The notes under the pieces were generated by a model, which worked only from the letters and a program-made list of their open reading frames with translations, had not been told where the DNA came from and did not search any database. A stretch of DNA of 64,000 nucleotides. Origin: Lacrimispora amygdalina (lineage in GTDB: Bacteria; Bacillota; Clostridia; Lachnospirales; Lachnospiraceae). Below are positions 1 to 64,000 of the stretch, in pieces. How positions within the stretch are numbered: the first letter of the stretch is position 1; every line of letters begins with the position of its first letter. Location: NCBI RefSeq assembly GCF_003432035.1, contig NZ_QOHO01000025.1, positions 62,001 to 126,000 on the forward strand, written 5' to 3'. A program made the translations under genes and the position numbers.

Positions 1-624
1 CTTTGGTCCGTTAATCTTATGACCGCTGGCGCTTAACATATCAATGTGGTATTCATCTACATTGATGGGCACATGACCGAATGCCTGAACTGCATCGGTA
101 TGGAATAAGATCTTATGCTCCTTTGCAATCTCACCAATTTCCTTAATGGGTTCAATGGTGCCGATCTCGTTATTGGCAAACATGACAGAAATGAGGATGG
201 TGTCAGGACGAATGGCTTTTTTCAGCTCGTCTAACTTTATGGAACCATTCTCATCTACATTCAGATAAGTGATATCAAAACCGCGTTTCTCTAAATACTC
301 ACAGGTATGGAGCACGGCATGATGTTCGATTTTACTGGTAATGATGTGTTTTCCTTTTTCTGCATAGGCTTCTGCTGTTGCAATGAGAGCCCAGTTGTCG
401 GATTCAGAACCGCCGGCTGTAAAATAAATCTCGTTTGCCTTGGCTCCAAGAGAATTCGCGATGATCTCTCTGGATTCCTGAACCGCTTTCTTTGAAATAC
501 CGGAAAATTCGTATACGGAAGATGGATTACCATAATATTCCGTAAAGTAAGGCAGCATGGCTTCTACGACCTCTGGTCTGGTTTTGGTCGTCGCTGCGTT
601 GTCTAAATAAATCAGTTGCTTCAT
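1..624 (-). CDS. Cysteine desulfurase (NifS/IscS family), 3' end cut by window edge
   Basis: PLP enzyme that takes sulfur from cysteine to feed Fe-S cluster or thio-cofactor assembly. Read on the minus strand from ATG at 624, behind AAAGGCGG, it begins MKQLIYLDNAATTKTRPEVV and continues without stops to base 1. It has the family's aminotransferase class V features: the DNAATT start, the ESDNWAL and EHHAVL segments, HTDAVQAFG, and SGHKINGPK, whose lysine binds PLP. The catalytic cysteine loop lies beyond the window. It is far from the nif operon and points away from it, so it is more likely the housekeeping desulfurase than a nif-dedicated one; that is inference. Confidence 0.93.
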   Translation of the reverse strand, partial: MKQLIYLDNAATTKTRPEVVEAMLPYFTEYYGNPSSVYEFSGISKKAVQESREIIANSLGAKANEIYFTAGGSESDNWALIATAEAYAEKGKHIITSKIEHHAVLHTCEYLEKRGFDITYLNVDENGSIKLDELKKAIRPDTILISVMFANNEIGTIEPIKEIGEIAKEHKILFHTDAVQAFGHVPINVDEYHIDMLSASGHKINGPK

Positions 625-681
625 ATTTGTTAGTTCCGCCTTTCTGTAGTTCTAAAGTTAAAAGCTTCATCTACATTTTCT

Positions 682-709
682 ATTATACACACATTTCCTA
701 GAAATTCAA
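682..709 (-). promoter_or_regulatory. Promoter of the cysteine desulfurase
   Basis: On the minus strand a -35 TTGAAT (704-709) and a -10 TATAAT (682-687) are 16 bp apart, about 60 bases upstream of the ATG. The -10 is a perfect consensus. Confidence 0.6.
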
Positions 710-711
710 TA

Positions 712-730
712 GGAATGATTCTCATTATGA
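712..730. promoter_or_regulatory. Fur-like box
   Basis: The minus-strand core ATAATGAGAATCATT matches the classical Fur consensus ATAATGATAATCATT at all but one base. It abuts the -35 box of the cysteine desulfurase promoter, consistent with iron-dependent control of sulfur mobilisation. It also lies 64 bases upstream of the flippase gene on the other strand, so it could act on either. Confidence 0.5.
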
Positions 731-793
731 ATATGTCATGAAGAAAGAACAATTTCCATATATTTATAATAATTCTCTTTTTCAGGAGATTTC

Positions 794-2335
794 ATGAATG
801 ATTCCCTAAAGATCCCCAGAAAACTTTCAAAAAGAAAATATGCGCTACTGACCGGCACGCTTCTTCTTACGTCAGCCGGGCTCATCACCCGGGTGCTGGG
901 CTTTTTTTACCGGATCTTTCTCTCCCGTACCATCGGAGCTGAGGGTCTGGGTATTTTTAATCTGATTCATCCGGTTTTTGGGATCTGCTTTGCTCTTTGT
1001 GCAGGTTCCATTCAAACCGCCATATCCCAGTCCGTAGCCGCTAATGTGAAGAAAGGCCGTTCTGTATTTCGAAGCGGTCTGGTCATTTCAGTGGCTATTT
1101 CCATGATACTGGCTTATTTCATTATTCAGTTTAAGGACTTTATCGCAGGTTCCATATTAATGGAGCCGCGCTGCGCCCCTCTCCTTACGTTTCTTGCCGT
1201 ATCGGTTCCCTGCGCAGCAATCCATGCCTGTATCAACGGTTACTATTATGGTATGCAGCGACCCTCCGTTCCGGCATTGGCCCAGATTATGGAGCAGATC
1301 ATAAGAATCGGCGCGGTTTTTCTCATTGCCGACATTATGATCCGGTCAGGAATTACCATCACGGTCCAGCTGGCGGTCATGGGACATTTAATCGGGGAAA
1401 TTGCTTCGTCTTTGTTTACCGTCTTTGCCTACCGCTTTTTCCCGCCGAAAATGGCAAACGACTTTGCTTATGACTCCTCCCATTTCAGCAATACCGCACC
1501 GGGACTCCTTCATCTTGCACTTCCTCTCATGGGAAACCGGCTGGTTTTAAATGTTCTTGCCAGTGCAGAGGCCATACTCATCCCAAGCAGGCTGCAGATG
1601 TCCGGTCTCTCGGATTCGGCCGCATTTTCCGTATACGGAGTATTAACAGGAATGGCACTGCCCTTTATTTTGTTCCCTTCCACCGTATTTAATTCCCTGG
1701 CAGTGCTTTTGCTGCCCACTGTGGCGGAAGCCCAGTCAGAGGGGAATGAGAAACGGATCGGAACCGCTATTTCCATGTCCCTGCGCTACTGTATGTATGT
1801 GGGGATTCTCTGCATCGGAATCTTTACTTTATTTGGTAATGACTTAGGAGTGAGCGTGTTTAAGGACAGCTCCGCCGGACAGTATATGACTGTGCTGGCA
1901 TGGCTCTGCCCTTTTCTTTACATGGCTACCACCATGGGAAGTATTTTAAACGGGCTTGGCAAAACCTCCATCACCTTCACCCAGAATGTAATCGCCATGA
2001 CGCTCCGGCTCCTGTTTGTACTTTTTGGTATCCCCCGGCTGGGAATATTCGCTTACCTGGTGGGTGCTTTGGCAAGTGAGCTGCTCCTGGCCTTCATGCA
2101 TGTGCTTACTTTAAGGAAAATGGTGGATTTTGTGTGGAATGCATGGGATATGATCGCAAAGCCATCGGCACTCATGCTGCTGGCAATCGGAATCTATTAC
2201 GCCGCCTTTTCCTTTCTTGATCCATTTGCAGGTCTGCCCCTGTTTATTAAAACGGCGCTGCATATTTTAATCTTAAGTACCTTTTATCTGGTACTGCTGT
2301 TTGGGGCTCACGTGATGAAAAATGACGGTGAATAA
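794..2335 (+). CDS. SpoVB/MurJ-like polysaccharide (lipid) flippase
   Basis: Integral membrane protein of the MOP/MATE-like flippase family (513 aa), the family of SpoVB, which supports spore cortex synthesis, and of other lipid-linked sugar flippases. The N-terminus (KYALLTGTLLLTSAGLITRVLGFFYRIFLS) carries the first helix and the RxxGFxxR-type start of the family, followed by about 14 hydrophobic segments and no soluble domain. Start chosen at ATG 794 behind CAGGAG. It stands alone between the desulfurase and the Crp regulator. SpoVB is the best guess within the family, but a capsule or peptidoglycan flippase cannot be excluded. Confidence 0.85.
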   Translation: MNDSLKIPRKLSKRKYALLTGTLLLTSAGLITRVLGFFYRIFLSRTIGAEGLGIFNLIHPVFGICFALCAGSIQTAISQSVAANVKKGRSVFRSGLVISVAISMILAYFIIQFKDFIAGSILMEPRCAPLLTFLAVSVPCAAIHACINGYYYGMQRPSVPALAQIMEQIIRIGAVFLIADIMIRSGITITVQLAVMGHLIGEIASSLFTVFAYRFFPPKMANDFAYDSSHFSNTAPGLLHLALPLMGNRLVLNVLASAEAILIPSRLQMSGLSDSAAFSVYGVLTGMALPFILFPSTVFNSLAVLLLPTVAEAQSEGNEKRIGTAISMSLRYCMYVGILCIGIFTLFGNDLGVSVFKDSSAGQYMTVLAWLCPFLYMATTMGSILNGLGKTSITFTQNVIAMTLRLLFVLFGIPRLGIFAYLVGALASELLLAFMHVLTLRKMVDFVWNAWDMIAKPSALMLLAIGIYYAAFSFLDPFAGLPLFIKTALHILILSTFYLVLLFGAHVMKNDGE

Positions 2336-2362
2336 AGGCGTATAGGACAGTTTTGGTATTCC

Positions 2363-2391
2363 TTGCGTTCAATTTAATGGTATAGTATAAT
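2363..2391 (+). promoter_or_regulatory. Promoter of the Crp/Fnr regulator gene
   Basis: -35 TTGCGT (2363-2368), 17-bp spacer, -10 TATAAT (2386-2391). Just downstream, TTTACCGTGATCTTATTTT near 2400 repeats the half-site ACCGTGAT found in the palindrome at 3188-3211, which suggests autoregulation. Confidence 0.6.
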
Positions 2392-2509
2392 ACTTATATA
2401 TTTACCGTGATCTTATTTTAAAGAATGTTTTGCGCCAGGCTGAATCAAAGGAATAGAGCTATCTTAGTAAAACGCAAGACAACGGTAAAAAAGGAGAATG
2501 TGGATTCCC

Positions 2510-3196
2510 ATGGATATAAAAGAAGCCTGTTCCTGTATTGAGTTTTTTCAAAACATATCAGAAAAATCAACTGCTGCACTGATGGCCTGCGCCAGCCTCC
2601 GGCGTTTTCCCAAGGGCGCCCACTTATTCTGGGATAAGGAAATGAACCAAACGCTTTATGTAGTAGTAACCGGTTTCGTATCCCTGTATAAAATCAACTC
2701 CCAGGGAGAGAGGAAAACCATTTTTCTTCTGGGAAAAGGAGAATTGGTGAACGAAGAAGTCTTGCAGAATATGCCCGCTTCCATTAACTGTGAAGCCTTT
2801 GAACCATCTCTGGTTCTGTGTTTTGGAAAGATGGATTTTCTGGAGGTCATGCGTCATGATTTTGAACTGACGAAACTGATTCTTGATTCCCTGGCTTTAA
2901 AAAACCGCCGCTTATACCGCCAGTTAAAAAATACCTCCAACTCCGTACATGGGGAAAAGAAGATCGCTGCGAAGCTATGGCGGCTGTCTAAGGATTATGG
3001 CATTCCCGATGAGGAAGGAACCTTAATCAATATGGATTTAAGCGTTACGTATCTGGCCGATATGCTGGGATCCAGGCGGGAAACCGTATCCCGTCAGTTA
3101 AAGCATTTAACCGAACAGGGGCTGGTCCGGGTCCAGCGGGGAAAATTTATCATCCCTGACCGGGATGCCCTGTCTGTTTTTTTTAAGTCACCGTGA
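2510..3196 (+). CDS. Crp/Fnr-family transcriptional regulator of the asr locus
   Basis: One-component DNA-binding regulator of about 228 aa. The N-terminal half is a cyclic-nucleotide-type beta-roll (FPKGAHLFWDKEMNQTLYVVVTG, then FLLGKGELVNEEV). The C-terminal part is a Crp-type winged helix with recognition helix SRRETVSRQLKHLTE. No N-terminal cysteine cluster for an FNR-type Fe-S centre is visible, though several cysteines (CSCIEF, CASLRR) occur early. Two in-frame ATGs, 2498 and 2510, follow AAGGAG; the first is only one base from it, so the second is preferred but uncertain. Its position directly before the sulfite reductase genes suggests it controls them in response to sulfite or redox state. 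Confidence 0.85.
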   Translation: MDIKEACSCIEFFQNISEKSTAALMACASLRRFPKGAHLFWDKEMNQTLYVVVTGFVSLYKINSQGERKTIFLLGKGELVNEEVLQNMPASINCEAFEPSLVLCFGKMDFLEVMRHDFELTKLILDSLALKNRRLYRQLKNTSNSVHGEKKIAAKLWRLSKDYGIPDEEGTLINMDLSVTYLADMLGSRRETVSRQLKHLTEQGLVRVQRGKFIIPDRDALSVFFKSP

Positions 3197-3234
3197 TTTA
3201 GATCACGGTGATTTTTTTATTTATTGATTATACT
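3188..3234 (+). promoter_or_regulatory. Crp-type palindrome doubling as terminator, plus -10 of the hsc-asr operon
   Basis: TCACCGTGAT-TTAG-ATCACGGTGA (3188-3211) is a perfect inverted repeat containing GTGA-N6-TCAC, the Crp-family half-site spacing. It is followed by seven Ts (3212-3218), so as RNA it is also a good intrinsic terminator for the regulator gene, whose stop codon lies inside it. A -10 box TATACT sits at 3229-3234 with no good -35. If transcription starts near 3241, the palindrome centre is at about -41.5, the class II activator position. Confidence 0.65.
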
Positions 3235-3279
3235 GGTTTTGTGGGTAGTTTGATAAAAAATAAACAAAGGAGGTTGTTT

Positions 3280-4047
3280 ATGTTTCAGGAAGAATATTCA
3301 ACATTAGCAAAAGCAGCGGAAAACAAATCAAAGTTTCTTAAAAACAATCCTGTTGGTTACTGGGTTGCGGCCATGCTGGCAGGCATTTATGTTGGTTTTG
3401 GAATCCTGCTTATTTTCACGGCAGGAGGAATGATTTCAAACCAGCCTTACGTCAAGATTATTATGGGCGTCTCCTTCGGCATCGCTCTCAGTCTTGTTGT
3501 TATGGCAGGTGCGGAACTTTTTACCGGCAATAATTTAGTTATGGCCGGCGGTGTTTTCAGGGGTACGGTCACATTTGCACAAGCGGTAAAGCTGTGGGTG
3601 GTATGTTTACTTGGAAACTGGGCCGGTTCCATACTCCTTGCCCTTATTTTCTGGGGTGCCGGACTGGCAAAGGGACCTGTGGGAGAATTCATGGCCAATA
3701 CCTCTGCTGCAAAAATGGCACTTCCCCTTATTCCGCTCTTTTTAAGAGCAGTTCTTTGCAACATTTTAGTGTGCCTTGCTATCTGGTGCGGCTTCCGCTG
3801 CAAATCAGAAAGCGGGAAATTAATTATGGTATTCTGGTGTCTCTTTGCGTTCATTACCAGCGGTTATGAACACAGTATTGCAAACATGACACTTCTCACT
3901 GTGGGAATCTTAAGTCCAGGCGGAGCGGCTGTCTCTCTTTCCGGATATTTTTATAATATTCTGGTTGTAACCCTTGGCAATATGGCCGGCGGAATTTTAT
4001 TTACGGCTGTTCCATACTATCTGATTTCCGGAAAAAAGGAGGCTTAG
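3280..4047 (+). CDS. FNT-family anion channel, probable hydrosulfide channel of the asr operon
   Basis: Formate/nitrite transporter family membrane protein (255 aa from ATG 3280, chosen for the AAAGGAGG at 3267-3273; a GTG at 3208 lies inside the terminator hairpin and is rejected). It shows six hydrophobic segments and the FNT signatures AELFTGNNLVMAGG and GYEHSIANMTLL. FNT proteins encoded next to asrABC in Clostridioides difficile were shown to conduct HS-, the product of sulfite reduction. The gene ends one base before asrA, so the same role is inferred here: export of the sulfide made by AsrABC. Confidence 0.85.
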   Translation: MFQEEYSTLAKAAENKSKFLKNNPVGYWVAAMLAGIYVGFGILLIFTAGGMISNQPYVKIIMGVSFGIALSLVVMAGAELFTGNNLVMAGGVFRGTVTFAQAVKLWVVCLLGNWAGSILLALIFWGAGLAKGPVGEFMANTSAAKMALPLIPLFLRAVLCNILVCLAIWCGFRCKSESGKLIMVFWCLFAFITSGYEHSIANMTLLTVGILSPGGAAVSLSGYFYNILVVTLGNMAGGILFTAVPYYLISGKKEA

Positions 4048-4048
4048 C

Positions 4049-5068
4049 ATGGGATATATTCTGAATGCAAAAGACATTAATGAGGTATTTCGCCAGTGGA
4101 AAAAGGATTCTGTCATCTATGCTCCAGTGCTGTTGAAAAACGGCGGCGCATTTTCCGATACAGACTCGGTTCATTACGGCGAAATCCAGTCCATAGAGGA
4201 AATCGTCTTTGATAAAAAATCCGATTTTTCATTTAAAGAGATTCTTCTTCCAATCTCTGAAACCTTATTCTATTTTACGGAAAATTCTGTGAAGGAACCG
4301 GACGCCCCTGTGAAACAGGCCATCATTTTTGTGCGCAGCTGCGATCTTCATGCAGTAAAACGCTTAGATACCATGTATCTCCATAACGGAGCGGAGGACC
4401 CTTATTACAAACGCCTCCGGGACCGGGTTAAATTCGTACTTATGGGCTGTAAAGAATCCTTTGAGAGCTGTTTCTGTGTTGATATGGGAACCAACCGTTC
4501 AGACGACTATCATGCTTCCATGGAGTTTTCTAAAGAGGGAGTAAGAATTGATAATAAAAATCCGGAGTGGGATGAGTTGTTTGCTGCTGTATGCGCAAAA
4601 CAGGAGGTTGTCTCCCCTTCCTATGTAACTGAAACACAGACACAGGTAAACATTCCCCAGTCTCTCTCCTTAGATGTCATGAAGTCATCCATGTGGAAAC
4701 AATATGACAGCCGCTGCATAAACTGCGGTCGGTGCAACTTTGTATGTCCAACCTGTACCTGCTTTACCATGCAGGACATTTTCTATACCGATAACGGTAA
4801 AGCTGGAGAACGCCGAAGAGTCTGGGCTTCCTGTATGACAGATGGTTTCACCGATGTGGCCGGCGGCGGCAGCTACCGCCAGAATAATGGTCAGCGCATG
4901 CGCTTTAAGGTTATGCATAAAGTATATGATTACAAAAAACGCAACGGTATTCATATGTGCGTGGGCTGCGGCCGGTGCGACGATGTCTGCCCGGAGTACA
5001 TCTCATTTTCCCACTGCATCAATCAGCTGGAAGATGCCATGAAGGAGGTAAATGGAAATGAATCATAA
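4049..5068 (+). CDS. asrA: Anaerobic sulfite reductase subunit A
   Basis: Electron-transfer subunit of the siroheme anaerobic sulfite reductase that reduces sulfite to sulfide in the cytoplasm (339 aa, the usual AsrA length). The C-terminal half holds two ferredoxin-type [4Fe-4S] motifs, CINCGRCNFVCPTCTC and CVGCGRCDDVCPEY; the N-terminal half matches the AsrA/hydrogenase-beta-like domain (FVRSCDLHAVKRLDTMYL). ATG 4049 follows AGGAGG with one base between the preceding stop and this start, so translation is coupled. The end overlaps the asrB start. Confidence 0.93.
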   Translation: MGYILNAKDINEVFRQWKKDSVIYAPVLLKNGGAFSDTDSVHYGEIQSIEEIVFDKKSDFSFKEILLPISETLFYFTENSVKEPDAPVKQAIIFVRSCDLHAVKRLDTMYLHNGAEDPYYKRLRDRVKFVLMGCKESFESCFCVDMGTNRSDDYHASMEFSKEGVRIDNKNPEWDELFAAVCAKQEVVSPSYVTETQTQVNIPQSLSLDVMKSSMWKQYDSRCINCGRCNFVCPTCTCFTMQDIFYTDNGKAGERRRVWASCMTDGFTDVAGGGSYRQNNGQRMRFKVMHKVYDYKKRNGIHMCVGCGRCDDVCPEYISFSHCINQLEDAMKEVNGNES

Positions 5069-5852
5069 TGAATATCTTCCCTTCCGTTCTGAAATCAAAG
5101 AGGTAATCCGTCATACGGACATTGAATACACATTCCGCATGGCGTATCATGGAGACGTGAAACCGGGTCAGTTTTTCGAGGTTTCCATTCCTAAATTCGG
5201 AGAAGCTCCTATCTCTGTCAGCGGCATCCGGGAGGATTCGGTGGATTTAACCATTCGCCGGGTCGGAAAGGTGACCGGGGAAATCTTTGAGCGGTATCAG
5301 GGAGACAGCCTTTTTTTAAGAGGGCCTTACGGCAATGGATTTGACATAGAAAATTTCCGTGGAAAAGAACTGCTGGTCATAGCCGGCGGAACCGGACTTT
5401 CTCCAGTCAAAGGTGTGGTTGACTATTTTTCCAGCCATATGGAAGAAACAAAGGGTATGACCCTCATCGCCGGATTTAAAACACCGAAGGACATTCTTTT
5501 TCTGGAAGACTTCGGCAAATGGAAACAGGCGATGGAAGTCATACTGACCGTTGACTGCGCAGATGACGACACTGCCTGCCAGATCGGACTGGTCACCCAG
5601 TATATACCTAAATTAAAGCTGAAAAATAAAGATGAAACCACTGCAATCGTGGTGGGACCTCCTGCCATGATGCGTTTTACCACTCAGGGACTTTTGGATA
5701 TCGGACTGAAAGAAGAAAATATCTGGATTTCCCATGAACGGAAAATGTGCTGCGGAATCGGCAAATGCGGACACTGTAAAATTGATGACACCTATGTGTG
5801 CCTGGACGGACCTGTCTTTCCATTTACCAAAGGCCGCAAACTCTTGGATTAG
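5058..5852 (+). CDS. asrB: Anaerobic sulfite reductase subunit B (flavoprotein)
   Basis: Ferredoxin-NADP reductase-like subunit that oxidises NAD(P)H and passes electrons to AsrA and AsrC. An FAD-binding barrel comes first (SGIREDSVDLTIRRVGKVT), then the nucleotide-binding GGTGLSPVKG and VGPPAMMRFT, and a C-terminal cysteine cluster CCGIGKCGHCKIDDTYVC that binds [2Fe-2S]. Two in-frame ATGs, 5052 and 5058, follow GGAGG; the second has the better 9-base spacing, giving 264 aa. It overlaps the asrA stop. Confidence 0.93.
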   Translation: MNHNEYLPFRSEIKEVIRHTDIEYTFRMAYHGDVKPGQFFEVSIPKFGEAPISVSGIREDSVDLTIRRVGKVTGEIFERYQGDSLFLRGPYGNGFDIENFRGKELLVIAGGTGLSPVKGVVDYFSSHMEETKGMTLIAGFKTPKDILFLEDFGKWKQAMEVILTVDCADDDTACQIGLVTQYIPKLKLKNKDETTAIVVGPPAMMRFTTQGLLDIGLKEENIWISHERKMCCGIGKCGHCKIDDTYVCLDGPVFPFTKGRKLLD

Positions 5853-5867
5853 AAAGGGGAACGTCTT

Positions 5868-6830
5868 ATGGATATCAATACAAAGGAACTGAAAAAAAAT
5901 GCTTTCCGGGTAACGAAACACAGAGGCCTTACCGCCTCCCGCATCCGTGTTCCCGGCGGTCACTTAGAAGCCAGATTTTTACCAATGATTCAGAATATTG
6001 CCGATACTTACGGAAACGGCACGGTACACATTACCTCCAGGCAGGGGTTTGAGATCCCCGGAATTCCATTTGCGGATATTCCAAAGGTTAATGCCCTCCT
6101 CCAGCCGATTATAGAAGGTCTGGATATTAACCAGGAAAAATCGGGGCAGGGCTACAGCGCTGCCGGAACCCGGAATATTACCGCATGTATCGGCAACAAC
6201 GTCTGCCCTTATGCCTGCTACAATACAGCTGAGCTGGCAAAGAAAATCGAGAAAGCGGTTTTCCCAAACAACCTCCACTTTAAAATCGCACTCACCGGCT
6301 GTCCCAACGACTGCGCCAAGGTGCGGATGCATGATTTCGGCATTATGGGAATGACACTTCCCCACTACGATGCAGACCGGTGTGTCAACTGCGGCGCCTG
6401 TGTGAAGGCATGCAAACGGAAATCTACAGGGGCTCTTGAAACAGTAAACTGCAAGGTGGCACGCAATCATGAGACCTGCATCGGCTGCGGTGAATGTGTT
6501 CTTGCCTGCCCGACCCGTGCCTGGACCAGGAGTCAGGAGAAGTTTTACCGTCTCACACTTCTTGGCCGGACCGGTAAGAAAAACCCCCGCATGGGCGAAG
6601 ATTTCATCAAATGGGCAGACGAGGACAGCATTTTAAAAATTATTCTCAACACCTATGATTATGTGACAAAATACATTGATACCACCGCTCCGGGAGGGAA
6701 AGAGCACATCGGTTATATCGTAGACCGGACCGGATTTGAGGAATTCTACCGGTGGGCGATGAAAGATGTTTCTCTGCCGGAAGAAGCAAATGTGTATAAG
6801 CCCCTCTACTGGAAGGGTGTTAAATATTAG
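5868..6830 (+). CDS. asrC: Anaerobic sulfite reductase subunit C (siroheme catalytic subunit)
   Basis: Catalytic subunit (320 aa) reducing sulfite to sulfide at a siroheme-[4Fe-4S] centre. The siroheme-cluster cysteines are in ACIGNNVCPYACYN and TGCPNDCAK, the CX5C...CX3C pattern of the family. Between the ferredoxin-like sulfite reductase half-domain and the C-terminus lie two [4Fe-4S] motifs, CVNCGACVKACKRKS and CIGCGECVLACPTR. ATG 5868 follows AAAGGGGA. Last gene of the operon, followed by a strong terminator. Confidence 0.94.
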   Translation: MDINTKELKKNAFRVTKHRGLTASRIRVPGGHLEARFLPMIQNIADTYGNGTVHITSRQGFEIPGIPFADIPKVNALLQPIIEGLDINQEKSGQGYSAAGTRNITACIGNNVCPYACYNTAELAKKIEKAVFPNNLHFKIALTGCPNDCAKVRMHDFGIMGMTLPHYDADRCVNCGACVKACKRKSTGALETVNCKVARNHETCIGCGECVLACPTRAWTRSQEKFYRLTLLGRTGKKNPRMGEDFIKWADEDSILKIILNTYDYVTKYIDTTAPGGKEHIGYIVDRTGFEEFYRWAMKDVSLPEEANVYKPLYWKGVKY

Positions 6831-6866
6831 GTCTTAGAATTACAATTGTATTTTTATACGAATAAG

Positions 6867-6913
6867 ATCAGGGCAAGAATTCATTTCATAGAATTCTCGC
6901 CCTGATTTTTTTC
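6867..6913 (+). terminator. Terminator of the hsc-asrABC operon
   Basis: The arms ATCAGGGCAAGAATTC and GAATTCTCGCCCTGAT (one mismatch) form a long hairpin from 6867 to about 6906, followed by TTTTTTT. Confidence 0.9.
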
Positions 6914-6967
6914 TTCCTGATAAAAATTACCCGCTTTCCATACCTGCTTTATGAAATAAGAAAAGTA

Positions 6968-7027
6968 TTGACATTTTCAATCTACAAATGTAAACTATTA
7001 ATTATGTTTACATTTGTAGATTGAAAA
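6968..7027 (+). promoter_or_regulatory. Promoter inside a perfect 22-bp inverted repeat, BlaI-type operator
   Basis: -35 TTGACA (6968-6973), 17-bp spacer, -10 TAAACT (6991-6996). Arms 6974-6995 and 7006-7027 are exact reverse complements of 22 bases around a 10-base AT spacer, covering spacer, -10 and start site. Each arm holds TACAAATGTA or its complement, the TACA-NN-TGTA core bound by BlaI/MecI repressors. Only the second arm would be transcribed, so it must act as DNA, not as an attenuator. A BlaI homologue is encoded at 35513. Confidence 0.75.
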
Positions 7028-7039
7028 AGGAGGATTAAA

Positions 7040-7399
7040 ATGAAACATTTATTTACACAAAAAATGATTGCTGCTGCATTCGCATGCGCTTCTGTATTAG
7101 CAGTAATGCCCATATCAGCCAATGCTATGGCAAATAAAAGCGCTGCTGTTGTTGAATCACAAACTTACCACAACAATAAAGCAGCCAAATCAACAAAGAT
7201 GGAATGGATCCACGAAGGTGGCAAATGGTATTGTAAGATAGATGGTAAATATGTAAAAGGCTGGTTAAGGCATGAAAAAAACTGGTACTATTTTGACAAT
7301 CAGGGAGTTGCGGCTGTTGACACCACCATAACCATCGATGGCAAAAAATATTCGTTTGACAGTATTGGTACCTGCACAAACATAAAACATTCAAAATAA
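7040..7399 (+). CDS. Small secreted protein with cell-wall-binding-type (choline-binding-like) repeat
   Basis: A 119-aa protein with a signal peptide (MKHLFTQKMIAAAFACASVL, cleavage probably after SANA) followed by a short module resembling cell-wall-binding repeats: EWIHEGGKWYCKIDGKYVKG then NWYYFDNQGVAAVDTTI, i.e. GKWYY-like and GWL elements with conserved aromatics. No enzymatic domain, so it is likely an extracellular wall or glycan-binding factor. ATG 7040 follows AAAAAGGAGG. Its promoter is wholly inside a BlaI-type operator, so expression probably rises with cell-wall antibiotic stress; the precise role is unknown. Confidence 0.75.
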   Translation: MKHLFTQKMIAAAFACASVLAVMPISANAMANKSAAVVESQTYHNNKAAKSTKMEWIHEGGKWYCKIDGKYVKGWLRHEKNWYYFDNQGVAAVDTTITIDGKKYSFDSIGTCTNIKHSK

Positions 7400-7598
7400 C
7401 TAACTATATTATAATGGTGTTAAAACTACAAATGTAAACTATTAATAAATTCTTCTGCATAAGCAAGCCTCCGGTGTAAGCACACTGGTATAAAAATTGC
7501 TTTGGTAAAAATTGTTTTTCCCTGCATCCCACTATATTTCTGCAAAATATCTGGTATAATTATAACAGAATTTTAACAGTCAGTATAAGGGGGAGCTT
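7400..7598 (+). promoter_or_regulatory. Intergenic region with an orphan operator repeat and a lytS-type promoter
   Basis: Bases 7426-7446 repeat exactly the 21 bases 6982-7002 (one operator arm plus part of its spacer), but without the second arm. Near the 3' end an extended -10, TGGTATAAT (7552-7560), probably drives the sensor kinase gene. No open reading frame was recognised here. Confidence 0.5.
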
Positions 7599-9353
7599 AT
7601 GTCCAGTGCTATGTTTTTCAGTCTTCTTTTAAATATCGGTCTTCTTGTCCTGATTGCCGCTCTGCTGACCAAAATCCCTATCGTCCGGAGCATGCTCCTT
7701 TATGATAAACATTCAGCCGGCTGCGGGATTATGCTTGCATTGATATTCGGCTCAATCAGCATCATATCAACTTACACGGGTGTCCGCGCCCAGGGAGCCA
7801 TCGTCAACACCCGGGTAATCGGAGTGCTGGCTGCCGGCCTTTTAGGCGGTCCATATGTGGGAATGGGTGCTGCACTGATCGGAGGTATTCACCGTTATCT
7901 GTTTGACATTGGAGGATTTACCGCAGCAGCCTGTGCTGTCTCCACTCTGGTTGAGGGTATTGCAGGCTCCATATTCTCCAGCCGGTTTAAGGCAGGAAAA
8001 ATTGGCAGTACCGGAGTCTTTTTTCTTACAGTTTTTGTTGAGTTTCTTCAGATGGTGATTATCCTTCTCATTTCACGGCCATTTTCTGCAGCAGTCCAGC
8101 TTGTGAAGCTGATCTCACTTCCCATGATGACCATGAACGCACTGGGAATGCTGGTATTTCTCGGTACTTTTAATATGGTATTTTTAGAGGAGGACAGCCA
8201 GTTTGCTGAACGTATGCGCCTGGCTCTTGGAATCGTGGAACAAAGTCTTCCTCATCTGCGCAAGGGCTTACACAGCACCCAGGATATTCAGGCTGTTGCT
8301 GAAATTATCTTTCAGTCCACCAGCTGTTCTGCCATCTTAATTACTGATTCGGAAAAAATTCTGGGTATGAAAAAGAATTCTGAACTGACAGATATGCAGG
8401 AGAATTCTGTCCTTCCTCCAATACTCGCCTCCACTCATGACCGTAAGCCAACCGTATTTCATTATGCTGGAAAAGGGGATCCACTGTATTCCGTTCTAAA
8501 AAACCATGTGATTGTTGCAGCACCCATTATTGAAATGAATCAGGTTACAGGCAGTCTTACAATGGTTTTAAAAAAACACTGGCAGCAGTCCCAGTCCGAT
8601 TTAAATTTAGCCTCAGAACTGGCCAGGCTTTTTTCCACCCAGTTTGAGCTGTCCGAACTAGAGTACCAGAAGAAATTACGGCAAAAAGCTGAATTAAAAG
8701 CGCTGCAGTCCCAGGTCAATCCCCATTTCCTGTATAATTCCCTCAACACTATCTCCTACGTCTGCCGTGAGAATCCAGACAGAGCAAGAGAACTTCTCCT
8801 TACCCTGTCTTCCTATTACAGACAGACACTGGAGCATAATTCCTACATGCATGCACTTAAGACAGAGCTTCAACATATTACCAGCTATTTAGAGCTGGAA
8901 AAGGCCAGATTCGAAGAAAAACTGCATATTGAAATTAAAACTGACGAAAAAGTAAACTGCTTTATTCCGGCTTTCATACTTCAGCCATTAGTGGAAAATG
9001 CCATTCGCTATGGCTTTGATAAAAACGGAAACCGTTATGTGTCCATCTGTGCCTGTATGGAAGGAGCATTCATAAAGATTTCGGTTTCTGACAGAGGGCC
9101 TGGGATCCCTGAAGCAATCATACACCAGTTATATCACGGGGAACATTACGGAGGAGTAGGTCTGGAAAATGTCCATAAACGGCTAAAAAGCATTTATGGA
9201 CAGGAGCATGGGCTTCATATCCAAAGTTCCGATTCTGGCTCTGACATTTCTTTCACCATTCCGGCTTCATCTGAATCAAAATATGATGATGAGGAGTATG
9301 CTGTAACCAGGGAAAAAGATGTCCTAATGGAAAGAAGGGGGATTTACCTATGA
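7599..9353 (+). CDS. LytS-type membrane sensor histidine kinase
   Basis: Membrane kinase of 584 aa. Residues 1 to about 200 form the 5TM-LYT receptor domain (repeated hydrophobic helices with GLLGGPYVGMGAALIGGIHRY). A GAF-like segment follows (VAEIIFQSTSCSAILIT). The kinase part has the His box NPHFLYNSLNTISYVC and the ATPase motifs FILQPLVENAIRYGF and GGVGLENVHKRL. ATG 7599 follows AAGGGGGAG. It overlaps the response regulator gene by four bases and precedes a CstA transporter, the same arrangement as pyruvate-sensing BtsSR/BtsT and similar LytST systems, so it may sense an external carboxylate such as pyruvate. Confidence 0.92.
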   Translation: MSSAMFFSLLLNIGLLVLIAALLTKIPIVRSMLLYDKHSAGCGIMLALIFGSISIISTYTGVRAQGAIVNTRVIGVLAAGLLGGPYVGMGAALIGGIHRYLFDIGGFTAAACAVSTLVEGIAGSIFSSRFKAGKIGSTGVFFLTVFVEFLQMVIILLISRPFSAAVQLVKLISLPMMTMNALGMLVFLGTFNMVFLEEDSQFAERMRLALGIVEQSLPHLRKGLHSTQDIQAVAEIIFQSTSCSAILITDSEKILGMKKNSELTDMQENSVLPPILASTHDRKPTVFHYAGKGDPLYSVLKNHVIVAAPIIEMNQVTGSLTMVLKKHWQQSQSDLNLASELARLFSTQFELSELEYQKKLRQKAELKALQSQVNPHFLYNSLNTISYVCRENPDRARELLLTLSSYYRQTLEHNSYMHALKTELQHITSYLELEKARFEEKLHIEIKTDEKVNCFIPAFILQPLVENAIRYGFDKNGNRYVSICACMEGAFIKISVSDRGPGIPEAIIHQLYHGEHYGGVGLENVHKRLKSIYGQEHGLHIQSSDSGSDISFTIPASSESKYDDEEYAVTREKDVLMERRGIYL

Positions 9354-10072
9354 AAATTGCAGTCATTGATGATGAACGCCCGGCACGAAAAGAACTGATA
9401 CATCAGATATTAACGATCATGCCTGACAGCGAAATTATGGAAGGAGACAGCGGCAGTGCCGCACTGGAACTGTTTGGCCAGCATCTTTTTGATATTCTTT
9501 TTCTGGATATCAGCTTAAACGATATGGCAGGAACAACACTGGCGGCAGCAGCCAGGAAAATGTTGCCTCATGCCCAGATCGTCTTTGCAACCGCGTTTTC
9601 CCAATATGCAGTCCAGGCATTTGAACTGGGAGTGAATAACTACATTTTAAAACCCTTTGATCCGGAGCGGTTACGCCGGATTCTTGAAAAATGCAGACAT
9701 GATTTAGAGAATCCTCAGAAAAAGGAGCTCTCTTTCCCTGCACATAAGCTTCCTATTAACGTAAACAGAACCATTATTCTTCTTGATATCAGACAGATTG
9801 TCTACATAGAGACATGCTGCCGAAGCTGCATTCTTCATACTGTAACCAGGGATTATACGGAAAACCAGCTGCTGGGCGAATATGAGAAACGACTTTCTTC
9901 TTATGATTTTTACCGGATTCACAAAAGTTATCTGATTAATTTAAATTATATATCCGAAATGTTTCCATGGGCCAATAACAGTATGGCAGTTAAAATGCAG
10001 GGGTTCGAGAAAGAGATTCTCCCCGTAGGAAGAGAAAAAATCAAACAGCTCCGGCAGATCATTGGTGTTTAG
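9350..10072 (+). CDS. LytTR-family response regulator
   Basis: Partner of the LytS-type kinase (240 aa). Receiver domain at the N-terminus with the acidic pair IDDERPA, the phosphoacceptor Asp in ILFLDISLNDMAG and the Lys in YILKPFDPE; C-terminal LytTR DNA-binding domain from about residue 130 (INVNRTIILLDIRQIVYIET ... FYRIHKSYLINLNYI). The start overlaps the kinase stop (ATGA). It likely activates the cstA-like gene 112 bases downstream through the direct repeats found there. Confidence 0.93.
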   Translation: MKIAVIDDERPARKELIHQILTIMPDSEIMEGDSGSAALELFGQHLFDILFLDISLNDMAGTTLAAAARKMLPHAQIVFATAFSQYAVQAFELGVNNYILKPFDPERLRRILEKCRHDLENPQKKELSFPAHKLPINVNRTIILLDIRQIVYIETCCRSCILHTVTRDYTENQLLGEYEKRLSSYDFYRIHKSYLINLNYISEMFPWANNSMAVKMQGFEKEILPVGREKIKQLRQIIGV

Positions 10073-10097
10073 CTGCCGTTTATGCATAAATACCTAC

Positions 10098-10142
10098 TTT
10101 TCATCCATTTTTCATTTATTATTGTGCATATTTCATTATAAT
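10098..10142 (+). promoter_or_regulatory. Direct repeats and -10 upstream of the CstA-type transporter
   Basis: TTTTCAT occurs at 10098-10104 and 10109-10115, and ATTTCAT at 10130-10136: offsets of 11 and 21 bp, about one and two helical turns. The -10 TATAAT is at 10137-10142 with no recognisable -35. This is the pattern of a LytTR-activated promoter; E. coli YpdB, for comparison, binds direct repeats containing ATTTCAT. Confidence 0.45.
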
Positions 10143-10184
10143 CAATGGTGATGAGATGTTTTATCAATAATAGGAGGTAGGTAT

Positions 10185-11636
10185 ATGATAAGTTTCTTTT
10201 TATGTCTGTTGCTTCTGGTTGCAGGTTTCTTCTTCTACAGCAGAATTACAGAAAAGGTTTTCGGCCCCGATGACAGGGAAACACCGGCTCTTTCCATGAC
10301 GGATGGCAGCGACTACGTTCCCATGGGGACCCCCCGCATCTTTTTGATCCAGCTCCTTAATATTGCAGGCCTTGGTCCCATCTTCGGAGCACTGGCAGGA
10401 GCCTGCTGGGGGCCCAGCGTATTTTTATGGATCACCTTCGGAACTTTATTAGGCGGCGGTGTCCACGATTACATGATTGGAATGATGTCCATGCGGCACA
10501 AGGGTGCCAGTGTGTCAGAACTGACCGGTTCCTACCTGGGCACTGCCATGAAGCAGATTATGCGTGTATTTTCAGTGGTTCTTCTTGTATTGGTAGGTGT
10601 GACCTTTTCTACCGGCCCGGCAAACCTCCTGGCCATGCTGACGCCCCATGTCTTAAATTCCAGATTCTGGCTGGCAGTTGTACTGATTTACTATTTTATT
10701 GCAACCTTTGTCCCCATTGATAAGGTGATTGGTAAAATCTATCCTTTCTTTGGAATCTGCCTGATTGTCATGGCTCTGGGTGTTGGCGGTGCGATCCTGT
10801 TTAAAGGGTATCATATTCCGGAAATCACGCTTTCCAATCTCCACCCTGCAGGAACACCCATCTGGCCTACCATGTTTATATCCGTCGCCTGCGGTGCCAT
10901 ATCCGGATTCCATGCCACCCAGTCCCCTTTAATGGCACGCTGTCTTACCAATGAAGCGGACGGCCGGAAGGTGTTTTACGGTGCCATGGTTGCAGAAGGT
11001 GTCATAGCGCTCATCTGGGCTGCTGCAGGAGTTGCCTTCTATGACGGAACCGGCGGTCTTTTAACCGCACTTGGAAATGGACAATCCAGCGTTGTTTATG
11101 AAATCTGCTTTCAGCTTCTTGGGCCCGTTGGTGCCGTTATTGCAATGATCGGAGTTATCGCATGCCCCATCTCATCTGCAGATACGGCTTACCGGAGTGC
11201 ACGTCTGACTTTGGCAGACTGGTTTAAGCTTGACCAGAAACCGGTGAAAAACCGGCTTCTCCTTACCATACCGCTTCTGGCAGTTGGTTCTGTTCTGACC
11301 CAGTTTGATGTTCAGATCGTATGGAGATACTTCTCCTGGAGCAACCAGACACTGGCAATGATTGCGTTATGGACAGTAAGCGTTTATTTATACCGGAAAA
11401 AACGTTTTTACTGGATCACAGTGCTTCCCGCTACCTTTATGTCCGCTGTCTCCTGTACCTATATACTGATGGCTAAAGAGGGACTCCAGATCTCCACCAC
11501 AATTGCTTATCCAATCGGAATTCTTTTTGCCGCTGCCTGCTTTGGTACCTTTTACTATACCTCTGTTCTGGGAAAAGGCAGCCACGCAGGAGCTTCCGCA
11601 TGTGAGACGGAGTATGCTGCTGCAAAATCAGACTAA
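10185..11636 (+). CDS. CstA-family transporter (pyruvate/peptide uptake type)
   Basis: Polytopic membrane protein of 483 aa with family signatures of carbon starvation protein A: FGPDDRETPA, GTPRIFLIQLLNIAGLGPIFGA, GGVHDYMIGMMSMRHKGAS and SGFHATQSPLMARCL. Shorter than E. coli CstA and BtsT (about 700 aa), as is common in Firmicutes. E. coli members take up pyruvate and have been linked to peptide use. It lies just after a LytS/LytTR pair, strongly suggesting the pair controls it. ATG 10185 follows TAGGAGG. Confidence 0.9.
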   Translation: MISFFLCLLLLVAGFFFYSRITEKVFGPDDRETPALSMTDGSDYVPMGTPRIFLIQLLNIAGLGPIFGALAGACWGPSVFLWITFGTLLGGGVHDYMIGMMSMRHKGASVSELTGSYLGTAMKQIMRVFSVVLLVLVGVTFSTGPANLLAMLTPHVLNSRFWLAVVLIYYFIATFVPIDKVIGKIYPFFGICLIVMALGVGGAILFKGYHIPEITLSNLHPAGTPIWPTMFISVACGAISGFHATQSPLMARCLTNEADGRKVFYGAMVAEGVIALIWAAAGVAFYDGTGGLLTALGNGQSSVVYEICFQLLGPVGAVIAMIGVIACPISSADTAYRSARLTLADWFKLDQKPVKNRLLLTIPLLAVGSVLTQFDVQIVWRYFSWSNQTLAMIALWTVSVYLYRKKRFYWITVLPATFMSAVSCTYILMAKEGLQISTTIAYPIGILFAAACFGTFYYTSVLGKGSHAGASACETEYAAAKSD

Positions 11637-11647
11637 GCATCCAAAAG

Positions 11648-11676
11648 AATGGAACTGCCGGAGGCAGTTCCATTCT
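11648..11676. terminator. Bidirectional terminator between cstA-like gene and the nif operon end
   Basis: AATGGAACTGCC (11648-11659) pairs perfectly with GGCAGTTCCATT (11663-11674); a T-rich stretch follows on the plus strand and TCTTTT on the minus strand. It ends the CstA gene from the left and the long minus-strand nif operon from the right. Confidence 0.85.
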
Positions 11677-12663
11677 TTATTCTCTCATGGCTTTGTTGCA
11701 CAGGGAACAGTTTGCGCAGTCAGAAGGACTGCAGTGCATTCCGGGCCGTACAAAAGGTTCTATGGTAAAGCCGCATGATTCCAGTTTATATCTGTCATTT
11801 TCTATCATCACTTCGCCTGAATCCTGTAAAAACTCCACTTTAATACCCGATACAGTGAGGATCTCATCATAGAGCGGATGAGGTTTTATATGGGGAGAAT
11901 ATTTTTTCATCACCTCTTCCTCTGTCTGAACATAGATGGAGTGATCACAGGTAATAAGAGCTTTAATCTCTCCATTTTCCGTGAAAGACAGAGAATTGCT
12001 GTCTGCATTGATTCCGATCTGGTCCGGATCGTAAGCGGTAATTCTTCCGATTGGAGTCGGCAGCAGAACAGGCTCTGCCGGTTCCATTGATTTTAAACTT
12101 CCCGACTCATATAAGGACAGCCCCACCTTTGTTTCCACCAATCCCAGGGGAGTCCGTATGGAAGCCTTTTCTCCCGGAAACAAGGTAATACTCTTAATAT
12201 CACCGCTTTTATAAAAACACAGGCCATTGATCATTGCCTGAAATTCAGTAAAACCCAGATCAAAGGTCAGGGAAATGTTAAGCTCCCGCTCATCTTCCTC
12301 CGTCCAGAAACCGCTTATCTGCCCATCGAGAATAAATACCCGGTGAATCTCTCCGGTGGGATAAAATTTAATCAGTTCAGCCGGCAGCTCCCCAATGGGA
12401 GTAAGAACCTCCTGCTGCTCTTCCAGTGCCACACTGATCACCATTCCCTGCTTGTCAAATTCCACAGACGGCTTCTTTTTTCTTCTTCCGTTTTCCGTAT
12501 AGGCCGGAATCAGTTCTCCTGCCTGGGTGACGATCATATTTTTTTCCGACAGGCTCACTCCTGAAAGTTCTCCGCCTGGATGGCAGAGAAAGGAGTCCAC
12601 TCCGCCCAGGACTCCATAAGGAGTCTGAAGTGTCCGTGCGTCTAAAACCATATAATTTTCCAT
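11677..12663 (-). CDS. Repeat protein with cysteine-rich C-terminus, last gene of the nif operon; function unknown
   Basis: Not recognised. 328 aa from ATG 12663 (AGGAGGTGAAAGG in front). It is built of degenerate repeats combining a TPxG turn (LQTPYGVLGG, VLTPIGELPA, IRTPLGLVET, LPTPIGRITA) with a MORN-like xxYxSGxIKSxxL strand pair (FYPTGEIHRV, FYKSGDIKSITL, LYESGSLKSM, FTENGEIKAL). The last 25 residues carry four cysteines, CSPSDCANCSLC, suited to a metal or Fe-S site. No signal peptide, so cytoplasmic. Codon use matches its neighbours. It overlaps no other gene and lies 14 bases after the AnfO-like gene, so it is co-transcribed with nif. A scaffold or accessory role in nitrogenase assembly is only a guess. 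Confidence 0.8.
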   Translation of the reverse strand: MENYMVLDARTLQTPYGVLGGVDSFLCHPGGELSGVSLSEKNMIVTQAGELIPAYTENGRRKKKPSVEFDKQGMVISVALEEQQEVLTPIGELPAELIKFYPTGEIHRVFILDGQISGFWTEEDERELNISLTFDLGFTEFQAMINGLCFYKSGDIKSITLFPGEKASIRTPLGLVETKVGLSLYESGSLKSMEPAEPVLLPTPIGRITAYDPDQIGINADSNSLSFTENGEIKALITCDHSIYVQTEEEVMKKYSPHIKPHPLYDEILTVSGIKVEFLQDSGEVMIENDRYKLESCGFTIEPFVRPGMHCSPSDCANCSLCNKAMRE

Positions 12664-12677
12664 CCTTTCACCTCCTG

Positions 12678-13289
12678 CTAACACTGTTTTCTGGTTACCG
12701 TTATATGTACTCCGCCCTCCCGCGGGCGGACCTTTTTTTCATAGGAAGCATCTGTTTCCAGCCATGGGGGAATGTGGGCACAGACAAGGCGCAGTTCCAG
12801 AAACGGAGTATTGGAAAGGAATGATAAAAGCGCCTTTTTGGAGGAAATCTCCGGGCACTCCTTCTGAAGCTGCATTAAATCCAGAAAATAGATTCCAGGC
12901 GTTTCCGTTTCCACAGGTCCGGCATTCTTAATCATCTCTTCTTTCCTTCTTCGTTTTTCATCACTTTCTTCCATATCCCTTACCACTCCGTTTAATGTGT
13001 CCTGATCCGCTTTTGGGGCACAAAAGATGCAATATCCCTTTTGGTTGAATACGGAAAAGGGGATTCCTGAAAGTTCTCTGCACAGAACTGCTTTTGCATC
13101 CTCTGTGAGAGCCAGGACAGCTTCCGTTTCTTTTCTTAGTTCCTCAACTGTAGTTCCTTTTATTGCGGAAAAGGGAGAGGTCCGCACCACCTGCCACTGT
13201 GTCCCCTCTTTTTGAAAAATTTCCACCAGATTACAATGCAAAAAAGGAACAAGTTCCTGATTTTTACTGATTACCGCTATTTTTTCCAC
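12678..13289 (-). CDS. AnfO-like nitrogenase accessory protein
   Basis: 203-aa cytoplasmic protein starting at GTG 13289, nine bases after AAGGAGG. The N-terminus (KIAVISKNQELVPFLHCNLV ... WQVVRTSPF) resembles the small cofactor-binding fold of NifX/NafY/AnfO proteins, and the C-terminus (ISSKKALLSFLSNTPFLELR then CAHIPPWLE) fits the AnfO family, known from Fe-only nitrogenase operons. The centre is charged (DEKRRRKEEMIK). Here it belongs to a Mo-type cluster with no anfG/vnfG. AnfO function is poorly defined; cofactor or redox handling is inferred from context. The family call is from memory of its C-terminal motif and needs a profile search. Confidence 0.65.
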   Translation of the reverse strand: MEKIAVISKNQELVPFLHCNLVEIFQKEGTQWQVVRTSPFSAIKGTTVEELRKETEAVLALTEDAKAVLCRELSGIPFSVFNQKGYCIFCAPKADQDTLNGVVRDMEESDEKRRRKEEMIKNAGPVETETPGIYFLDLMQLQKECPEISSKKALLSFLSNTPFLELRLVCAHIPPWLETDASYEKKVRPREGGVHITVTRKQC

Positions 13290-13304
13290 CTGCCCGTTCC
13301 TCCT

Positions 13305-13595
13305 TTACCCATCAATTTCAACCACATTGCCATGGATCAGTTTTGCAAGAAATTCCTCCAGCTCAAGCCTTGCATCTTCTTCGTCAATATTTTTTTCCCG
13401 GGATAAAAGAGCGGTCAGTTCCCCCACTCCTGCCCCCCTCTCCAGGCTGTTCCATAAAAAGATGCAGATTTCATTTACCGACGGCAGACCATCTAAGGAA
13501 CCATTCTGGCTGTCTCTTTCATCAAAAATACAGAATTCTCCCCCAAGTTCCTTTAATGTAAATCCAGGCTTCAGCTTTACTTTCCTGATGTTCAT
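13305..13595 (-). CDS. PqqD-like protein (RiPP recognition element fold)
   Basis: 96 aa, ATG 13595 one base after the stop of the GroEL-like gene (AAGGGGCTGAT in front), so translationally coupled. The pattern VKLKPGFTLKELGGEFCIFD, LPSVNEICIFLWNSLERG and a C-terminal acidic helix region (IDEEDARLELEEFLAKL) ending GNVVEI is that of PqqD, the winged-helix domain that holds leader peptides for radical-SAM RiPP enzymes. No precursor peptide or stand-alone RiPP radical SAM enzyme is visible nearby; the only radical SAM protein in the operon is the NifB part of NifN-B. A PqqD-like protein in a nif operon is unusual and its partner is unknown. Confidence 0.75.
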   Translation of the reverse strand: MNIRKVKLKPGFTLKELGGEFCIFDERDSQNGSLDGLPSVNEICIFLWNSLERGAGVGELTALLSREKNIDEEDARLELEEFLAKLIHGNVVEIDG

Positions 13596-13596
13596 A

Positions 13597-14991
13597 TCAG
13601 CCCCTTAACCTTTCTATATCCACTCCGCTTTTTATCAGCTCCAAATCTTCTCTGTCATATCCGGTACTCACCATGACGGCTCCGGTTGTCAGCCACATGA
13701 CAATCAGCCCGCAGATCTTCTGAATCATCAGGATAAGCAGATATGCGCTGATTTCCTCTTTTTTAAAGCTTTGTCTCATGGACTCTTTCAGGAACCTTTC
13801 TGCTTCTGTTCCGGCCGGAAAGTTGTTTAAATCATCTTTTTTTAGTACTCCATACTGCTTCACCGACTGATAATAGGCAACTGCAGATTCGATTCTTCTT
13901 TTCTCTTCCTTCGCCTGTAAGGTTGTGTATCCGCCTGCATAAATCACAGGGGCACAGCCCATTAATCCTGCAATTCTTTCTCTTAATTTCTGCTTATCAT
14001 AATAATTGGTTTTGGGATCGCGGATGCGTTCTTCTATCCCCTCAATCCGTCTGCAAATCCGGCTGTTATCCGAATTTCCCTCCATAACCGTATAGGAACC
14101 GGCAGCTGTCACCGTTTTTGCCCGCCCCAGCATGGCTTTCGAAACTTCTTCTATTCTGCAAGGATAAATACCGTCAAAAACCACCGTATCCGTATACACC
14201 GCAGCGTCCTCTAACAGATCCTCTTTTCTCCTGCCCATTCCCGGCGCTTTCATGGCTCTTACATGAATGCGGTTCTGCTTTACATTTGCATTAAGAAGAG
14301 TCAGAGCTTCCCCCTCTATCCCGTCAGCCAGAATGAATAAATTCTGCTGTCCGGTCTTTTCAAGAAGAGGATAGAGGCTTGAAAAGGAAGTGATGGGGGT
14401 TTTTACAATCAGGACCAGGGCATCCGATACCGTTCCTTCCGCTCCCACTGCCAGCCCTCCTTCAAGACGCATTCCTCTGGTAATTTCCAGCCTTGTTTCC
14501 CCAAACATGGAATCTTTTACAACCACCTCACCCACGTTTGATCCATCAACAACCATTTGGGCAGTCTCCCGGTCTTTGGTAATCGCTTCTACCAGATCCG
14601 CTTTTGCATCAGACAGGGGAACCGCTTCTTCACGGACAAATGCTTCCAGGGTTTTTGCAGCTGCCTTCAGCTCCCTGGCGAGAAGTACCGGACTGATTCC
14701 CGATGCCGATTTTCTCTCACAATAGGCCAGAAGCTCCGCTGCCAGACGTGCTGACTCTCCGGTTCCGCAGCCTGCAGTCTGGTTAATCTCACCAATGGCC
14801 TGCGCTGCCAGACGGATACCCTGATTGAAAAATAAATCCGTTCCCTCAAGCTTTCCTGCCACCTCCGCAGCGGAAAAGCTGTAAACTCCGTTTACCAGCA
14901 CCTGTCCTTCTAAGGAGAGAACACGGCAGAGACTTAAAATTCCTTCCGCCAGTTTTTTTCTGCCATCATCAAATTTAATCTTCCGAATCAT
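13597..14991 (-). CDS. GroEL/Cpn60-related protein lacking ATPase aspartates, in the nif operon
   Basis: 464 aa from ATG 14991 (GGAGGGAAGAGGA in front). Collinear with GroEL: FFNQGIRLAAQAIGEINQTA matches FENMGAQLVKEVASK; FILADGIEGEALTLLNAN matches LLIIAEDVEGEALATLVVN; MKAPGMGRRKEDLLEDAAVY matches [20 protein letters not shown]; then YYDKQKLRERIAGLMG and KEEKRRIESAVAYYQ. So equatorial, intermediate and apical parts are all present. The nucleotide site is not: GDGTT is GCGTG (Cys75 for GroEL D87), the D398 position is Ser, and the TLGPKGRN and KDG (D52) segments are gone. It is shorter than GroEL (about 540) and lacks the GGM tail. Probably a non-ATPase chaperonin derivative for nitrogenase assembly; the role is inference, the homology is clear. 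Confidence 0.85.
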   Translation of the reverse strand: MIRKIKFDDGRKKLAEGILSLCRVLSLEGQVLVNGVYSFSAAEVAGKLEGTDLFFNQGIRLAAQAIGEINQTAGCGTGESARLAAELLAYCERKSASGISPVLLARELKAAAKTLEAFVREEAVPLSDAKADLVEAITKDRETAQMVVDGSNVGEVVVKDSMFGETRLEITRGMRLEGGLAVGAEGTVSDALVLIVKTPITSFSSLYPLLEKTGQQNLFILADGIEGEALTLLNANVKQNRIHVRAMKAPGMGRRKEDLLEDAAVYTDTVVFDGIYPCRIEEVSKAMLGRAKTVTAAGSYTVMEGNSDNSRICRRIEGIEERIRDPKTNYYDKQKLRERIAGLMGCAPVIYAGGYTTLQAKEEKRRIESAVAYYQSVKQYGVLKKDDLNNFPAGTEAERFLKESMRQSFKKEEISAYLLILMIQKICGLIVMWLTTGAVMVSTGYDREDLELIKSGVDIERLRG

Positions 14992-15796
14992 TCCTCTTCC
15001 CTCCATTCATTATGGAATTTAAAAGATTTTCCCCTTTTTTGATATCCGTACTGCTGACACTTAAATCAAATTTACGGGCTGCACTATGGACAAATTCATA
15101 GAGGTTGCAATTTCCTGCCCTCTCTCCGATTCCAAGCAGCGTTCCATCCACCAGATCTGCGCCTGCCAGCGCCATGACCATGGAATTGGCCACTGCCATT
15201 CCAAAGTCATTATGTTCATGAACCTCAATCATGATACCTGTCTGCTTTATTTCCCGTACCAGTTCCCCTGCCCGTTTTGGGAACAATACCCCAACCGTAT
15301 CAGCAAGACGAATGGTCTCCACTCCCTTTTGTTTCATCAGACGGATTAAAGAGACTAAAAATGCCACATCTGCCCTTGAAGCATCTTCTAAACCTACCGT
15401 AATGGGAATGTTATAATCCCTGGCAACTACAATACATTCCTGTAGGGAATTTTCAATCCATTTTTTATTTTTTCCTAACTTATTATAGATCTGCGCATAA
15501 GACACAGGGGTCCCGATATGAATTAAGTCCGGTTTCTGCCTGGCTGATTCCTCTACATTCCCAGGGTTTAGTCTGGACCAGAGGGAGATTGCTGCCTGCT
15601 TTTTCTTTTTCATAATTTCGCTGATATAATGAACGCCCTCTGTACCTACATCGTAAATCCCCGCCTCGATTTCAGAAACACCGATGCTGTCCAGAAACAA
15701 AGCCAGACGCACCTTGTCAGAAGGTGAGAATACGACACCCGGACACTGTTCGCCATCCCGAAGAGTGGTATCAACTATTTTGATTCGCCTTTTCAT
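14975..15796 (-). CDS. nifV-alpha: Homocitrate synthase alpha subunit (catalytic barrel)
   Basis: N-terminal TIM-barrel half of a split homocitrate synthase, which condenses acetyl-CoA and 2-oxoglutarate to give homocitrate for FeMo-cofactor. 273 aa from ATG 15796 (a GTG at 15811 is less likely). Catalytic motifs are intact: IKIVDTTLRDGEQCPGV, the metal-binding HEHND, and GTLLGIGERAGN. It ends after the barrel, with no communication domain; that part is the preceding gene. C. pasteurianum has the same split. It overlaps nifV-omega by 26 bases and the GroEL-like gene by 17, so the three are translationally coupled. Confidence 0.9.
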   Translation of the reverse strand: MKRRIKIVDTTLRDGEQCPGVVFSPSDKVRLALFLDSIGVSEIEAGIYDVGTEGVHYISEIMKKKKQAAISLWSRLNPGNVEESARQKPDLIHIGTPVSYAQIYNKLGKNKKWIENSLQECIVVARDYNIPITVGLEDASRADVAFLVSLIRLMKQKGVETIRLADTVGVLFPKRAGELVREIKQTGIMIEVHEHNDFGMAVANSMVMALAGADLVDGTLLGIGERAGNCNLYEFVHSAARKFDLSVSSTDIKKGENLLNSIMNGGKRNDSED

Positions 15797-16754
15797 ACTT
15801 ATCACACTCACTCATAATTGTTAAAAACTCTTCATCAGTTACTTCCCCGCCCTTTTTAATGCTGAGCCGTTTTACCATTTCCAGAATATGCTCCACTGAA
15901 CAACAGTCTTCCATATGGTACTGCTTCAGCTTATACCGAATGGACGTACCCCCGGAATGCTTTCCCAGGATCACCTTTCTTGATGCTCCCACAAGCTCCG
16001 GAGGAAAAGATTCGTAATTGGATGGTTTTTTCAAAACTCCATCCACATGCAGCCCGGATTCAATATAAAAGATCTTTCTTCCGATGACAGGTGTATGACC
16101 TGGGATCTGTGTATTTGTCATGGCTTCAAAGATGTTACGTAAGTCAGCCAGCTTCTCGAAGCTGTTGTTGGGTTTATAGCGTTCCACCACTCTCATGGCC
16201 AGAATAACCTGCTCGGTGGCAGCCTTGTTGCCGATACCGGTAAAAGTGGTCATCACGGTTCCGTTATGGTGATTTTGTAAGTAATCCGCCGCAATGGCAG
16301 AAGCACAATAGCAGGAGTTTTCCGGATACAGGATGGGAGAAGCCTGGATTAAAAGCTTCATTCCCCGTTCATAAATATCACGGCTTTCATAAATGAGTAA
16401 ATCGTCCAGTCCCGTAAGCCTTAGCTTATTATCCGGTCCGGCACTTTCCAGCCCTCTTAACTCTGATACATCATTGACCTGAATATTGCGTATATACTTT
16501 CCGGTACCATCGCAAAAAGAGGAAAGGAAGAAATGAATTCCGGGATATTTCCCGCTTTCCGATGGATTTGGAAGTTCCATATACCAGGTGATTCCCTGTG
16601 GTAATTCGCCCTGCATCAGCTGGTAAACTTTTGGAGTTAACACAGCTCCCCATACGCAAAGACTTTCTAAGGTCCGGGCAAACTCAAAAATAAGTTCCTT
16701 TTTTAACGGATATTCCTCCAGCATAGTCAGTGTGGCATCAATGATTTTAATCAA
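15771..16754 (-). CDS. nifV-omega: Homocitrate synthase omega subunit (C-terminal half, degenerate barrel)
   Basis: Second piece of the split homocitrate synthase (327 aa). The start is TTG 16754, seven bases after GGAGGG; no ATG fits. The first about 150 residues look like a decayed barrel: IKIIDATLTMLEEYP stands where DTTLRDGEQ should be and the metal HxH is absent. The rest is the family's C-terminal domain (FTGIGNKAATEQVILAM, IESGLHVDGVLKKP, VILGKHSGGTSIRYKL). It should therefore be a non-catalytic partner completing the active site of the alpha subunit. Positioned between the ferredoxin and alpha genes. Confidence 0.88.
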   Translation of the reverse strand: MIKIIDATLTMLEEYPLKKELIFEFARTLESLCVWGAVLTPKVYQLMQGELPQGITWYMELPNPSESGKYPGIHFFLSSFCDGTGKYIRNIQVNDVSELRGLESAGPDNKLRLTGLDDLLIYESRDIYERGMKLLIQASPILYPENSCYCASAIAADYLQNHHNGTVMTTFTGIGNKAATEQVILAMRVVERYKPNNSFEKLADLRNIFEAMTNTQIPGHTPVIGRKIFYIESGLHVDGVLKKPSNYESFPPELVGASRKVILGKHSGGTSIRYKLKQYHMEDCCSVEHILEMVKRLSIKKGGEVTDEEFLTIMSECDKYEKANQNS

Positions 16755-16802
16755 CAGCAAACCCTCCTTTTTCCCGTGCTCCCTTCCATGTCATAACAGC
16801 TG

Positions 16803-17111
16803 CTAGATCATTAAATCACGAACCGGTTTTCCCCCCTCAAAATGTTCATCAAAGATGCGTTCCACATCGTCCCCGGATACATTGCCGTACCAGACTCCTT
16901 CCGGATAAACCACCACAACAGGCCCCTTGTCACAGATTCCAAAGCACCCGGTATTGTTTATTACCACCTCTCCGGACATCTCTCTGTCTTCAATCTCCTG
17001 CATAAAAGCCTGGATTAAGTCAACCGCTCCTTTCTGAAAGCACATCCCTTTTTGAGTTCCGTTGATTCTGCAGCTTGTGCAGATAAATACATGATATTTT
17101 GGCTGTACCAT
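16803..17111 (-). CDS. [2Fe-2S] ferredoxin, thioredoxin-like, nitrogenase-associated
   Basis: 102 aa, the same length and closely similar sequence to the C. pasteurianum [2Fe-2S] ferredoxin: FICTSCRINGTQKGMC supplies the first cysteines and NNTGCFGICDKGPVVVVYPE the others, within a thioredoxin-like fold. The C. pasteurianum protein binds specifically to its MoFe protein, so a role in electron transfer to, or redox interaction with, nitrogenase is expected. ATG 17111 follows GGAGGAG. Located between nifN-B and nifV-omega. Confidence 0.92.
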   Translation of the reverse strand: MVQPKYHVFICTSCRINGTQKGMCFQKGAVDLIQAFMQEIEDREMSGEVVINNTGCFGICDKGPVVVVYPEGVWYGNVSGDDVERIFDEHFEGGKPVRDLMI

Positions 17112-17124
17112 TTTTCTCCTCCTC

Positions 17125-19755
17125 TTACATGGCTTCCGCCGCTTTTTTTACCGCATCTTCAATCATGTCATAGGTATTCACCGGCTTGATCCCCAGCTTT
17201 GCCAGCTTTTTGGCTGGCTCCATGCCGATGCGCATGGCAATGACTCCGTTGCAGCCGTTTAAAGCAGCTATAATCCGTTCAATTTTATCCTCTTTTTCCC
17301 CGCATTCCTCTTCCCCCTGACAATACTGTTCCACATTTCTTTTTTCTGCAAACCGGACTTCCCCATTCCGGTAATCATATAAATAAAATTCCTTTGCATG
17401 GCCGAAGTGGGTATCCACTACGACTCCGCTTTTAGAAGCGACTGCAAACCGGTAGCTTTTTGGAACAGGGACAAAAACCGGCTTTTCCTCAGACAGAAAT
17501 CCTTTTAATTGTATAGATTTATCATCCGTTAACGTTCCAACCGCATCTGCCCGGCAGTGCTGGCAGTGATACATCTGGGGCATGATCTCTTCACACTGTT
17601 TTCTGATCTCATTTAGCTGCTTGTTTGAAACAGGCTCCACATGCTCCAGCGCGCTTCCCTTTACCGGAATCATCTGCATTATATTGGTGATAAAGCAGCC
17701 CAGTGATTTCACAGCCTTTACCACCTCCGGTACATGACTGTCATTGATTCCCTTCACTGTTACGATATTGACTTTTACCAATATATCACTGGCAATTAAA
17801 AGCCTGATTCCCGCAAGCTGGTTTGCCACCATGAGAGCTCCTGCCGCGTCACCGGTGTATTCCCTGCCCATGAACCGGATATATTGATACATCTGTCCGC
17901 TGATATGGGGATCAACCGCATTCATTGTTACTGTTACATGGGAAACTCCCAGTTCCTTTAGTTCCCTGGCATACTGGGGCAGCTTCAGTCCATTGGTGGA
18001 AAGGCAGAAGGTCACTTTTGGATCCTCCTTCCTTATGAGTTCAAACACTTTTTTCACATTCTCCCAGTTTTCCAGGGCTTCTCCCGGTCCGGCTATGCCC
18101 ACTACGGTTAAGTTCGGCATTTTTTCTTTCACTGACAGGTACCGCTTAAGCGCTTCTTCAGGCGATAAGATGGAAGAAGTGACTCCGGGACGGCTTTCAT
18201 TTGGACAGTCAAATTTTCTCACACAGTAGCCGCACTGAACGTTGCAGGCAGGGGCTACCGGAAGATGGATTCTGGCGAACTGATGGGCCTGGCAGTTATA
18301 GCAGGGGTGCTCCTTAGTCTTGCGTTTCATGATCTCTTCTTCCGATTCCGGCTGCTTTTTATGATCAATGGCTGTGCCTTTGTAGTATGTATCATATAAG
18401 GTTTCGCGGAATGTGGTTTCAACGGTATCAATGAGCTGGTTTGCAATCTCATCCATATATTCCACGGAGCCTTCATAGCCCAGCATTTTTAACCGCTGGC
18501 CCCCTACATGGTCATGAATGGGAAACCCTCTGCGAACCAGGGGAAGATGTAAATCTTCTGCAATGCGCCTTCCGTCAGAACTGCCGGTCAGGATATTGGC
18601 TTTATAGGCAAGAACCATATCCTCAATATCCTTAAAATCTGCTTTATCTGCTATTTTATATTCGTCCACCAGATACAGACCCGCAAGTTTTTCAATCTCC
18701 GGTCTGATCAGTCCGTCAAGCTCTGGACTTGCCGATCCTGCCGCACAGACGACCGGCATGATTCCGCATTCACACATCATGCGCACTGTGGAATATACCA
18801 GATCCGGCTCCCCAAATACAGCGGCTCTCCCGGCAGAATGGTATTTGTGGGAATCAATCATGGCATCAATATAGCGCCCTCTCTCTTTTTTCAGTTCCTC
18901 CGGGATTTCATTACCGGAAATACGGGACAGTGCATTTAAAAATGCATCTGTATCTCTTAAACCTGCCGGCAGGGACAGCCGCTCATAAGGGACTCCATAT
19001 GTTTCAGACAGATATTCTCCCACCGAATTCTTATGGTGAAATGCGGTTAATTCCAGAGTAAATCTGGCTCCCCCCATCTGCTTTAACCGGGCCAGTTCCG
19101 TTCCTTCATGAGGAAGACGGTTGTAACGGGGATCGTGGGCACCGTCTAAATTATCGGATAAATCAGGCAGAAGAATGGCGTCAATCCCAAAGAGAGAAAG
19201 CATCCTCTTTAGATATCTGGTATCTGCAGGGCTTAAGGGCGCTGTGATTACATTTACCAGATTATTCTTTTTGGCATCCATTTTAATAGAAGAAACAATG
19301 GCAGAAAGGGCTGCAAAATATCCCTCATACTGGCTTCCCCCATATCCGGGAGAATGGCAGGGGATCAGCGTAATGTCCCCGTACCCCGGATTTTCTTCCA
19401 GAAAAGACTGGAGTATTCCCGGAACATCCTCTCCAATGGTCTCCGCCAGACAGGTTGTCATAACACCGATAATTTCCGGATGGTAAAGCTCAATTAAATT
19501 TTTTAATCCCTTTTTCAGATTTTCACTGCCGCCATAAACCGTTCCCTGTTCTGTCAGGGATGAGGAAGCGATATCCACCGGTTCATTGTAGTGAGTCGCC
19601 ATATGACGGCGGATGTAGGTTGCACACCCCTGAGAACCATGAAGGATGGTCATACAGTTCTTCAGACCGTAAAATGCAGTTGCACTGCCCATAGGCATAC
19701 ACATTTTGCAGGGATTGATATTTAGATTCACCAGAGGTTTTACTTCACTTTTCAT
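17125..19755 (-). CDS. nifN-nifB: Fused NifN-NifB: cofactor scaffold and radical SAM FeMo-co precursor synthase
   Basis: 876-aa fusion. Residues 1 to about 445 are NifN (NINPCKMCMPMGSATAFYGL, GSQGCATYIRRH), the half of the NifEN scaffold on which the cofactor matures. From about 480 comes NifB, a radical SAM enzyme with CNVQCGYC, which makes the carbide-containing 8Fe core. The last 110 residues are a NifX-like domain (VDTHFGHAKEFYLYDYRNGE). Start at ATG 19755 after AAAGGCGG. The fusion is a hallmark of clostridial nif clusters and delivers the NifB product directly to the scaffold. It follows nifE, its partner. Confidence 0.96.
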   Translation of the reverse strand: MKSEVKPLVNLNINPCKMCMPMGSATAFYGLKNCMTILHGSQGCATYIRRHMATHYNEPVDIASSSLTEQGTVYGGSENLKKGLKNLIELYHPEIIGVMTTCLAETIGEDVPGILQSFLEENPGYGDITLIPCHSPGYGGSQYEGYFAALSAIVSSIKMDAKKNNLVNVITAPLSPADTRYLKRMLSLFGIDAILLPDLSDNLDGAHDPRYNRLPHEGTELARLKQMGGARFTLELTAFHHKNSVGEYLSETYGVPYERLSLPAGLRDTDAFLNALSRISGNEIPEELKKERGRYIDAMIDSHKYHSAGRAAVFGEPDLVYSTVRMMCECGIMPVVCAAGSASPELDGLIRPEIEKLAGLYLVDEYKIADKADFKDIEDMVLAYKANILTGSSDGRRIAEDLHLPLVRRGFPIHDHVGGQRLKMLGYEGSVEYMDEIANQLIDTVETTFRETLYDTYYKGTAIDHKKQPESEEEIMKRKTKEHPCYNCQAHQFARIHLPVAPACNVQCGYCVRKFDCPNESRPGVTSSILSPEEALKRYLSVKEKMPNLTVVGIAGPGEALENWENVKKVFELIRKEDPKVTFCLSTNGLKLPQYARELKELGVSHVTVTMNAVDPHISGQMYQYIRFMGREYTGDAAGALMVANQLAGIRLLIASDILVKVNIVTVKGINDSHVPEVVKAVKSLGCFITNIMQMIPVKGSALEHVEPVSNKQLNEIRKQCEEIMPQMYHCQHCRADAVGTLTDDKSIQLKGFLSEEKPVFVPVPKSYRFAVASKSGVVVDTHFGHAKEFYLYDYRNGEVRFAEKRNVEQYCQGEEECGEKEDKIERIIAALNGCNGVIAMRIGMEPAKKLAKLGIKPVNTYDMIEDAVKKAAEAM

Positions 19756-19773
19756 CGTCACTCCGCCTTTCTG

Positions 19774-21129
19774 TCAGCTGATATATCCCCATACCGGACT
19801 GTTTATGCTTTTATTGATTTCCATGGTGAAATTGACCACCCCTTCAAAACCAGCTAACGGGAACTTTCTTTCATGGTTGTGATCGCAGAATGCAATTCCC
19901 AGCTTATAGGCAAGAGGTCTTTCCTTTACACCTCCCACCAGAATATCCGCTCCCTTTTCTTTCATAAAGGTTTCTAACTCTGCAGGATTTGCATCATCAA
20001 GAATAATGGTATCGGATTTCACCAGACTCTCAATCATTTCATAATCTTCCTTTTTCCCTGTCTGGGTTCCGACCACCACAGTTTCCATCCCCATAGCCTG
20101 GAACTGGCGGATGAGAGAGATGGCCTTAAATCCCCCTCCTACATAGATAGCGGCTTTTTTCCCCTCCAGATTTTTCCGGTACCGGCTTAAGAAGTTTTCC
20201 AGCTCCTCCCCTTTCTTTCTGCAAAATTCTACCGCCTTTTTTCTGGCCAGTTCATTTCCCAGTGCCTCAGCCGTCCGGATTAAAGAATTGGTGGTATCCT
20301 CGATTCCGAAGAAACTGACCTTTATAAAGGGAATACCGAATTCCTCCTCCATGCGGTTTGCCAGATAGGTGCTTGAGCCTGCACACTGGACAATATTTAA
20401 TGCAGCCTTCGGCGCTTCAATCATATCTTCATAGCAGGTGTCACCGGTAAAACCGGAGATCACATCAATCCCTATCTCCCTGAAATAATTTTTAATAATC
20501 CACATTTCTCCTGCCAGATTAAAATCCCCTAATATGTTAATGGCAGTCCTCTTCTCTTCACTTTTATGGGGAAGAAGCACGTTCATAATGGCATCACATG
20601 CCATCCGGTAGCCGGTGGATTTATTACCGGAAAAGCCGGGAGACTTTACAGGAATCACAGGAATGTGATACTGCTCTGATTTCATCTTACATAAGGCCTC
20701 CACATCGTCTCCGATCACGCCGACAATGCAGGTGGCATAGATAAATATCAGCTTTACGTTATCTTCCTTCTCCATCAGTTCATCGACTGCTGCCTCAAGC
20801 TTTCTGATTCCGCCGAATATAATATCTGTTTCCTGCAAATCCGTAGAAAAGCTGTTTCTGTAAATGTCCTCCCCGCTTGTTAAGGACCCCCTGATATCCC
20901 AGGTATAGCTGGAACACCCGATTGGACCGTGGACGATATGCCAGGCATCGGTAATGGGATTTAAAACAACTCTGGCTCCGCAGTATACACAGGCCCGCTG
21001 TGATACGGAACCGGATACACTGTTGCTGTCACATGAAATTCCGCCCCCCGGACCATTGCACCCGTCTTTTACAACAATGGAACTTCTCCTGGCGTCCAAT
21101 ATATTCCTGTTGCTGTTCTCCGTTTCCAT
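19774..21129 (-). CDS. nifE: Nitrogenase cofactor scaffold protein NifE
   Basis: 451 aa from ATG 21129, chosen for the AAAGGAG seven bases before it. Together with NifN it forms the scaffold that matures the FeMo cofactor. It carries NifD-like cofactor and cluster motifs: QRACVYCGARVVL, HGPIGCSSYTWDIRGS, YATCIVGVIGDDVEALC, and KSPGFSGNKSTGY. About 85 bases separate it from nifK, more than at other junctions of the operon, and these hold a stable hairpin. Confidence 0.95.
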   Translation of the reverse strand: METENSNRNILDARRSSIVVKDGCNGPGGGISCDSNSVSGSVSQRACVYCGARVVLNPITDAWHIVHGPIGCSSYTWDIRGSLTSGEDIYRNSFSTDLQETDIIFGGIRKLEAAVDELMEKEDNVKLIFIYATCIVGVIGDDVEALCKMKSEQYHIPVIPVKSPGFSGNKSTGYRMACDAIMNVLLPHKSEEKRTAINILGDFNLAGEMWIIKNYFREIGIDVISGFTGDTCYEDMIEAPKAALNIVQCAGSSTYLANRMEEEFGIPFIKVSFFGIEDTTNSLIRTAEALGNELARKKAVEFCRKKGEELENFLSRYRKNLEGKKAAIYVGGGFKAISLIRQFQAMGMETVVVGTQTGKKEDYEMIESLVKSDTIILDDANPAELETFMKEKGADILVGGVKERPLAYKLGIAFCDHNHERKFPLAGFEGVVNFTMEINKSINSPVWGYIS

Positions 21130-21170
21130 GATCATACTCCTTTCAAAGACCCGCCAATTTAAACAGAAAT

Positions 21171-21193
21171 AGGGAGGGGTCGGCTCCCTCCCT
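21171..21193 (-). other. Intercistronic hairpin between nifK and nifE
   Basis: AGGGAGGG (21171-21178) pairs with CCCTCCCT (21186-21193); in the transcript this GC-rich stem-loop follows the nifK stop and is followed by ATTTCTGTTT. It could protect the upstream nifHDK message or partly terminate, lowering nifEN relative to nifHDK. Confidence 0.6.
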
Positions 21194-21213
21194 GGTTCCA
21201 TTCACTTTCTGAT

Positions 21214-22587
21214 TTACATAACTACATCAAAATCTTCGTCAGCCGCATCCCGGTCCTGCCGGTCCATCATGGCATCTACGATCTTTTCCGTATACCGGAT
21301 TGCACCTGCATATCCTACAGTCGCCTGTATGGGGTTTCCGTAGCGGTCCAGTACAGGAAATCCCATCCGCACCAGCGGAATATCTTCTGCTTTTGCAATC
21401 TGCTTTCCATAGCTGGAGCCTAAAAGAAGATCTACCCGCTCATTTTTAATCAGCTGATGGAGATAAAATAAATCCGTATCTGCCTTCACCACATATTCGC
21501 TTTCATCCACTCCATACTGATCCATCAGCTCTTTGATCTCTTTCTCCCAGTGAGCTTTGGGGGTACCGGTTATGATGTATTTGGGACTCATTCCCAGTTC
21601 CAGGCATAAGGCGGTGAAGCCATACACAATATCAGGATCTCCGTAGATGGCGGCTTTCTTCTTATATACATACTGGTGGGAATCCAGCATTAAATCCACC
21701 AGTCTGCCCCGCTCATCCTCCAGCTCTTTGGGTACCTCTTTTTTTGTAAATTTCTGAAGCTCCAGTATGTACTGGTCTGTCAGCTTGACGCCTACAGGGA
21801 CTGGAATATTGGAGAAAGGAACTTTGTATTCCTTTTTTAAATGCTCCGATGGTTCCAGCGAACAGTAGATTCCCATGGAAATCAGCTTCTCACAATCTCC
21901 CAGCGCTTCAATATCTTTGGCTTTGGTACCTGCATTGTCATGGAAATATTCATTCTTTCCATCCATTGGATGATCCAGTGTTCCGTCATGATCAGGAAAA
22001 TAAATATATTCCGCACCCATCAGCCCTGCAATCCGTTTTAGCTCCCTGTCATCTCCGGGATTGACCCAGCCCGGGAAAATGGCTACTTTTCCATTGGGCG
22101 TTCCCGTTTTCTTCGTCATATACCGCATGAAACCAATCATCATGTTGGAAAAGCCCTGAATATGGGACCCTTCATAGGAAGGTGTACTGGCATAAAGGAC
22201 TGTTTTTCCCTCAGGCACTTCCATATCCAGAATATAGGAACCAACGTCGTCACCAATGGTCTCTGAAAGACAGGTGGTGTGTATTGCCATAATATCCGGT
22301 TTATAAATATCAAAGACGTTCTTTACTGCTGTATTAATATTGCTGCGTCCTCCGAATACGGAGGCTCCCTCTGTAAAGGAGCTTGAGGAAGCAATGGCAG
22401 GCTCTTTGAAATGCCGGCTCAACACCGTTCTGTGATAGGAACAGCACCCCTGGGATCCATGGGAATGGGGCATGCACTTTTCGGCACCCAGAGCGCAGAA
22501 CATCGCTCCTACCGGTTCACAGGTCTTACAGGGATTGATGGTCATGTGGCGGTTTTCCATAATTTCTTTTGGTGTTAATTCAAGCAT
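21214..22587 (-). CDS. nifK: Nitrogenase MoFe protein beta subunit
   Basis: 457 aa, close to the short C. pasteurianum NifK, which lacks the roughly 50-residue N-terminal extension of A. vinelandii. Start at ATG 22587, eight bases after AGGAGGT and overlapping the nifD stop (TGATG), so alpha and beta are translationally coupled. P-cluster cysteines are in INPCKTCEPVG, HGSQGCCSYHR and HTTCLSETIGDD. With NifD it forms the catalytic tetramer that reduces N2. Confidence 0.97.
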   Translation of the reverse strand: MLELTPKEIMENRHMTINPCKTCEPVGAMFCALGAEKCMPHSHGSQGCCSYHRTVLSRHFKEPAIASSSSFTEGASVFGGRSNINTAVKNVFDIYKPDIMAIHTTCLSETIGDDVGSYILDMEVPEGKTVLYASTPSYEGSHIQGFSNMMIGFMRYMTKKTGTPNGKVAIFPGWVNPGDDRELKRIAGLMGAEYIYFPDHDGTLDHPMDGKNEYFHDNAGTKAKDIEALGDCEKLISMGIYCSLEPSEHLKKEYKVPFSNIPVPVGVKLTDQYILELQKFTKKEVPKELEDERGRLVDLMLDSHQYVYKKKAAIYGDPDIVYGFTALCLELGMSPKYIITGTPKAHWEKEIKELMDQYGVDESEYVVKADTDLFYLHQLIKNERVDLLLGSSYGKQIAKAEDIPLVRMGFPVLDRYGNPIQATVGYAGAIRYTEKIVDAMMDRQDRDAADEDFDVVM

Positions 22588-24185
22588 CAGCCAGCACCTC
22601 CTAACGTTCCTTCTAACATCGGCATGGTTTTCCACGGCGGTTTTACCAGTGACCAGGCATTTGTATAAAGACTCATGGTTAAATCTCTTCCAAAGTTTAC
22701 TGCTCCCCGAAAGCCCGCATACGGTCCGGAATAGTCATAGGAATGCATCTGGCGGGATACGACTCCGCCATGCTGTATGGCATATTTATCCTTGATTCCG
22801 GAAAAGAAAATGTCTGGTTTATACTCTTCAATCAGCTGGTCTGTCTCGAACATGTTGTAGTCATCCACCACCATATAGCCTGCCTTCATGTCTTTTATCA
22901 TTCCGCTGTAGTTATCCAGTTCCACCCCTTCATTTCTAAGAACTTTCAACTCCTCCTCAGAGTATCTGTCCTCATATCCCACTGCCCTCTCCACCGAAAT
23001 CTCCTCGATGTTTTTAGAATCTGCATCGGCCTTGATCTGAGGAATGATTTCCCGCCCCTCATAATCATCACGATGGGCAAATTCATAGCCTGCAATGGTT
23101 GTTTCCATACCAAAATCCCTTAAAAGCATCTGGTAATGATGGGAACGGGAACCTCCCACAAAGATTCCGGCTGTTTTTCCCTTTAATTTGGATTTGTAAT
23201 ACTCCATATCCTCATTGATTTCCGCCAGTTCCTCTGCAATCACTTCTTCCGTGCGTTTCGTCAGCTCCGGATCATTGAAATATTTCGCCATCATCCGCAG
23301 TGATTTGGACGTAGCCCCTACTCCGATAAAATTCACCTTCAGCCAGTCAACTCCATATTTTGTCTTCATCATCTCTGCTATGTAATTGATAGACCGGTGG
23401 CACATGACCAGATTTAAATCTGCCAGATGGGAATTTTTTAAGGTTTCATAGGAACCGTCACCGGTAAATACAGAAACCACTTCATATCCAATCTTTTTAA
23501 GAATCCGTTCCTGTTCCCAGCCGTCACCACCAATGTTGTATTCGCCTAAGATATTTACGCTGTATTTTCCTTTGGGCGCTTCTTCCCCTTTTCCGATTAC
23601 GTAACGCATCAATCCGTTGTTTGCGATGTGATGACCGGCTGACTGGGAAACTCCCTTATAGCCTTCGCAGGAATAGCCGATAGCAGTAATGCCGTATTTT
23701 TCCTCCACTCTTCTTGCCACTGCCTGCACATCATCACCAATCAGACCGATGGGACAGGTGGAGCAGATGAAAATACACTTAGGATGGAAAAGTTTCATTA
23801 TCTCATCAATTCCCTCTTCCAGCTTCTTCTCTCCTCCAAATACGATATCCGATGCCCTCATATCTGTACAAAAGGAATATGGAACAAAATTGGGTTCACC
23901 TTCGTAGGAAGGTTTCGCTTTATTCCTTCTGGTTCCCCAGGAATAGAAAGCACAGCCAATGGGACCGTGTGTAATGACGACTGAATCCTTAACCGGTCCA
24001 ACCACAACGCCTTTACAGCCTGCATAGCAGCAGCCCCTTGCTGTAATAATCCCTGGTATTGCCCTGGTATTTGCTGTAATCTCATCCGGATTTTCTCCGA
24101 ATTCCAGCTGAGTGATGTGACTTTTTCTATTTTTAAATACTCTGGATGAATATTTATCCAGCAATAAATCTCGTTCCTTTGACAT
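22587..24185 (-). CDS. nifD: Nitrogenase MoFe protein alpha subunit
   Basis: 532 aa from ATG 24185 (AGGAGGTGAGGGAA in front). Holds FeMo-cofactor and half the P-cluster. Visible ligands: P-cluster cysteines in GCCYAGCKG, GPIGCAFYSW and CSTCPIGLIGDD; cofactor cysteine in NLVMCHRSINY; cofactor histidine in RQMHSYDYSGPYAGF; and the substrate-site segment SCEGYKGVSQSAGHHIAN, equivalent to A. vinelandii Q191/H195. The acidic insert around 380-430 (NIEEISVERAVGYEDRYSEE) is characteristic of the C. pasteurianum type. No anfG/vnfG gene follows, so this is a Mo nitrogenase. Confidence 0.98.
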   Translation of the reverse strand: MSKERDLLLDKYSSRVFKNRKSHITQLEFGENPDEITANTRAIPGIITARGCCYAGCKGVVVGPVKDSVVITHGPIGCAFYSWGTRRNKAKPSYEGEPNFVPYSFCTDMRASDIVFGGEKKLEEGIDEIMKLFHPKCIFICSTCPIGLIGDDVQAVARRVEEKYGITAIGYSCEGYKGVSQSAGHHIANNGLMRYVIGKGEEAPKGKYSVNILGEYNIGGDGWEQERILKKIGYEVVSVFTGDGSYETLKNSHLADLNLVMCHRSINYIAEMMKTKYGVDWLKVNFIGVGATSKSLRMMAKYFNDPELTKRTEEVIAEELAEINEDMEYYKSKLKGKTAGIFVGGSRSHHYQMLLRDFGMETTIAGYEFAHRDDYEGREIIPQIKADADSKNIEEISVERAVGYEDRYSEEELKVLRNEGVELDNYSGMIKDMKAGYMVVDDYNMFETDQLIEEYKPDIFFSGIKDKYAIQHGGVVSRQMHSYDYSGPYAGFRGAVNFGRDLTMSLYTNAWSLVKPPWKTMPMLEGTLGGAG

Positions 24186-24200
24186 TTCCCTCACCTCCTG

Positions 24201-24584
24201 TCAATATGCCTCTATTGTGCGTTCTCCGCTTCTGACGGTGTAAGCCTCATAAATGGGAAGCACAAATATTTTTCCGTCGCCGGGATTTCCTGTCTGGTTT
24301 GTTTTTATCAGTATTTCCACCACATCCTTTACCTGCTGATCTTCTACAATCAGGGTGATCAGCCTTTTTGGAATCCAGCGGAAGGACTCCGTTAAATATT
24401 CTCCTTTGGGAGACATGGGAAGCTCTCCTGTTTCCAGTACCAGGGACAAAAGCTCCGGATCAATCCGTTTCTTTCCTCTTCCTAATACCGGTCTGCAGGT
24501 AAATGCAGGAAATCCGCCTTCTGCCAGAGCTTTCTTCGTGGGGTTTATTTTGTTCACCCGGATAAATGCCATTACCTCTTTCAT
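24201..24584 (-). CDS. nifI2: P-II-like nitrogenase regulator NifI2
   Basis: 127-aa P-II family protein. In archaea and anaerobic bacteria NifI1 and NifI2 form a complex that binds and switches off the MoFe protein when ammonium is available, relieved by 2-oxoglutarate and ATP. The N-terminus MKEVMAFIRVNKINPTKKAL and the C-terminal GNPGDGKIFVLPIYEAYTVRSGE are P-II signatures; the T-loop is long, as in NifI2. Placed between nifH and nifD, as in methanogens. ATG 24584 follows AGGAGG. Confidence 0.95.
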   Translation of the reverse strand: MKEVMAFIRVNKINPTKKALAEGGFPAFTCRPVLGRGKKRIDPELLSLVLETGELPMSPKGEYLTESFRWIPKRLITLIVEDQQVKDVVEILIKTNQTGNPGDGKIFVLPIYEAYTVRSGERTIEAY

Positions 24585-24598
24585 AGCAATCGTTCCTC

Positions 24599-24922
24599 CT
24601 AAAGTCCCTGCTTTCCTGTACTGATGGTATAAGCATCTTCTACAGGAGACACAAAGATACGTCCGTCTCCGTAATTGCCTTCCCCAGTCCTTGCGGTTCT
24701 CATAATCACTCTGACCAGATCGTCCTTATCTTCGTCGTTGCAGAAAAATAACAGCATTTCTTTTGGAATCTCATCGTAGTGAACATCTCCTACCGTGATT
24801 CCTTTCTGTTTGCCCCGTCCATATACATCCATCTTGGTCACTGCCTGAAATCCCGCTTCTGAGGCTTCCTTCATAACAAAATCCGCTTTTTCCGGCCTGA
24901 TAATCGCTCTCACCAATAACAT
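24599..24922 (-). CDS. nifI1: P-II-like nitrogenase regulator NifI1
   Basis: 107-aa P-II protein, partner of NifI2 in post-translational switch-off of nitrogenase. MLLVRAIIRPEKADFVMKEA and GEGNYGDGRIFVSPVEDAYT are the family ends, with T-loop VYGRGKQKGITVGDVHYDEI. ATG 24922 follows GAGGAG, 25 bases after the nifH stop. Confidence 0.95.
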   Translation of the reverse strand: MLLVRAIIRPEKADFVMKEASEAGFQAVTKMDVYGRGKQKGITVGDVHYDEIPKEMLLFFCNDEDKDDLVRVIMRTARTGEGNYGDGRIFVSPVEDAYTISTGKQGL

Positions 24923-24947
24923 AATATTTTCTCCTCTCCCTCACCTC

Positions 24948-25844
<897 letters not shown>

Positions 25845-25895
25845 AGAAAATGAAAAAGTAACCTTAAAGTTTTGTCGACGACTTAGGTTGCTATC

Positions 25896-25925
25896 ACTAT
25901 ATATGTTTTCACCATTGAATTCAAT
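25896..25925 (-). promoter_or_regulatory. nifH promoter with a palindrome over the -35 box
   Basis: Minus-strand -35 TTGAAT (25919-25924), 17-bp spacer, -10 TATAGT (25896-25901), placing the start near 25889. The perfect 12-bp palindrome ATTGAATTCAAT (25914-25925) covers the -35 box and suggests a repressor site. No sigma-54 -24/-12 element is seen. The remaining bases up to 26054 are AT-rich with nothing else recognised. Confidence 0.6.
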
Positions 25926-26054
25926 ACAACACAATGCACAAATATAAATCTTTAAATCTCTTATTTACAGTATTTTATACAAACTAATGCTTGTTATCTA
26001 AAAATTATTCCATCTAAAAAAAATAACAGCCTGACAATCTGCCGCTGTAATCAT

Positions 26055-26079
26055 AAAAAGGAGCCGAATTACCGGCCCC
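26055..26079 (-). terminator. Terminator after the molbindin gene
   Basis: On the minus strand GGGGCCG and CGGCTCC (one G-U pair) form a stem followed by TTTTT (26055-26059). It separates the molybdenum genes from nifH. Confidence 0.8.
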
Positions 26080-26094
26080 CTCCTCTGTTCTGTC

Positions 26095-26307
26095 TTATGA
26101 ATCAACCCCTACCATAACAGAAGTCGCCTTTATGATGGCATATGCATCTGACCCAACTTCCAGCTTTAAATCATTTACTGATGCCATGGAAATCGTGGCA
26201 GATATAAAATTACCCCCTCCGATGTCTATGGTTACAATTGCATTCACTGCACCGGACTCAATCTCTACAACCTTACCCTTTAACTGATTTCTGGCACTTA
26301 GTTTCAT
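26095..26307 (-). CDS. mop: Molbindin (Mop), small molybdate-binding protein
   Basis: 70-aa single TOBE-domain protein of the kind described in C. pasteurianum, which binds molybdate in a hexamer and buffers or stores it. MKLSARNQLKGKVVEIESGA and VNDLKLEVGSDAYAIIKATSVMVG are diagnostic. ATG 26307 after GGGAGGCTGATGAT; a longer reading from 26373 runs into the promoter and is rejected. Lies between modABC and nifH, supplying Mo for FeMo-cofactor. It has its own promoter and terminator. Confidence 0.93.
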   Translation of the reverse strand: MKLSARNQLKGKVVEIESGAVNAIVTIDIGGGNFISATISMASVNDLKLEVGSDAYAIIKATSVMVGVDS

Positions 26308-26344
26308 ATCATCAGCCTCCCTCTTAATCGTATTATTTTTATTC

Positions 26345-26373
26345 ATAATAATTATTTTCCTCATATTTGTCAA
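26345..26373 (-). promoter_or_regulatory. Promoter of the molbindin gene
   Basis: Minus-strand TTGACA (26368-26373), 17-bp spacer, TATTAT (26345-26350): near-consensus. Confidence 0.65.
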
Positions 26374-26398
26374 TCTATTTCATGAATACCTAATAAAA

Positions 26399-27451
26399 TT
26401 AAGACAAAAGCAAAAGATCTTCCTTTGGAAATTTTAAATATAATGGGATTGTCTCCATTTCTTCCGCTTCATATTCTTTCTTTTCCCTGATCCACCAGAT
26501 TTTGGCAGATGACAGTCTGGAAGCGTTCTGAACTAAATATTGCCGCTGAAAGGTTGTATGGGCACTTCCTGCAAGAGAAATTTTCATTGTGTTTTCTTCC
26601 TCAGGATTGTCCACTGGCACCAGGTTGTGGCCTCTAATCCCGATATAATGAATGGAATCTCTAATGGGCTCGGCTGTTTTCAGTTTTATATCCCATTCCT
26701 GTGCATAAAGTTCATATTCACTGATTCGTTCTATTGGCGAAATATTTTTGCAGCCAGTCAGTCTTGCCGCTTCCACTTTTAATGGTTTTCGAAATATATC
26801 CTTAGTGAGTCCTTTTACTACACTTTCGCCATTGGATAACAATATCATATGGCCGCAGAACCGGTAAATCTCGTCTCTGGAATGAGAAACAAACAGCACA
26901 TCTCCATTAAATTCCTTTAAAAGTTCCAGCATCTCCAGCTGAAGGGTATCTTTTAGAAAACCATCCAAAGCAGAAAAGGGTTCGTCTAACAAAATCATAT
27001 CCGGTTTACATAAAAGCATCCGTGCCAGCGCCACACGCTGCTGCTGGCCTCCTGACAACTGAGAGGGAAGGCGTTTTTCCAGACCCTGCAGCTGAAAACG
27101 TTCCATCTGTTCTAAAACCTGAATCCGCTTTTCCTTCTCCCTTCCTGCCAGGGAAATTTTTAAATTCTCCTCCACAGTCATGGTGGGAAACAGTGCATAG
27201 TTTTGAAACAGATAACCGACATGGCGTTCTCTTGCCGGGAGATTGATGCCTTTTTCCGAATCAAAAAGCACCCTTCCATTGTGGACGATCCTGCCGCTGT
27301 CCGGTTTTTCAATCCCTGCCACACATTTTAAAGTCATACTTTTTCCGCAGCCGGAAGCCCCTAATATTCCCATGCATCCGCCGTCAGTTTCAAATTCCAC
27401 GTCCAGATGAAATCCGTGAAATTTTTTTATAATCCTTACCTCCAGCGACAT
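26399..27451 (-). CDS. modC: Molybdate ABC transporter ATP-binding protein
   Basis: ATPase of the molybdate importer, about 350 aa. Walker A GASGCGKSMTLK, signature LSGGQQQRVALARMLL, Walker B DMILLDEPFSALD and switch His SHSRDE. After about residue 230 a C-terminal extension replaces a clear TOBE domain, typical of regulatory tails. ATG 27451 lies two bases after the modB stop; ATG 27472 inside modB is possible. Third gene of modABC. Confidence 0.92.
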   Translation of the reverse strand: MSLEVRIIKKFHGFHLDVEFETDGGCMGILGASGCGKSMTLKCVAGIEKPDSGRIVHNGRVLFDSEKGINLPARERHVGYLFQNYALFPTMTVEENLKISLAGREKEKRIQVLEQMERFQLQGLEKRLPSQLSGGQQQRVALARMLLCKPDMILLDEPFSALDGFLKDTLQLEMLELLKEFNGDVLFVSHSRDEIYRFCGHMILLSNGESVVKGLTKDIFRKPLKVEAARLTGCKNISPIERISEYELYAQEWDIKLKTAEPIRDSIHYIGIRGHNLVPVDNPEEENTMKISLAGSAHTTFQRQYLVQNASRLSSAKIWWIREKKEYEAEEMETIPLYLKFPKEDLLLLS

Positions 27452-27452
27452 G

Positions 27453-28151
27453 TCAGGCCCACCCGCTTCCATTTTTTATTTTTTTTCCGGATATGATGTT
27501 CATTGCTGCGACGATAAAGAAAGATAACAAAACGATTACCAGTACCCAGAATCCTGCTGTATCCCAGTTTCCTGCAGTCACTTCCGTAGCAATTGCCACT
27601 GATACCGTTCTTGTCTTACCCAGTATATTTCCTGCCAGCATGGTAGTCGCTCCGTATTCTCCTATGGCTCTTGCGAAGGAAAGCACCGTACCGGATGCCA
27701 GTCCCGGGGCTGCTATGGGGACCACGATTTTCCAGAAAATTTTACTTTCTGACAACCCAAGAGTCCTTCCTGCCTGTATCATGGTTACATCTACCTGTTC
27801 AAACGCGGCTCTGGCATTGCGGTACATAAGAGGAAAGGCTATGACAAATGCCGCCATAACGCATCCCGGCCATGTCTGTACCATCTTGATGTCAAAGTTT
27901 TCCAGAAGATATCTACCAAATGGTCTGCGCAGACTGAAGATCAGAAGGAGAAAAAAGCCTGCCACAGTCGGAGGGAGCACAAGGGGAAGTGTAAGAATCC
28001 CGTCCGCAATGGCTTTTGCCGTATTATTCAGCTTCATAATCTGCCTCGCTGCACCGATTCCCAAAAAGAAGGTCAGTACAGTAGCCACAATTCCTGTTTT
28101 CAAAGACAGATAGAGAGGACTCCAGTCGATGGTTTTCAGTAATTCCCCCAA
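27453..28151 (-). CDS. modB: Molybdate ABC transporter permease
   Basis: 232-aa permease. Begins at TTG 28151, nine bases after GGAGG; the nearer ATG is out of frame. Five to six membrane segments and the EAA-type loop that contacts ModC (IQAGRTLGLSESKIFWKIVVP, then ARAIGEYGATTMLAGN), diagnostic of ModB. Sits between modA and modC. Confidence 0.93.
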   Translation of the reverse strand: MGELLKTIDWSPLYLSLKTGIVATVLTFFLGIGAARQIMKLNNTAKAIADGILTLPLVLPPTVAGFFLLLIFSLRRPFGRYLLENFDIKMVQTWPGCVMAAFVIAFPLMYRNARAAFEQVDVTMIQAGRTLGLSESKIFWKIVVPIAAPGLASGTVLSFARAIGEYGATTMLAGNILGKTRTVSVAIATEVTAGNWDTAGFWVLVIVLLSFFIVAAMNIISGKKIKNGSGWA

Positions 28152-28179
28152 TGCATTTCACCTCCTTCTTACTGTTGTT

Positions 28180-29082
28180 TTATTCTGTATATTTAGCAAA
28201 TCCTGCATCTGTAAAGAGCTTCATTACACTCTCATCGCTGGTTAAATAATCCTTAAATTCTGCTGCTGCTTTTTTCTGGTCCTCGCTGGCTTCCTTGTCC
28301 TTGATTAAGCCTACCGGATAGACGGCCGGATCAATCTTTGCTTTATCCGCTTCTGCTATAATCTCCACTTTGTCCGGCATGGAAGCGGCGTCTGTGGCAT
28401 AAACCACGCCTACCTCATTGCTTCCTTCTGCAACTGCTGTTAAAACTGCGGTGACATTGGCACCTTCGTTGATCTCCATCTTCATAACCTGGTCCAGTAT
28501 CCCCATGTTGGTGAAAAGCTTTCTGGCATACTGTCCAACCGGCACATCCTCTCCTGCAAGTGCAAGACTGGAAGCCGACGTAATATTTTCGAATCCGGTA
28601 ACTGTCGTCTTTCCGCCCTTTGGCTTAATAAGAACCACTTGATTCATGAGAAGGCTTGTATCAGACCCTTCCTCTACGAAACCTCCTTCTTTTAACGCAT
28701 TCATCTGCTTGGGTGCTGCAGAAAAGAAAATATCGCACTGGGCACCTTCCTCAATCTGTTTCTGAAGCGTGCCTGAACTGTCCGCATTGTAAATGATAGT
28801 TACTCCCGGGTGTTCGCTTTCATAATTTTCCTTGATTTTTTCCATGGTGTTTTTCAGACTTGCTGCAATAAATACATACACATCAACAGCCTTTGTCTCC
28901 TCTGCCTTAGTGGTTTGAACAGCAGTCGTCGTTTCCTGTGCCGGTTTTGATGACTGTGATTCTGCCGCTGCAGACTGGGAAGCTGGAACCGTTTTTGGGC
29001 CTGCCTGACCGCAGCCTGAAAGCAGTCCTCCAATCAATGACACCGCCATCATAATCCTCAGTAATTTTTTTCCTTTTTTCAT
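28180..29082 (-). CDS. modA: Molybdate-binding lipoprotein
   Basis: Extracellular binding protein (300 aa) of the Mo importer. ATG 29082 after GGAGG; a lipoprotein signal with lipobox LLSGC (Cys24), then a low-complexity Gln/Ser/Thr linker to about residue 70 and a ModA domain (YVFIAASLKNTMEKIKENYE, GAQCDIFFSAAPKQMNAL, ANVTAVLTAVAEGSNEVGVVY). First gene of modABC, transcribed towards the nif operon. Confidence 0.93.
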   Translation of the reverse strand: MKKGKKLLRIMMAVSLIGGLLSGCGQAGPKTVPASQSAAAESQSSKPAQETTTAVQTTKAEETKAVDVYVFIAASLKNTMEKIKENYESEHPGVTIIYNADSSGTLQKQIEEGAQCDIFFSAAPKQMNALKEGGFVEEGSDTSLLMNQVVLIKPKGGKTTVTGFENITSASSLALAGEDVPVGQYARKLFTNMGILDQVMKMEINEGANVTAVLTAVAEGSNEVGVVYATDAASMPDKVEIIAEADKAKIDPAVYPVGLIKDKEASEDQKKAAAEFKDYLTSDESVMKLFTDAGFAKYTE

Positions 29083-29143
29083 TTTTTTCCTCCTTTTTTT
29101 AGAGGAGCAATCCACACAGGCTGCTCCTGATTCTTTGGTACTG

Positions 29144-29222
29144 TGTTTCATTATGTTTTGTTCTGTTTCGGTCTGTTTTGTTATGATTAGTTTATTTTAT
29201 ATGATCCATAATTAAAAGTCAA
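29144..29222 (-). promoter_or_regulatory. modA promoter with 10-bp phased repeats
   Basis: Minus-strand -35 TTGACT (29217-29222), 17-bp spacer, -10 TAAAAT (29194-29199). Immediately downstream, TGTTT (plus-strand reading) recurs at 29144, 29154, 29164 and 29174, exactly every 10 bp, with a weaker copy at 29184. Repeats on one helix face just after the start site suggest cooperative repressor binding, plausibly by the regulator encoded at 29368. Confidence 0.55.
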
Positions 29223-29302
29223 TATCCCTTCATCTTCAGATTATTTCTTAAATTCCATGAAATATTAATTAATTTTTTCAACATACAAACCATCACGTTT
29301 GA

Positions 29303-29331
29303 TTGACAAAAAATAAACCATGTTATAACAT
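29303..29331 (+). promoter_or_regulatory. Promoter and palindrome upstream of the molybdate-type regulator
   Basis: TTGACA (29303-29308), 17-bp spacer, TAACAT (29326-29331). The perfect palindrome ATGTTATAACAT (29320-29331) covers the -10 and is compatible with autoregulation. Confidence 0.5.
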
Positions 29332-29367
29332 AAATAATAATGAGAACAGGGGAAAAGAGGATATGAC

Positions 29368-30345
29368 ATGGAAAAAATTTACAGACCCCAGGAAGTGGCG
29401 GATCAGCTTAAAATCAAGAAGGCAACCGTATACGAACTAATTAAGCGGGGAGAATTAAAATCTGCAAAAGTGGGCAAGCAGATCCGGATCAGCCAGGATC
29501 AGCTGGATGAATATTTAACAAGAACAAATCAGACGGGACAACCCGCAGGTCTTACTGATGCGCTGCCTCCTGTCATGGACATACCCCGTTTTTCGGCCGA
29601 CCAGGCCAGCAGGCAGATGGATTACCTTCTTCACACAAACGGACTTATTATAAACAGCCAGGAATCCAGAACTGTTGAGCTGCTCCGCAGCCTGTTAAGC
29701 CAGAGAGAAAACAGCCTGCCCCTTCTTCATTCCTATATGAACGATTACAACAGCCTGTATTCCCTTTATTATGAAAAAACGCATATGGCACTCACCTGTT
29801 TTTGTTTCCGGCAGTTTGAGGAGAGGATCGGCCAGATCAGCCATTTTCTTCCCGGAATAGAAGCTGCTGTCATCCATATCTGTACGCTAAAAACAGGCTT
29901 TTTTGTTCAAAAGGGAAACCCGAAAAAAATAAACAGCTTAAAAGATTTATGCCGCTCCGATATCAGATTTTTAAACCGCGAGAAGGGAAACGGCTTACGG
30001 ATTTATTTAGACCGGCTGCTGACAGAGCAAAAAACAGACAGGTCCTTCATCCCGGGTTACAGTGATGAAAGCCTGTCCCATATGTCTTCAGCCAATACAG
30101 TTGCCTCCGGACTTGCCGATGTCAGCATGGGAGATTTTTCCCATCTGGCTGCATATCCACAGCTGGAATTCATCCCTTTAACGGAGGCCTCCATGGACCT
30201 GGTTATTCTTAAGTCTGCCATGGAACAGACCTGTTTCGCCTCCATCCTTGAGACAATCAATTCCAGAGAATTTAAGGACAGTCTCCTGCACTTTAACGGT
30301 TATGAAACCTTTCATACAGGAGAAGTCCAATTTACAGTTCCTTAA
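29368..30345 (+). CDS. HTH regulator fused to a periplasmic-binding-protein-like domain, probable molybdate/tungstate regulator
   Basis: 325 aa. Residues 1-55 form an excisionase/MerR-type helix-turn-helix (YRPQEVADQLKIKKATVYEL ... KVGKQIRISQDQLDEYL). From about 80 to the end is a PBP-like oxyanion-binding domain (LKTGFFVQKGNPKKINSLKD, SGLADVSMGDFSHLAAYPQL). Such one-component regulators occur beside molybdate transporters and molybdopterin genes. Divergent from modA across 285 bases of repeats and dyads, so it probably senses molybdate or tungstate and represses mod. It overlaps the convergent MFS gene by four bases. Confidence 0.8.
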   Translation: MEKIYRPQEVADQLKIKKATVYELIKRGELKSAKVGKQIRISQDQLDEYLTRTNQTGQPAGLTDALPPVMDIPRFSADQASRQMDYLLHTNGLIINSQESRTVELLRSLLSQRENSLPLLHSYMNDYNSLYSLYYEKTHMALTCFCFRQFEERIGQISHFLPGIEAAVIHICTLKTGFFVQKGNPKKINSLKDLCRSDIRFLNREKGNGLRIYLDRLLTEQKTDRSFIPGYSDESLSHMSSANTVASGLADVSMGDFSHLAAYPQLEFIPLTEASMDLVILKSAMEQTCFASILETINSREFKDSLLHFNGYETFHTGEVQFTVP

Positions 30346-31499
30346 ATTTTTCCAGCCTCTCTTAAGCGGAAAATCACAAAAAACGTACCTCCCACGGCAC
30401 ACAGCAGCCCGCCGCAGAGCATGGCAAAGGAAAGATCCGCTGCTGCCGCCTTCCCAAAAATCAGGTTGGTCCCTGTCCCGCAGGCCTCGCCGATTACCGC
30501 ATAGATGCTAAGAACCGTAGCCCGGTCAGAAGAAGTAACCCGTCGGTTTTGCAGTTCTGCCTTTAACGGAGTAAACAGACAGGTGGCCAGTCTGAGAAGA
30601 ATGATGCATAAAACGGAAATGACACCGCTTTTCGTACTGGAAAGAATCAGGCAGGAGATACTGCCGCAAAAAAACAGGGCGATGGAAAAAGGTAGAATCC
30701 CCATTTTCCTGTTCATTCGAAAAGACCACATACCACCTGCCATGCCTGACAGGGTAACCACGATATAAACAAAGCCCATTGTCTTTGGCTCCATGCCGCT
30801 TTTTACATACTGCAGCTGGTTTAAAAATACAGTAATGGTCTGGTTCGTCTCCTCAAGAAGTGTAATTCCCACCATACCAAGAAGAAAATACCGGTCTTTT
30901 ACCACATCGAAAAAGGTACGAAAAAAATGCTTTCTGCTTTTTTTCTCTTTCTCCGGCTCCTTCACTTCTTTTAATCCAAAAACAAGAACAGCTGCCACAC
31001 CATAAGCGGCCATAGTGAGAAAGCCTGCCAGCCTGTAATTATTTCCAATGAAAATGGAATAGGAAAGGGAAGCAGCAAGAAGCCCTGCCATGCCGAAAGA
31101 CTGATAAACACCAAATGTCTGCTGGCTTTCTCCTTCCCGGCTGGAAAGATAAAGTATGCTGGTATCGCAGCCTGACATCCCGGCCATCACCACACTGAGC
31201 AGCACCCTCTCAAGCAAAAATCCCCCGAACCCATCCGCTCTCCAGAATACCGCCTTGGAAATAAAATAAACGGCACAGGTAATAATCATGGTCTTTCTGT
31301 ACCCGATCCGGTCCGCAACCATCCCCCAGGGCATCTCCAGTGCAATGCAAAGAGCCAGGGAAATGCTCTCAATTACAGTAATCTCAAACACACTGACACC
31401 TGCTGCCTGTCTGTAAAGAGTCGCAACGGGTCCATAAAATACCAGTCCCTGTAAAAAGGAAATGGCATAAAGTAAATATATATTCTGTCTATATATCAT
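30342..31499 (-). CDS. Major facilitator superfamily transporter
   Basis: 385-aa protein of 12 hydrophobic segments. The A-motif-like loop is WGMVADRIGYRKTMIIT. Substrate unknown; the shape resembles drug or sugar efflux MFS proteins. Its start at ATG 31499 lacks a strong ribosome site. Convergent with the molybdate-type regulator. Confidence 0.85.
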   Translation of the reverse strand: MIYRQNIYLLYAISFLQGLVFYGPVATLYRQAAGVSVFEITVIESISLALCIALEMPWGMVADRIGYRKTMIITCAVYFISKAVFWRADGFGGFLLERVLLSVVMAGMSGCDTSILYLSSREGESQQTFGVYQSFGMAGLLAASLSYSIFIGNNYRLAGFLTMAAYGVAAVLVFGLKEVKEPEKEKKSRKHFFRTFFDVVKDRYFLLGMVGITLLEETNQTITVFLNQLQYVKSGMEPKTMGFVYIVVTLSGMAGGMWSFRMNRKMGILPFSIALFFCGSISCLILSSTKSGVISVLCIILLRLATCLFTPLKAELQNRRVTSSDRATVLSIYAVIGEACGTGTNLIFGKAAAADLSFAMLCGGLLCAVGGTFFVIFRLREAGKI

Positions 31500-31798
31500 A
31501 TTTTCTCCAATGATCTAAAATTAGTAGAATAAAAGGCACCAAAAATAAGCTCTGTTTAAAACAGCGCTTTTTTAATCCAAAAATTATATCAACTTTTTCT
31601 ACGTGGGATCATATGATGAGAAAATAGATAATGGCATTAATCTGCCCTCCGGGTTCAGTGAAGAATTATTTCAGTCAGTATATCATGAAACCGGACTTCT
31701 GTAAAGAAGAGACAAACTCTTAGTAACAATTGACAGTATTATTAAAGAGGAGTAAGATAAATTTTGTTGATCTTATATAAATATAAGGAGGGGTTAGT
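31500..31798 (+). promoter_or_regulatory. Intergenic region: terminator-like hairpin, possible gene remnant, antiporter promoter
   Basis: A hairpin AGCTCTGTT-TAA-AACAGCGCT (31548-31568) with six Ts reads as a plus-strand terminator although no complete plus-strand gene precedes it. From about 31575 to 31702 an open frame ends ...GFSEELFQSVYHETGLL, with no good start, perhaps a decayed gene. The antiporter promoter is TTGACA (31730-31735), 17 bp, TAAGAT (31753-31758). Confidence 0.45.
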
Positions 31799-33040
31799 AT
31801 GGATTACAGATTTTTATTGAATCTCACAATTATTCTTTTAAGCACTAAGGTTTTAGGTCTTGTCACCAGAAAATTTCATATGCCTCAGGTGGTCGGTGCG
31901 CTGTTAGCAGGAGTCATTATGGGTCCGGCCGTGACAGGCACGCTGCATGAAACCGAGTTTCTGGATAAACTGGCTGAAATCGGTGTGATTGTTCTCATGT
32001 TCTGTGCCGGTCTGGAAACGGATACAAAGGAATTAAAAAAAAGCGGTAAATCAGCGTTTATCATCGCTCTGATTGGTGTCATTGTGCCTCTGTTTGGCGG
32101 TTTCGCAGTGGCTTGCTTCTTTAACCGCCCGGGAATGATCGAATCAGACGCTTCCTGTTCTCTGTTTCTTCAGAATATGTTTATCGGAGTCATTCTCACT
32201 GCGACTTCTGTAAGTATTACGGCGGAAACCCTGAAAGAAATCGGAAAAATAAAAACCCACTCGGGCAATGCCATACTGGGAGCTGCCATAATCGATGATG
32301 TACTTGGTATCATCGCACTCACCATCATCACCAGCACAACCGATCCAAACGTCAATCTGTTTGCTGTTTTATTAAAAATTGCTGCATTCTTTGTCTTTTC
32401 TGCCATTGGCGGTGTTCTGATCTATAAAGCATATTCCCGTTGGAGCAACAACGCGGAACGGGGCCTCCAGCGCCACGCCATAGCTGCCTTCTCTCTCTGT
32501 CTTCTTATGTCTTACATAGCGGAACACTTTTTCGGTGTAGCCGATATTACAGGGGCCTATATCGCCGGAGTCATCATATCCAACACCCAGAAATCCCAGT
32601 TTTTAACTTCAAAATTTGACACTCTGTCCTATCTTCTGCTTTCACCGGTATTCTTTGCAAGCATTGGTCTTAAAGTGGAACTTCCTCCCATGACCCCTGC
32701 CATCGTTCTCTTTGCAGTTCTTTTAACTCTCACTGCCATATTAACCAAAGTAATTGGCTGCGGAATCGGTGCAAAACTCTGCGGTTATAAAAATTATCAA
32801 AGCATTCGGATTGGAGTGGGAATGATCTCCAGAGGTGAAGTCGCGCTTATTGTGGCTGGTAAAGGACAGCAGCTAGGGCTCCTCAGCGGAGATTTTCTTG
32901 GACCAGTCGTCCTTGTTGTCATTATTACCACCATTATCACTCCCATTATATTAAAACCTGTTTTCCGTCTTGGGCCCTCTGTCCCCTTTACAGAAACCAG
33001 GCTGGGAGAAAACTACGAGGAGGTTTCAAAGTACCGGTAA
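31799..33040 (+). CDS. CPA2-family cation:proton antiporter
   Basis: 413-aa membrane protein with about 12 helices, of the Kef/NapA/GerN type (Na+ or K+ against H+). Signatures: MPQVVGALLAGVIMGPA, IGVIVLMFCAGLETD, the charged helix AAIIDDVLGIIAL with the paired Asp of the ion site, and GMISRGEVALIVA. No TrkA-N or TrkA-C domain follows. ATG 31799 after AAGGAGGGG. First gene of a group with the DUF1538 and P-II-like genes, all consistent with cation homeostasis. Confidence 0.9.
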   Translation: MDYRFLLNLTIILLSTKVLGLVTRKFHMPQVVGALLAGVIMGPAVTGTLHETEFLDKLAEIGVIVLMFCAGLETDTKELKKSGKSAFIIALIGVIVPLFGGFAVACFFNRPGMIESDASCSLFLQNMFIGVILTATSVSITAETLKEIGKIKTHSGNAILGAAIIDDVLGIIALTIITSTTDPNVNLFAVLLKIAAFFVFSAIGGVLIYKAYSRWSNNAERGLQRHAIAAFSLCLLMSYIAEHFFGVADITGAYIAGVIISNTQKSQFLTSKFDTLSYLLLSPVFFASIGLKVELPPMTPAIVLFAVLLTLTAILTKVIGCGIGAKLCGYKNYQSIRIGVGMISRGEVALIVAGKGQQLGLLSGDFLGPVVLVVIITTIITPIILKPVFRLGPSVPFTETRLGENYEEVSKYR

Positions 33041-33067
33041 TTTATTAACAAAAGTCTAACAGGCTTT

Positions 33068-33100
33068 TAGTTGCAATCGCAACTATTTTTGTGTTATACT
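33068..33100 (+). promoter_or_regulatory. Short terminator overlapping the DUF1538 promoter
   Basis: TAGTTGC-AATC-GCAACTA (33068-33085) then TTTTT can end the antiporter message. The same bases supply a -35 TTGCAA (33071-33076), 18 bp before -10 TATACT (33095-33100), giving a start near 33107. Confidence 0.5.
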
Positions 33101-33112
33101 TAATATATAACA

Positions 33113-33169
33113 GAGCCGGAGAGGCAGGACACGGCTTTTTGGCTATTTTACTCCTATGTCCCCCGGCTC
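33113..33169 (+). ncRNA. Structured leader RNA of the DUF1538 gene, candidate riboswitch
   Basis: GAGCCGG (33113-33119) pairs with CCGGCTC (33163-33169), and inside it GGACA (33127-33131) with TGTCC (33157-33161). Alternative pairings exist: GGAG (33118-33121) with CTCC (33151-33154), and AGCC (33114-33117) with GGCT at 33133 or 33141. A run of A, not T, follows, so it is not a terminator; the ribosome site lies 18 bases further. The neighbouring ion-transport genes make Na+, Li+ or a related signal plausible, but I cannot assign a known class. Confidence 0.45.
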
Positions 33170-33199
33170 AAAAAAAAACGGACAACAGGAGGTATTCAC

Positions 33200-34740
33200 T
33201 TGAACAAAAATTAAAGGAAAAAATTATTGAATCCCTTTCATCTGTTCTGCCCGTTACATGCATTGTGCTGGTTTTGTGTATAACAATTACACCTATGCCG
33301 CTTGATCCGCTGATGCTGTTTCTGGTAGGTGCAGCTTTACTCATTGTCGGAATGGGCTTTTTTACTCTTGGTGCAGATATGTCCATGATGATCATCGGAG
33401 AAAAAACAGGAAGCCATCTGTCAAAATCAAAAAAACTTCCCATTATTGTTTTTGCCTGCTTCATTATTGGTTTTATCATTACCATCGCAGAACCGGACCT
33501 TCAGGTTCTGGCCGGACAGACTCCTGCCGTGCCTGATATGGTGCTGATTCTTTTTGTAGCAGCCGGTGTGGGAATCTTCCTTGCCCTGGCCTTTTTAAGA
33601 ATTTTGTTTGGCTGGAACTTGTCAAAGCTTCTTCTGATCTGCTACGGAATACTTTTTGTTACAGCCATTTTTGTACCAAAAGATTTTCTGGCTGTGGCTT
33701 TTGATTCAGGAGGGGTGACTACCGGGCCAATTACAGTTCCATTTATCATGGCTCTGGGCGTCGGACTTTCCTCTGCCGGCAGAAGTAAAAATTCCGGCAG
33801 CGACAGCTTTGGTCTTGTGGCCCTCTGCTCAGTAGGACCGGTTATCTCAGTTATGATTCTTGGATTGCTCTACGGTTCCTCTTCCAGCAGCTATGAGCCC
33901 ACGGTAATTCCTGCTTTCACCGATTCCCAGGATCTGTGGCTGGCTTTTCAGCATGAATTCCCGGTTTATGCAAAAGAAGTATTTCTGGCCTTGTTTCCCA
34001 TTCTTCTGTTTTTTGTGGTTTTTCAGATATTCTTCTTAAAGCTCAGGCAGAGACAGGTAATTAAAATACTGATGGGTATTGTGTATTCCTACATTGGACT
34101 CACGCTTTTTTTAACCGGGGTCAACGTTGGCTTTATGCCGGCCGGTAATTACCTGGGAAAGCAGCTTGCCTCTCTTTCCTATAACTGGATTATGATTCCC
34201 ATCGCCATGCTCATCGGTTACTACATTGTAAAGGCTGAACCGGCTGTTTTAGTATTAAATAAACAGGTGGAAGATATCACAGGAGGCTCTGTTTCCGAGA
34301 AAACCATGATGACAGGATTATCTGTGGGTATGTCTGTTTCACTGGGACTATCTGTCCTAAGAATTTTAACCGGTCTCCCCCTTCTTGCACTTTTGGTTCC
34401 CGGATATGCACTGGCACTTGGTCTGTCCTTTGTGGTACCGGACATTTTTACATCCATAGCATTTGACTCCGGCGGCGTGGCTTCCGGTCCCATGACAGCC
34501 ACCTTCCTGCTTCCGTTTGCAATGGGTGCATGTGAAGCAGCGGGCGGAAACATTGTGACTGATGCCTTTGGCATAGTTGCCATGGTTGCCATGACACCCT
34601 TAATCACCATTCAGCTGATCGGGGTGATCTACCATTTCAAAACGAAAAAATCCGGTTCCTTCACCGGTATACCCACAATCGATATGGAACTGGAATTTAT
34701 AGACTTAGGAAAGGAGGAAGCAGATGACTTCCAATCATAA
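33200..34740 (+). CDS. DUF1538 tandem membrane protein, start in doubt (apparent one-base frameshift)
   Basis: About 513 aa, with two homologous halves each ending in the DUF1538 signature: AFDSGGVTTGPITVPFIMAL and AFDSGGVASGPMTATFLLPF, among many hydrophobic helices. Function is uncharacterised; these genes commonly sit with antiporters and P-II proteins. AGGAGG (33187-33192) is seven bases before TTG 33200, but that frame stops after four codons (TTG AAC AAA AAT TAA). One more A in the five-A run would give MNKKLKEKIIESLSS, joining the main frame. The only in-frame upstream start, GTG 33091, lies in the promoter. Either a sequence error, a real frameshift, or slippage on the A run. Confidence 0.8.
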
Positions 34741-35434
34741 AATTTACTGGATTACGGTCATTGCAGACCGTGGAAAAGGCGAAAAGGCTGCTTCCGTTTT
34801 CAAAGAATATCATCAGGAACTGCTTTTAAATGTCAGAGGCCATGGAACAGCCAGTTCAGCCATTAAAGATTGTCTCGGACTGGACGAACCGGAAAAGGAC
34901 TTAATAATCGGAGTTGCCGATCAGTCAGCCTCCCATACCCTTTTATCTGCGCTTCATAAAAAACTGGAGCTGGATAAACCCGGATATGGCATCGTATTCA
35001 CCATCTCATTGACCGGAATCAGCGCTGCGGCTTTCAATCTTCTGAAACCAGGCATAACGGGCAATCAGGAACATTTATCTACAGATTATCACAAGGAGGA
35101 ACGTCCTATGTCAGATACAAACGCGTACGAGTTAATCGCATCCGTCATTCATACAGACCTTTCAACCCCTGTTATGGAGGCCGCACGAATTGCAGGATGC
35201 AAAGGCGGCACACTTATAAAGGCAAGAGAAATGGGCGGTGATTCTTCCAAAAAGCTGTTAGGAATGACAGTTTCAAATGAGAAAGAAATTCTTCTTATGC
35301 TGGTTCCCAAAACAGACAAACCGGCGATTTTAAAATCCATCTGTGAAACCGTATTAAAAGAAACCGGAGAGCACGCCATCACATTCTCTATTCCGGTTGA
35401 TGATGTGGCAGGTTTAAACACACTTATAAAATAA
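34724..35434 (+). CDS. Tandem P-II-like regulator
   Basis: 236 aa in two P-II-like halves. The second (residues about 125-236) is clear: YELIASVIHTDLSTPVMEAA, GCKGGTLIKAREMGG, VSNEKEILLMLVPKTDKPAI, HAITFSIPVDDVAGL. The first is more diverged (WITVIADRGKGEKAASVFKE, LDEPEKDLIIGVADQSASHT). P-II proteins bind nucleotides or 2-oxoglutarate and gate partners. Start ATG 34724 after AAGGAGG, overlapping the DUF1538 stop by 17 bases, so it probably regulates that membrane protein or the antiporter. Confidence 0.82.
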   Translation: MTSNHKIYWITVIADRGKGEKAASVFKEYHQELLLNVRGHGTASSAIKDCLGLDEPEKDLIIGVADQSASHTLLSALHKKLELDKPGYGIVFTISLTGISAAAFNLLKPGITGNQEHLSTDYHKEERPMSDTNAYELIASVIHTDLSTPVMEAARIAGCKGGTLIKAREMGGDSSKKLLGMTVSNEKEILLMLVPKTDKPAILKSICETVLKETGEHAITFSIPVDDVAGLNTLIK

Positions 35435-35448
35435 TAGGACCGGGTTTG

Positions 35449-35497
35449 TTGACACTTAGGCTTTGTGCTCTTATAATATATGTATTACACTTGTAAG
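35449..35497 (+). promoter_or_regulatory. blaI-blaR1 promoter with BlaI-type operator
   Basis: Perfect consensus promoter: TTGACA (35449-35454), 17 bp, TATAAT (35472-35477). The palindrome TTACACTTGTAA (35485-35496), with the TACA-NN-TGTA core of BlaI/MecI operators, lies at the transcription start, as expected for autorepression. Confidence 0.8.
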
Positions 35498-35512
35498 AAC
35501 AGGAGATTAAGT

Positions 35513-35896
35513 ATGAGCCACCTTCCGCAAATTTCTGAAGCAGAATATGAAGTGATGAAGGTACTTTGGAGGTACGCTCCAATTAACACCAACGAGGTAA
35601 CCGAAAAACTGACACAGACAACTGACTGGAATCCCAAGACGATTCACACCCTGTTAAAAAGGCTGGTGCAAAAGGGGGCTGTCACCTACACAAAAGAGAG
35701 CCGTGTATTCATTTATACTCCTCTTATTAAAGAGAACGACTATCTGAAGAAGGAAAACAGCCACTTTTTAAACCGGTTCTATAATGGCAGGATATCCGGT
35801 ATGGTCACTAATTACATCAACAGCAATCATATATCTGACGAGGACTTAGCTGAACTGAAAAAGCTTCTTTTTAAAGAACATGGGGAGGAATCATAA
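35513..35896 (+). CDS. blaI: BlaI/MecI-family repressor
   Basis: 127-aa winged-helix repressor (ISEAEYEVMKVLWRYAPINT, WNPKTIHTLLKRLVQKGAVT) with a C-terminal dimerisation and cleavage region. Represses cell-wall antibiotic genes until its partner BlaR1 triggers its inactivation. ATG 35513 after CAGGAG; the longer frame from 35480 lies in the operator. The stop overlaps the blaR1 start (TAATG). Confidence 0.93.
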   Translation: MSHLPQISEAEYEVMKVLWRYAPINTNEVTEKLTQTTDWNPKTIHTLLKRLVQKGAVTYTKESRVFIYTPLIKENDYLKKENSHFLNRFYNGRISGMVTNYINSNHISDEDLAELKKLLFKEHGEES

Positions 35897-37683
35897 TGAT
35901 GCTTCTTTCACTTATAACCCGACTTATGTTAAACTGCGTTGTTATAATTATAATAGCCGGAATCATCCCTCTGATAAAAAAGCTTCTTAAAAATCATCTT
36001 ACCTGGAAAGCCCAATACAGAATCTGGTATTTACTGCTGTTTGTACTGATCTTTCCATTTCTCCCCTCCTCCATGATTTCTGCAGGTCACGGACTGGGTC
36101 TGTTTGGCCGGCTTGGAGACGGTATATCTCCAGTAAAAGCAGCTGCATCAGCTTCCTGTTATGGTGCTGATGTTTCCGGTTTTATTGAAGATTTCTCAAT
36201 ATCCGTCAGCCGCAGGGCAGTTCTTCATTTTCCTTCCGTTCTGCCATATATATGTGGACTTGGGATTGGTGTCATGTCAGTCCTGAATATTATTTCCAGC
36301 TTTAGAATCAGACAAATCACAAGGGCATCTCTTCCTCTGCAAAACAGGCAGATCAGACAGCTGTTTGACAGCTGCCGGCATGAACTCGGAATAAAGAAGA
36401 ATATCCCGGTATACAGCAGTGCATATTTGAATTCACCCATAGCTGCCGGCTTTATAAAACCGGTAATCATTATTCCCATTCACATGCTGTCAGAATTTAC
36501 TGAGAAAGAAATACGCTACATTTTTCTTCATGAGCTGTCACATATTAAACACGGAGATCTTTTTATTAACCGGCTGATAGCTCTCGCTCAAATCCTGTAC
36601 TGGTATCATCCGGCAGTATGGCTTGGGTTAAAAGAGATGAGAAAGGATCAGGAAGTTGCCTGTGATTTATCGGTGCTTTCCAGGCTGGAAGAGAACAGCT
36701 ATCTGGATTATGGCAGAACCCTGATTCGTTTCGCTGAAAATATGTCCAGGCGCCTCTCTCCCGCTGTCCAGATCGCAGGTTCTGAAAAGGAAATCCACAG
36801 GAGAATCCTTTGCATTGCTGCCTATCGGAAAGAATCCGGATGGGTGCGGTGGAAAAGCCGTTTTATTCTGGTCATTGCCGCTTTCCTGCTGTTTGCCTTT
36901 ATGCCTGTCACGTCTGCAGCTGCATCCGGGGGGGCTTCTTACCCGTTTCATCCGGAACACATAAATCAGCTGGATTTAGACTCTTATTTCCATGGATATG
37001 AAGGAAGCTTTGTCCTCTACGAAGTCAATTCCAATCAATACCATATCTACAATCAGGAAGGGGCTGTAACCCGGATTTCCCCTGATTCCACTTATAAGAT
37101 TTACAGCGCACTGTGCGCTCTGGAACACGGAGTCATTACCCCAGGTTCCTCTTACATAAAGTGGGATAAAACCCCCTACCCCTTTGATGCCTGGAATGAG
37201 GACCAGACCCTTGATACCGCTATGAACCACTCTGTTAACTGGTATTTTAAAGCTCTTGATGAAAAGAACGGTATGTCTGCCTTAAAAGACTGCATGATGC
37301 GCCTGGAATATGGAAATCAGGATTTATCCGGAGGACTTGGCAGCTACTGGCTGGAATCTTCTCTTAAAATCTCCCCGGCAGAGCAGGTGGAGCTCTTAGC
37401 CCGCCTTTCCCAGGGAACGCTTCCTTTTAAACCGGATCATATAAAAGCAGTGCAGGATTCCATTTACCTGTCCTCCAGCCAGGGTGTCTCTTTATATGGG
37501 AAAACGGGAACCGGAACAATAAACCGTCAAAGCATCAACGGCTGGTTTATCGGTTTTGCAAAATCCTGCAATGAGACCTATGTGTTCTCTACCAACATTC
37601 ACAACGGCAGTTTTGCCGATGGACGTACCGCTGCAGCGATTACACTGGATATCTTAAACGACCGGAATATCTACAAACAATAA
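35896..37683 (+). CDS. blaR1: BlaR1/MecR1-type beta-lactam sensor-transducer with M56 protease
   Basis: 595-aa membrane protein. N-terminal helices surround an M56 zinc protease with HELSHIKHGD. After a further helix near residue 330 comes an extracellular penicillin-binding sensor domain (about 345-595) with all three motifs: STYK (SPDSTYKIYSALCALEHG), SVN (NHSVNWYFKAL) and KTG (YGKTGTGTINRQ). Acylation by a beta-lactam would activate the protease and relieve BlaI repression. ATG 35896 overlaps the blaI stop. Confidence 0.93.
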   Translation: MMLLSLITRLMLNCVVIIIIAGIIPLIKKLLKNHLTWKAQYRIWYLLLFVLIFPFLPSSMISAGHGLGLFGRLGDGISPVKAAASASCYGADVSGFIEDFSISVSRRAVLHFPSVLPYICGLGIGVMSVLNIISSFRIRQITRASLPLQNRQIRQLFDSCRHELGIKKNIPVYSSAYLNSPIAAGFIKPVIIIPIHMLSEFTEKEIRYIFLHELSHIKHGDLFINRLIALAQILYWYHPAVWLGLKEMRKDQEVACDLSVLSRLEENSYLDYGRTLIRFAENMSRRLSPAVQIAGSEKEIHRRILCIAAYRKESGWVRWKSRFILVIAAFLLFAFMPVTSAAASGGASYPFHPEHINQLDLDSYFHGYEGSFVLYEVNSNQYHIYNQEGAVTRISPDSTYKIYSALCALEHGVITPGSSYIKWDKTPYPFDAWNEDQTLDTAMNHSVNWYFKALDEKNGMSALKDCMMRLEYGNQDLSGGLGSYWLESSLKISPAEQVELLARLSQGTLPFKPDHIKAVQDSIYLSSSQGVSLYGKTGTGTINRQSINGWFIGFAKSCNETYVFSTNIHNGSFADGRTAAAITLDILNDRNIYKQ

Positions 37684-37684
37684 A

Positions 37685-37734
37685 ACAGAGCTTAAGAAAG
37701 GAGAAGTTACTCCAGCCTTAAGCTCTGTCTTTTT
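37685..37734. terminator. Bidirectional terminator between blaR1 and the PBP operon
   Basis: ACAGAGCTTAAG (37685-37696) and CTTAAGCTCTGT (37717-37728) form a 12-bp perfect stem, followed by CTTTTT on the plus strand and by TTTTA on the minus strand. Confidence 0.85.
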
Positions 37735-37736
37735 CA

Positions 37737-39848
37737 CTACTGTACCGGAAGATAGGAATCCAGTATCCGTTTATCCTTTCGCACTACATACCCGCTTCCG
37801 CCCCGGTTTTTCACATCCTCCACCATGCTGATAAGAAGCAGTGGTGATTTTGTATCCGGATCTGCGGTAAATACCGAAAACCAGCCTAGCTCCGTCCCCG
37901 TGGTATCCCCTTTTGAGGCTTTGATCTCTGCAGTTCCCGTCTTTCCTGCAAGCTTAATGTCAGATCTCATGATGGCATGACCGGTACCATGCTCCGAGCT
38001 TACAACCTTAATCAAATCCTCACGGACCAGATTGGCATTCTCAGCAGAGCAGGCTCCCTGAAGCCATATTTTGGGCGCAGCATTCTGTTCAGCCTTAAGA
38101 ACAGGCTGGATGACATTCCCTTCATTGGCAAACATCGTATAAAGGGCAGCCAGATGTACCGGATTTACAAGCATCTGTCCCTGGCCATAGCCGCTGTCAG
38201 CCAGCTGCACTTCTGACTTAATCCGGTCTGAATTGGAATACTGGGACTGGGCAACGGAAATCTCAAACGGAAGGGGCTGGTTAAATCCCAGCTTATTAAG
38301 CCCTGCCATAAAATCATCATAGCCTATCTTTAAAGCCGCCTTTGCAAAATAAATATTGTTGGAATATATAAATGCATTTTCCAGATTAAGCGGACTGCTG
38401 TCATGAAGGGTGGTTACGTAATAGTTCCCCCAGCTCTCATCCTTTCTCCAGCTTAACCCTGTGCTTCCATAATCTTCATTGGGATCAATAGCGCCGCTTC
38501 CCAGTCCAACTACAGCAGTAATTGGCTTAAAGGAAGAACCCGGAGCAAACTTCTGGCGGAACCGGTTATAAAGAGGTTTTCGCTCATCATTATTTAAAGA
38601 ATCCCATTTGTCTGCCGGCATCCCCAGAATAAAATCATTGTCATCGTAGGAGGGAGTGCTTACAAGAGCCAGAATCTCTCCTGTATGGGGATTCATGGCA
38701 ACACTGCAGCTTTTATCTTCCTGGAACGTATCATAAATCGTGCTCTGAAGCGCGCTGTCAATGGTGAGCGTAATATCCGCACCGTCCGTTCTCGGTTTTA
38801 CCGCAAGCTTTTTCTTACTATTTCCTGACGCATCTGCAATGAATATGGTACGGCCGTTTGTTCCCTTTAATTCCTTTTCATACAGTCCTTCCATACCGCT
38901 TTTTCCAATAACGCTGTCCGTTAAGTAATCTTCCCCCTTATGCTTTTCCAGATCCTCAGACGTCACATTCTGGACGTATCCGATCAGATGGGCTCCTTTT
39001 TCCTCCAGCGGGTAAGATCGCACGGCTGTATCTGTAATCAGCACTCCGGGAATGGTCAGAAGCTGTTCCTGAAGCTCTTTGTTCTTTTTGTCTTCTTCAC
39101 TGGCATGTTCCGACTGAAGTTTAAAGTCATCCGCCTTCTTTAAGGTTTTCAGCGGAACAAAGGAATCTTCCTTTACCCATCCTGCAGACAGCTTTTTTTG
39201 TATGTTCTCCGGAGATATGGAAAGCAGTTCTCCCAGTTTTTCCACATCCTTGCCGGAATCCTGGCTCATTTTCCCCGGAACCAGACCAACAGAGGAGGCA
39301 GTACCCTTTCCAGCCAGCAGAAAACCGTTCCTGTCATAAATATTCCCTCTTTCCGCCTTATCCGTTACTACTTTGACTTTATCGGTTTTAGTAAGCTCCG
39401 GAAATATCATGCTGTCATTCCATTCCAGTTTATAGCCGGCTTTCTTCTCTTTTTTAAAAACCGCCTGATTGGAAAAACTGACTTCACCTGCCAGACTGTT
39501 TAAACTCATCTGATAAGTGACTGCTGCTTCCCCATCTTTTAAGTCAACGCCTGTTATTTCAGCCTTTATATCCTCTGCTTCAATTCCTTCATAAATATTC
39601 TTGTTTCTGGCAGTAAAATCCTCCAGACTGATATTTAGCTGGCTCTGCTGGTCAAGCATACCGTACATGGCCCCGTAATCTGCATGTTGTAAACTGGAGA
39701 CATAATCTGTTAGGAGTGCATCCGGCTTCTTTTTTGACTCCTTTTTATTCTCATAACGGAGAAATAACATCCCTCCGGCCACACCAGTCACCAATATCAA
39801 TAAGGTACAGACAGTGCTGAATACAAATCGTTTTATTCCCCGACTCAT
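37737..39848 (-). CDS. Class B penicillin-binding protein with MecA-type N-terminal domain
   Basis: 703-aa membrane-anchored transpeptidase. After the N-terminal helix (residues about 8-32) comes an NTF2-like MecA_N domain (TDYVSSLQHADYGAMYGMLD), then a dimerisation domain (AERGNIYDRNGFLLAG) and the transpeptidase with SSFK (FAPGSSFKPIT), SNN (YSNNIYFAKAA) and KTG (AGKTGTAE). This is the class B3 architecture of PBP2a (MecA) and B. subtilis PBP3, often of low beta-lactam affinity. It follows the larger PBP by 12 bases in an operon controlled by a BlaI-type operator and is encoded back to back with blaR1, resembling the staphylococcal mec locus. Confidence 0.9.
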   Translation of the reverse strand: MSRGIKRFVFSTVCTLLILVTGVAGGMLFLRYENKKESKKKPDALLTDYVSSLQHADYGAMYGMLDQQSQLNISLEDFTARNKNIYEGIEAEDIKAEITGVDLKDGEAAVTYQMSLNSLAGEVSFSNQAVFKKEKKAGYKLEWNDSMIFPELTKTDKVKVVTDKAERGNIYDRNGFLLAGKGTASSVGLVPGKMSQDSGKDVEKLGELLSISPENIQKKLSAGWVKEDSFVPLKTLKKADDFKLQSEHASEEDKKNKELQEQLLTIPGVLITDTAVRSYPLEEKGAHLIGYVQNVTSEDLEKHKGEDYLTDSVIGKSGMEGLYEKELKGTNGRTIFIADASGNSKKKLAVKPRTDGADITLTIDSALQSTIYDTFQEDKSCSVAMNPHTGEILALVSTPSYDDNDFILGMPADKWDSLNNDERKPLYNRFRQKFAPGSSFKPITAVVGLGSGAIDPNEDYGSTGLSWRKDESWGNYYVTTLHDSSPLNLENAFIYSNNIYFAKAALKIGYDDFMAGLNKLGFNQPLPFEISVAQSQYSNSDRIKSEVQLADSGYGQGQMLVNPVHLAALYTMFANEGNVIQPVLKAEQNAAPKIWLQGACSAENANLVREDLIKVVSSEHGTGHAIMRSDIKLAGKTGTAEIKASKGDTTGTELGWFSVFTADPDTKSPLLLISMVEDVKNRGGSGYVVRKDKRILDSYLPVQ

Positions 39849-39860
39849 TCCATTCCTCCT

Positions 39861-42719
39861 TTAATCCGTACGAAGGTTATTGGATACACCGGAAGCCGTA
39901 CCGGTCAGAATCTTTTCGGTATCTTCCAGATGGAAATAATAATTAAAAATATTTTTTCCCACGCCTACCACATTACCGGAGCTGTATCCGTTTGCAATTC
40001 TCACAGTTATGGCAATCTGAGGATTGACAAGGGGCGCATATCCAATAAACAGACCATGGTTGGGTTTTGTTTTTGATTCTTCTGCAGTACCGGTTTTTCC
40101 TGCTGCATCTATCTTTATATCTTTTAAGGTCGCATTGGATTTTACCAGCTCGTTCATACCTTTCGCCACATCATTCCATACAAATTCCGGTAAGTTAACC
40201 GTACTGCTTAAGGAAGGGGCAAAGGATTTCACCACTGTACCGTCTCCGTCTGTAATCTTGCCGATCATGGATAGCTGATAGCTTTGTCCGTGATTTGCCA
40301 GAGTAGCCGTATAACGTGCAATCTGGGAAGTAGTATAGTTATGGGTTCCCTGCCCAATGGAGGATGGAATCGCATACTGATCGGTCACATGAGGTTTTGC
40401 CTCCCCGATTTCAATTCCGGTGTTTTTATCCAGATCCAGAAGCTGGGCATATTTAATTAAGCTGCCCAGTCCCTTATCCTCTGAAAAACTGCCGTCTGCA
40501 CCCGTTCCCAGCCTGTAGGTGATCTCCGACAGATATACATTACAGGAATTCTTCAGTGCATCCGCACTGGAAGAGATCACCCCGTGGCCGGCACGTTTCC
40601 AGCACCGCAGAGGCGGTTCTACCTTATCAAATGCACCGGTACATAAAACGCTGGTATCCGTCTGAATGACTCCTTCCGTTAATCCGGCAATTACCGTAAC
40701 CGGCTTAAAGGTGGAACCGGGAGCCGTCAGCTGGCTGGTGGCCCGGTTGAAAAGAGGAAGGGACAAATCCTGTTCCAGCTGCTGGTAATAGGAGGTGTCC
40801 ATCTGGTTTGCCAGCCGGTTATTATCATAGCCCGGATAGCTGACGCAGGCAATCACCTCTCCGTTCTGGGGATTTACCACAACTGCCGATCCGGAACATG
40901 GATTTAAAGCCAGCTGAGCCGGTGTGATCTCCAGATTGGTGATTTTCTTACGGATAAACTGCCAGGCACTTAACTGGCCATTCATCAGAAGGGGATAATC
41001 CGGATCATCCTTTGATAGAACTCCCTGTTCATAAAGCAGCTGTTCCGTCTCCTTTCCGCTTAAGGATCCCTCCCCGATCATCGCCTGATAAATTTTCTGT
41101 TCAAATTCCCGGTTTTCCGTTATATCCTTCAGCATCTTTTCTTCTGCAAGACGCTCTGCATCCTGGATCTCCGTATACTTTTCATTGTTTTCCAGACGGC
41201 TTAGATCCATATGGCCTGCTGCGATGGATTCAGTTAAGTACTGCCTCAGGCTCTTTTCCTTCCAGTCCCAGGTTCCGCTTCCGTTCAATAGAAACTGGTC
41301 TTTCCGAGCCTGACTGACCAGGAAATCCAAATATCCCTGCACCTCCGGACCAAGTGCCTGATAAGCAGCTCCGGACGCATCGAAGGCAGCTGACAGCTGA
41401 CTAATCACTGCTTCCTTTTTCCGCTTAAAATCTCCGTATACCTTTTTTTCCAGATCCGATGCATTCTCTTCTTTTAACCGTTCCGTATCAATGACATGAT
41501 TTTGAATCAGTGCATAGTACACCTCGTCAGAAGCAATGCGGATCTGGGATGCATCGGCAGCTTTTGGCATCTCAGCCCTTCTGGTTTCCACCATATTAGC
41601 CAGAAGAATTCCGGCAATCTGCTGTTTTAACATCTGATATACCGCATCCTGCAATCCCTTGTCCACTGTTAAATAAACATCCTTGCCGGTGCCCGGACTG
41701 CTGGTGATAACCGGTTCTGTCTTGGGATTTCCAACAACATCTGTATAGAATTCCTGGGTTCCATCCTGTCCCCGCAGCCACTCCTCCATGGATTTTTCAA
41801 TCCCGCTTTTGCCGATTACCGACTGATTGGAGTAAATATTGTTGTTCTCACCAAGAGCCTCCAGCTCATCGGCTGATATTCCGCCTGTATATCCAAGTAT
41901 GGAAGACATGCTTTCTCCGCCATAGTATACCCGGATGCTGCTGTTCTCCACATCGGCTCCCTGGAGACTGTGCTTTTGTTCCATCACTCCTACCATGGCT
42001 TTGTCTGATACATCAGAGGCCACAAGATATGGTAAGTATTTCCGATAGGAGTTTAATGACAGACCGTAACGGATGTTGGCAACCTGTAAGATCTCCTTGG
42101 CGCTCATCGTCTCAGGCAGTCCGTACTTCTTTTGCTCCTCTTGCGGATAGGACGAATCAATCATGAATTTCTTCTTTCCGCAAAGATCCTCCATAAGTTC
42201 TGCCGCTGTCTTCTGCGACTGCTCTTCTGTTAAATCCGTAACCTGGCTCTTTCCATAAAAATCTGCCTTAAACCTGCTCAGCTTCCAGCCGTCTACCGTA
42301 TACTCATAGTTTCCTTCCTCATTCACCTTAATGGGAAGACTGACATTTAATTTATCCTCATCTCCTACAAGACCAATGAGCTGATAGGCGATTCCGTTTA
42401 ATGCTTTCTGCTTCTCCTTCTGATTCTTATAATTCCCGGAATCTTCCAGAGTGATGTTATAGGAAAGACGGTTGGAAGCCAGCAGCGTTCCGTTCCTGTC
42501 ATAGATGTTCCCTCTGTTGCCGGGAAGCCTCTGGGTCTTCATAATGGAGGTGATAAACTCTTCCTGACTGGCAGCCCCCTCCATGATCTGTAAATGATAT
42601 AACCGTACGATCAGTGCCGATAATAAAAATCCAAAAAACATTCCCAATATCAATAATCTGGGAATCTGAAAGGAAATGTCTGGAAAGCTCTTATTCTTAA
42701 ATAAATGACTGCGGCGCAT
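39861..42719 (-). CDS. Class B penicillin-binding protein (PBP2/MrdA type), large
   Basis: 952-aa transpeptidase, longer than the usual 600-700 aa of PBP2. One N-terminal helix (LLILGMFFGFLLSALIVRLY), pedestal domain (LPGNRGNIYDRNGTLLASNR), a long insertion rich in charged and helical residues (about 370-590) and a transpeptidase with STFK (TAPGSTFKPVT), SCN (KNSCNVYLSEI) and KTG (AAGKTGTAEE). First gene of the operon; ATG 42719 after AAGGAG. Two BlaI-type operators lie upstream, so it is probably beta-lactam inducible. Confidence 0.9.
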   Translation of the reverse strand: MRRSHLFKNKSFPDISFQIPRLLILGMFFGFLLSALIVRLYHLQIMEGAASQEEFITSIMKTQRLPGNRGNIYDRNGTLLASNRLSYNITLEDSGNYKNQKEKQKALNGIAYQLIGLVGDEDKLNVSLPIKVNEEGNYEYTVDGWKLSRFKADFYGKSQVTDLTEEQSQKTAAELMEDLCGKKKFMIDSSYPQEEQKKYGLPETMSAKEILQVANIRYGLSLNSYRKYLPYLVASDVSDKAMVGVMEQKHSLQGADVENSSIRVYYGGESMSSILGYTGGISADELEALGENNNIYSNQSVIGKSGIEKSMEEWLRGQDGTQEFYTDVVGNPKTEPVITSSPGTGKDVYLTVDKGLQDAVYQMLKQQIAGILLANMVETRRAEMPKAADASQIRIASDEVYYALIQNHVIDTERLKEENASDLEKKVYGDFKRKKEAVISQLSAAFDASGAAYQALGPEVQGYLDFLVSQARKDQFLLNGSGTWDWKEKSLRQYLTESIAAGHMDLSRLENNEKYTEIQDAERLAEEKMLKDITENREFEQKIYQAMIGEGSLSGKETEQLLYEQGVLSKDDPDYPLLMNGQLSAWQFIRKKITNLEITPAQLALNPCSGSAVVVNPQNGEVIACVSYPGYDNNRLANQMDTSYYQQLEQDLSLPLFNRATSQLTAPGSTFKPVTVIAGLTEGVIQTDTSVLCTGAFDKVEPPLRCWKRAGHGVISSSADALKNSCNVYLSEITYRLGTGADGSFSEDKGLGSLIKYAQLLDLDKNTGIEIGEAKPHVTDQYAIPSSIGQGTHNYTTSQIARYTATLANHGQSYQLSMIGKITDGDGTVVKSFAPSLSSTVNLPEFVWNDVAKGMNELVKSNATLKDIKIDAAGKTGTAEESKTKPNHGLFIGYAPLVNPQIAITVRIANGYSSGNVVGVGKNIFNYYFHLEDTEKILTGTASGVSNNLRTD

Positions 42720-42733
42720 AATTCTCCTTATTC

Positions 42734-42853
42734 TTACGCTTGTAATATTTATAATATGAAAGGAACAGGGACCCCTTTTAAAACCTCCCTGCAGACTGCT
42801 AAATTACTACGTATGTAAGATTTGATTATACACCGGATTGTTTAAGATGTAAA
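42734..42853 (-). promoter_or_regulatory. Promoter and two BlaI-type operators of the PBP operon
   Basis: Minus-strand -35 TTTACA (42848-42853), 17 bp, -10 TATAAT (42825-42830). Immediately downstream is TTACATACGTAGTAA (42818-42804). A second palindrome TTACAAGCGTAA lies at 42745-42734, next to the coding start. Its context, TATTACAAGCGTAAGAA, closely matches the blaI operator context TATTACACTTGTAAGAA, so both are likely sites for the BlaI encoded at 35513. Confidence 0.75.
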
Positions 42854-42861
42854 CCGTTTTT

Positions 42862-44649
42862 TCATCTTAATGCCATCTGGAGCCGCTCCATCTCATAGAA
42901 TTCCCCTTTTAACTCCATCAGTGTCTCATAACTTCCTTCTTCCTTGATTTTTCCCTGGTCTAAAACCACGATCCGGTCTGCTCCTCTTACCGTTGAAAGC
43001 CTGTGGGCAACAATAAATGTAGTTCTTCCTTTAATCAGCCGGTCGAGAGCATCCTGAATCTCCTTTTCTGAAATCGTATCAAGTGCAGAGGTTGCTTCAT
43101 CCAGTATAATCACCCTGGGATCTCTGATAATCGCTCTGGCTATGGAAATCCTCTGTCTCTGACCGCCGCTTAAATTGGCCCCATGCTCTCCAATCATGGT
43201 ATCCAGCCCTTTCGGAAGTCTGGCAATAACTGATTTTAAATTTGCGGCTTCTACCGCATGATTTACCGCTTCATCCGGTACATTTAAAAGTCCATACGTA
43301 ATATTTTCCCTCACAGTACCTGTAAAGAGAACCGGAGACTGGGGCACCACCGAGATAAATCTCCGGTAGCTTCTTAAATTGATGTCACTCATATCCGTTC
43401 CGTCGATGAAAAGCCTTCCGCTGCAGGGTGTGATAAAACCAATCAGCAGATTCAATATGGTAGTCTTTCCGGAGCCGGATTCTCCAACCAGCGCGATGGT
43501 CTCCCCTTCCTTTACTTCCAGATCGATTCCGGAAAGAACCCGCTCACTGGAACCTTTATAGGAAAACGCAACCTGCTGAAAGGTGAACCTGCCCTTTAAT
43601 TCCTTCAGTTCTCTCTTTCCCTCATTATGCTCCACATCATCGGAAATTAAAACCTCGCCGATGGAAGTAACCGATTCAAGTCCTTTGGTCAGAATGGGAA
43701 GCAGATTAATAAGCCCTGTAAACTGGTTGACCACCGTGGTAAAGCTTGCCTGATAAAAAGTTACATCTCCGATCTTTATGGATCCCTTCCAGGCCATATA
43801 TCCGGAAAATCCCAGACACAGAGCCTGAAACACCTGAAATACACACCAGCTGACTGCCCCGAAATGTGCCTGTACCATGTCCAGCCGGTATCCCTTGTCC
43901 GCGGTTTCTTCCAGCTGTTCCTTGATTTTTTCGACTTCCTGCTGTTCCAGTGCATGGGCTCTTGTGACAGGAACCAGCTCCACCATCTCCATTACCCGGG
44001 CGCTGGTCTCCTCCATCTCACGGCGGAATGCCCTGTTTTCGCTGTGGATTCGTTTGCGGAATGCAACCACTGTCACCGCAGTCACCGGAGCTACCAGAAG
44101 AAAGAACATAAGCACGGCCCTGTTTTTTACGGCTGTAATACCCAGAGTGATAACCAGATTCATCATAATATTCATCAGATTAACAAACAGCTGGGAGGAT
44201 AAAGTCTCCACTGCCTCCACGTCACGTATGATCTTGGACTGGAGCCTGCCTGACTGAATCTCCGTGTGATAGGGAATGGACAGTTCCTGAAGCTTCCTGA
44301 CCAGAGCGCCCCTTAACCCGGCCTCTGTTTTACGAATTACCTTGTTTTTGTATTTGTTATGAAGCCAGTTTGCCGGAAGATGAACAGCCAAAAGCCCCAG
44401 CCAGACTGCCACGTTTAAAAGGATTGCATGCTTTCCCTTTTCTCCTCCTGCTATGGCTCCGTTGATCACATTGGCGGTCAGCAGCGCAGCAAAGAGACTG
44501 GGGGCGTGTTTAATAACAAAAAAGAAGGTGGAAAGCAGAAACTTATGGTACTGCCCCTTGTAAAATCCAAGCAGCACCATAACCGAACGATTCCCGTACC
44601 TCTTATAACAGTCCACAAACCGGTGTTCCATTTTCTCATATTGATCCAT
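42862..44649 (-). CDS. ABC exporter (fused membrane and ATPase domains)
   Basis: 595 aa from ATG 44649 (AGGGAGAAG in front; a longer frame from 44703 overlaps the esterase). N-terminal six-helix exporter domain, then ATPase with Walker A GESGSGKTTILNLLIG, signature LSGGQRQRISIARAI, Walker B VIILDEATSALD and switch histidine IVAHRLS. Homodimeric MsbA/LmrA type; substrate unknown. The start is 10 bases after the GDSL esterase stop, so it belongs to the polysaccharide operon. Confidence 0.9.
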   Translation of the reverse strand: MDQYEKMEHRFVDCYKRYGNRSVMVLLGFYKGQYHKFLLSTFFFVIKHAPSLFAALLTANVINGAIAGGEKGKHAILLNVAVWLGLLAVHLPANWLHNKYKNKVIRKTEAGLRGALVRKLQELSIPYHTEIQSGRLQSKIIRDVEAVETLSSQLFVNLMNIMMNLVITLGITAVKNRAVLMFFLLVAPVTAVTVVAFRKRIHSENRAFRREMEETSARVMEMVELVPVTRAHALEQQEVEKIKEQLEETADKGYRLDMVQAHFGAVSWCVFQVFQALCLGFSGYMAWKGSIKIGDVTFYQASFTTVVNQFTGLINLLPILTKGLESVTSIGEVLISDDVEHNEGKRELKELKGRFTFQQVAFSYKGSSERVLSGIDLEVKEGETIALVGESGSGKTTILNLLIGFITPCSGRLFIDGTDMSDINLRSYRRFISVVPQSPVLFTGTVRENITYGLLNVPDEAVNHAVEAANLKSVIARLPKGLDTMIGEHGANLSGGQRQRISIARAIIRDPRVIILDEATSALDTISEKEIQDALDRLIKGRTTFIVAHRLSTVRGADRIVVLDQGKIKEEGSYETLMELKGEFYEMERLQMALR

Positions 44650-44659
44650 TGTCTTCTCC

Positions 44660-45340
44660 CTAGGAAACATCAAGTCCCTGATTCTCGGCAGGAACATTGC
44701 CATTGTCTAACAGGTCTGCATAAGGTTTTCCCAGTTTTTTCAGTTCTTCGCAAAGGAACCCCGCTATGATGACTGCTCCCTCCGGCTTTAAATGAGTATT
44801 ATCCTTAGGCCACATGAAATACGCTTTCGAGGCTAAGTCACCCACTGCTTCCAGATAAGCTTCCGTAACAGCTGTTAAATCAATTACCGGAACGCAGGCT
44901 TTTTCTCCGGTCTGCTTAACTGCCTCCGGATAGGCGCCATGGCTTCCAGGAAGAAATTTGCCCTGATCATTAAAAAGTCTTCTGGCGATTGGGGTAATGA
45001 GTACGGGATAAGCCCCTTTTTTTCTTGCCGCCAAAATGAATCTCATCAGATTTTCTTTAAATGTGGTATCCGGATCTGTATGGCGGGCCGGATCATCCTT
45101 CTCATCGTTGTGGCCAAACTGTATAAAGAGAAAATCTCCCTCTTTCATCTCCTTTTCCATGAGAGCCAGACGCCCCTCATTAAGAAAAGATTTTGTGCTT
45201 CTCCCATTCTGGGCAAAGCTTTTCATCTCCACACCGTCTGCCAGATAAAGAAGCATCGCCTGTGATAACCCCGTCTGGGGGTATGTGGAGGCTTTATTAA
45301 ATTTTACCGTGCTGTCTCCAGCATAAAAGATTGCTGCCAT
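44660..45340 (-). CDS. GDSL/SGNH esterase, rhamnogalacturonan acetylesterase type
   Basis: 226-aa hydrolase without signal peptide. Block I FYAGDSTVKF (Ser in GDS), block III FGHNDEKD, and the C-terminal DNTHLKPEGA supplying the catalytic Asp and His. This pattern fits CE12-like acetylesterases removing acetyl groups from pectic oligosaccharides. It overlaps the end of the ankyrin-GH43 gene by 44 bases. Cytoplasmic, so it would act on imported oligosaccharides. Confidence 0.85.
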   Translation of the reverse strand: MAAIFYAGDSTVKFNKASTYPQTGLSQAMLLYLADGVEMKSFAQNGRSTKSFLNEGRLALMEKEMKEGDFLFIQFGHNDEKDDPARHTDPDTTFKENLMRFILAARKKGAYPVLITPIARRLFNDQGKFLPGSHGAYPEAVKQTGEKACVPVIDLTAVTEAYLEAVGDLASKAYFMWPKDNTHLKPEGAVIIAGFLCEELKKLGKPYADLLDNGNVPAENQGLDVS

Positions 45341-47072
45341 TTACGTACACTCCATAAGCTGCTCCTGTAAAACGTTTTCCTTTTATAAGGCCTTCCGAAC
45401 AAATGGAAGTTACATCGGTCCACCGCCACAGGATTTTATTGTTTAGTAGAAAAGTTCTGTTAAGACCGTCTGTCTCAACCCGAAACAGGACACGGCCTTC
45501 AAAGGAATACTCTTTGCTCTCTGTCCTTACATAGGCGTTATCCACATATTCCGATACAAATACCTCGTTCTTTGTCACACCAAATTTTATGTAGGTGTTT
45601 TCATCATAATAAAGCGTTACACCTCCATCGGAGGTATATTCTTCCTTCTCTTCCTCTGGTATCCACATCTCAAACTCTGCGCGGTAACAGAAATCCGGCT
45701 GAAATTTAACAAGCAGGCTGCTGCACTCTCTGCAGCATAAATCCAGTCCGTCTCCTCTGATCCACAGGGTTCCGTCTTTCTCTGTCCGGACCCGGCTGCT
45801 GTCCCTGGTCCTTGGGGAAAGCCAGCCGTCCCCCGCTTTGCAGGAAGCGGGCTTTCCTGACTCATAGGGAAACGGAAGGGGTGCCATATAGGAAGGTCCT
45901 TTTCTTCCGTTTACCACAGGCCACCCGTCTGCCGTCCAGGTAATTTCATCGAGACAGGTTTCTCTCCCAAGCATTCCATAGGTCCCGTCAATAAACCGAG
46001 AGCATAAATATACCATAAACCATCTGCCGTCAGGCGTCTCAACCGGTTTTCCATGACCGCAGCACTGAATGGCACCCATTACATCCCATTGATGCATGAT
46101 AGGATTGTACGGACAGTTCACATAGGGGCCGTATAAGTTTTCAGATCTGGCAACCGTAATCATATGTCCTTTTCCAGTTCCGCCTTCTGCCAGAAAGCAA
46201 TAATAATACCCATCCTTTTTTATCAGATGAGGCCCCTCCGGCGCATGACCGGAATGCCCGTACCAGATCAGCTCCGGCAATGACAGCAGTTCTTTTCCAT
46301 CCTCTGAAATCTCCATAATTCTGGCACCCCGGTTAATGAGCATATACCGTTTTCCGTCATCGTCAGTAAAAATGGAGGGATCTATTCCCAGTACATTGTG
46401 AATGACCGGTGTCTCATAGGGACCTGCAGGATTATGGGAGCTGGTAACCATCTGGGTCTGAATAAAGGCATCATCATCATTGTTGCGCAGGGTTGCACAG
46501 ATATAAAATCTCCCGTTATGACAGCTGATATCCGGCGCCCAGAATCCCCGTCCGCCTTCCAGCTTTCCAAGATGTTCCTCTGCCCATTTCTCATCTGTGA
46601 TCCCGTAACCGATGGTTTCCCAGTGGATTAAATCCCTTGAATGGGAAATGGGAATGCACGGAAAGAAAAGGAAGCTGGAATTCACCATATAGTAATCTTC
46701 TCCCACACGTACAATACTGGGATCCGGGTGCATTCCTCTTAAAACAGGGTTGCGGTAGCATTCCTCACGGGAAAAACCGCATACACCTTTAAAATATTCT
46801 TCCAGCGGGGTCCCCTCCGCCAGGTCATAAGGCGTACACATAGACTGATTCGCCCATGTCGGGTCCATCCTGCAGCGCTCCACCAGATACTTCACCAGCT
46901 TCTGATTTTTTCCTACTGCCGCATAGTGGAGAAGGCTGTTCCCTTCCTCATCACAATCCTCTGTATTGAAGCTGTGATCAATCAAACGGACAACTGTTTC
47001 ATAATCTCCCCGCTTCGCCGCCTCAAACGCCTGCTTTGCCGCCGCTTCTGTCTTCCACGTGTATAAATTCAT
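45297..47072 (-). CDS. GH43 glycosidase with N-terminal ankyrin repeats
   Basis: 591 aa. Residues about 10-95 are ankyrin repeats (AFEAAKRGDYETVVRLIDHS, EGNSLLHYAAVGKNQKLVKY, MCTPYDLAEGTPLEEY). From about 110 follows a GH43 five-bladed beta-propeller (NPVLRGMHPDPSIVRVGEDY, FWAPDISCHNGRFYIC, APEGPHLIKKDGYYYC), which contains the catalytic acids, then a beta-sandwich typical of xylosidase/arabinofuranosidase members. No signal peptide. Start at ATG 47072 or 47081. It overlaps the preceding GH43 gene by about 50 bases. An ankyrin module on a GH43 enzyme is unusual and may mediate protein contacts. Confidence 0.88.
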   Translation of the reverse strand: MNLYTWKTEAAAKQAFEAAKRGDYETVVRLIDHSFNTEDCDEEGNSLLHYAAVGKNQKLVKYLVERCRMDPTWANQSMCTPYDLAEGTPLEEYFKGVCGFSREECYRNPVLRGMHPDPSIVRVGEDYYMVNSSFLFFPCIPISHSRDLIHWETIGYGITDEKWAEEHLGKLEGGRGFWAPDISCHNGRFYICATLRNNDDDAFIQTQMVTSSHNPAGPYETPVIHNVLGIDPSIFTDDDGKRYMLINRGARIMEISEDGKELLSLPELIWYGHSGHAPEGPHLIKKDGYYYCFLAEGGTGKGHMITVARSENLYGPYVNCPYNPIMHQWDVMGAIQCCGHGKPVETPDGRWFMVYLCSRFIDGTYGMLGRETCLDEITWTADGWPVVNGRKGPSYMAPLPFPYESGKPASCKAGDGWLSPRTRDSSRVRTEKDGTLWIRGDGLDLCCRECSSLLVKFQPDFCYRAEFEMWIPEEEKEEYTSDGGVTLYYDENTYIKFGVTKNEVFVSEYVDNAYVRTESKEYSFEGRVLFRVETDGLNRTFLLNNKILWRWTDVTSICSEGLIKGKRFTGAAYGVYVNGSNLLCWRQHGKI

Positions 47073-48567
47073 ATTCCCCATACCCTTCTGATCTTACGTT
47101 GTTTTTATTTGCGCTCCAAAGACAGAGCTTTGCTCCGGTCCAGGTCGCCCGGCACAGAGGCTGGGGGCTTCCGGTAAAGGTATAGCGGATTCCATCTGCT
47201 GACCAGGAAAAGCGGTACGTCTTATCAGAGAAAAGCTCCAGGCGCAGATAAACCGTATCGCCCTCATATGGGCAGGAGCTCTCAGGAATTTCCTGTGCCT
47301 CTCCAAGCAGCTCCTTATTGGTTACTTTTCCGGTATAGAGCATAAGACAGTTACCCTCACCGGTCCTTTGGAGGCCGAAATAGGCATAGGAATGTCCGAT
47401 CATGCCAATGGAAGCCATATCACCCTCCTGTTCCCAGTTAAGACGTACCTTTGTGACGGCAGTAAATGTCTTGTGCTGTGGAATCTGGGTCATGGCATTG
47501 GGCGCATACCACAGAAGATTTTCCCTGAAGAGATTTGCCAGGCAGAAAAGCCGGATTCCTTTATGCCCAACTAAGGAGTAAAAAGACTCTCTGGGATTTG
47601 CCTGCCACTGCCACTGAAGACCAAGTCTTCCGCTTTTAAAATCGTCAGACTGGGCAATTTTATACTGCGGCTGTCCTTCTGCAGGAACCTTCCACTCCTT
47701 AACCGGCTCCCCGATTCCATCCCCGTTCTGATCCGTTCCGATGAAGGGCCAGCCGTTGTGAAAGCACATGGGCTGCAGATGAACAATCCGCCCAAGCTCT
47801 GTTACATCCTGGAAATGGATAAACCAGTGCCTGCCGTCCGGCGCAATGACCCAGCCGCCCTGATGAGGCCCGTTTACGGCTGTATTCCCCTGGTGCATCA
47901 CAATCCGGTATTCATAAGGTCCCTTTACGGACTTCGCTCTTAAAACAGACTGCCAGCCGGCAGCCACGCCTCCTGATGGCATGAATATGTAATAGTATCC
48001 CTGATCATAATACATTTTAGGTCCTTCCGTAGTCGGAGCGATCTGCTCCCCGTCAAAGATGGTAACAGGCTCTCCTAAGATTTCTCTGCACAGGGGATCG
48101 ATTTCCACCAGATCCAGTCGGTGTTTGATCCCGCACCGGCTGTTGGCATAGGCAAATACCATGTACGCCTTTCCATCCATATCCCAGAAAGGACAGGGAT
48201 CAATCCAGCCTTTCACCTCATGAAGGCAGTGAAGCTTAAATTCTCCATAGGGATCATCTGATGTGGCTACAAAAATCCCCTCATCCGGAAGTGGAACAAA
48301 TACATAAAAGGTACCCTCATGAAAACGGATGGAGGGCGCCCAGGTGCCGGAGCCATGTGACGGCTGCTCATATTTCCCAAAAGGCAGAGAACGTACACAG
48401 TGATTGATGATTTCCCAGTGAACCAGATCTTTCGAATGCAGAAGGGGTACACCCGGAAGATAGGTAAAGGAAGAAGCTACCATATAATAATCATCTCCCA
48501 CCCGTATTACATCGGGATCTGAATAATCGGCATATAAAACCGGGTTCTGATACTTTGACATTGGCAT
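47023..48567 (-). CDS. GH43 beta-xylosidase/arabinofuranosidase
   Basis: 514 aa, cytoplasmic. N-terminal propeller with NPVLYADYSDPDVIRVGDDY (catalytic base Asp), GTWAPSIRFHEGTFYVF, GWIDPCPFWDMDGKAYMVFA and TTEGPKMYYDQGYYYI (acid Glu), followed by a C-terminal beta-sandwich (about 320-510). Acts on xylo- or arabino-oligosaccharides delivered by the adjacent importer. Three in-frame ATGs (48573, 48567, 48561) follow GGGAGGT; 48567 has the best spacing. Confidence 0.9.
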   Translation of the reverse strand: MPMSKYQNPVLYADYSDPDVIRVGDDYYMVASSFTYLPGVPLLHSKDLVHWEIINHCVRSLPFGKYEQPSHGSGTWAPSIRFHEGTFYVFVPLPDEGIFVATSDDPYGEFKLHCLHEVKGWIDPCPFWDMDGKAYMVFAYANSRCGIKHRLDLVEIDPLCREILGEPVTIFDGEQIAPTTEGPKMYYDQGYYYIFMPSGGVAAGWQSVLRAKSVKGPYEYRIVMHQGNTAVNGPHQGGWVIAPDGRHWFIHFQDVTELGRIVHLQPMCFHNGWPFIGTDQNGDGIGEPVKEWKVPAEGQPQYKIAQSDDFKSGRLGLQWQWQANPRESFYSLVGHKGIRLFCLANLFRENLLWYAPNAMTQIPQHKTFTAVTKVRLNWEQEGDMASIGMIGHSYAYFGLQRTGEGNCLMLYTGKVTNKELLGEAQEIPESSCPYEGDTVYLRLELFSDKTYRFSWSADGIRYTFTGSPQPLCRATWTGAKLCLWSANKNNVRSEGYGEYEFIHVEDRSGGKAGV

Positions 48568-48595
48568 CGCCATTACCTCCCATAATAATTACGCT

Positions 48596-48620
48596 AAAAA
48601 AGGAGCAGAAATTCTGCCCC
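48596..48620 (-). terminator. Intrinsic terminator between importer and glycosidase genes
   Basis: On the minus strand GGGGCAG-AATTT-CTGCTCC (one G-U pair) is followed by TTTTTT (48601-48596). It may reduce readthrough from the highly expressed transporter genes into the enzymes. Confidence 0.75.
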
Positions 48621-48636
48621 TCTTTCTGCCTGATTG

Positions 48637-49473
48637 TTATTCCTTTACGGCACCGATATTAACACCCTGGATAAAATACTTCTGGCAGAATGGATATATG
48701 ATCATGAAGGGGAGAATTGCTACAATAACCGCTGCGTTTTTTACTGTGTTCTCAGTTGCGCCGCCGATTGCCTGGGGTAAATCACTTCCCATTATAACAG
48801 ATCTTAACTTCATTTGGAAATTATATAGATTTTCATTCGTAATATAAAGTTTATAATTGGTATAGTCGTTCCAGTAGGATACCGCATACATCAGACCGAT
48901 TGCGGTAAGTGCCGCTTTCGATAACGGCAGGACAATTTTTAGAAATATTCCCATGGGCGGGCAGCCGTCAATCTCTGCCGATTCAAATAAGCTGGCCGGA
49001 ATTCCCTCAAAGAAATTTCTCATAAGCACCATATTATAAACATTAATAGCAGGAAGAAGGATTACCACAAATAAGGTATTGGTCAGATGAAATGACTTCA
49101 TAATCAGATAGGTGGGAATCATACCGCCATTAAAGATCATGGTAAACAGCATAATATTTGCAAGCAGCGTTCTGCCTGGCATTTTCCACTGAATCAGCAC
49201 ATAAGCGCCCAGTGTTGCTACAGTAAGACCTGTAATCGTCCCCACTATAGTCGTAAAAATGGATACCAGAAACGGTTTATATAAAGTTGGATTGGTAAAT
49301 ACAGAAATATAACCTGCAAAACCAAACTTTTCCGGAAACAGTTTCATACCATAAGCTGTCTTTAAATCAAACGAGTCAATTAAAACCTTGTAGATCGGGA
49401 TAATCATGATAAGACTTATGAGTACGAATATGATCACCAGCATATAGTCAAATGCGGTTGCTTTCTTTTTCAT
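48637..49473 (-). CDS. Carbohydrate ABC transporter permease (LplC/YtcP type)
   Basis: 278-aa permease of the CUT1 family with six helices and the EAA loop (SLFESAEIDGCPPMGIFLKIVLPLSKAAL). N-terminal MKKKATAFDYMLVIIFVLIS. ATG 49473 after GGAGGAG, 12 bases after the partner permease. Typical of complex pectin, arabinan or xylan oligosaccharide importers. Confidence 0.92.
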   Translation of the reverse strand: MKKKATAFDYMLVIIFVLISLIMIIPIYKVLIDSFDLKTAYGMKLFPEKFGFAGYISVFTNPTLYKPFLVSIFTTIVGTITGLTVATLGAYVLIQWKMPGRTLLANIMLFTMIFNGGMIPTYLIMKSFHLTNTLFVVILLPAINVYNMVLMRNFFEGIPASLFESAEIDGCPPMGIFLKIVLPLSKAALTAIGLMYAVSYWNDYTNYKLYITNENLYNFQMKLRSVIMGSDLPQAIGGATENTVKNAAVIVAILPFMIIYPFCQKYFIQGVNIGAVKE

Positions 49474-49485
49474 GTTTTCTCCTCC

Positions 49486-50445
49486 CTACACAATTCCTCT
49501 TCCGCGGACTTTATAGCTGGCCTTGTTGCAGATAAGAACAAGGAAACAGCCTACCATCGAGGAAACAAGGCCTACTGCTGTTGTATAGCCGTAATCAGGC
49601 AGAGCGCCGGAATTAAATGTCTGTGTGTAAATATAAGTCTGAAGTACATCTGCCTGCTGGCGTACCGCATCGTTTTGCAATACGAATACTGATTCAAACA
49701 GGTTCATAACCTTTGCCAGATTTAAGATCAGTACTGTAATAATGGTATTATTAAGAGCCGGAATGGTTATGTAACGCAGCTTGTTAAACCGGCCCGCTCC
49801 ATCCATGGAAGCTGCCTCATAAAGTTCCGGATTAATTCCGGAAAGTGTTGCCATGAAGATAATTGTCCCCCAGCCTGTATCCTTCCAGACGTTAATGACA
49901 TAAAACATGGGGCGCCACCAGCTCTGGTTTCCAAGATAATAGATTCCCTCATTTAAAATTCCAAGTTTAATCAGCACAGCATTTAAAAGACCTGCACTGG
50001 TCGGAGAAAGAATCAGAGTAAAAACAGATGCAGTAACAACCCAAGACATAAAATGGGGCAGATACACAATTGTCTGTGTGATCTTTTTAAAAGTTACAGA
50101 CCGCAGCTCATTGAGCATAAGAGAAAGCACAACGGCCATAATGGTATTTAACAGAAGCTTCACAATACTTAATGTGATGGTACTTACAAACGCGTTCCAG
50201 AAGCCCGGCATATTCATCATCTTTTCAAAATGTGCCAGACCGATAAATACTGGCTCCTTAATTCCTTTATAGGAATAAAAGGCATATCTGATTCCCAGCA
50301 TGGGAAGGTAATGAAACACCAGTGCAAAAATCAGAACAGGAAGAAACATCAGATAAAATCCCTTGTAATAACGGAGTGAAACAAGCAGCGGCCGTTTATT
50401 TTCGCCTGCAGCATTCGCTGCAGGCCCTTTCATCTTTTTATTCAT
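49486..50445 (-). CDS. Carbohydrate ABC transporter permease (LplB type)
   Basis: 319-aa CUT1 permease with six helices and EAA loop (ELYEAASMDGAGRFNKLRYITIPAL). N-terminal YYKGFYLMFLPVLIFALVFH is typical of the LplB/YtcP subfamily. Lies between the binding protein and the second permease. No ATPase gene is in the operon; such importers usually share an MsmX-type ATPase encoded elsewhere. Confidence 0.92.
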   Translation of the reverse strand: MNKKMKGPAANAAGENKRPLLVSLRYYKGFYLMFLPVLIFALVFHYLPMLGIRYAFYSYKGIKEPVFIGLAHFEKMMNMPGFWNAFVSTITLSIVKLLLNTIMAVVLSLMLNELRSVTFKKITQTIVYLPHFMSWVVTASVFTLILSPTSAGLLNAVLIKLGILNEGIYYLGNQSWWRPMFYVINVWKDTGWGTIIFMATLSGINPELYEAASMDGAGRFNKLRYITIPALNNTIITVLILNLAKVMNLFESVFVLQNDAVRQQADVLQTYIYTQTFNSGALPDYGYTTAVGLVSSMVGCFLVLICNKASYKVRGRGIV

Positions 50446-50463
50446 AGGAAAACCTTTCTAAAT

Positions 50464-52056
50464 CTATTTTGCTGATTCCTTCTTATTAAGTGAATCCACA
50501 ATCATCTGTGACCATTTCGCTCCGCCATCGCTTTCGAAACGCTTAAATGCCTCTTCTACAGAAGTTCCCTGTACCACAACATCTGCAATAATTGATTTTT
50601 TCAGTGTCATTAAATCTCCGTTATACGTAGCCATTTCTTCTGTAGAAGGGGTAATGGACGCCTGACGGCAGTTTTCATTAAATACAGTCTGAGAGCTTTT
50701 AGCCTCTTCTTTAACCGCATCTTTTCCCGGATCACCCTCCCAGGCTGCGATGGCAAGCATAGGATCAAGGTGCTGCTTGGTGTACTGTGTGCCAGGGTTT
50801 TCAAGACTCTCTCTTAAATGGAACTCACCTTCTTTATAGGTCTTATCAAGAACAGTTTCCGCTTTCTTTGACCAGTGAACATCTTCTACACCATAGGACC
50901 AGAGCATTTGCAGATCACCGCCATCAAGCATGGATTCGATGAAATATTTGAATACACCCTCCGGATTTTCACAGGAAGAAGTAATTGCCCATACCGGAGA
51001 AGTTCTTTCTACATAAGTACCAACTTCCTTGATCGGCTTTAATGCAATCAGCTCACTGTCATGACCGTTTGATTCCAGATTGTTCTTTAAGTTGGTTCCC
51101 CAGGTACCTGCCCAGTAAGTAAACACACCGAACTTATCCTCATAAAACTTATTCCGGCAGTCTTTTGTACCATTGGTTAATGTTTCCTTATCAATATAAC
51201 CTGCCGCATAGGCATCTCTCATACGCTGCAGTGCGGCCTTAAAATTATCCTTTGTAAATCCGTCGTACCAGACACCATCTTCTCCCTTTGCAAAGGATGG
51301 ATATGCGTCCTGATAAAACTCAGGCAGATAATTGGTCCACGGTTCTTCTGTTCCAATGAAACCGGCTGCCGATAAACCATAGGTATCCCCATTTACTCCA
51401 TTGCCGTCAGGATCTCCCTCCGTAAACGCTTTTAGCATGTTTAAATACTCATCATAGGTTGTAGGTGCCTGCAATCCCACATTATCCAGCCATTTTTTCT
51501 TTACATATGTAACACAGCCGTTTCCTCTGGTGACCGGAAATCCATAAAGTTTACCATCAATCTTCATGTTATCAACAACTTCTTCTCCTGTAAAACGGCC
51601 GGAGGACTTCAGTTCGGAATTATTCCATGCTTCTGTCATATCCCAGAGAGCCCCTTCCTCCGCATATCCGGTATAGAAGCTTCCCTGAAGAAGAATTGCA
51701 TCCGGCCAGTTCTCAGGACCGGAGGCGAATGTCTGACCCAGAACATCAAAGTACGCATCATGATCAGGCTGTATTATTTCCAAATCAATACCAGTCAGCT
51801 CTTCCCATCTTTTTTCAAATGCATCTCGGTTATTTGGTTTGGTGGTAACCGTTCCATTTACCATTATGGTAATCTTCTCAGGTTTTTTGATATCGTTCTC
51901 CGCCTTACTTTCTCCCGCAGAAGAACCGCTTTCCGTATTTGTCCCGGCACTTGTTGCCTCAGTTCCTGATTTTCCGGTTGAGGAACAGCCGCTTAAAGCC
52001 ACAGAAGCAGCCATGGTAACCGCCATACCAGCTGCAAGCATTTTTTTAACTCTCAT
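50464..52056 (-). CDS. Sugar-binding lipoprotein of the LplA type
   Basis: 530-aa extracellular solute-binding protein with lipobox ALSGC (Cys24), a Ser/Thr/Gly linker to about residue 50, and a family 1 binding fold (KITIMVNGTVTTKPNNRDAF, WPDAILLQGSFYTGYAEEGA). First gene of the importer operon, divergent from the AraC regulator. ATG 52056 after GGGAGG. It would capture oligosaccharides for the two permeases. Confidence 0.92.
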   Translation of the reverse strand: MRVKKMLAAGMAVTMAASVALSGCSSTGKSGTEATSAGTNTESGSSAGESKAENDIKKPEKITIMVNGTVTTKPNNRDAFEKRWEELTGIDLEIIQPDHDAYFDVLGQTFASGPENWPDAILLQGSFYTGYAEEGALWDMTEAWNNSELKSSGRFTGEEVVDNMKIDGKLYGFPVTRGNGCVTYVKKKWLDNVGLQAPTTYDEYLNMLKAFTEGDPDGNGVNGDTYGLSAAGFIGTEEPWTNYLPEFYQDAYPSFAKGEDGVWYDGFTKDNFKAALQRMRDAYAAGYIDKETLTNGTKDCRNKFYEDKFGVFTYWAGTWGTNLKNNLESNGHDSELIALKPIKEVGTYVERTSPVWAITSSCENPEGVFKYFIESMLDGGDLQMLWSYGVEDVHWSKKAETVLDKTYKEGEFHLRESLENPGTQYTKQHLDPMLAIAAWEGDPGKDAVKEEAKSSQTVFNENCRQASITPSTEEMATYNGDLMTLKKSIIADVVVQGTSVEEAFKRFESDGGAKWSQMIVDSLNKKESAK

Positions 52057-52092
52057 TTAGAACCTCCCAATATAATTGTTTTGTTATTTGGT

Positions 52093-52145
52093 GGTGCGCA
52101 CCTTTTTTGCATTGCCATCATAGCACCCCAGACACACAATATCAA
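52093..52145 (-). promoter_or_regulatory. Promoter of the polysaccharide-uptake operon with downstream palindrome
   Basis: Minus-strand -35 TTGATA (52140-52145), 17 bp, -10 TATGAT (52117-52122). The perfect palindrome GGTGCGCACC (52093-52102) lies about 10 bases into the transcript and could be an operator. Confidence 0.55.
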
Positions 52146-52339
52146 CGCACATAATTTACTATCGTTGTTCATTTTTCTCTAAACAGCTTGTTTTCCATGT
52201 AGTTTATTATGCACATTTTATATTGCATTTTTTTGTCCGTACGTGGTTTGACATAATTATATATGAAGTGACTGAGTTCGTTTTTGAGTACATATTTTAC
52301 GTTCTATGTACACATCTTCATGTAAAGGGGCAAACACGA

Positions 52340-52368
52340 TTGATTTTACCTCTGATTCATACTATAAT
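52340..52368 (+). promoter_or_regulatory. Promoter of the AraC regulator gene
   Basis: TTGATT (52340-52345), 17 bp, TATAAT (52363-52368). A start near 52375 fixes the coding start at 52397 rather than 52223. The bases between this and the divergent promoter hold nothing else I recognise. Confidence 0.6.
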
Positions 52369-52396
52369 TTTCAATATGAAAAAAGGAACGGTGCAT

Positions 52397-54661
52397 ATGA
52401 AAAATCGCAGACTTACATTAAAACATAATAAAAATATGTCCTACAAAAAACAGCTGATGCTGTCCTATACTTTAATTCTGGCTATCATTCTCGTGATCGG
52501 CGTTATCCTTTACTCGCTTTCCTACCGTCAGGTAAAGAACGGTATCTATCAGCAGAACCGGCTCAGTCTGTCTGCTTCAGTCACGCAGCTTGACAATACA
52601 CTGGAACTGACGAATGCATCCGTGAAGCAGATAACAGCCAACAGCCTTTTTAATAACCTGATTAACAAAAAAAACAGGGAGGATTCTTCCTTCTATTATC
52701 TTGGTTATAAGACCCAGCAGAGTTTTAAATCATCCATTACGCCAGTGGAACTTCTGCTGCCAATCAACAACGCTTTTATTTATATTGAGAAATCCAGCTA
52801 TGCCATCTCTCCCATCGTTTTTTCGGATTTCGATTTTTTCATCTGGCATAATACGAAGTATCCCATCGATCCGGCGCAGTTATCAAAAATACTGGTAGAT
52901 CCGGCTTACTGGAACAAATTTATTCCTTTTGAGCAGCTTGGTGTTTCGTCAAAGAATTTTCTTTATCTATATCCTCTGACGCCGCTCTCCCAGGTGGCAA
53001 ATCACAGCAGCTCCGTGATCTGCTATCAGTTTGACCACGACAAGATTATGAATTATTTTTCAAACATCAACTTTTATAACGACGGATATCTGGTTGCCTA
53101 TGACAAAAACGGCAATCAGGTGTTTCTTCTTTCCGGAGGCGGTCCTGTTATTGAGTATGATACCCTGAAAAATATGACCTTTGACCACAATATTGCACAT
53201 GTTTCCCAGGGAAAAGACAGAGAGGAAATGCTGATTACTACAGTGACTTCTTCCTATAATAACTGGAATTACTACCTGATACAGCCGGAAGAGAAGGCCT
53301 ATTACTCCATTACCCCCTATCAGCGCTTCTTTACAACAGTTACTTTGGCAGCCATAATTCTTGGAGGAATTCTGGCAGTGATCTTTTCATCCTTTGGGAA
53401 CCGCAAGGTTTTAAAGCTGTCCGACGAACTGAACCTGAAGGAATCACTGGCCAGTTCTCTGAATCTTCTTGTGGAAAAGCAGAAACCGGTTGTTGCGGAA
53501 TCCTACATGAGACGAATCATGGAAGGAAGCATCACCAATAACATAGAGATGCAGTATATCATAGATGAGCTTGGTCTGGAACGGCCCGACACCAAATTCC
53601 ACGTTTTGTATACTGAAGTATCTCCGTCAGAGGAATCCGATATCTGCCCCAAGGATTTAGAGCTGTGCTTTGAAAACTACGATATGCTGGTTAGAGAAGC
53701 GCTTAGGCGCTATTATCCGGATACCGGGTATATTTACAAGCCTTCAGACCGGGCATTTGCCATACTGATCGCTTCCGAAAAGTCCATGCAGCTTGAGCAG
53801 GTGTTAAACAGAGACAGAGACATCTTCCTTGCCATGCACAGAGAACTTCTTGAAAAGTACGGAATCTGGATCCGGGGCGGAATAGGAGGAAGAAACGGCC
53901 TGATCTCCTATACGTGGAAATCCTATCAACAGGCAAAAGATGCAAAATCCATTACCACTACGGAAAAATATATTTTAAGCTGCAACGATTTTGCAAAATC
54001 AAATGATGTGTATTATTTTCCCGAAAGTCTGTCCATCCAGTTAAGCGGCTTTATCTCTACCGGGAATAAAGACCAGGTAAGGGAACTATTCAAGCTGATC
54101 CGGAAAGAAAATGCGGACATGCGCAGTCTTTCCTTTACCCAGCAGAAATGGCTTTTATCTGATATCCGGGCCACTGTCTATAAGAAGAGGCATACCGTTT
54201 CGGAAGAAGGGCTGGATGAGGAAAAACTCAGGCTTTTAGATATGATTGACAAGCAGTTTGAAGGGGAGATGAGCCTTGACAGCTTAAATACCATTGCCTT
54301 TGAGCTTTGTGATATCTGCGGCACAGATACGGAAAGTAACGAACTGATCATTAAAATACAGGATTACATCATCAATAATTACCATGATTCGGACCTCTGT
54401 CTCACTAAAATATCCGATGAATTTGGAATCTCAGAAAACTATTTCAGCTATCTCTTTAAAAAAGAGGTATCGGAAAACTTCTCTACCTATTTAGAGCGGC
54501 TCAGAATGGCAAAAGCCAGGGAGATTATACGGGAGACCGATACCAGCCTTTCCACGCTGTATCAATATCTGGGCTATAACAACGCTGCTTCCTTTAGAAG
54601 AGCATTCAAAAAGAACTATGGTGTATCGCCGAAAGAAATGAGGGATAATGTAAATGCATAA
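52397..54661 (+). CDS. Membrane-bound AraC-family regulator (YesN-like, extracellular sensor)
   Basis: 754 aa from ATG 52397 (AAAAAAGGAACGGTGCAT in front). A helix near residues 20-40 (LMLSYTLILAIILVIGVILY), an extracellular sensor region of about 260 residues, a second helix (TTVTLAAIILGGILAVIFSS), a long cytoplasmic linker and a C-terminal AraC domain with two helix-turn-helices (LTKISDEFGISENYFSYLFK, LSTLYQYLGYNNAASFRRAF). Such proteins sense oligosaccharides outside and activate neighbouring importer and glycosidase genes. Divergent from the binding protein gene and overlapping the hydrolase gene. Confidence 0.92.
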   Translation: MKNRRLTLKHNKNMSYKKQLMLSYTLILAIILVIGVILYSLSYRQVKNGIYQQNRLSLSASVTQLDNTLELTNASVKQITANSLFNNLINKKNREDSSFYYLGYKTQQSFKSSITPVELLLPINNAFIYIEKSSYAISPIVFSDFDFFIWHNTKYPIDPAQLSKILVDPAYWNKFIPFEQLGVSSKNFLYLYPLTPLSQVANHSSSVICYQFDHDKIMNYFSNINFYNDGYLVAYDKNGNQVFLLSGGGPVIEYDTLKNMTFDHNIAHVSQGKDREEMLITTVTSSYNNWNYYLIQPEEKAYYSITPYQRFFTTVTLAAIILGGILAVIFSSFGNRKVLKLSDELNLKESLASSLNLLVEKQKPVVAESYMRRIMEGSITNNIEMQYIIDELGLERPDTKFHVLYTEVSPSEESDICPKDLELCFENYDMLVREALRRYYPDTGYIYKPSDRAFAILIASEKSMQLEQVLNRDRDIFLAMHRELLEKYGIWIRGGIGGRNGLISYTWKSYQQAKDAKSITTTEKYILSCNDFAKSNDVYYFPESLSIQLSGFISTGNKDQVRELFKLIRKENADMRSLSFTQQKWLLSDIRATVYKKRHTVSEEGLDEEKLRLLDMIDKQFEGEMSLDSLNTIAFELCDICGTDTESNELIIKIQDYIINNYHDSDLCLTKISDEFGISENYFSYLFKKEVSENFSTYLERLRMAKAREIIRETDTSLSTLYQYLGYNNAASFRRAFKKNYGVSPKEMRDNVNA

Positions 54662-55985
54662 CAACAATCATGTACTATCTAAGGAGCGCATGGAATCGCT
54701 CTGGCTCCGGCTGAAAGAAAGCGGGCTTCCCATTCACAGCTTTCTTGCTGAACAGGGCGGAAACCTTCTTACAGAGAACTATCAGGCCCCCTATACCGAA
54801 TCGGACTTACACCGCATGTTCTCCATCACAAAAAGCTTCTGTGCTCTGGCTGCGGGATACCTTCTGGAGGACGGACTGATTGCACTTACAGATCCCATAA
54901 CCGGATATTTTCCGGAATATTTAAGCGGGGAAGATACAAGCCCATGGCTTCTTAACATGACCATAAAGAACATGCTGGCCATGCAGACCTGCCATTCCGC
55001 CACCACTTATAAGATTGACAGACACAAAAACTGGGTAGAGAGCTTTTTTAAAGTTCCTCCCACCCACAAAAGCGGAGAAATCTTTCTTTACGATACTTCC
55101 TCTGCACATACACTGGCAGCTCTGGTAAAAAAACTGACGGGTAAAGGAGTTCTTGATTATTTAAGAGAAAAATGTCTGAATGAACTGGATTTTTCCAAAG
55201 AGGCCTATATCATAAAAGATCCGTTTGGAAGCGAAATGGGAGGCTCCGGCCTGATGGCCCGCCCCGGAGATTTATTAAAGACCGGAAGGTTCTGTATGGA
55301 TACAATCCGGCATGGAAGCGGGATTTTTGCAGATTATTTAAGAGATGCCGTTTCCTTTCAGGTTCCCACCGCTCATTTTGGACAGACACTGGACGAACAG
55401 CAGGGATACGGCTACCAGATCTGGCAGATCCGAAATGGCTTTGCAATGTATGGGATGGGCGGTCAGTATGTGCTTTTTTATCCGGAACTGGATACGGTTA
55501 TAGTCATTACGGCAGATACCCAGAACATCAGAGGCGGGCAACAGATAATACTGGATATCATACATGATGAATTAAAGGAATTTTTAACCCCTGTCCCCAG
55601 GCCTGTATTTACCGGTCCTTCCTTCCATAACGCTTCTTACCGGCTGCTGCCTGGAAGCCAGGGTTTCACAAGACTCTCTCTTTCCTTCGATTCCAAAGAG
55701 GGCAGTCTTACCCTGTGGGGACCGGGTAAGACATACAAAATCCCCTTCTCCTTTCCAGAGGCTGCTGTGAGCATCTTAAATGGCTATGAACAGAGGATTG
55801 CAGTAAAAGCATTGTGGACAGACTCAAGGACTCTTTACCTCCCGGTTTCCGTTGTAGGAGAATACGTAGGTTCCATACATATCCTTTTAAGTCTGTCGGA
55901 GAACGGAATAACCGTATGGATGAAAAAAGTAGAAGAATCACTTTTCCATGAATTCACGGGATTTTTAACCGGCACAAAGGAGTAG
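54654..55985 (+). CDS. Serine hydrolase of the class C beta-lactamase/esterase family
   Basis: 443 aa, no signal peptide. The N-terminal two-thirds have the beta-lactamase-like nucleophile motif SITK (HRMFSITKSFCALAAGYLLE), a Tyr-type element (FLYDTSSAHTLAALVKKLTG) and GYGYQIWQ. The C-terminal 120 residues are a beta-rich appendage. More likely an esterase or peptidase than a true beta-lactamase. It overlaps the end of the AraC gene by eight bases, so it shares that transcript and perhaps acts in the same polysaccharide pathway. Confidence 0.85.
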   Translation: MHNNNHVLSKERMESLWLRLKESGLPIHSFLAEQGGNLLTENYQAPYTESDLHRMFSITKSFCALAAGYLLEDGLIALTDPITGYFPEYLSGEDTSPWLLNMTIKNMLAMQTCHSATTYKIDRHKNWVESFFKVPPTHKSGEIFLYDTSSAHTLAALVKKLTGKGVLDYLREKCLNELDFSKEAYIIKDPFGSEMGGSGLMARPGDLLKTGRFCMDTIRHGSGIFADYLRDAVSFQVPTAHFGQTLDEQQGYGYQIWQIRNGFAMYGMGGQYVLFYPELDTVIVITADTQNIRGGQQIILDIIHDELKEFLTPVPRPVFTGPSFHNASYRLLPGSQGFTRLSLSFDSKEGSLTLWGPGKTYKIPFSFPEAAVSILNGYEQRIAVKALWTDSRTLYLPVSVVGEYVGSIHILLSLSENGITVWMKKVEESLFHEFTGFLTGTKE

Positions 55986-55989
55986 GAAT

Positions 55990-57354
55990 CTATTTCATTA
56001 TATCATCTCCTCTGGCCGCTCTTGCTACAATACCGGACGAGGCCAGAAGAGCGATCAGGTTTGGAAATACCATCAGTGCATTAAACAGATCCGATAAATT
56101 CCATACAAGCTGAACCTTTAAAAATGATCCAAGAATCAGGAACAGTACAACGACCAAAGCATAGACTTTTGTTGCTTTTGCGCCAAAAAGGGCTTTCACA
56201 TTTACCTCACCGAAAAAGTACCATCCGATGATTGTTGAAAATGCAAAAAACAGAAGACATATTGCTACAAACGTATTACCGAAGGAACCAAATGCCTCAC
56301 TGAATGCAGCCTGGGCAAGAGCAGTTCCCTGAGGCGCTCCTTCCACTCCCGGAGCCAGTCTGCCGGAGGTGAGGATTACCAGGGCAGTGAGATTAAGAAC
56401 TACAAAGGTATCGATAAATACAGCCATGATTGCCATGACACCCTGATCCTGTGGTTTCTCTACCTTAGCAATTGCATGGGCGTGAGGAGTCGAGCCCATT
56501 CCTGCCTCATTGGAAAACAGCCCTCTTGCAACACCATAACGCATGGCTTTCTGAACTCCGATTCCTGCAGCGCCGCCAAGAAGTGCCTGGGGACGGAATG
56601 CTCCAATCACTATGGAACTAAGAGCAGGCAAAAGAGCGCTGTGATTTATAACCAGCACAATCACACATCCTATAATATAAAATCCGGCCATAACCGGTAC
56701 AAGCTTTTCTGTCAGAGAAGCAATCCGCTTAACACCGCCCATAAAAGTAAATGCCGCAACCGCTGCAATCAGGATCCCCACAATCAGAGGATTCAGACCA
56801 AACGCTGTATGAAAAGCCTGACCAATGGAATTTGCCTGAACCATATTGCCGGTAAATCCCAGGGCAAAGATAATTGCCAGGGAGAAAAATACCGCCATAA
56901 CCTTTCCGGCAGTTCCTTTAAAACGGGCTTTGATATAATAAATCGGACCTCCCGTTACTTCTCCCTGGGAATTGACTGTTTTATATTTCTGAGCCAGAAC
57001 CGCTTCTCCATAGTTGGTTGCCATTCCAAAAAATGCACTCACCCACATCCAGAATATTGCTCCTGGTCCTCCGGAATAAAGTGCTGTTGCACAGCCTGCT
57101 ATATTGCCCGTTCCTACCTGTGCGGCAATTGCCGTAGTTAAGGCCTGAAAGGAAGACATTCCATCTTTGCCCGCATTCTCGCCATTCAGCTTAAAACTGC
57201 CGAACAATCTTTGAAATCCTTCCCCAAATTTTCTGACCTGTACAAACCGGGTGCGCACAGTAAATAAAATTCCCGTTCCCACCAGCAGATACAGTAAAAT
57301 GCTGTTCCAGACAATGCTGCTGACTTGATCAACCAGCTGTGTAAATTGTTCCAT
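55990..57354 (-). CDS. Sodium:alanine/glycine symporter (AGCS family)
   Basis: 454-aa transporter with about 11 helices and family motifs GTGNIAGCATALYSGGPGAI, GAIFWMWVSAFFGMATNYGE and SNEAGMGSTPHAHA. Takes up alanine or glycine with Na+. Behind a tandem glycine riboswitch, so glycine is the likely substrate. ATG 57354 after GAGAGGG. Convergent with the serine hydrolase gene, four bases apart. Confidence 0.94.
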   Translation of the reverse strand: MEQFTQLVDQVSSIVWNSILLYLLVGTGILFTVRTRFVQVRKFGEGFQRLFGSFKLNGENAGKDGMSSFQALTTAIAAQVGTGNIAGCATALYSGGPGAIFWMWVSAFFGMATNYGEAVLAQKYKTVNSQGEVTGGPIYYIKARFKGTAGKVMAVFFSLAIIFALGFTGNMVQANSIGQAFHTAFGLNPLIVGILIAAVAAFTFMGGVKRIASLTEKLVPVMAGFYIIGCVIVLVINHSALLPALSSIVIGAFRPQALLGGAAGIGVQKAMRYGVARGLFSNEAGMGSTPHAHAIAKVEKPQDQGVMAIMAVFIDTFVVLNLTALVILTSGRLAPGVEGAPQGTALAQAAFSEAFGSFGNTFVAICLLFFAFSTIIGWYFFGEVNVKALFGAKATKVYALVVVLFLILGSFLKVQLVWNLSDLFNALMVFPNLIALLASSGIVARAARGDDIMK

Positions 57355-57380
57355 GTGATAGACCCTCTCTTTTTTTTACT

Positions 57381-57413
57381 AAAAAAAGCCAGACCATACG
57401 GGATGATTTGGCT
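57381..57413 (-). terminator. Terminator-like hairpin of the glycine riboswitch
   Basis: In the transcript AGCCA (57413-57409) pairs with TGGCT (57391-57387), with further CAT-ATG pairing inside, followed by seven Ts (57387-57381), 27 bases before the symporter start. Likely the expression platform. Confidence 0.7.
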
Positions 57414-57463
57414 CTGAAAGCAAACAAATAAGGGCGTCACTGCCGCTAAACGTTTAAACTTAA

Positions 57464-57632
57464 ACTCTGTCCTTTTGCCTGAGAGATTAACGCGGTCGCC
57501 CGCGTCTTGCACCTTCGGCACTCATTCATGAGATTCTCCAGAGCCACATCCATTCATAGTCCTTATCCGGCAATCCGGATGCCTGAGAGTGTTACTCCTT
57601 CGGCAGACAATCGTCATTTTCCTACGAACTTC
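57464..57632 (-). ncRNA. Tandem glycine riboswitch
   Basis: Two consecutive glycine aptamers in the symporter leader. Each shows the conserved core: first CTGCCGAAGGAGTAACACTC then TCTCAGGC with AAGGAC; second GAGTGCCGAAGGTGCAA then ATCTCTCAGGCAAAAGGAC, closing with CTCTGGAGA/CAGAG. Two aptamers give cooperative glycine sensing. A terminator follows, so high glycine probably alters symporter expression; the direction cannot be read here. Confidence 0.93.
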
Positions 57633-57663
57633 ACTTGTTGGTATGATACTTTTTTACTTTACC

Positions 57664-57692
57664 ACATTAACACAGGCTCTTAAGAATGTCAA
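57664..57692 (-). promoter_or_regulatory. Promoter of the riboswitch-symporter transcript
   Basis: Minus-strand TTGACA (57687-57692), 17 bp, TAATGT (57664-57669), about 32 bases before the first aptamer. Confidence 0.65.
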
Positions 57693-57724
57693 GCCGATAC
57701 TTTACTTTCTTTTCTCCATACACT

Positions 57725-59590
57725 TCATTTTCTTTTCTTTCTGTGCCAGAAAACAACTCCTCCGCCAATAAGAGCACATGCCGCTGCAAGTGCTGCCAGA
57801 ATACCTGCCGGGTTATTCTGTGTCTTCTCTTCCTGATTACTTACCTTGCTTTGTGTCCCGGGCTGATTACCTGCTGGTGTCTCCTCCATCGTACCTTCCG
57901 CTGCGCCATTCTCTCCAAAGGTGGTAGCGGTTCCATAATATTCATCAAATCCGGTCCTGTCTGTGAAGGAAGTACTCAATGCATTGCTGCTGTCTGTTGT
58001 TACTGTTTCTGAATAAGTTCCTGTAACAGTAAGAGTCAGGGAACCAGTACCGGTCACCACTGTCTTTCCATCAGCAACAATGGTTACTGTCTTTCCATCT
58101 TCATCTACAATAGAAGCGCCATTCTCTGAATTCAGATTCGTAATCTCACAGTCTTTGGTAACCACCCATTTTGATGTACCATCCAGATTGACGGTGACAG
58201 GTGCCTCTGTTGTTTTCGTATTGACAGCATTGGTATGAATTGCGGTTGCTCCGGTGTAGGTTGTATTTTCAAGAAGATAGAGCTCCACGCTGCTGATGGT
58301 ATCCACTTCAATCGCTCCATTCAGTGTCTGGTTTAATCCTGTAAATTTTACTTTTGATCCGTTGCTTCCCGCAGTTCCCCAGTTATTGGAATCATTGCCT
58401 TCCACAGTAAGCAGGCTTACATGATCGCTGTCAAAAGCCAATTTTGTATTACTCAGCACAATATTTGCTTCTGTATTGGTACTATAAAACATGGAACCGC
58501 TTTTTACTTCGCTTTTTAACGTAGAATCTGCCGCTTCAAAGGTGGCTGCATTACCGGTAGAGGCTTCCGCATCTCCTGATGTGGACTGATAGATAATAAT
58601 TCCGTTTGCAACCGGATCACTGGCTGTCTTATCTGTATTGGTGCTGGTAAGATCCGAGCGGCAGATACGGATTGTATTGAGCCCTTCCATTCCGGCAATC
58701 TGGCTGCCTGCTGATGAACCTGTTACGTTGTCCACTTCAATATTACCTGTGGAATAGAGAAGGGGGGACCCGGATCCTTCGGTAGATAATGTACTGTTGG
58801 TGACGGATATGGTTCCGCCTCCCCGGTCTGTTGCTATTGCCGCACTATGATCTCCCTTGGTGGAAATATCCATCATATTTGCTATAATTGTACCTCCATA
58901 GGTGGCGTCAAGACCTCTGGAATTACCGGCAGTGGTGGAAATGTTATTATTATTGGAATAAACCAAAGCATTGTCTGTAGAAAAAATACCATTGCTTCCT
59001 TCGCTGTCAGCTTTTAAGGAACTGTCAGAAATGTATGCCTTTGAATCACTGTTTACCGCAAGAAGAATGGAATTTAAGCCGTAAAAATTGCAATTGTCTC
59101 CATTGGTATCATCACCGGATTTTTGAAGTATACCCTTTGTAATGGTCAGAGTCCCGGCATTCTGAACCAGTGCCGTATTCTGATCTGCAGTTGATGCAGT
59201 AAGAGATTCTTTATCCGACTGAACCTCATACCCGTCAGCTGCCAGCGCAGCCGTATAGCTGCCCTTATAGTCGAAAGTCATCGTATCTGCGCCACCCATT
59301 TCTCCCGGGGGTGTCTGATCCATATCAGAGGGTTGTTCACCCCCTCCCTGAGACGGCTGGCCTGCAGGGGCTCCATCTGGTGGCTGCTCACCTTTCCTGG
59401 GCGGCTGGCCGGCTGGAGTTCCGTCTGGCGGCTGCTGACCACCGGGTCCCCCAGCAGACTGTTCTGAGGACCGGGATGTTTCCTGTGTTGTGTTTGCAGC
59501 ATGAACAGTTACTGTCTGAGTGGTCATAGAAAACACCATCGTCATAACCAGAACTCCCGCCATTATTTTGTTAAATCTGGAAAAATGCAT
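57725..59590 (-). CDS. Secreted beta-helix surface protein with Pro/Gly/Gln-rich linker
   Basis: 621 aa. Signal peptide (MHFSRFNKIMAGVLVMTMVF, cleavage after VHA), a linker of about residues 40-100 built from QPPDGxPAGQP repeats, then a right-handed beta-helix of serine, threonine and asparagine-rich turns (SKAYISDSSLKADSEGSNGI, GTISVTNSTLSTEG) and an immunoglobulin-like end region. The C-terminus is a single helix (AGILAALAAACALIGGGVVF) with HRKKRK, but no LPxTG is visible before it, so it is a membrane-anchored protein, not a clear sortase substrate. Likely adhesin or carbohydrate-binding surface protein. Confidence 0.8.
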   Translation of the reverse strand: MHFSRFNKIMAGVLVMTMVFSMTTQTVTVHAANTTQETSRSSEQSAGGPGGQQPPDGTPAGQPPRKGEQPPDGAPAGQPSQGGGEQPSDMDQTPPGEMGGADTMTFDYKGSYTAALAADGYEVQSDKESLTASTADQNTALVQNAGTLTITKGILQKSGDDTNGDNCNFYGLNSILLAVNSDSKAYISDSSLKADSEGSNGIFSTDNALVYSNNNNISTTAGNSRGLDATYGGTIIANMMDISTKGDHSAAIATDRGGGTISVTNSTLSTEGSGSPLLYSTGNIEVDNVTGSSAGSQIAGMEGLNTIRICRSDLTSTNTDKTASDPVANGIIIYQSTSGDAEASTGNAATFEAADSTLKSEVKSGSMFYSTNTEANIVLSNTKLAFDSDHVSLLTVEGNDSNNWGTAGSNGSKVKFTGLNQTLNGAIEVDTISSVELYLLENTTYTGATAIHTNAVNTKTTEAPVTVNLDGTSKWVVTKDCEITNLNSENGASIVDEDGKTVTIVADGKTVVTGTGSLTLTVTGTYSETVTTDSSNALSTSFTDRTGFDEYYGTATTFGENGAAEGTMEETPAGNQPGTQSKVSNQEEKTQNNPAGILAALAAACALIGGGVVFWHRKKRK

Positions 59591-59776
59591 AGTTTATGCC
59601 TCCTCTTACCTTTTGGCTTTTTCTTATGGAGACATTGTAAAATAAAAACCTGAAATACAGCTTAAATAATTATTTTCATTCTGTGAAAGCTTTGTGTTCA
59701 ATCTTTGTACTGGTGATTGTGTATATAATTTGGTACAATGTATTAAAAAATACTTATAAAGGAAGGAGCTGTCATT

Positions 59777-60676
59777 ATGATTATTCAAACCCATAAATTT
59801 AATGAAAATGAATCCGCCGGATTTTTTACTGCATATCTCATCGAGGATTCCAATGAGCTTTTGCCTGGCAAAAAACGTCCAGTGATGGTAATTGCGCCTG
59901 GCGGTGGGTATCTGTTTACCTCGGACCGGGAAGCAGAACCGATTGCTTTTAAGTTTTTATCCATGGGATATCACGCAGTTGTACTAAGATATACAACAGG
60001 TGATCCGGATGGAAAACGAACCGGCGTTGCCAGCACCGCTCTAAAAGAACTGGCTCAGACTGTCCGGTACTTAAGAAAGAATTGCGAACGCCTGTTTATT
60101 GATCCTGAAAAAATTGGGATCTGCGGTTTTTCTGCAGGCGCACATCTGGCCGCAAGCCTTGGCGTACACTGGCATGAAAAAGAACTGGGGGAATCTCTTT
60201 TACCCACTCCATGCAGTCCGGATGAGATCCGTCCCAATGCGCTGATCCTTGCCTATGGTCTGCTGGATTATCAGGTAATGAAGGAGAAATCGGCCGAAGA
60301 AGCCGGAGATGAATCAAAACAAGAGATGTTTGCTTTTATGGACCGGGCAAATGCGGCTCTGACCGGAGAGACAGAACTTACGGAGGATGTCATTCACACC
60401 TACAGCCCCAGCCGCTTTGTCACTTCAAAGACTCCGCCTTCCTTTCTGTGGCATACATCAAAGGATGGACTGGTATATTCCGAGAATTCTCTGGTCTTTG
60501 CTCTGGAAATGGCCAGACACCATGTCCCCTATGAACTCCATATCTTTCAGGAAGGCGAACATGGGCTGGCTTTGGCAAATCATGTAACAGCCAACACCCA
60601 AAACCAGATATCTCCCGAAGTGGAAGCTTGGTTTCATCTTGCCGATGTATGGCTGAAAAAACAGCTCCCGTTCTGA
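59777..60676 (+). CDS. Alpha/beta hydrolase, acetyl-xylan-esterase-like
   Basis: 299-aa cytoplasmic esterase. Oxyanion HGGG-like segment IAPGGGYLFTSDREAEPI, nucleophile GFSAGAHLAASLG, and C-terminal acid and His in SKDGLVYSENSLVF and EGEHGLAL. This pattern matches BD-FAE/acetyl esterases that deacetylate xylo-oligosaccharides, in keeping with the GH43 locus nearby. ATG 59777 after GGAAGGAG. Its last codons lie in the terminator of the convergent gene. Confidence 0.88.
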   Translation: MIIQTHKFNENESAGFFTAYLIEDSNELLPGKKRPVMVIAPGGGYLFTSDREAEPIAFKFLSMGYHAVVLRYTTGDPDGKRTGVASTALKELAQTVRYLRKNCERLFIDPEKIGICGFSAGAHLAASLGVHWHEKELGESLLPTPCSPDEIRPNALILAYGLLDYQVMKEKSAEEAGDESKQEMFAFMDRANAALTGETELTEDVIHTYSPSRFVTSKTPPSFLWHTSKDGLVYSENSLVFALEMARHHVPYELHIFQEGEHGLALANHVTANTQNQISPEVEAWFHLADVWLKKQLPF

Positions 60677-60695
60677 CAAACCGCCGGGAGCTGTT
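60656..60695 (-). terminator. Terminator of the sulfite reductase operon
   Basis: AACAGCTCCCG (60660-60670) and CGGGAGCTGTT (60685-60695) pair perfectly over 11 bases; on the minus strand TTTTTT follows. It overlaps the 3' end of the esterase gene. Confidence 0.8.
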
Positions 60696-60730
60696 AAAAT
60701 CATGAAGCAGGATACATGGAAACCAGATGC

Positions 60731-61681
60731 TTAGCAGGTGGCACCGCCCACCAGATGCAGCTTTGCATCCAGGATTTCCTGCTTCCTGTTTAAAATGTCA
60801 TCGGAAAGGAGCTGCGCTTCTACGTTCTCAAAACCAATCCGCTCAATGGTATCTGCAAACCGCTCTCCGGTCTGCCCCTGCTCCCGAAACAGAAGAATGG
60901 TCTTCTCAACGACAGACAGCACTTCCTCTTCGCTCTTGAAAATCCTGCCAAGAGCTTTGCCGTGGTTAATCTTTTTCCCCCATCTTCCTCCAATGTATAC
61001 TATATATCCAGGTGTACCCTCTTCAATCACATCAAAAGGGCATTTTCCAATACACCGCCCGCAGTTATTGCAGATCTCCTGATCGATTTCAATCAGGCCA
61101 TCGGAAAGCTTTGCCGCTTTCATGGGGCATACCGCTTCAACCTGGCATTTCCTGCAGCCATTACACATATCTTCATCCACGCAGGGAATCATCTGACCGA
61201 CAATACCCAGATCATTTAAATTGGGCTTTACACAATTGTTTGGGCAGCCCCCTGTGGCAATCTTAAATTTGTGAGGCAGCTTCACCGTGTGATAGCCCTT
61301 GTAGAACCGCTCATGAATCTTTTCCGACAAATCAAAGGTATCATACAGCCCATACTGGCAGGTGGTTCCCTTACAGGATACAACCGGGCGCACCAGTGAT
61401 CCGGTTCCTCCGGTCTCCAGTCCTGCTTCTGCCAGACAGCTTCTAAATGCCTCAATGTCATTAAAATGAATCCCTCTTACTTCCACGGTTAAACGGGATG
61501 TGAATTCCACGTCTCCGTTGCCGAACTTTCTTGCTGCTTCTGCAATGGCAGCCGTCTGATCTGCTGAAATCTTACCGTTTACCGTTATTACTCGACCGTT
61601 AAATAAATCCGTTCCCTTATTATTTAAAAAACCCAGCGCTTTAACCCTCTTAATCTCATCTGGTTTTAATGTGCATGCCAT
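60731..61681 (-). CDS. Siroheme sulfite/nitrite reductase with two ferredoxin clusters
   Basis: 316 aa from ATG 61681; the longer frame overlaps the upstream gene. A nitrite/sulfite reductase half-domain, then siroheme-cluster cysteines in SCKGTTCQYGLYD and GGCPNNCVKPN, then two [4Fe-4S] motifs CNGCRKCQVEAVCPMKA and CNNCGRCIGKCPFD, and a closing reductase segment. Relative of AsrC and of small clostridial assimilatory-type sulfite reductases; sulfite or nitrite cannot be decided. It follows the CoA-disulfide reductase gene by 25 bases, suggesting a sulfur or persulfide pathway. Confidence 0.88.
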   Translation of the reverse strand: MACTLKPDEIKRVKALGFLNNKGTDLFNGRVITVNGKISADQTAAIAEAARKFGNGDVEFTSRLTVEVRGIHFNDIEAFRSCLAEAGLETGGTGSLVRPVVSCKGTTCQYGLYDTFDLSEKIHERFYKGYHTVKLPHKFKIATGGCPNNCVKPNLNDLGIVGQMIPCVDEDMCNGCRKCQVEAVCPMKAAKLSDGLIEIDQEICNNCGRCIGKCPFDVIEEGTPGYIVYIGGRWGKKINHGKALGRIFKSEEEVLSVVEKTILLFREQGQTGERFADTIERIGFENVEAQLLSDDILNRKQEILDAKLHLVGGATC

Positions 61682-61706
61682 AATTCCACCGCTCCTGTTT
61701 TGTTTT

Positions 61707-63332
61707 TTATAAACCTTCCGCTTCTGTAAAGGTAATTCCGCCTTCCAGCACCTTCGTATGTTTGTAGCCGTAGTAATCCAGCCGGTTTTGGAGCAGATAG
61801 GCACGCTTTCCCCTGTTGCATACCAAAAGGATATGATCATTCTTATCAAGACCTTCTACAGGTCCGTTAACTTCCGTTAATTCCACATGCATTGCTCCTG
61901 GAACAGAAGGAACCTGCCCGGCATCCACCAGCTTATAACCTTCTGCCATTCCCTTTGCGTATTCCGCCGGAGTCATGGATTTCAGACCGCCGTTTAACTT
62001 ATTCAGTAAAATATTTAAGGTATGTACAAATGGATGAATAGCGGTAGAAAATGGAGGCGCATAAGCCAGATCCATATCTGCCAGATCATTTAGATCCGCC
62101 TTGCACATGATGGCAGTCACAGCCATATCCACAATTTTATCAACTGCCCCGCTGCCAACTGCCTGAACTCCCAGAAGGCGGAGCGTTTTCTTATCAGCGA
62201 TCATTTTAATTATAAAATAGGAAGCACCCGGCATATAATGCGCCTTGTCATCCACCACCGCGATAACGCTGGCTGCATCAAACCCTTCCTCTATGGCCTG
62301 GGCCTCTGTCAGGCCGGTTCTGCCGGCATTTAATCCTGGAAGCTTACACACTGCCGTACCAAGTACGCCACGGTATAAGCGCTCTTCTCCTGTAATATTC
62401 TGCGCAATGAGCCTTCCGCTGATATTGGCCGTTGATCCCATGGGTGACCATGCCGGTTTTCCTGTGATGGCATTTCTCACCATGGCACAGTCTCCTGCCC
62501 CATAAATATCCTTATCATTGGTTCTTCCCTGAGAATCGGTAATAATCGTTCCCTTAAACATCTCGATTCCGGTTCCCTCTAAGAATTCTGTATTAGGTCT
62601 GATTCCTGCGCAGAAAACAACCATATCTGCTTTATAGGCACGTTTGTCCGTTATTACCTTCTCAACTTTTCCATCGCCCTCTAAAGCGGTTACCTTCACC
62701 CCGGTCACAACAGGAATTCCTGCATCCGCAATCCTCCGTTCCAGATAATCAGATACCTCCGAATCAAAGCCGGGAAGAATCTGAGGTGCCATATCCACTA
62801 CAAAAGGCCTGATCCCTTCCGCTGCCAGATTCTCTGCCAGTTCCAGGCCGATATAGCCTGCACCAACCACAACCGCTTTCTTTATCCCTCCGTTTACCGC
62901 AAGATCCTTAATCCGAATGGCATCCTCAGGGGTTCTCATGGTAAATACATTCTGAAGTTCTCTTCCCTCAACAGGCGGAATAACCGGACTGGCTCCTGTT
63001 GCAATTACGAGCTTGTCATAGTGATAAACCGTTTCTTCTCCAGTCTCCAGATCAACCGCTGTCACCGTTTTCCCTTCACGATCCACCTTTGTTGCCTCTG
63101 TGCGGACCAACACCTTTGCCCCTGTGAGTTTCTCAAACTTCTGGGGGGTATTGACGATCAGCTGCTCCTTTTCGGGAATGACGTTTCCTACATAATACGG
63201 AAGTCCGCAGCCTGCATAAGAGATATTTTCTCCTTTATTCAAAATGATCACTTCATTTTCTCTGTCTTCCCGCATAAGCTTTGCAGCTGCTTTCGTGCCT
63301 GCAGCAACACCGCCAAGTACAATCACCTTCAT
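61707..63332 (-). CDS. CoA-disulfide reductase/persulfide reductase with rhodanese domain
   Basis: 541-aa flavoprotein. FAD-binding VLGGVAAGTKAAAKL, single active cysteine Cys42 in SYAGCGLPYY, NAD(P)H-binding VVGAGYIGLELAENL, FAD motif DIYGAGDCA, and a C-terminal rhodanese domain with Cys505 in LLVCNRGKRAY. This is the CoADR-RHD/Npsr architecture that reduces CoA disulfide, CoA persulfide or polysulfide. Operon with the sulfite reductase; divergent from a LysR gene. Confidence 0.92.
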   Translation of the reverse strand: MKVIVLGGVAAGTKAAAKLMREDRENEVIILNKGENISYAGCGLPYYVGNVIPEKEQLIVNTPQKFEKLTGAKVLVRTEATKVDREGKTVTAVDLETGEETVYHYDKLVIATGASPVIPPVEGRELQNVFTMRTPEDAIRIKDLAVNGGIKKAVVVGAGYIGLELAENLAAEGIRPFVVDMAPQILPGFDSEVSDYLERRIADAGIPVVTGVKVTALEGDGKVEKVITDKRAYKADMVVFCAGIRPNTEFLEGTGIEMFKGTIITDSQGRTNDKDIYGAGDCAMVRNAITGKPAWSPMGSTANISGRLIAQNITGEERLYRGVLGTAVCKLPGLNAGRTGLTEAQAIEEGFDAASVIAVVDDKAHYMPGASYFIIKMIADKKTLRLLGVQAVGSGAVDKIVDMAVTAIMCKADLNDLADMDLAYAPPFSTAIHPFVHTLNILLNKLNGGLKSMTPAEYAKGMAEGYKLVDAGQVPSVPGAMHVELTEVNGPVEGLDKNDHILLVCNRGKRAYLLQNRLDYYGYKHTKVLEGGITFTEAEGL

Positions 63333-63362
63333 TGTTTTTCTCCTTATAGTTTTTTCTGATAA

Positions 63363-63382
63363 ATTGATTATTTATTATCAAT
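63363..63382. promoter_or_regulatory. Dyad in the LysR/CoADR intergenic region
   Basis: ATTGAT (63363-63368) and ATCAAT (63377-63382) form a 6-bp inverted repeat around eight AT bases, a plausible LysR-type site between the divergent genes. Confidence 0.4.
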
Positions 63383-63469
63383 ATCATAACACTTGTTTTT
63401 TATACCGTAAAATAGTATTATCTAAAGCATGATATTGGTTTTTTCAATACCAGAAGAAAGGGGAATAAG

Positions 63470-64000
63470 ATGGCAACCTTAAAACAGCTGAGAACCTTTA
63501 CAGCGGTGGCAGAGACATTAAAAATGAGCGAGGCGGCCAAACGCCTCTACTTATCACAGCCTACGGTAAGTCAGATTATAGCAGATCTGGAGAAAGAATA
63601 TGAAACGACATTTTTTAAAAGATATCCCAAGCGGCTGGAGCTGACACCCATGGGAAAGCTTTTCTGGGACAGAGCCCTGAATGTATTAAACAGCTATGAG
63701 ACGTTAAACCAGTCCATGAAAAACTCTGCTGTCATCCGTCCTCTGCGGATTGGTGTCACCTTAACCATAGGAGATACCATGATCAGTGACATTATAGAGA
63801 AACTGAAAAAGAGCCATCCGGACATCTCCTGTTCTGTTTTTATAGAAAATACGAAGATACTGGAAAACCGCCTGATTCACAATGAGCTTGATATCGCACT
63901 TGTAGAAGGCGTGATATTAAATGACAAGATTCATACAGAACCAATTATGGAAGACGAACTGCAGCTGATTTACAGCAAAGACCATCCTTTTTCAGGAAAA
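63470..64000 (+). CDS. LysR-family transcriptional regulator, 3' end cut by window edge
   Basis: The first 177 residues are visible. N-terminal winged helix MATLKQLRTFTAVAETLKMS and EAAKRLYLSQPTVSQIIADL, then the start of the effector domain (PLRIGVTLTIGDTMISDIIE). ATG 63470 after AGAAAGGGG. Divergent from the CoA-disulfide and sulfite reductase genes and likely their regulator, perhaps responding to a sulfur metabolite. Confidence 0.9.
   Translation, partial: MATLKQLRTFTAVAETLKMSEAAKRLYLSQPTVSQIIADLEKEYETTFFKRYPKRLELTPMGKLFWDRALNVLNSYETLNQSMKNSAVIRPLRIGVTLTIGDTMISDIIEKLKKSHPDISCSVFIENTKILENRLIHNELDIALVEGVILNDKIHTEPIMEDELQLIYSKDHPFSGK

Follow-up and report, generated by a model that had tools for sequence, protein, structure and literature searches.

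What does a chaperonin without ATPase residues do in a nitrogenase operon? This question is raised by groELx (13597..14991, minus strand), which encodes a chaperonin-like protein of 464 amino acids in the window, a 64,000-nucleotide stretch of Lacrimispora amygdalina DNA taken from contig C94 in a draft genome of 5.9 Mb. An alternative start is possible at 15006, five codons earlier. GroEL is already known to take part in nitrogenase assembly, Ribbe and Burgess having reportedly described a role in MoFe-protein assembly in 2001; to our knowledge, the assembly step that needs GroEL is not settled. PMC10017450 describes the co-expression of groES and groEL with nif genes when nitrogenase is built in other hosts. 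Among the titles and abstract beginnings of the open-licence literature, we found no description of a GroEL-like protein encoded in a nif operon.

Identity and operon of groELx

groELx is a GroEL paralogue by descent, an identity that is well supported by sequence. The protein scores 156.7 bits against the GroEL equivalog model TIGR02348 (cut-off, 582.1) and stays below all GroEL cut-offs in the NCBIfam profile search, and its score against Pfam PF00118 (Cpn60_TCP1) is 13.1 bits, under the gathering score of 34.3. NCBIfam also has exception models for two bacterial variants of GroEL, the chlamydial GroEL2 and GroEL3 proteins; groELx matches these models weakly, at 24.5 bits for GroEL2 and 56.5 bits for GroEL3 (NF038369, E 2e-15), far from the curated score of 600 in each case. 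The equatorial, intermediate and apical domains of the chaperonin fold are all present. The descent from GroEL that an earlier note on this DNA had claimed is thus borne out by homology and fold, and the chaperonin match expected of a profile search is found with NCBIfam but stays under the cut-off with Pfam. An ordinary GroEL is encoded elsewhere in the same genome, and therefore groELx is no replacement for GroEL.

groELx lies in a packed run of 14 genes on the minus strand, in the order nifH-I1-I2-D-K-E-NB-fdx-Vw-Va-groELx-pqqD-anfO-orf335. The run opens with NifH (24948..25772) and continues with NifI1 (24599..24922) and NifI2 (24201..24584), both named from position and PII-like sequence with no family search, NifD (22587..24194; best model TIGR01282, slightly below its cut-off), NifK (21214..22635; best model TIGR01286, slightly below its cut-off) and NifE (19774..21201; NCBIfam). 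These are followed by a NifN-NifB fusion with a C-terminal Nitro_FeMo-Co domain (17125..19761), a 2Fe-2S ferredoxin (16803..17111; NF041612), nifV omega, the second part of homocitrate synthase (15771..16760), and the HMGL-like nifV alpha (14975..15811). As the earlier note had placed it, groELx sits between nifV and a PqqD-like gene: its start overlaps nifV alpha by 17 bp, and the PqqD-like gene (13305..13595; PF05402) follows after 1 bp. An AnfO-like gene (12678..13289; PF09582, E 3e-39) and orf335 (11677..12684), which has no match in Pfam or NCBIfam, end the run. The gaps are -49 to 42 bp throughout, and a single transcription unit from nifH to orf335 is therefore likely. The best NCBIfam models of NifH, NifD, NifK and NifE are the ordinary (molybdenum) nif ones. 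Promoter and terminator scans gave chance-level results only, and no groES was found in the operon stretch.

Several neighbours recur elsewhere. Among 11 nif operons examined in other Lachnospiraceae, seven (L126, L128, L129 and L131-L134) have the AnfO-like gene, whose name derives from the Fe-only nitrogenase, after nifV. Relatives of orf335 occur in 7 of the 11 operons as well, and the copy in L131 has a weak, sub-cut-off MORN_2 match. By eye, an asrABC-like anaerobic sulfite reductase set is recognisable at window positions 3208-6830, preceded by a Crp-like regulator and a channel gene of the formate/nitrite type.

Loss of the nucleotide site and of contact surfaces

Residues were compared between 17 aligned groELx orthologues and E. 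coli GroEL. The 18th orthologue (L040/L056), which has the same Cys at the place of GroEL D87, was excluded; its first residues are absent, and several genes in that stretch are frameshifted; in L056 (CP070896), the frameshifts affect nifD, nifE, nifN-B, anfO, orf335 and others and resemble sequencing errors. GroEL residues T30-P33, D52, D87, D398, G414-G416, N479 and D495, which we take to be the catalytic and nucleotide residues, are replaced or without counterpart in all 17 orthologues, the one exception being G32, where 7 of the 17 have Gly. In every aligned orthologue, T30 is Glu or Asp, D52 is Ser or Ala, D87 is Cys, S151 is Ile and D398 is Ser, Tyr or Cys; G414-G416 are replaced. The Cys at the place of Asp87 is Cys75 in the window protein (codon 14767..14769, minus strand). 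Segments without counterpart in this protein include P33-N37, 46-50, 203-210 and 445-502. groELx thus differs from group I GroEL/Cpn60 in having no Asp at 52, 87 and 398, in the loss of the phosphate loop and residues 445-502, and in the replacement of hinge glycine 375, with hinge glycines 192 and 410 kept. The earlier note had read the protein as stripped of its ATPase residues, and the site is indeed destroyed in 17 of 17 orthologues. ATP hydrolysis is therefore not expected from the sequence, nor, probably, is ATP binding.

Does groELx retain the surfaces with which GroEL meets its partners? Y199, Y203, F204, L234, L237, L259, V263 and V264 are presumably the apical client- and GroES-binding residues of GroEL, and groELx does not preserve this set. 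L237 is kept in all 17 orthologues and L259 in 15, but Y203 and F204 have no counterpart, Y199 is replaced, L234 is Tyr in 15, V263 is Asn, Thr or Ser in 14 and V264 is Ala in 12. These losses make general GroEL-like client or GroES binding unlikely, speak against the holding of unfolded chains, and render a specific client or partner more likely than a role as a GroEL-like general holder. At presumed ring-contact positions, groELx has other residues in place of R197 and E386, Arg or Lys at K105 and mostly Ser at A109. Positions 452-464, which we take to be inter-ring positions, are missing, which argues against a double seven-fold ring.

Selection and evolutionary rate

The changes described above could be those of a decaying groEL copy that is stuck in the operon, or kept only for the translational coupling of its neighbours. 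Fast evolution relative to the nif genes would fit such a passenger: within the genus, identity to the window is 88-97% for NifD and 51-90% for groELx, and in the far half of the genus groELx falls to 51-60% where NifD remains at 88-94%. Absence of groELx from the 11 other nif-positive genomes examined points the same way. However, dN/dS is 0.13-0.17 between the window and eight close loci, 17 of 18 genomes have a full-length open frame (the exception being L040/L056, where the first residues are absent), and 122 of 464 columns are invariant in the 17 orthologues. Decay or passive retention is already disfavoured by these observations, and we consider it very improbable. At the same eight loci, dN/dS is 0.02-0.05 for nifE, 0.04-0.06 for nifVa and 0.16-0.27 for anfO; at more distant loci, where synonymous sites approach saturation, the obtainable values for groELx are 0.11-0.26. 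groELx is thus under purifying selection, as judged from these substitution patterns, yet evolves faster than the nif core.

The C-terminal segment and the PqqD-like neighbour

The most conserved stretch of groELx is residues 433-464 (13600..13695, minus strand), which comprises a segment aligned with the GroEL C-terminal strand and a new tail after it; 19 of its 32 columns are invariant in the 17 orthologues. The tail of the window protein is TGYDREDLELIKSGVDIERLR. In GroEL, the C-terminal strand contacts the neighbouring subunit, and chloroplast chaperonins form mixed rings. Could groELx join ordinary GroEL rings through this segment as an adaptor subunit that tunes them for nitrogenase, with the partner supplying the ATPase? 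The strand-aligned segment, with 6 of its 10 columns invariant, ranks with the best-conserved parts of the protein, an ordinary GroEL is available in the genome, and specialised chaperonin subunits are known in chloroplasts (PMC5780408). On the other hand, the presumed stem loop 46-50 has no counterpart, the ring-contact changes at R197, E386 and 452-464 speak against ring entry, and end branches in the tree reach 0.66 changes per column for groELx in the genus, compared with 0.06-0.14 for the ordinary GroELs of the family. Moreover, the AlphaFold model has low confidence from residue 438 and places a helix to 442, with no strand, where the strand is expected; the C-terminal strand of groELx is therefore not confirmed. 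We regard an adaptor subunit as unlikely.

The PqqD-like neighbour belongs to a subfamily that exceeds 120 bits in 7 of 80 genomes, a selected sample with 13 nif-positive members. The seven are two genomes of the genus, the seeds G045 and G170, and G054, G324 and G368; the last three, the only non-seed matches outside the genus, are all nif-positive. Hypergeometric values for this subfamily and for the small ORF described below were set aside as inflated because most matches were profile seeds. The G054 relative adjoins modA and is near nifH, and those of G324 and G368 are away from nif. In the region L197:3443-7928, the G324 relative is near genes that resemble, by eye, moaC, moaA and other molybdenum-cofactor genes. 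In L132 a relative sits between nifH and mod genes, and in L196 one adjoins modA; a molybdenum link of the subfamily is possible.

Such a link would suit a different reuse of the chaperonin body, in which Cys75 and Cys22 serve as ligands of a metal or cluster, a peptide is presented by the PqqD-like protein, and no folding factor is involved. Both cysteines are invariant in the 17 orthologues, and the PqqD relatives beside mod genes hint at molybdenum. However, two cysteines are few for a cluster, and the distant relative in L098 has Cys at the Cys22 place yet keeps Asp at 87. We regard a carrier of metal, cluster or peptide as unlikely.

Distribution

An initial family search matched 245 of 250 genomes, among the matches listed nearly always through ordinary GroEL, and was uninformative; a profile of the C-terminal tail was therefore used in its place. 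A plasmid search returned 1286 records, all below 60% identity, the 20 listed ones being annotated GroELs or unannotated.

groELx is found in 18 of 25 genomes of the genus, including the one that contains the window; NifD is found in those same 18, and the remaining 7 have neither (E 1e-45 for both proteins; Fisher 2e-6 with shared ancestry ignored). This co-occurrence concerns one genus and depends on ancestry. The tail-profile scan of genome contigs yielded 15 loci, in records titled Lacrimispora (six), Clostridium (five), Paenibacillaceae MAG (three) and Hungatella (one). All 15 are nif operons with the same visible order from nifD (nifE in L051) to orf335; pqqD is missing beside groELx in L064/L100. 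L099 (50% identity) has the same operon order, so that the nif-operon location holds for the 15 loci, L099 and the window. The proposed nif link is upheld by these counts, and the expectation that homologues keep to nif clusters is correct for nearly all of them, L098 being the one exception.

Across 397 genomes of the family, the tail profile had four matches. Two of these genomes, G000 and G271, belong to the genus, G045 contains a genuine distant relative, and the G074 match (21.7 bits) is taken as chance. In the class, convincing matches among 391 genomes were restricted to G000 and G271, and three others, with E 0.006-0.01 and no more than 17.6 bits, were set aside as chance matches. A partial match of 34.5 bits was seen in the nif-positive genome G038. 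Eighteen stretches around second GroEL matches were not counted as relatives because they hold no nifHDKENB, PqqD or small-ORF relative at E 0.01.

groELx is absent from all 11 other nif-positive Lachnospiraceae examined, namely ten genomes with nifB above the cut-off and G165, whose operon was seen in L136. Nitrogenase therefore has no general need of groELx. Matches to nifB at 1e-60 occur in 52 genomes: 12 above the cut-off, G165, and 39 others below it; the survey of nif operons drew on genomes above the cut-off and G165.

Related and captured chaperonins

The exceptional locus L098 (genome G045, 84% complete) encodes a small ORF, a chaperonin and a PqqD relative (41% identity), in this order. 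The chaperonin is in partial decay, with one in-frame TGA. It keeps TYGPNGK, GDGS and GGG, has Ser at D52 and D398, lacks part of the 455-490 region and carries a C-terminal tail of the groELx type. In the tree it groups with groELx (support 99/94), subject to a warning about long branches, but overall it resembles groELx no more closely than ordinary GroEL does; the suggested link is based on the tail, the neighbouring PqqD relative and the tree position. No nif genes were seen on the 14-kb contig, and the 52 genomes with nifB matches do not include G045. Either the family lives outside nif, or this genome lost nif, or the nif contig is missing from the assembly.

A second case is provided by G324. 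In its nif operon (L131), orf335 and an ORF related to the small one of L098 (43% identity) precede a complete GroEL paralogue, which scores 598.9 bits against TIGR02348, over the cut-off; no groES is nearby, and the ordinary GroEL of this genome is on a separate contig. Sisterhood of the nif-operon copy with groELx is not supported: the two are not joined in the tree, and an AU test (p 0.025) leans against it, with the caveats that the group was named after tree inspection and that branches are long. The two captures by nif operons may therefore be independent. Second GroELs are encoded in G368 and G319 as well, away from their nif genes. Rhizobial nif-linked groESL sets, which are complete GroEL/GroES pairs, likewise tie a GroEL copy to nitrogen fixation; among the loci examined, the nearest to such ordinary nif-linked copies is the G324 one, complete and in a nif operon, without groES.

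The small ORF defines a protein family ending in FEL[IL]GDQ (L131:4229-4756, L129:1466-1885, L098:6181-6609 and L195:7218-7625), which occurs in three nif-positive Lachnospiraceae and L098 and twice adjoins a chaperonin. It is convincing in 4 of 392 family genomes, the seeds G324, G045 and G050 (beside nifH) and, in addition, G054, where it is on a different contig from nif; a G126 match (20.2 bits) was dropped as chance. The ORFs of L098, L129 and L131 were folded (pLDDT 86), and no PDB match was found at E 0.001.

Proposed function

How could such a protein serve nitrogenase? We propose, tentatively and at somewhat less than an even chance, that groELx is a nucleotide-independent, client-specific holder, clamp or scaffold for one nif protein and that its tail docks a partner. 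A GroEL paralogue entered the nif operon in a single Lachnospiraceae genus and there lost its ATP site, the residues of inter-ring contact and a large part of the surface for general client and GroES binding, but kept the three-domain body. With no ATP site or inter-ring contacts and with reduced lid and client surfaces, it would no longer cycle; it would clamp or scaffold its client during cofactor assembly without nucleotide. Natural candidate clients are apo-NifDK, NifEN or NifN-B, and the partner docked by the conserved tail would be, in the first place, the adjacent PqqD-like protein. Descent, site loss, purifying selection, operon place and NifD co-occurrence in the genus are read directly from the sequences, and a specific clamp or scaffold appears to be the most economical reading of a three-domain body selected within a nif operon. 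In its favour we count the site loss in 17 of 17 orthologues, dN/dS, NifD co-occurrence, the kept operon order, the G324 nif-operon GroEL and the PqqD-subfamily matches in nif-positive genomes; against it stand the 11 nif-positive genomes without groELx, the L098 locus without nif, the missing pqqD in L064/L100, the replaced hinge glycine 375 and the low-confidence tail in the model. Function is inferred, and the overall interpretation of the earlier note is supported in part, that is, for GroEL descent, ATPase-site loss and the nif link.

An analogy extends this proposal. BBS chaperonin-like proteins serve one assembly pathway and, as groELx, are diverged chaperonins (MKKS/BBS6, BBS10 and BBS12). 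According to PMC2846930, such ATPase-poor chaperonin-like proteins are already known, the GDGT hydrolysis motif being changed in MKKS and BBS12; these proteins are group II and eukaryotic and keep the Gly-Pro ATP-binding dipeptide, which has no counterpart in groELx. By this comparison, groELx is possibly, though on balance doubtfully, a dedicated nucleotide-independent maturation factor of nitrogenase and a bacterial counterpart of the BBS proteins. A PqqD-type partner may read the tail as peptide-binding RRE domains read leader peptides. groELx would then be a bacterial instance of a chaperonin that has lost its ATPase but is maintained by selection for a single pathway. A nif-operon chaperonin that is not expected to use ATP separates holding from ATP-driven folding, offers a clean genetic handle on the assembly step that needs GroEL and has a bearing on attempts to build nitrogenase in other hosts. 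If nif operons have indeed captured GroEL copies repeatedly, a degraded one in Lacrimispora and a complete one in G324, it would follow that a private chaperonin is favoured in nitrogenase assembly.

Other Lachnospiraceae contain a recurring cassette with a divergent second GroEL and no groES match (L154:5063-8119, L155:4968-8945, L158:5062-7137 and L153:4541-7439). Its neighbours are a small Trigger_C-domain protein (PF05698; tested in L154, L155 and L158) and a ketopantoate-hydroxymethyltransferase-like protein (PF02548; L153, L154 and L155), and the cassette may encode another pathway-private chaperonin. A very divergent GroEL paralogue is also located 3' of URO-D-like and pterin-binding-enzyme genes in L156:5202-9722.
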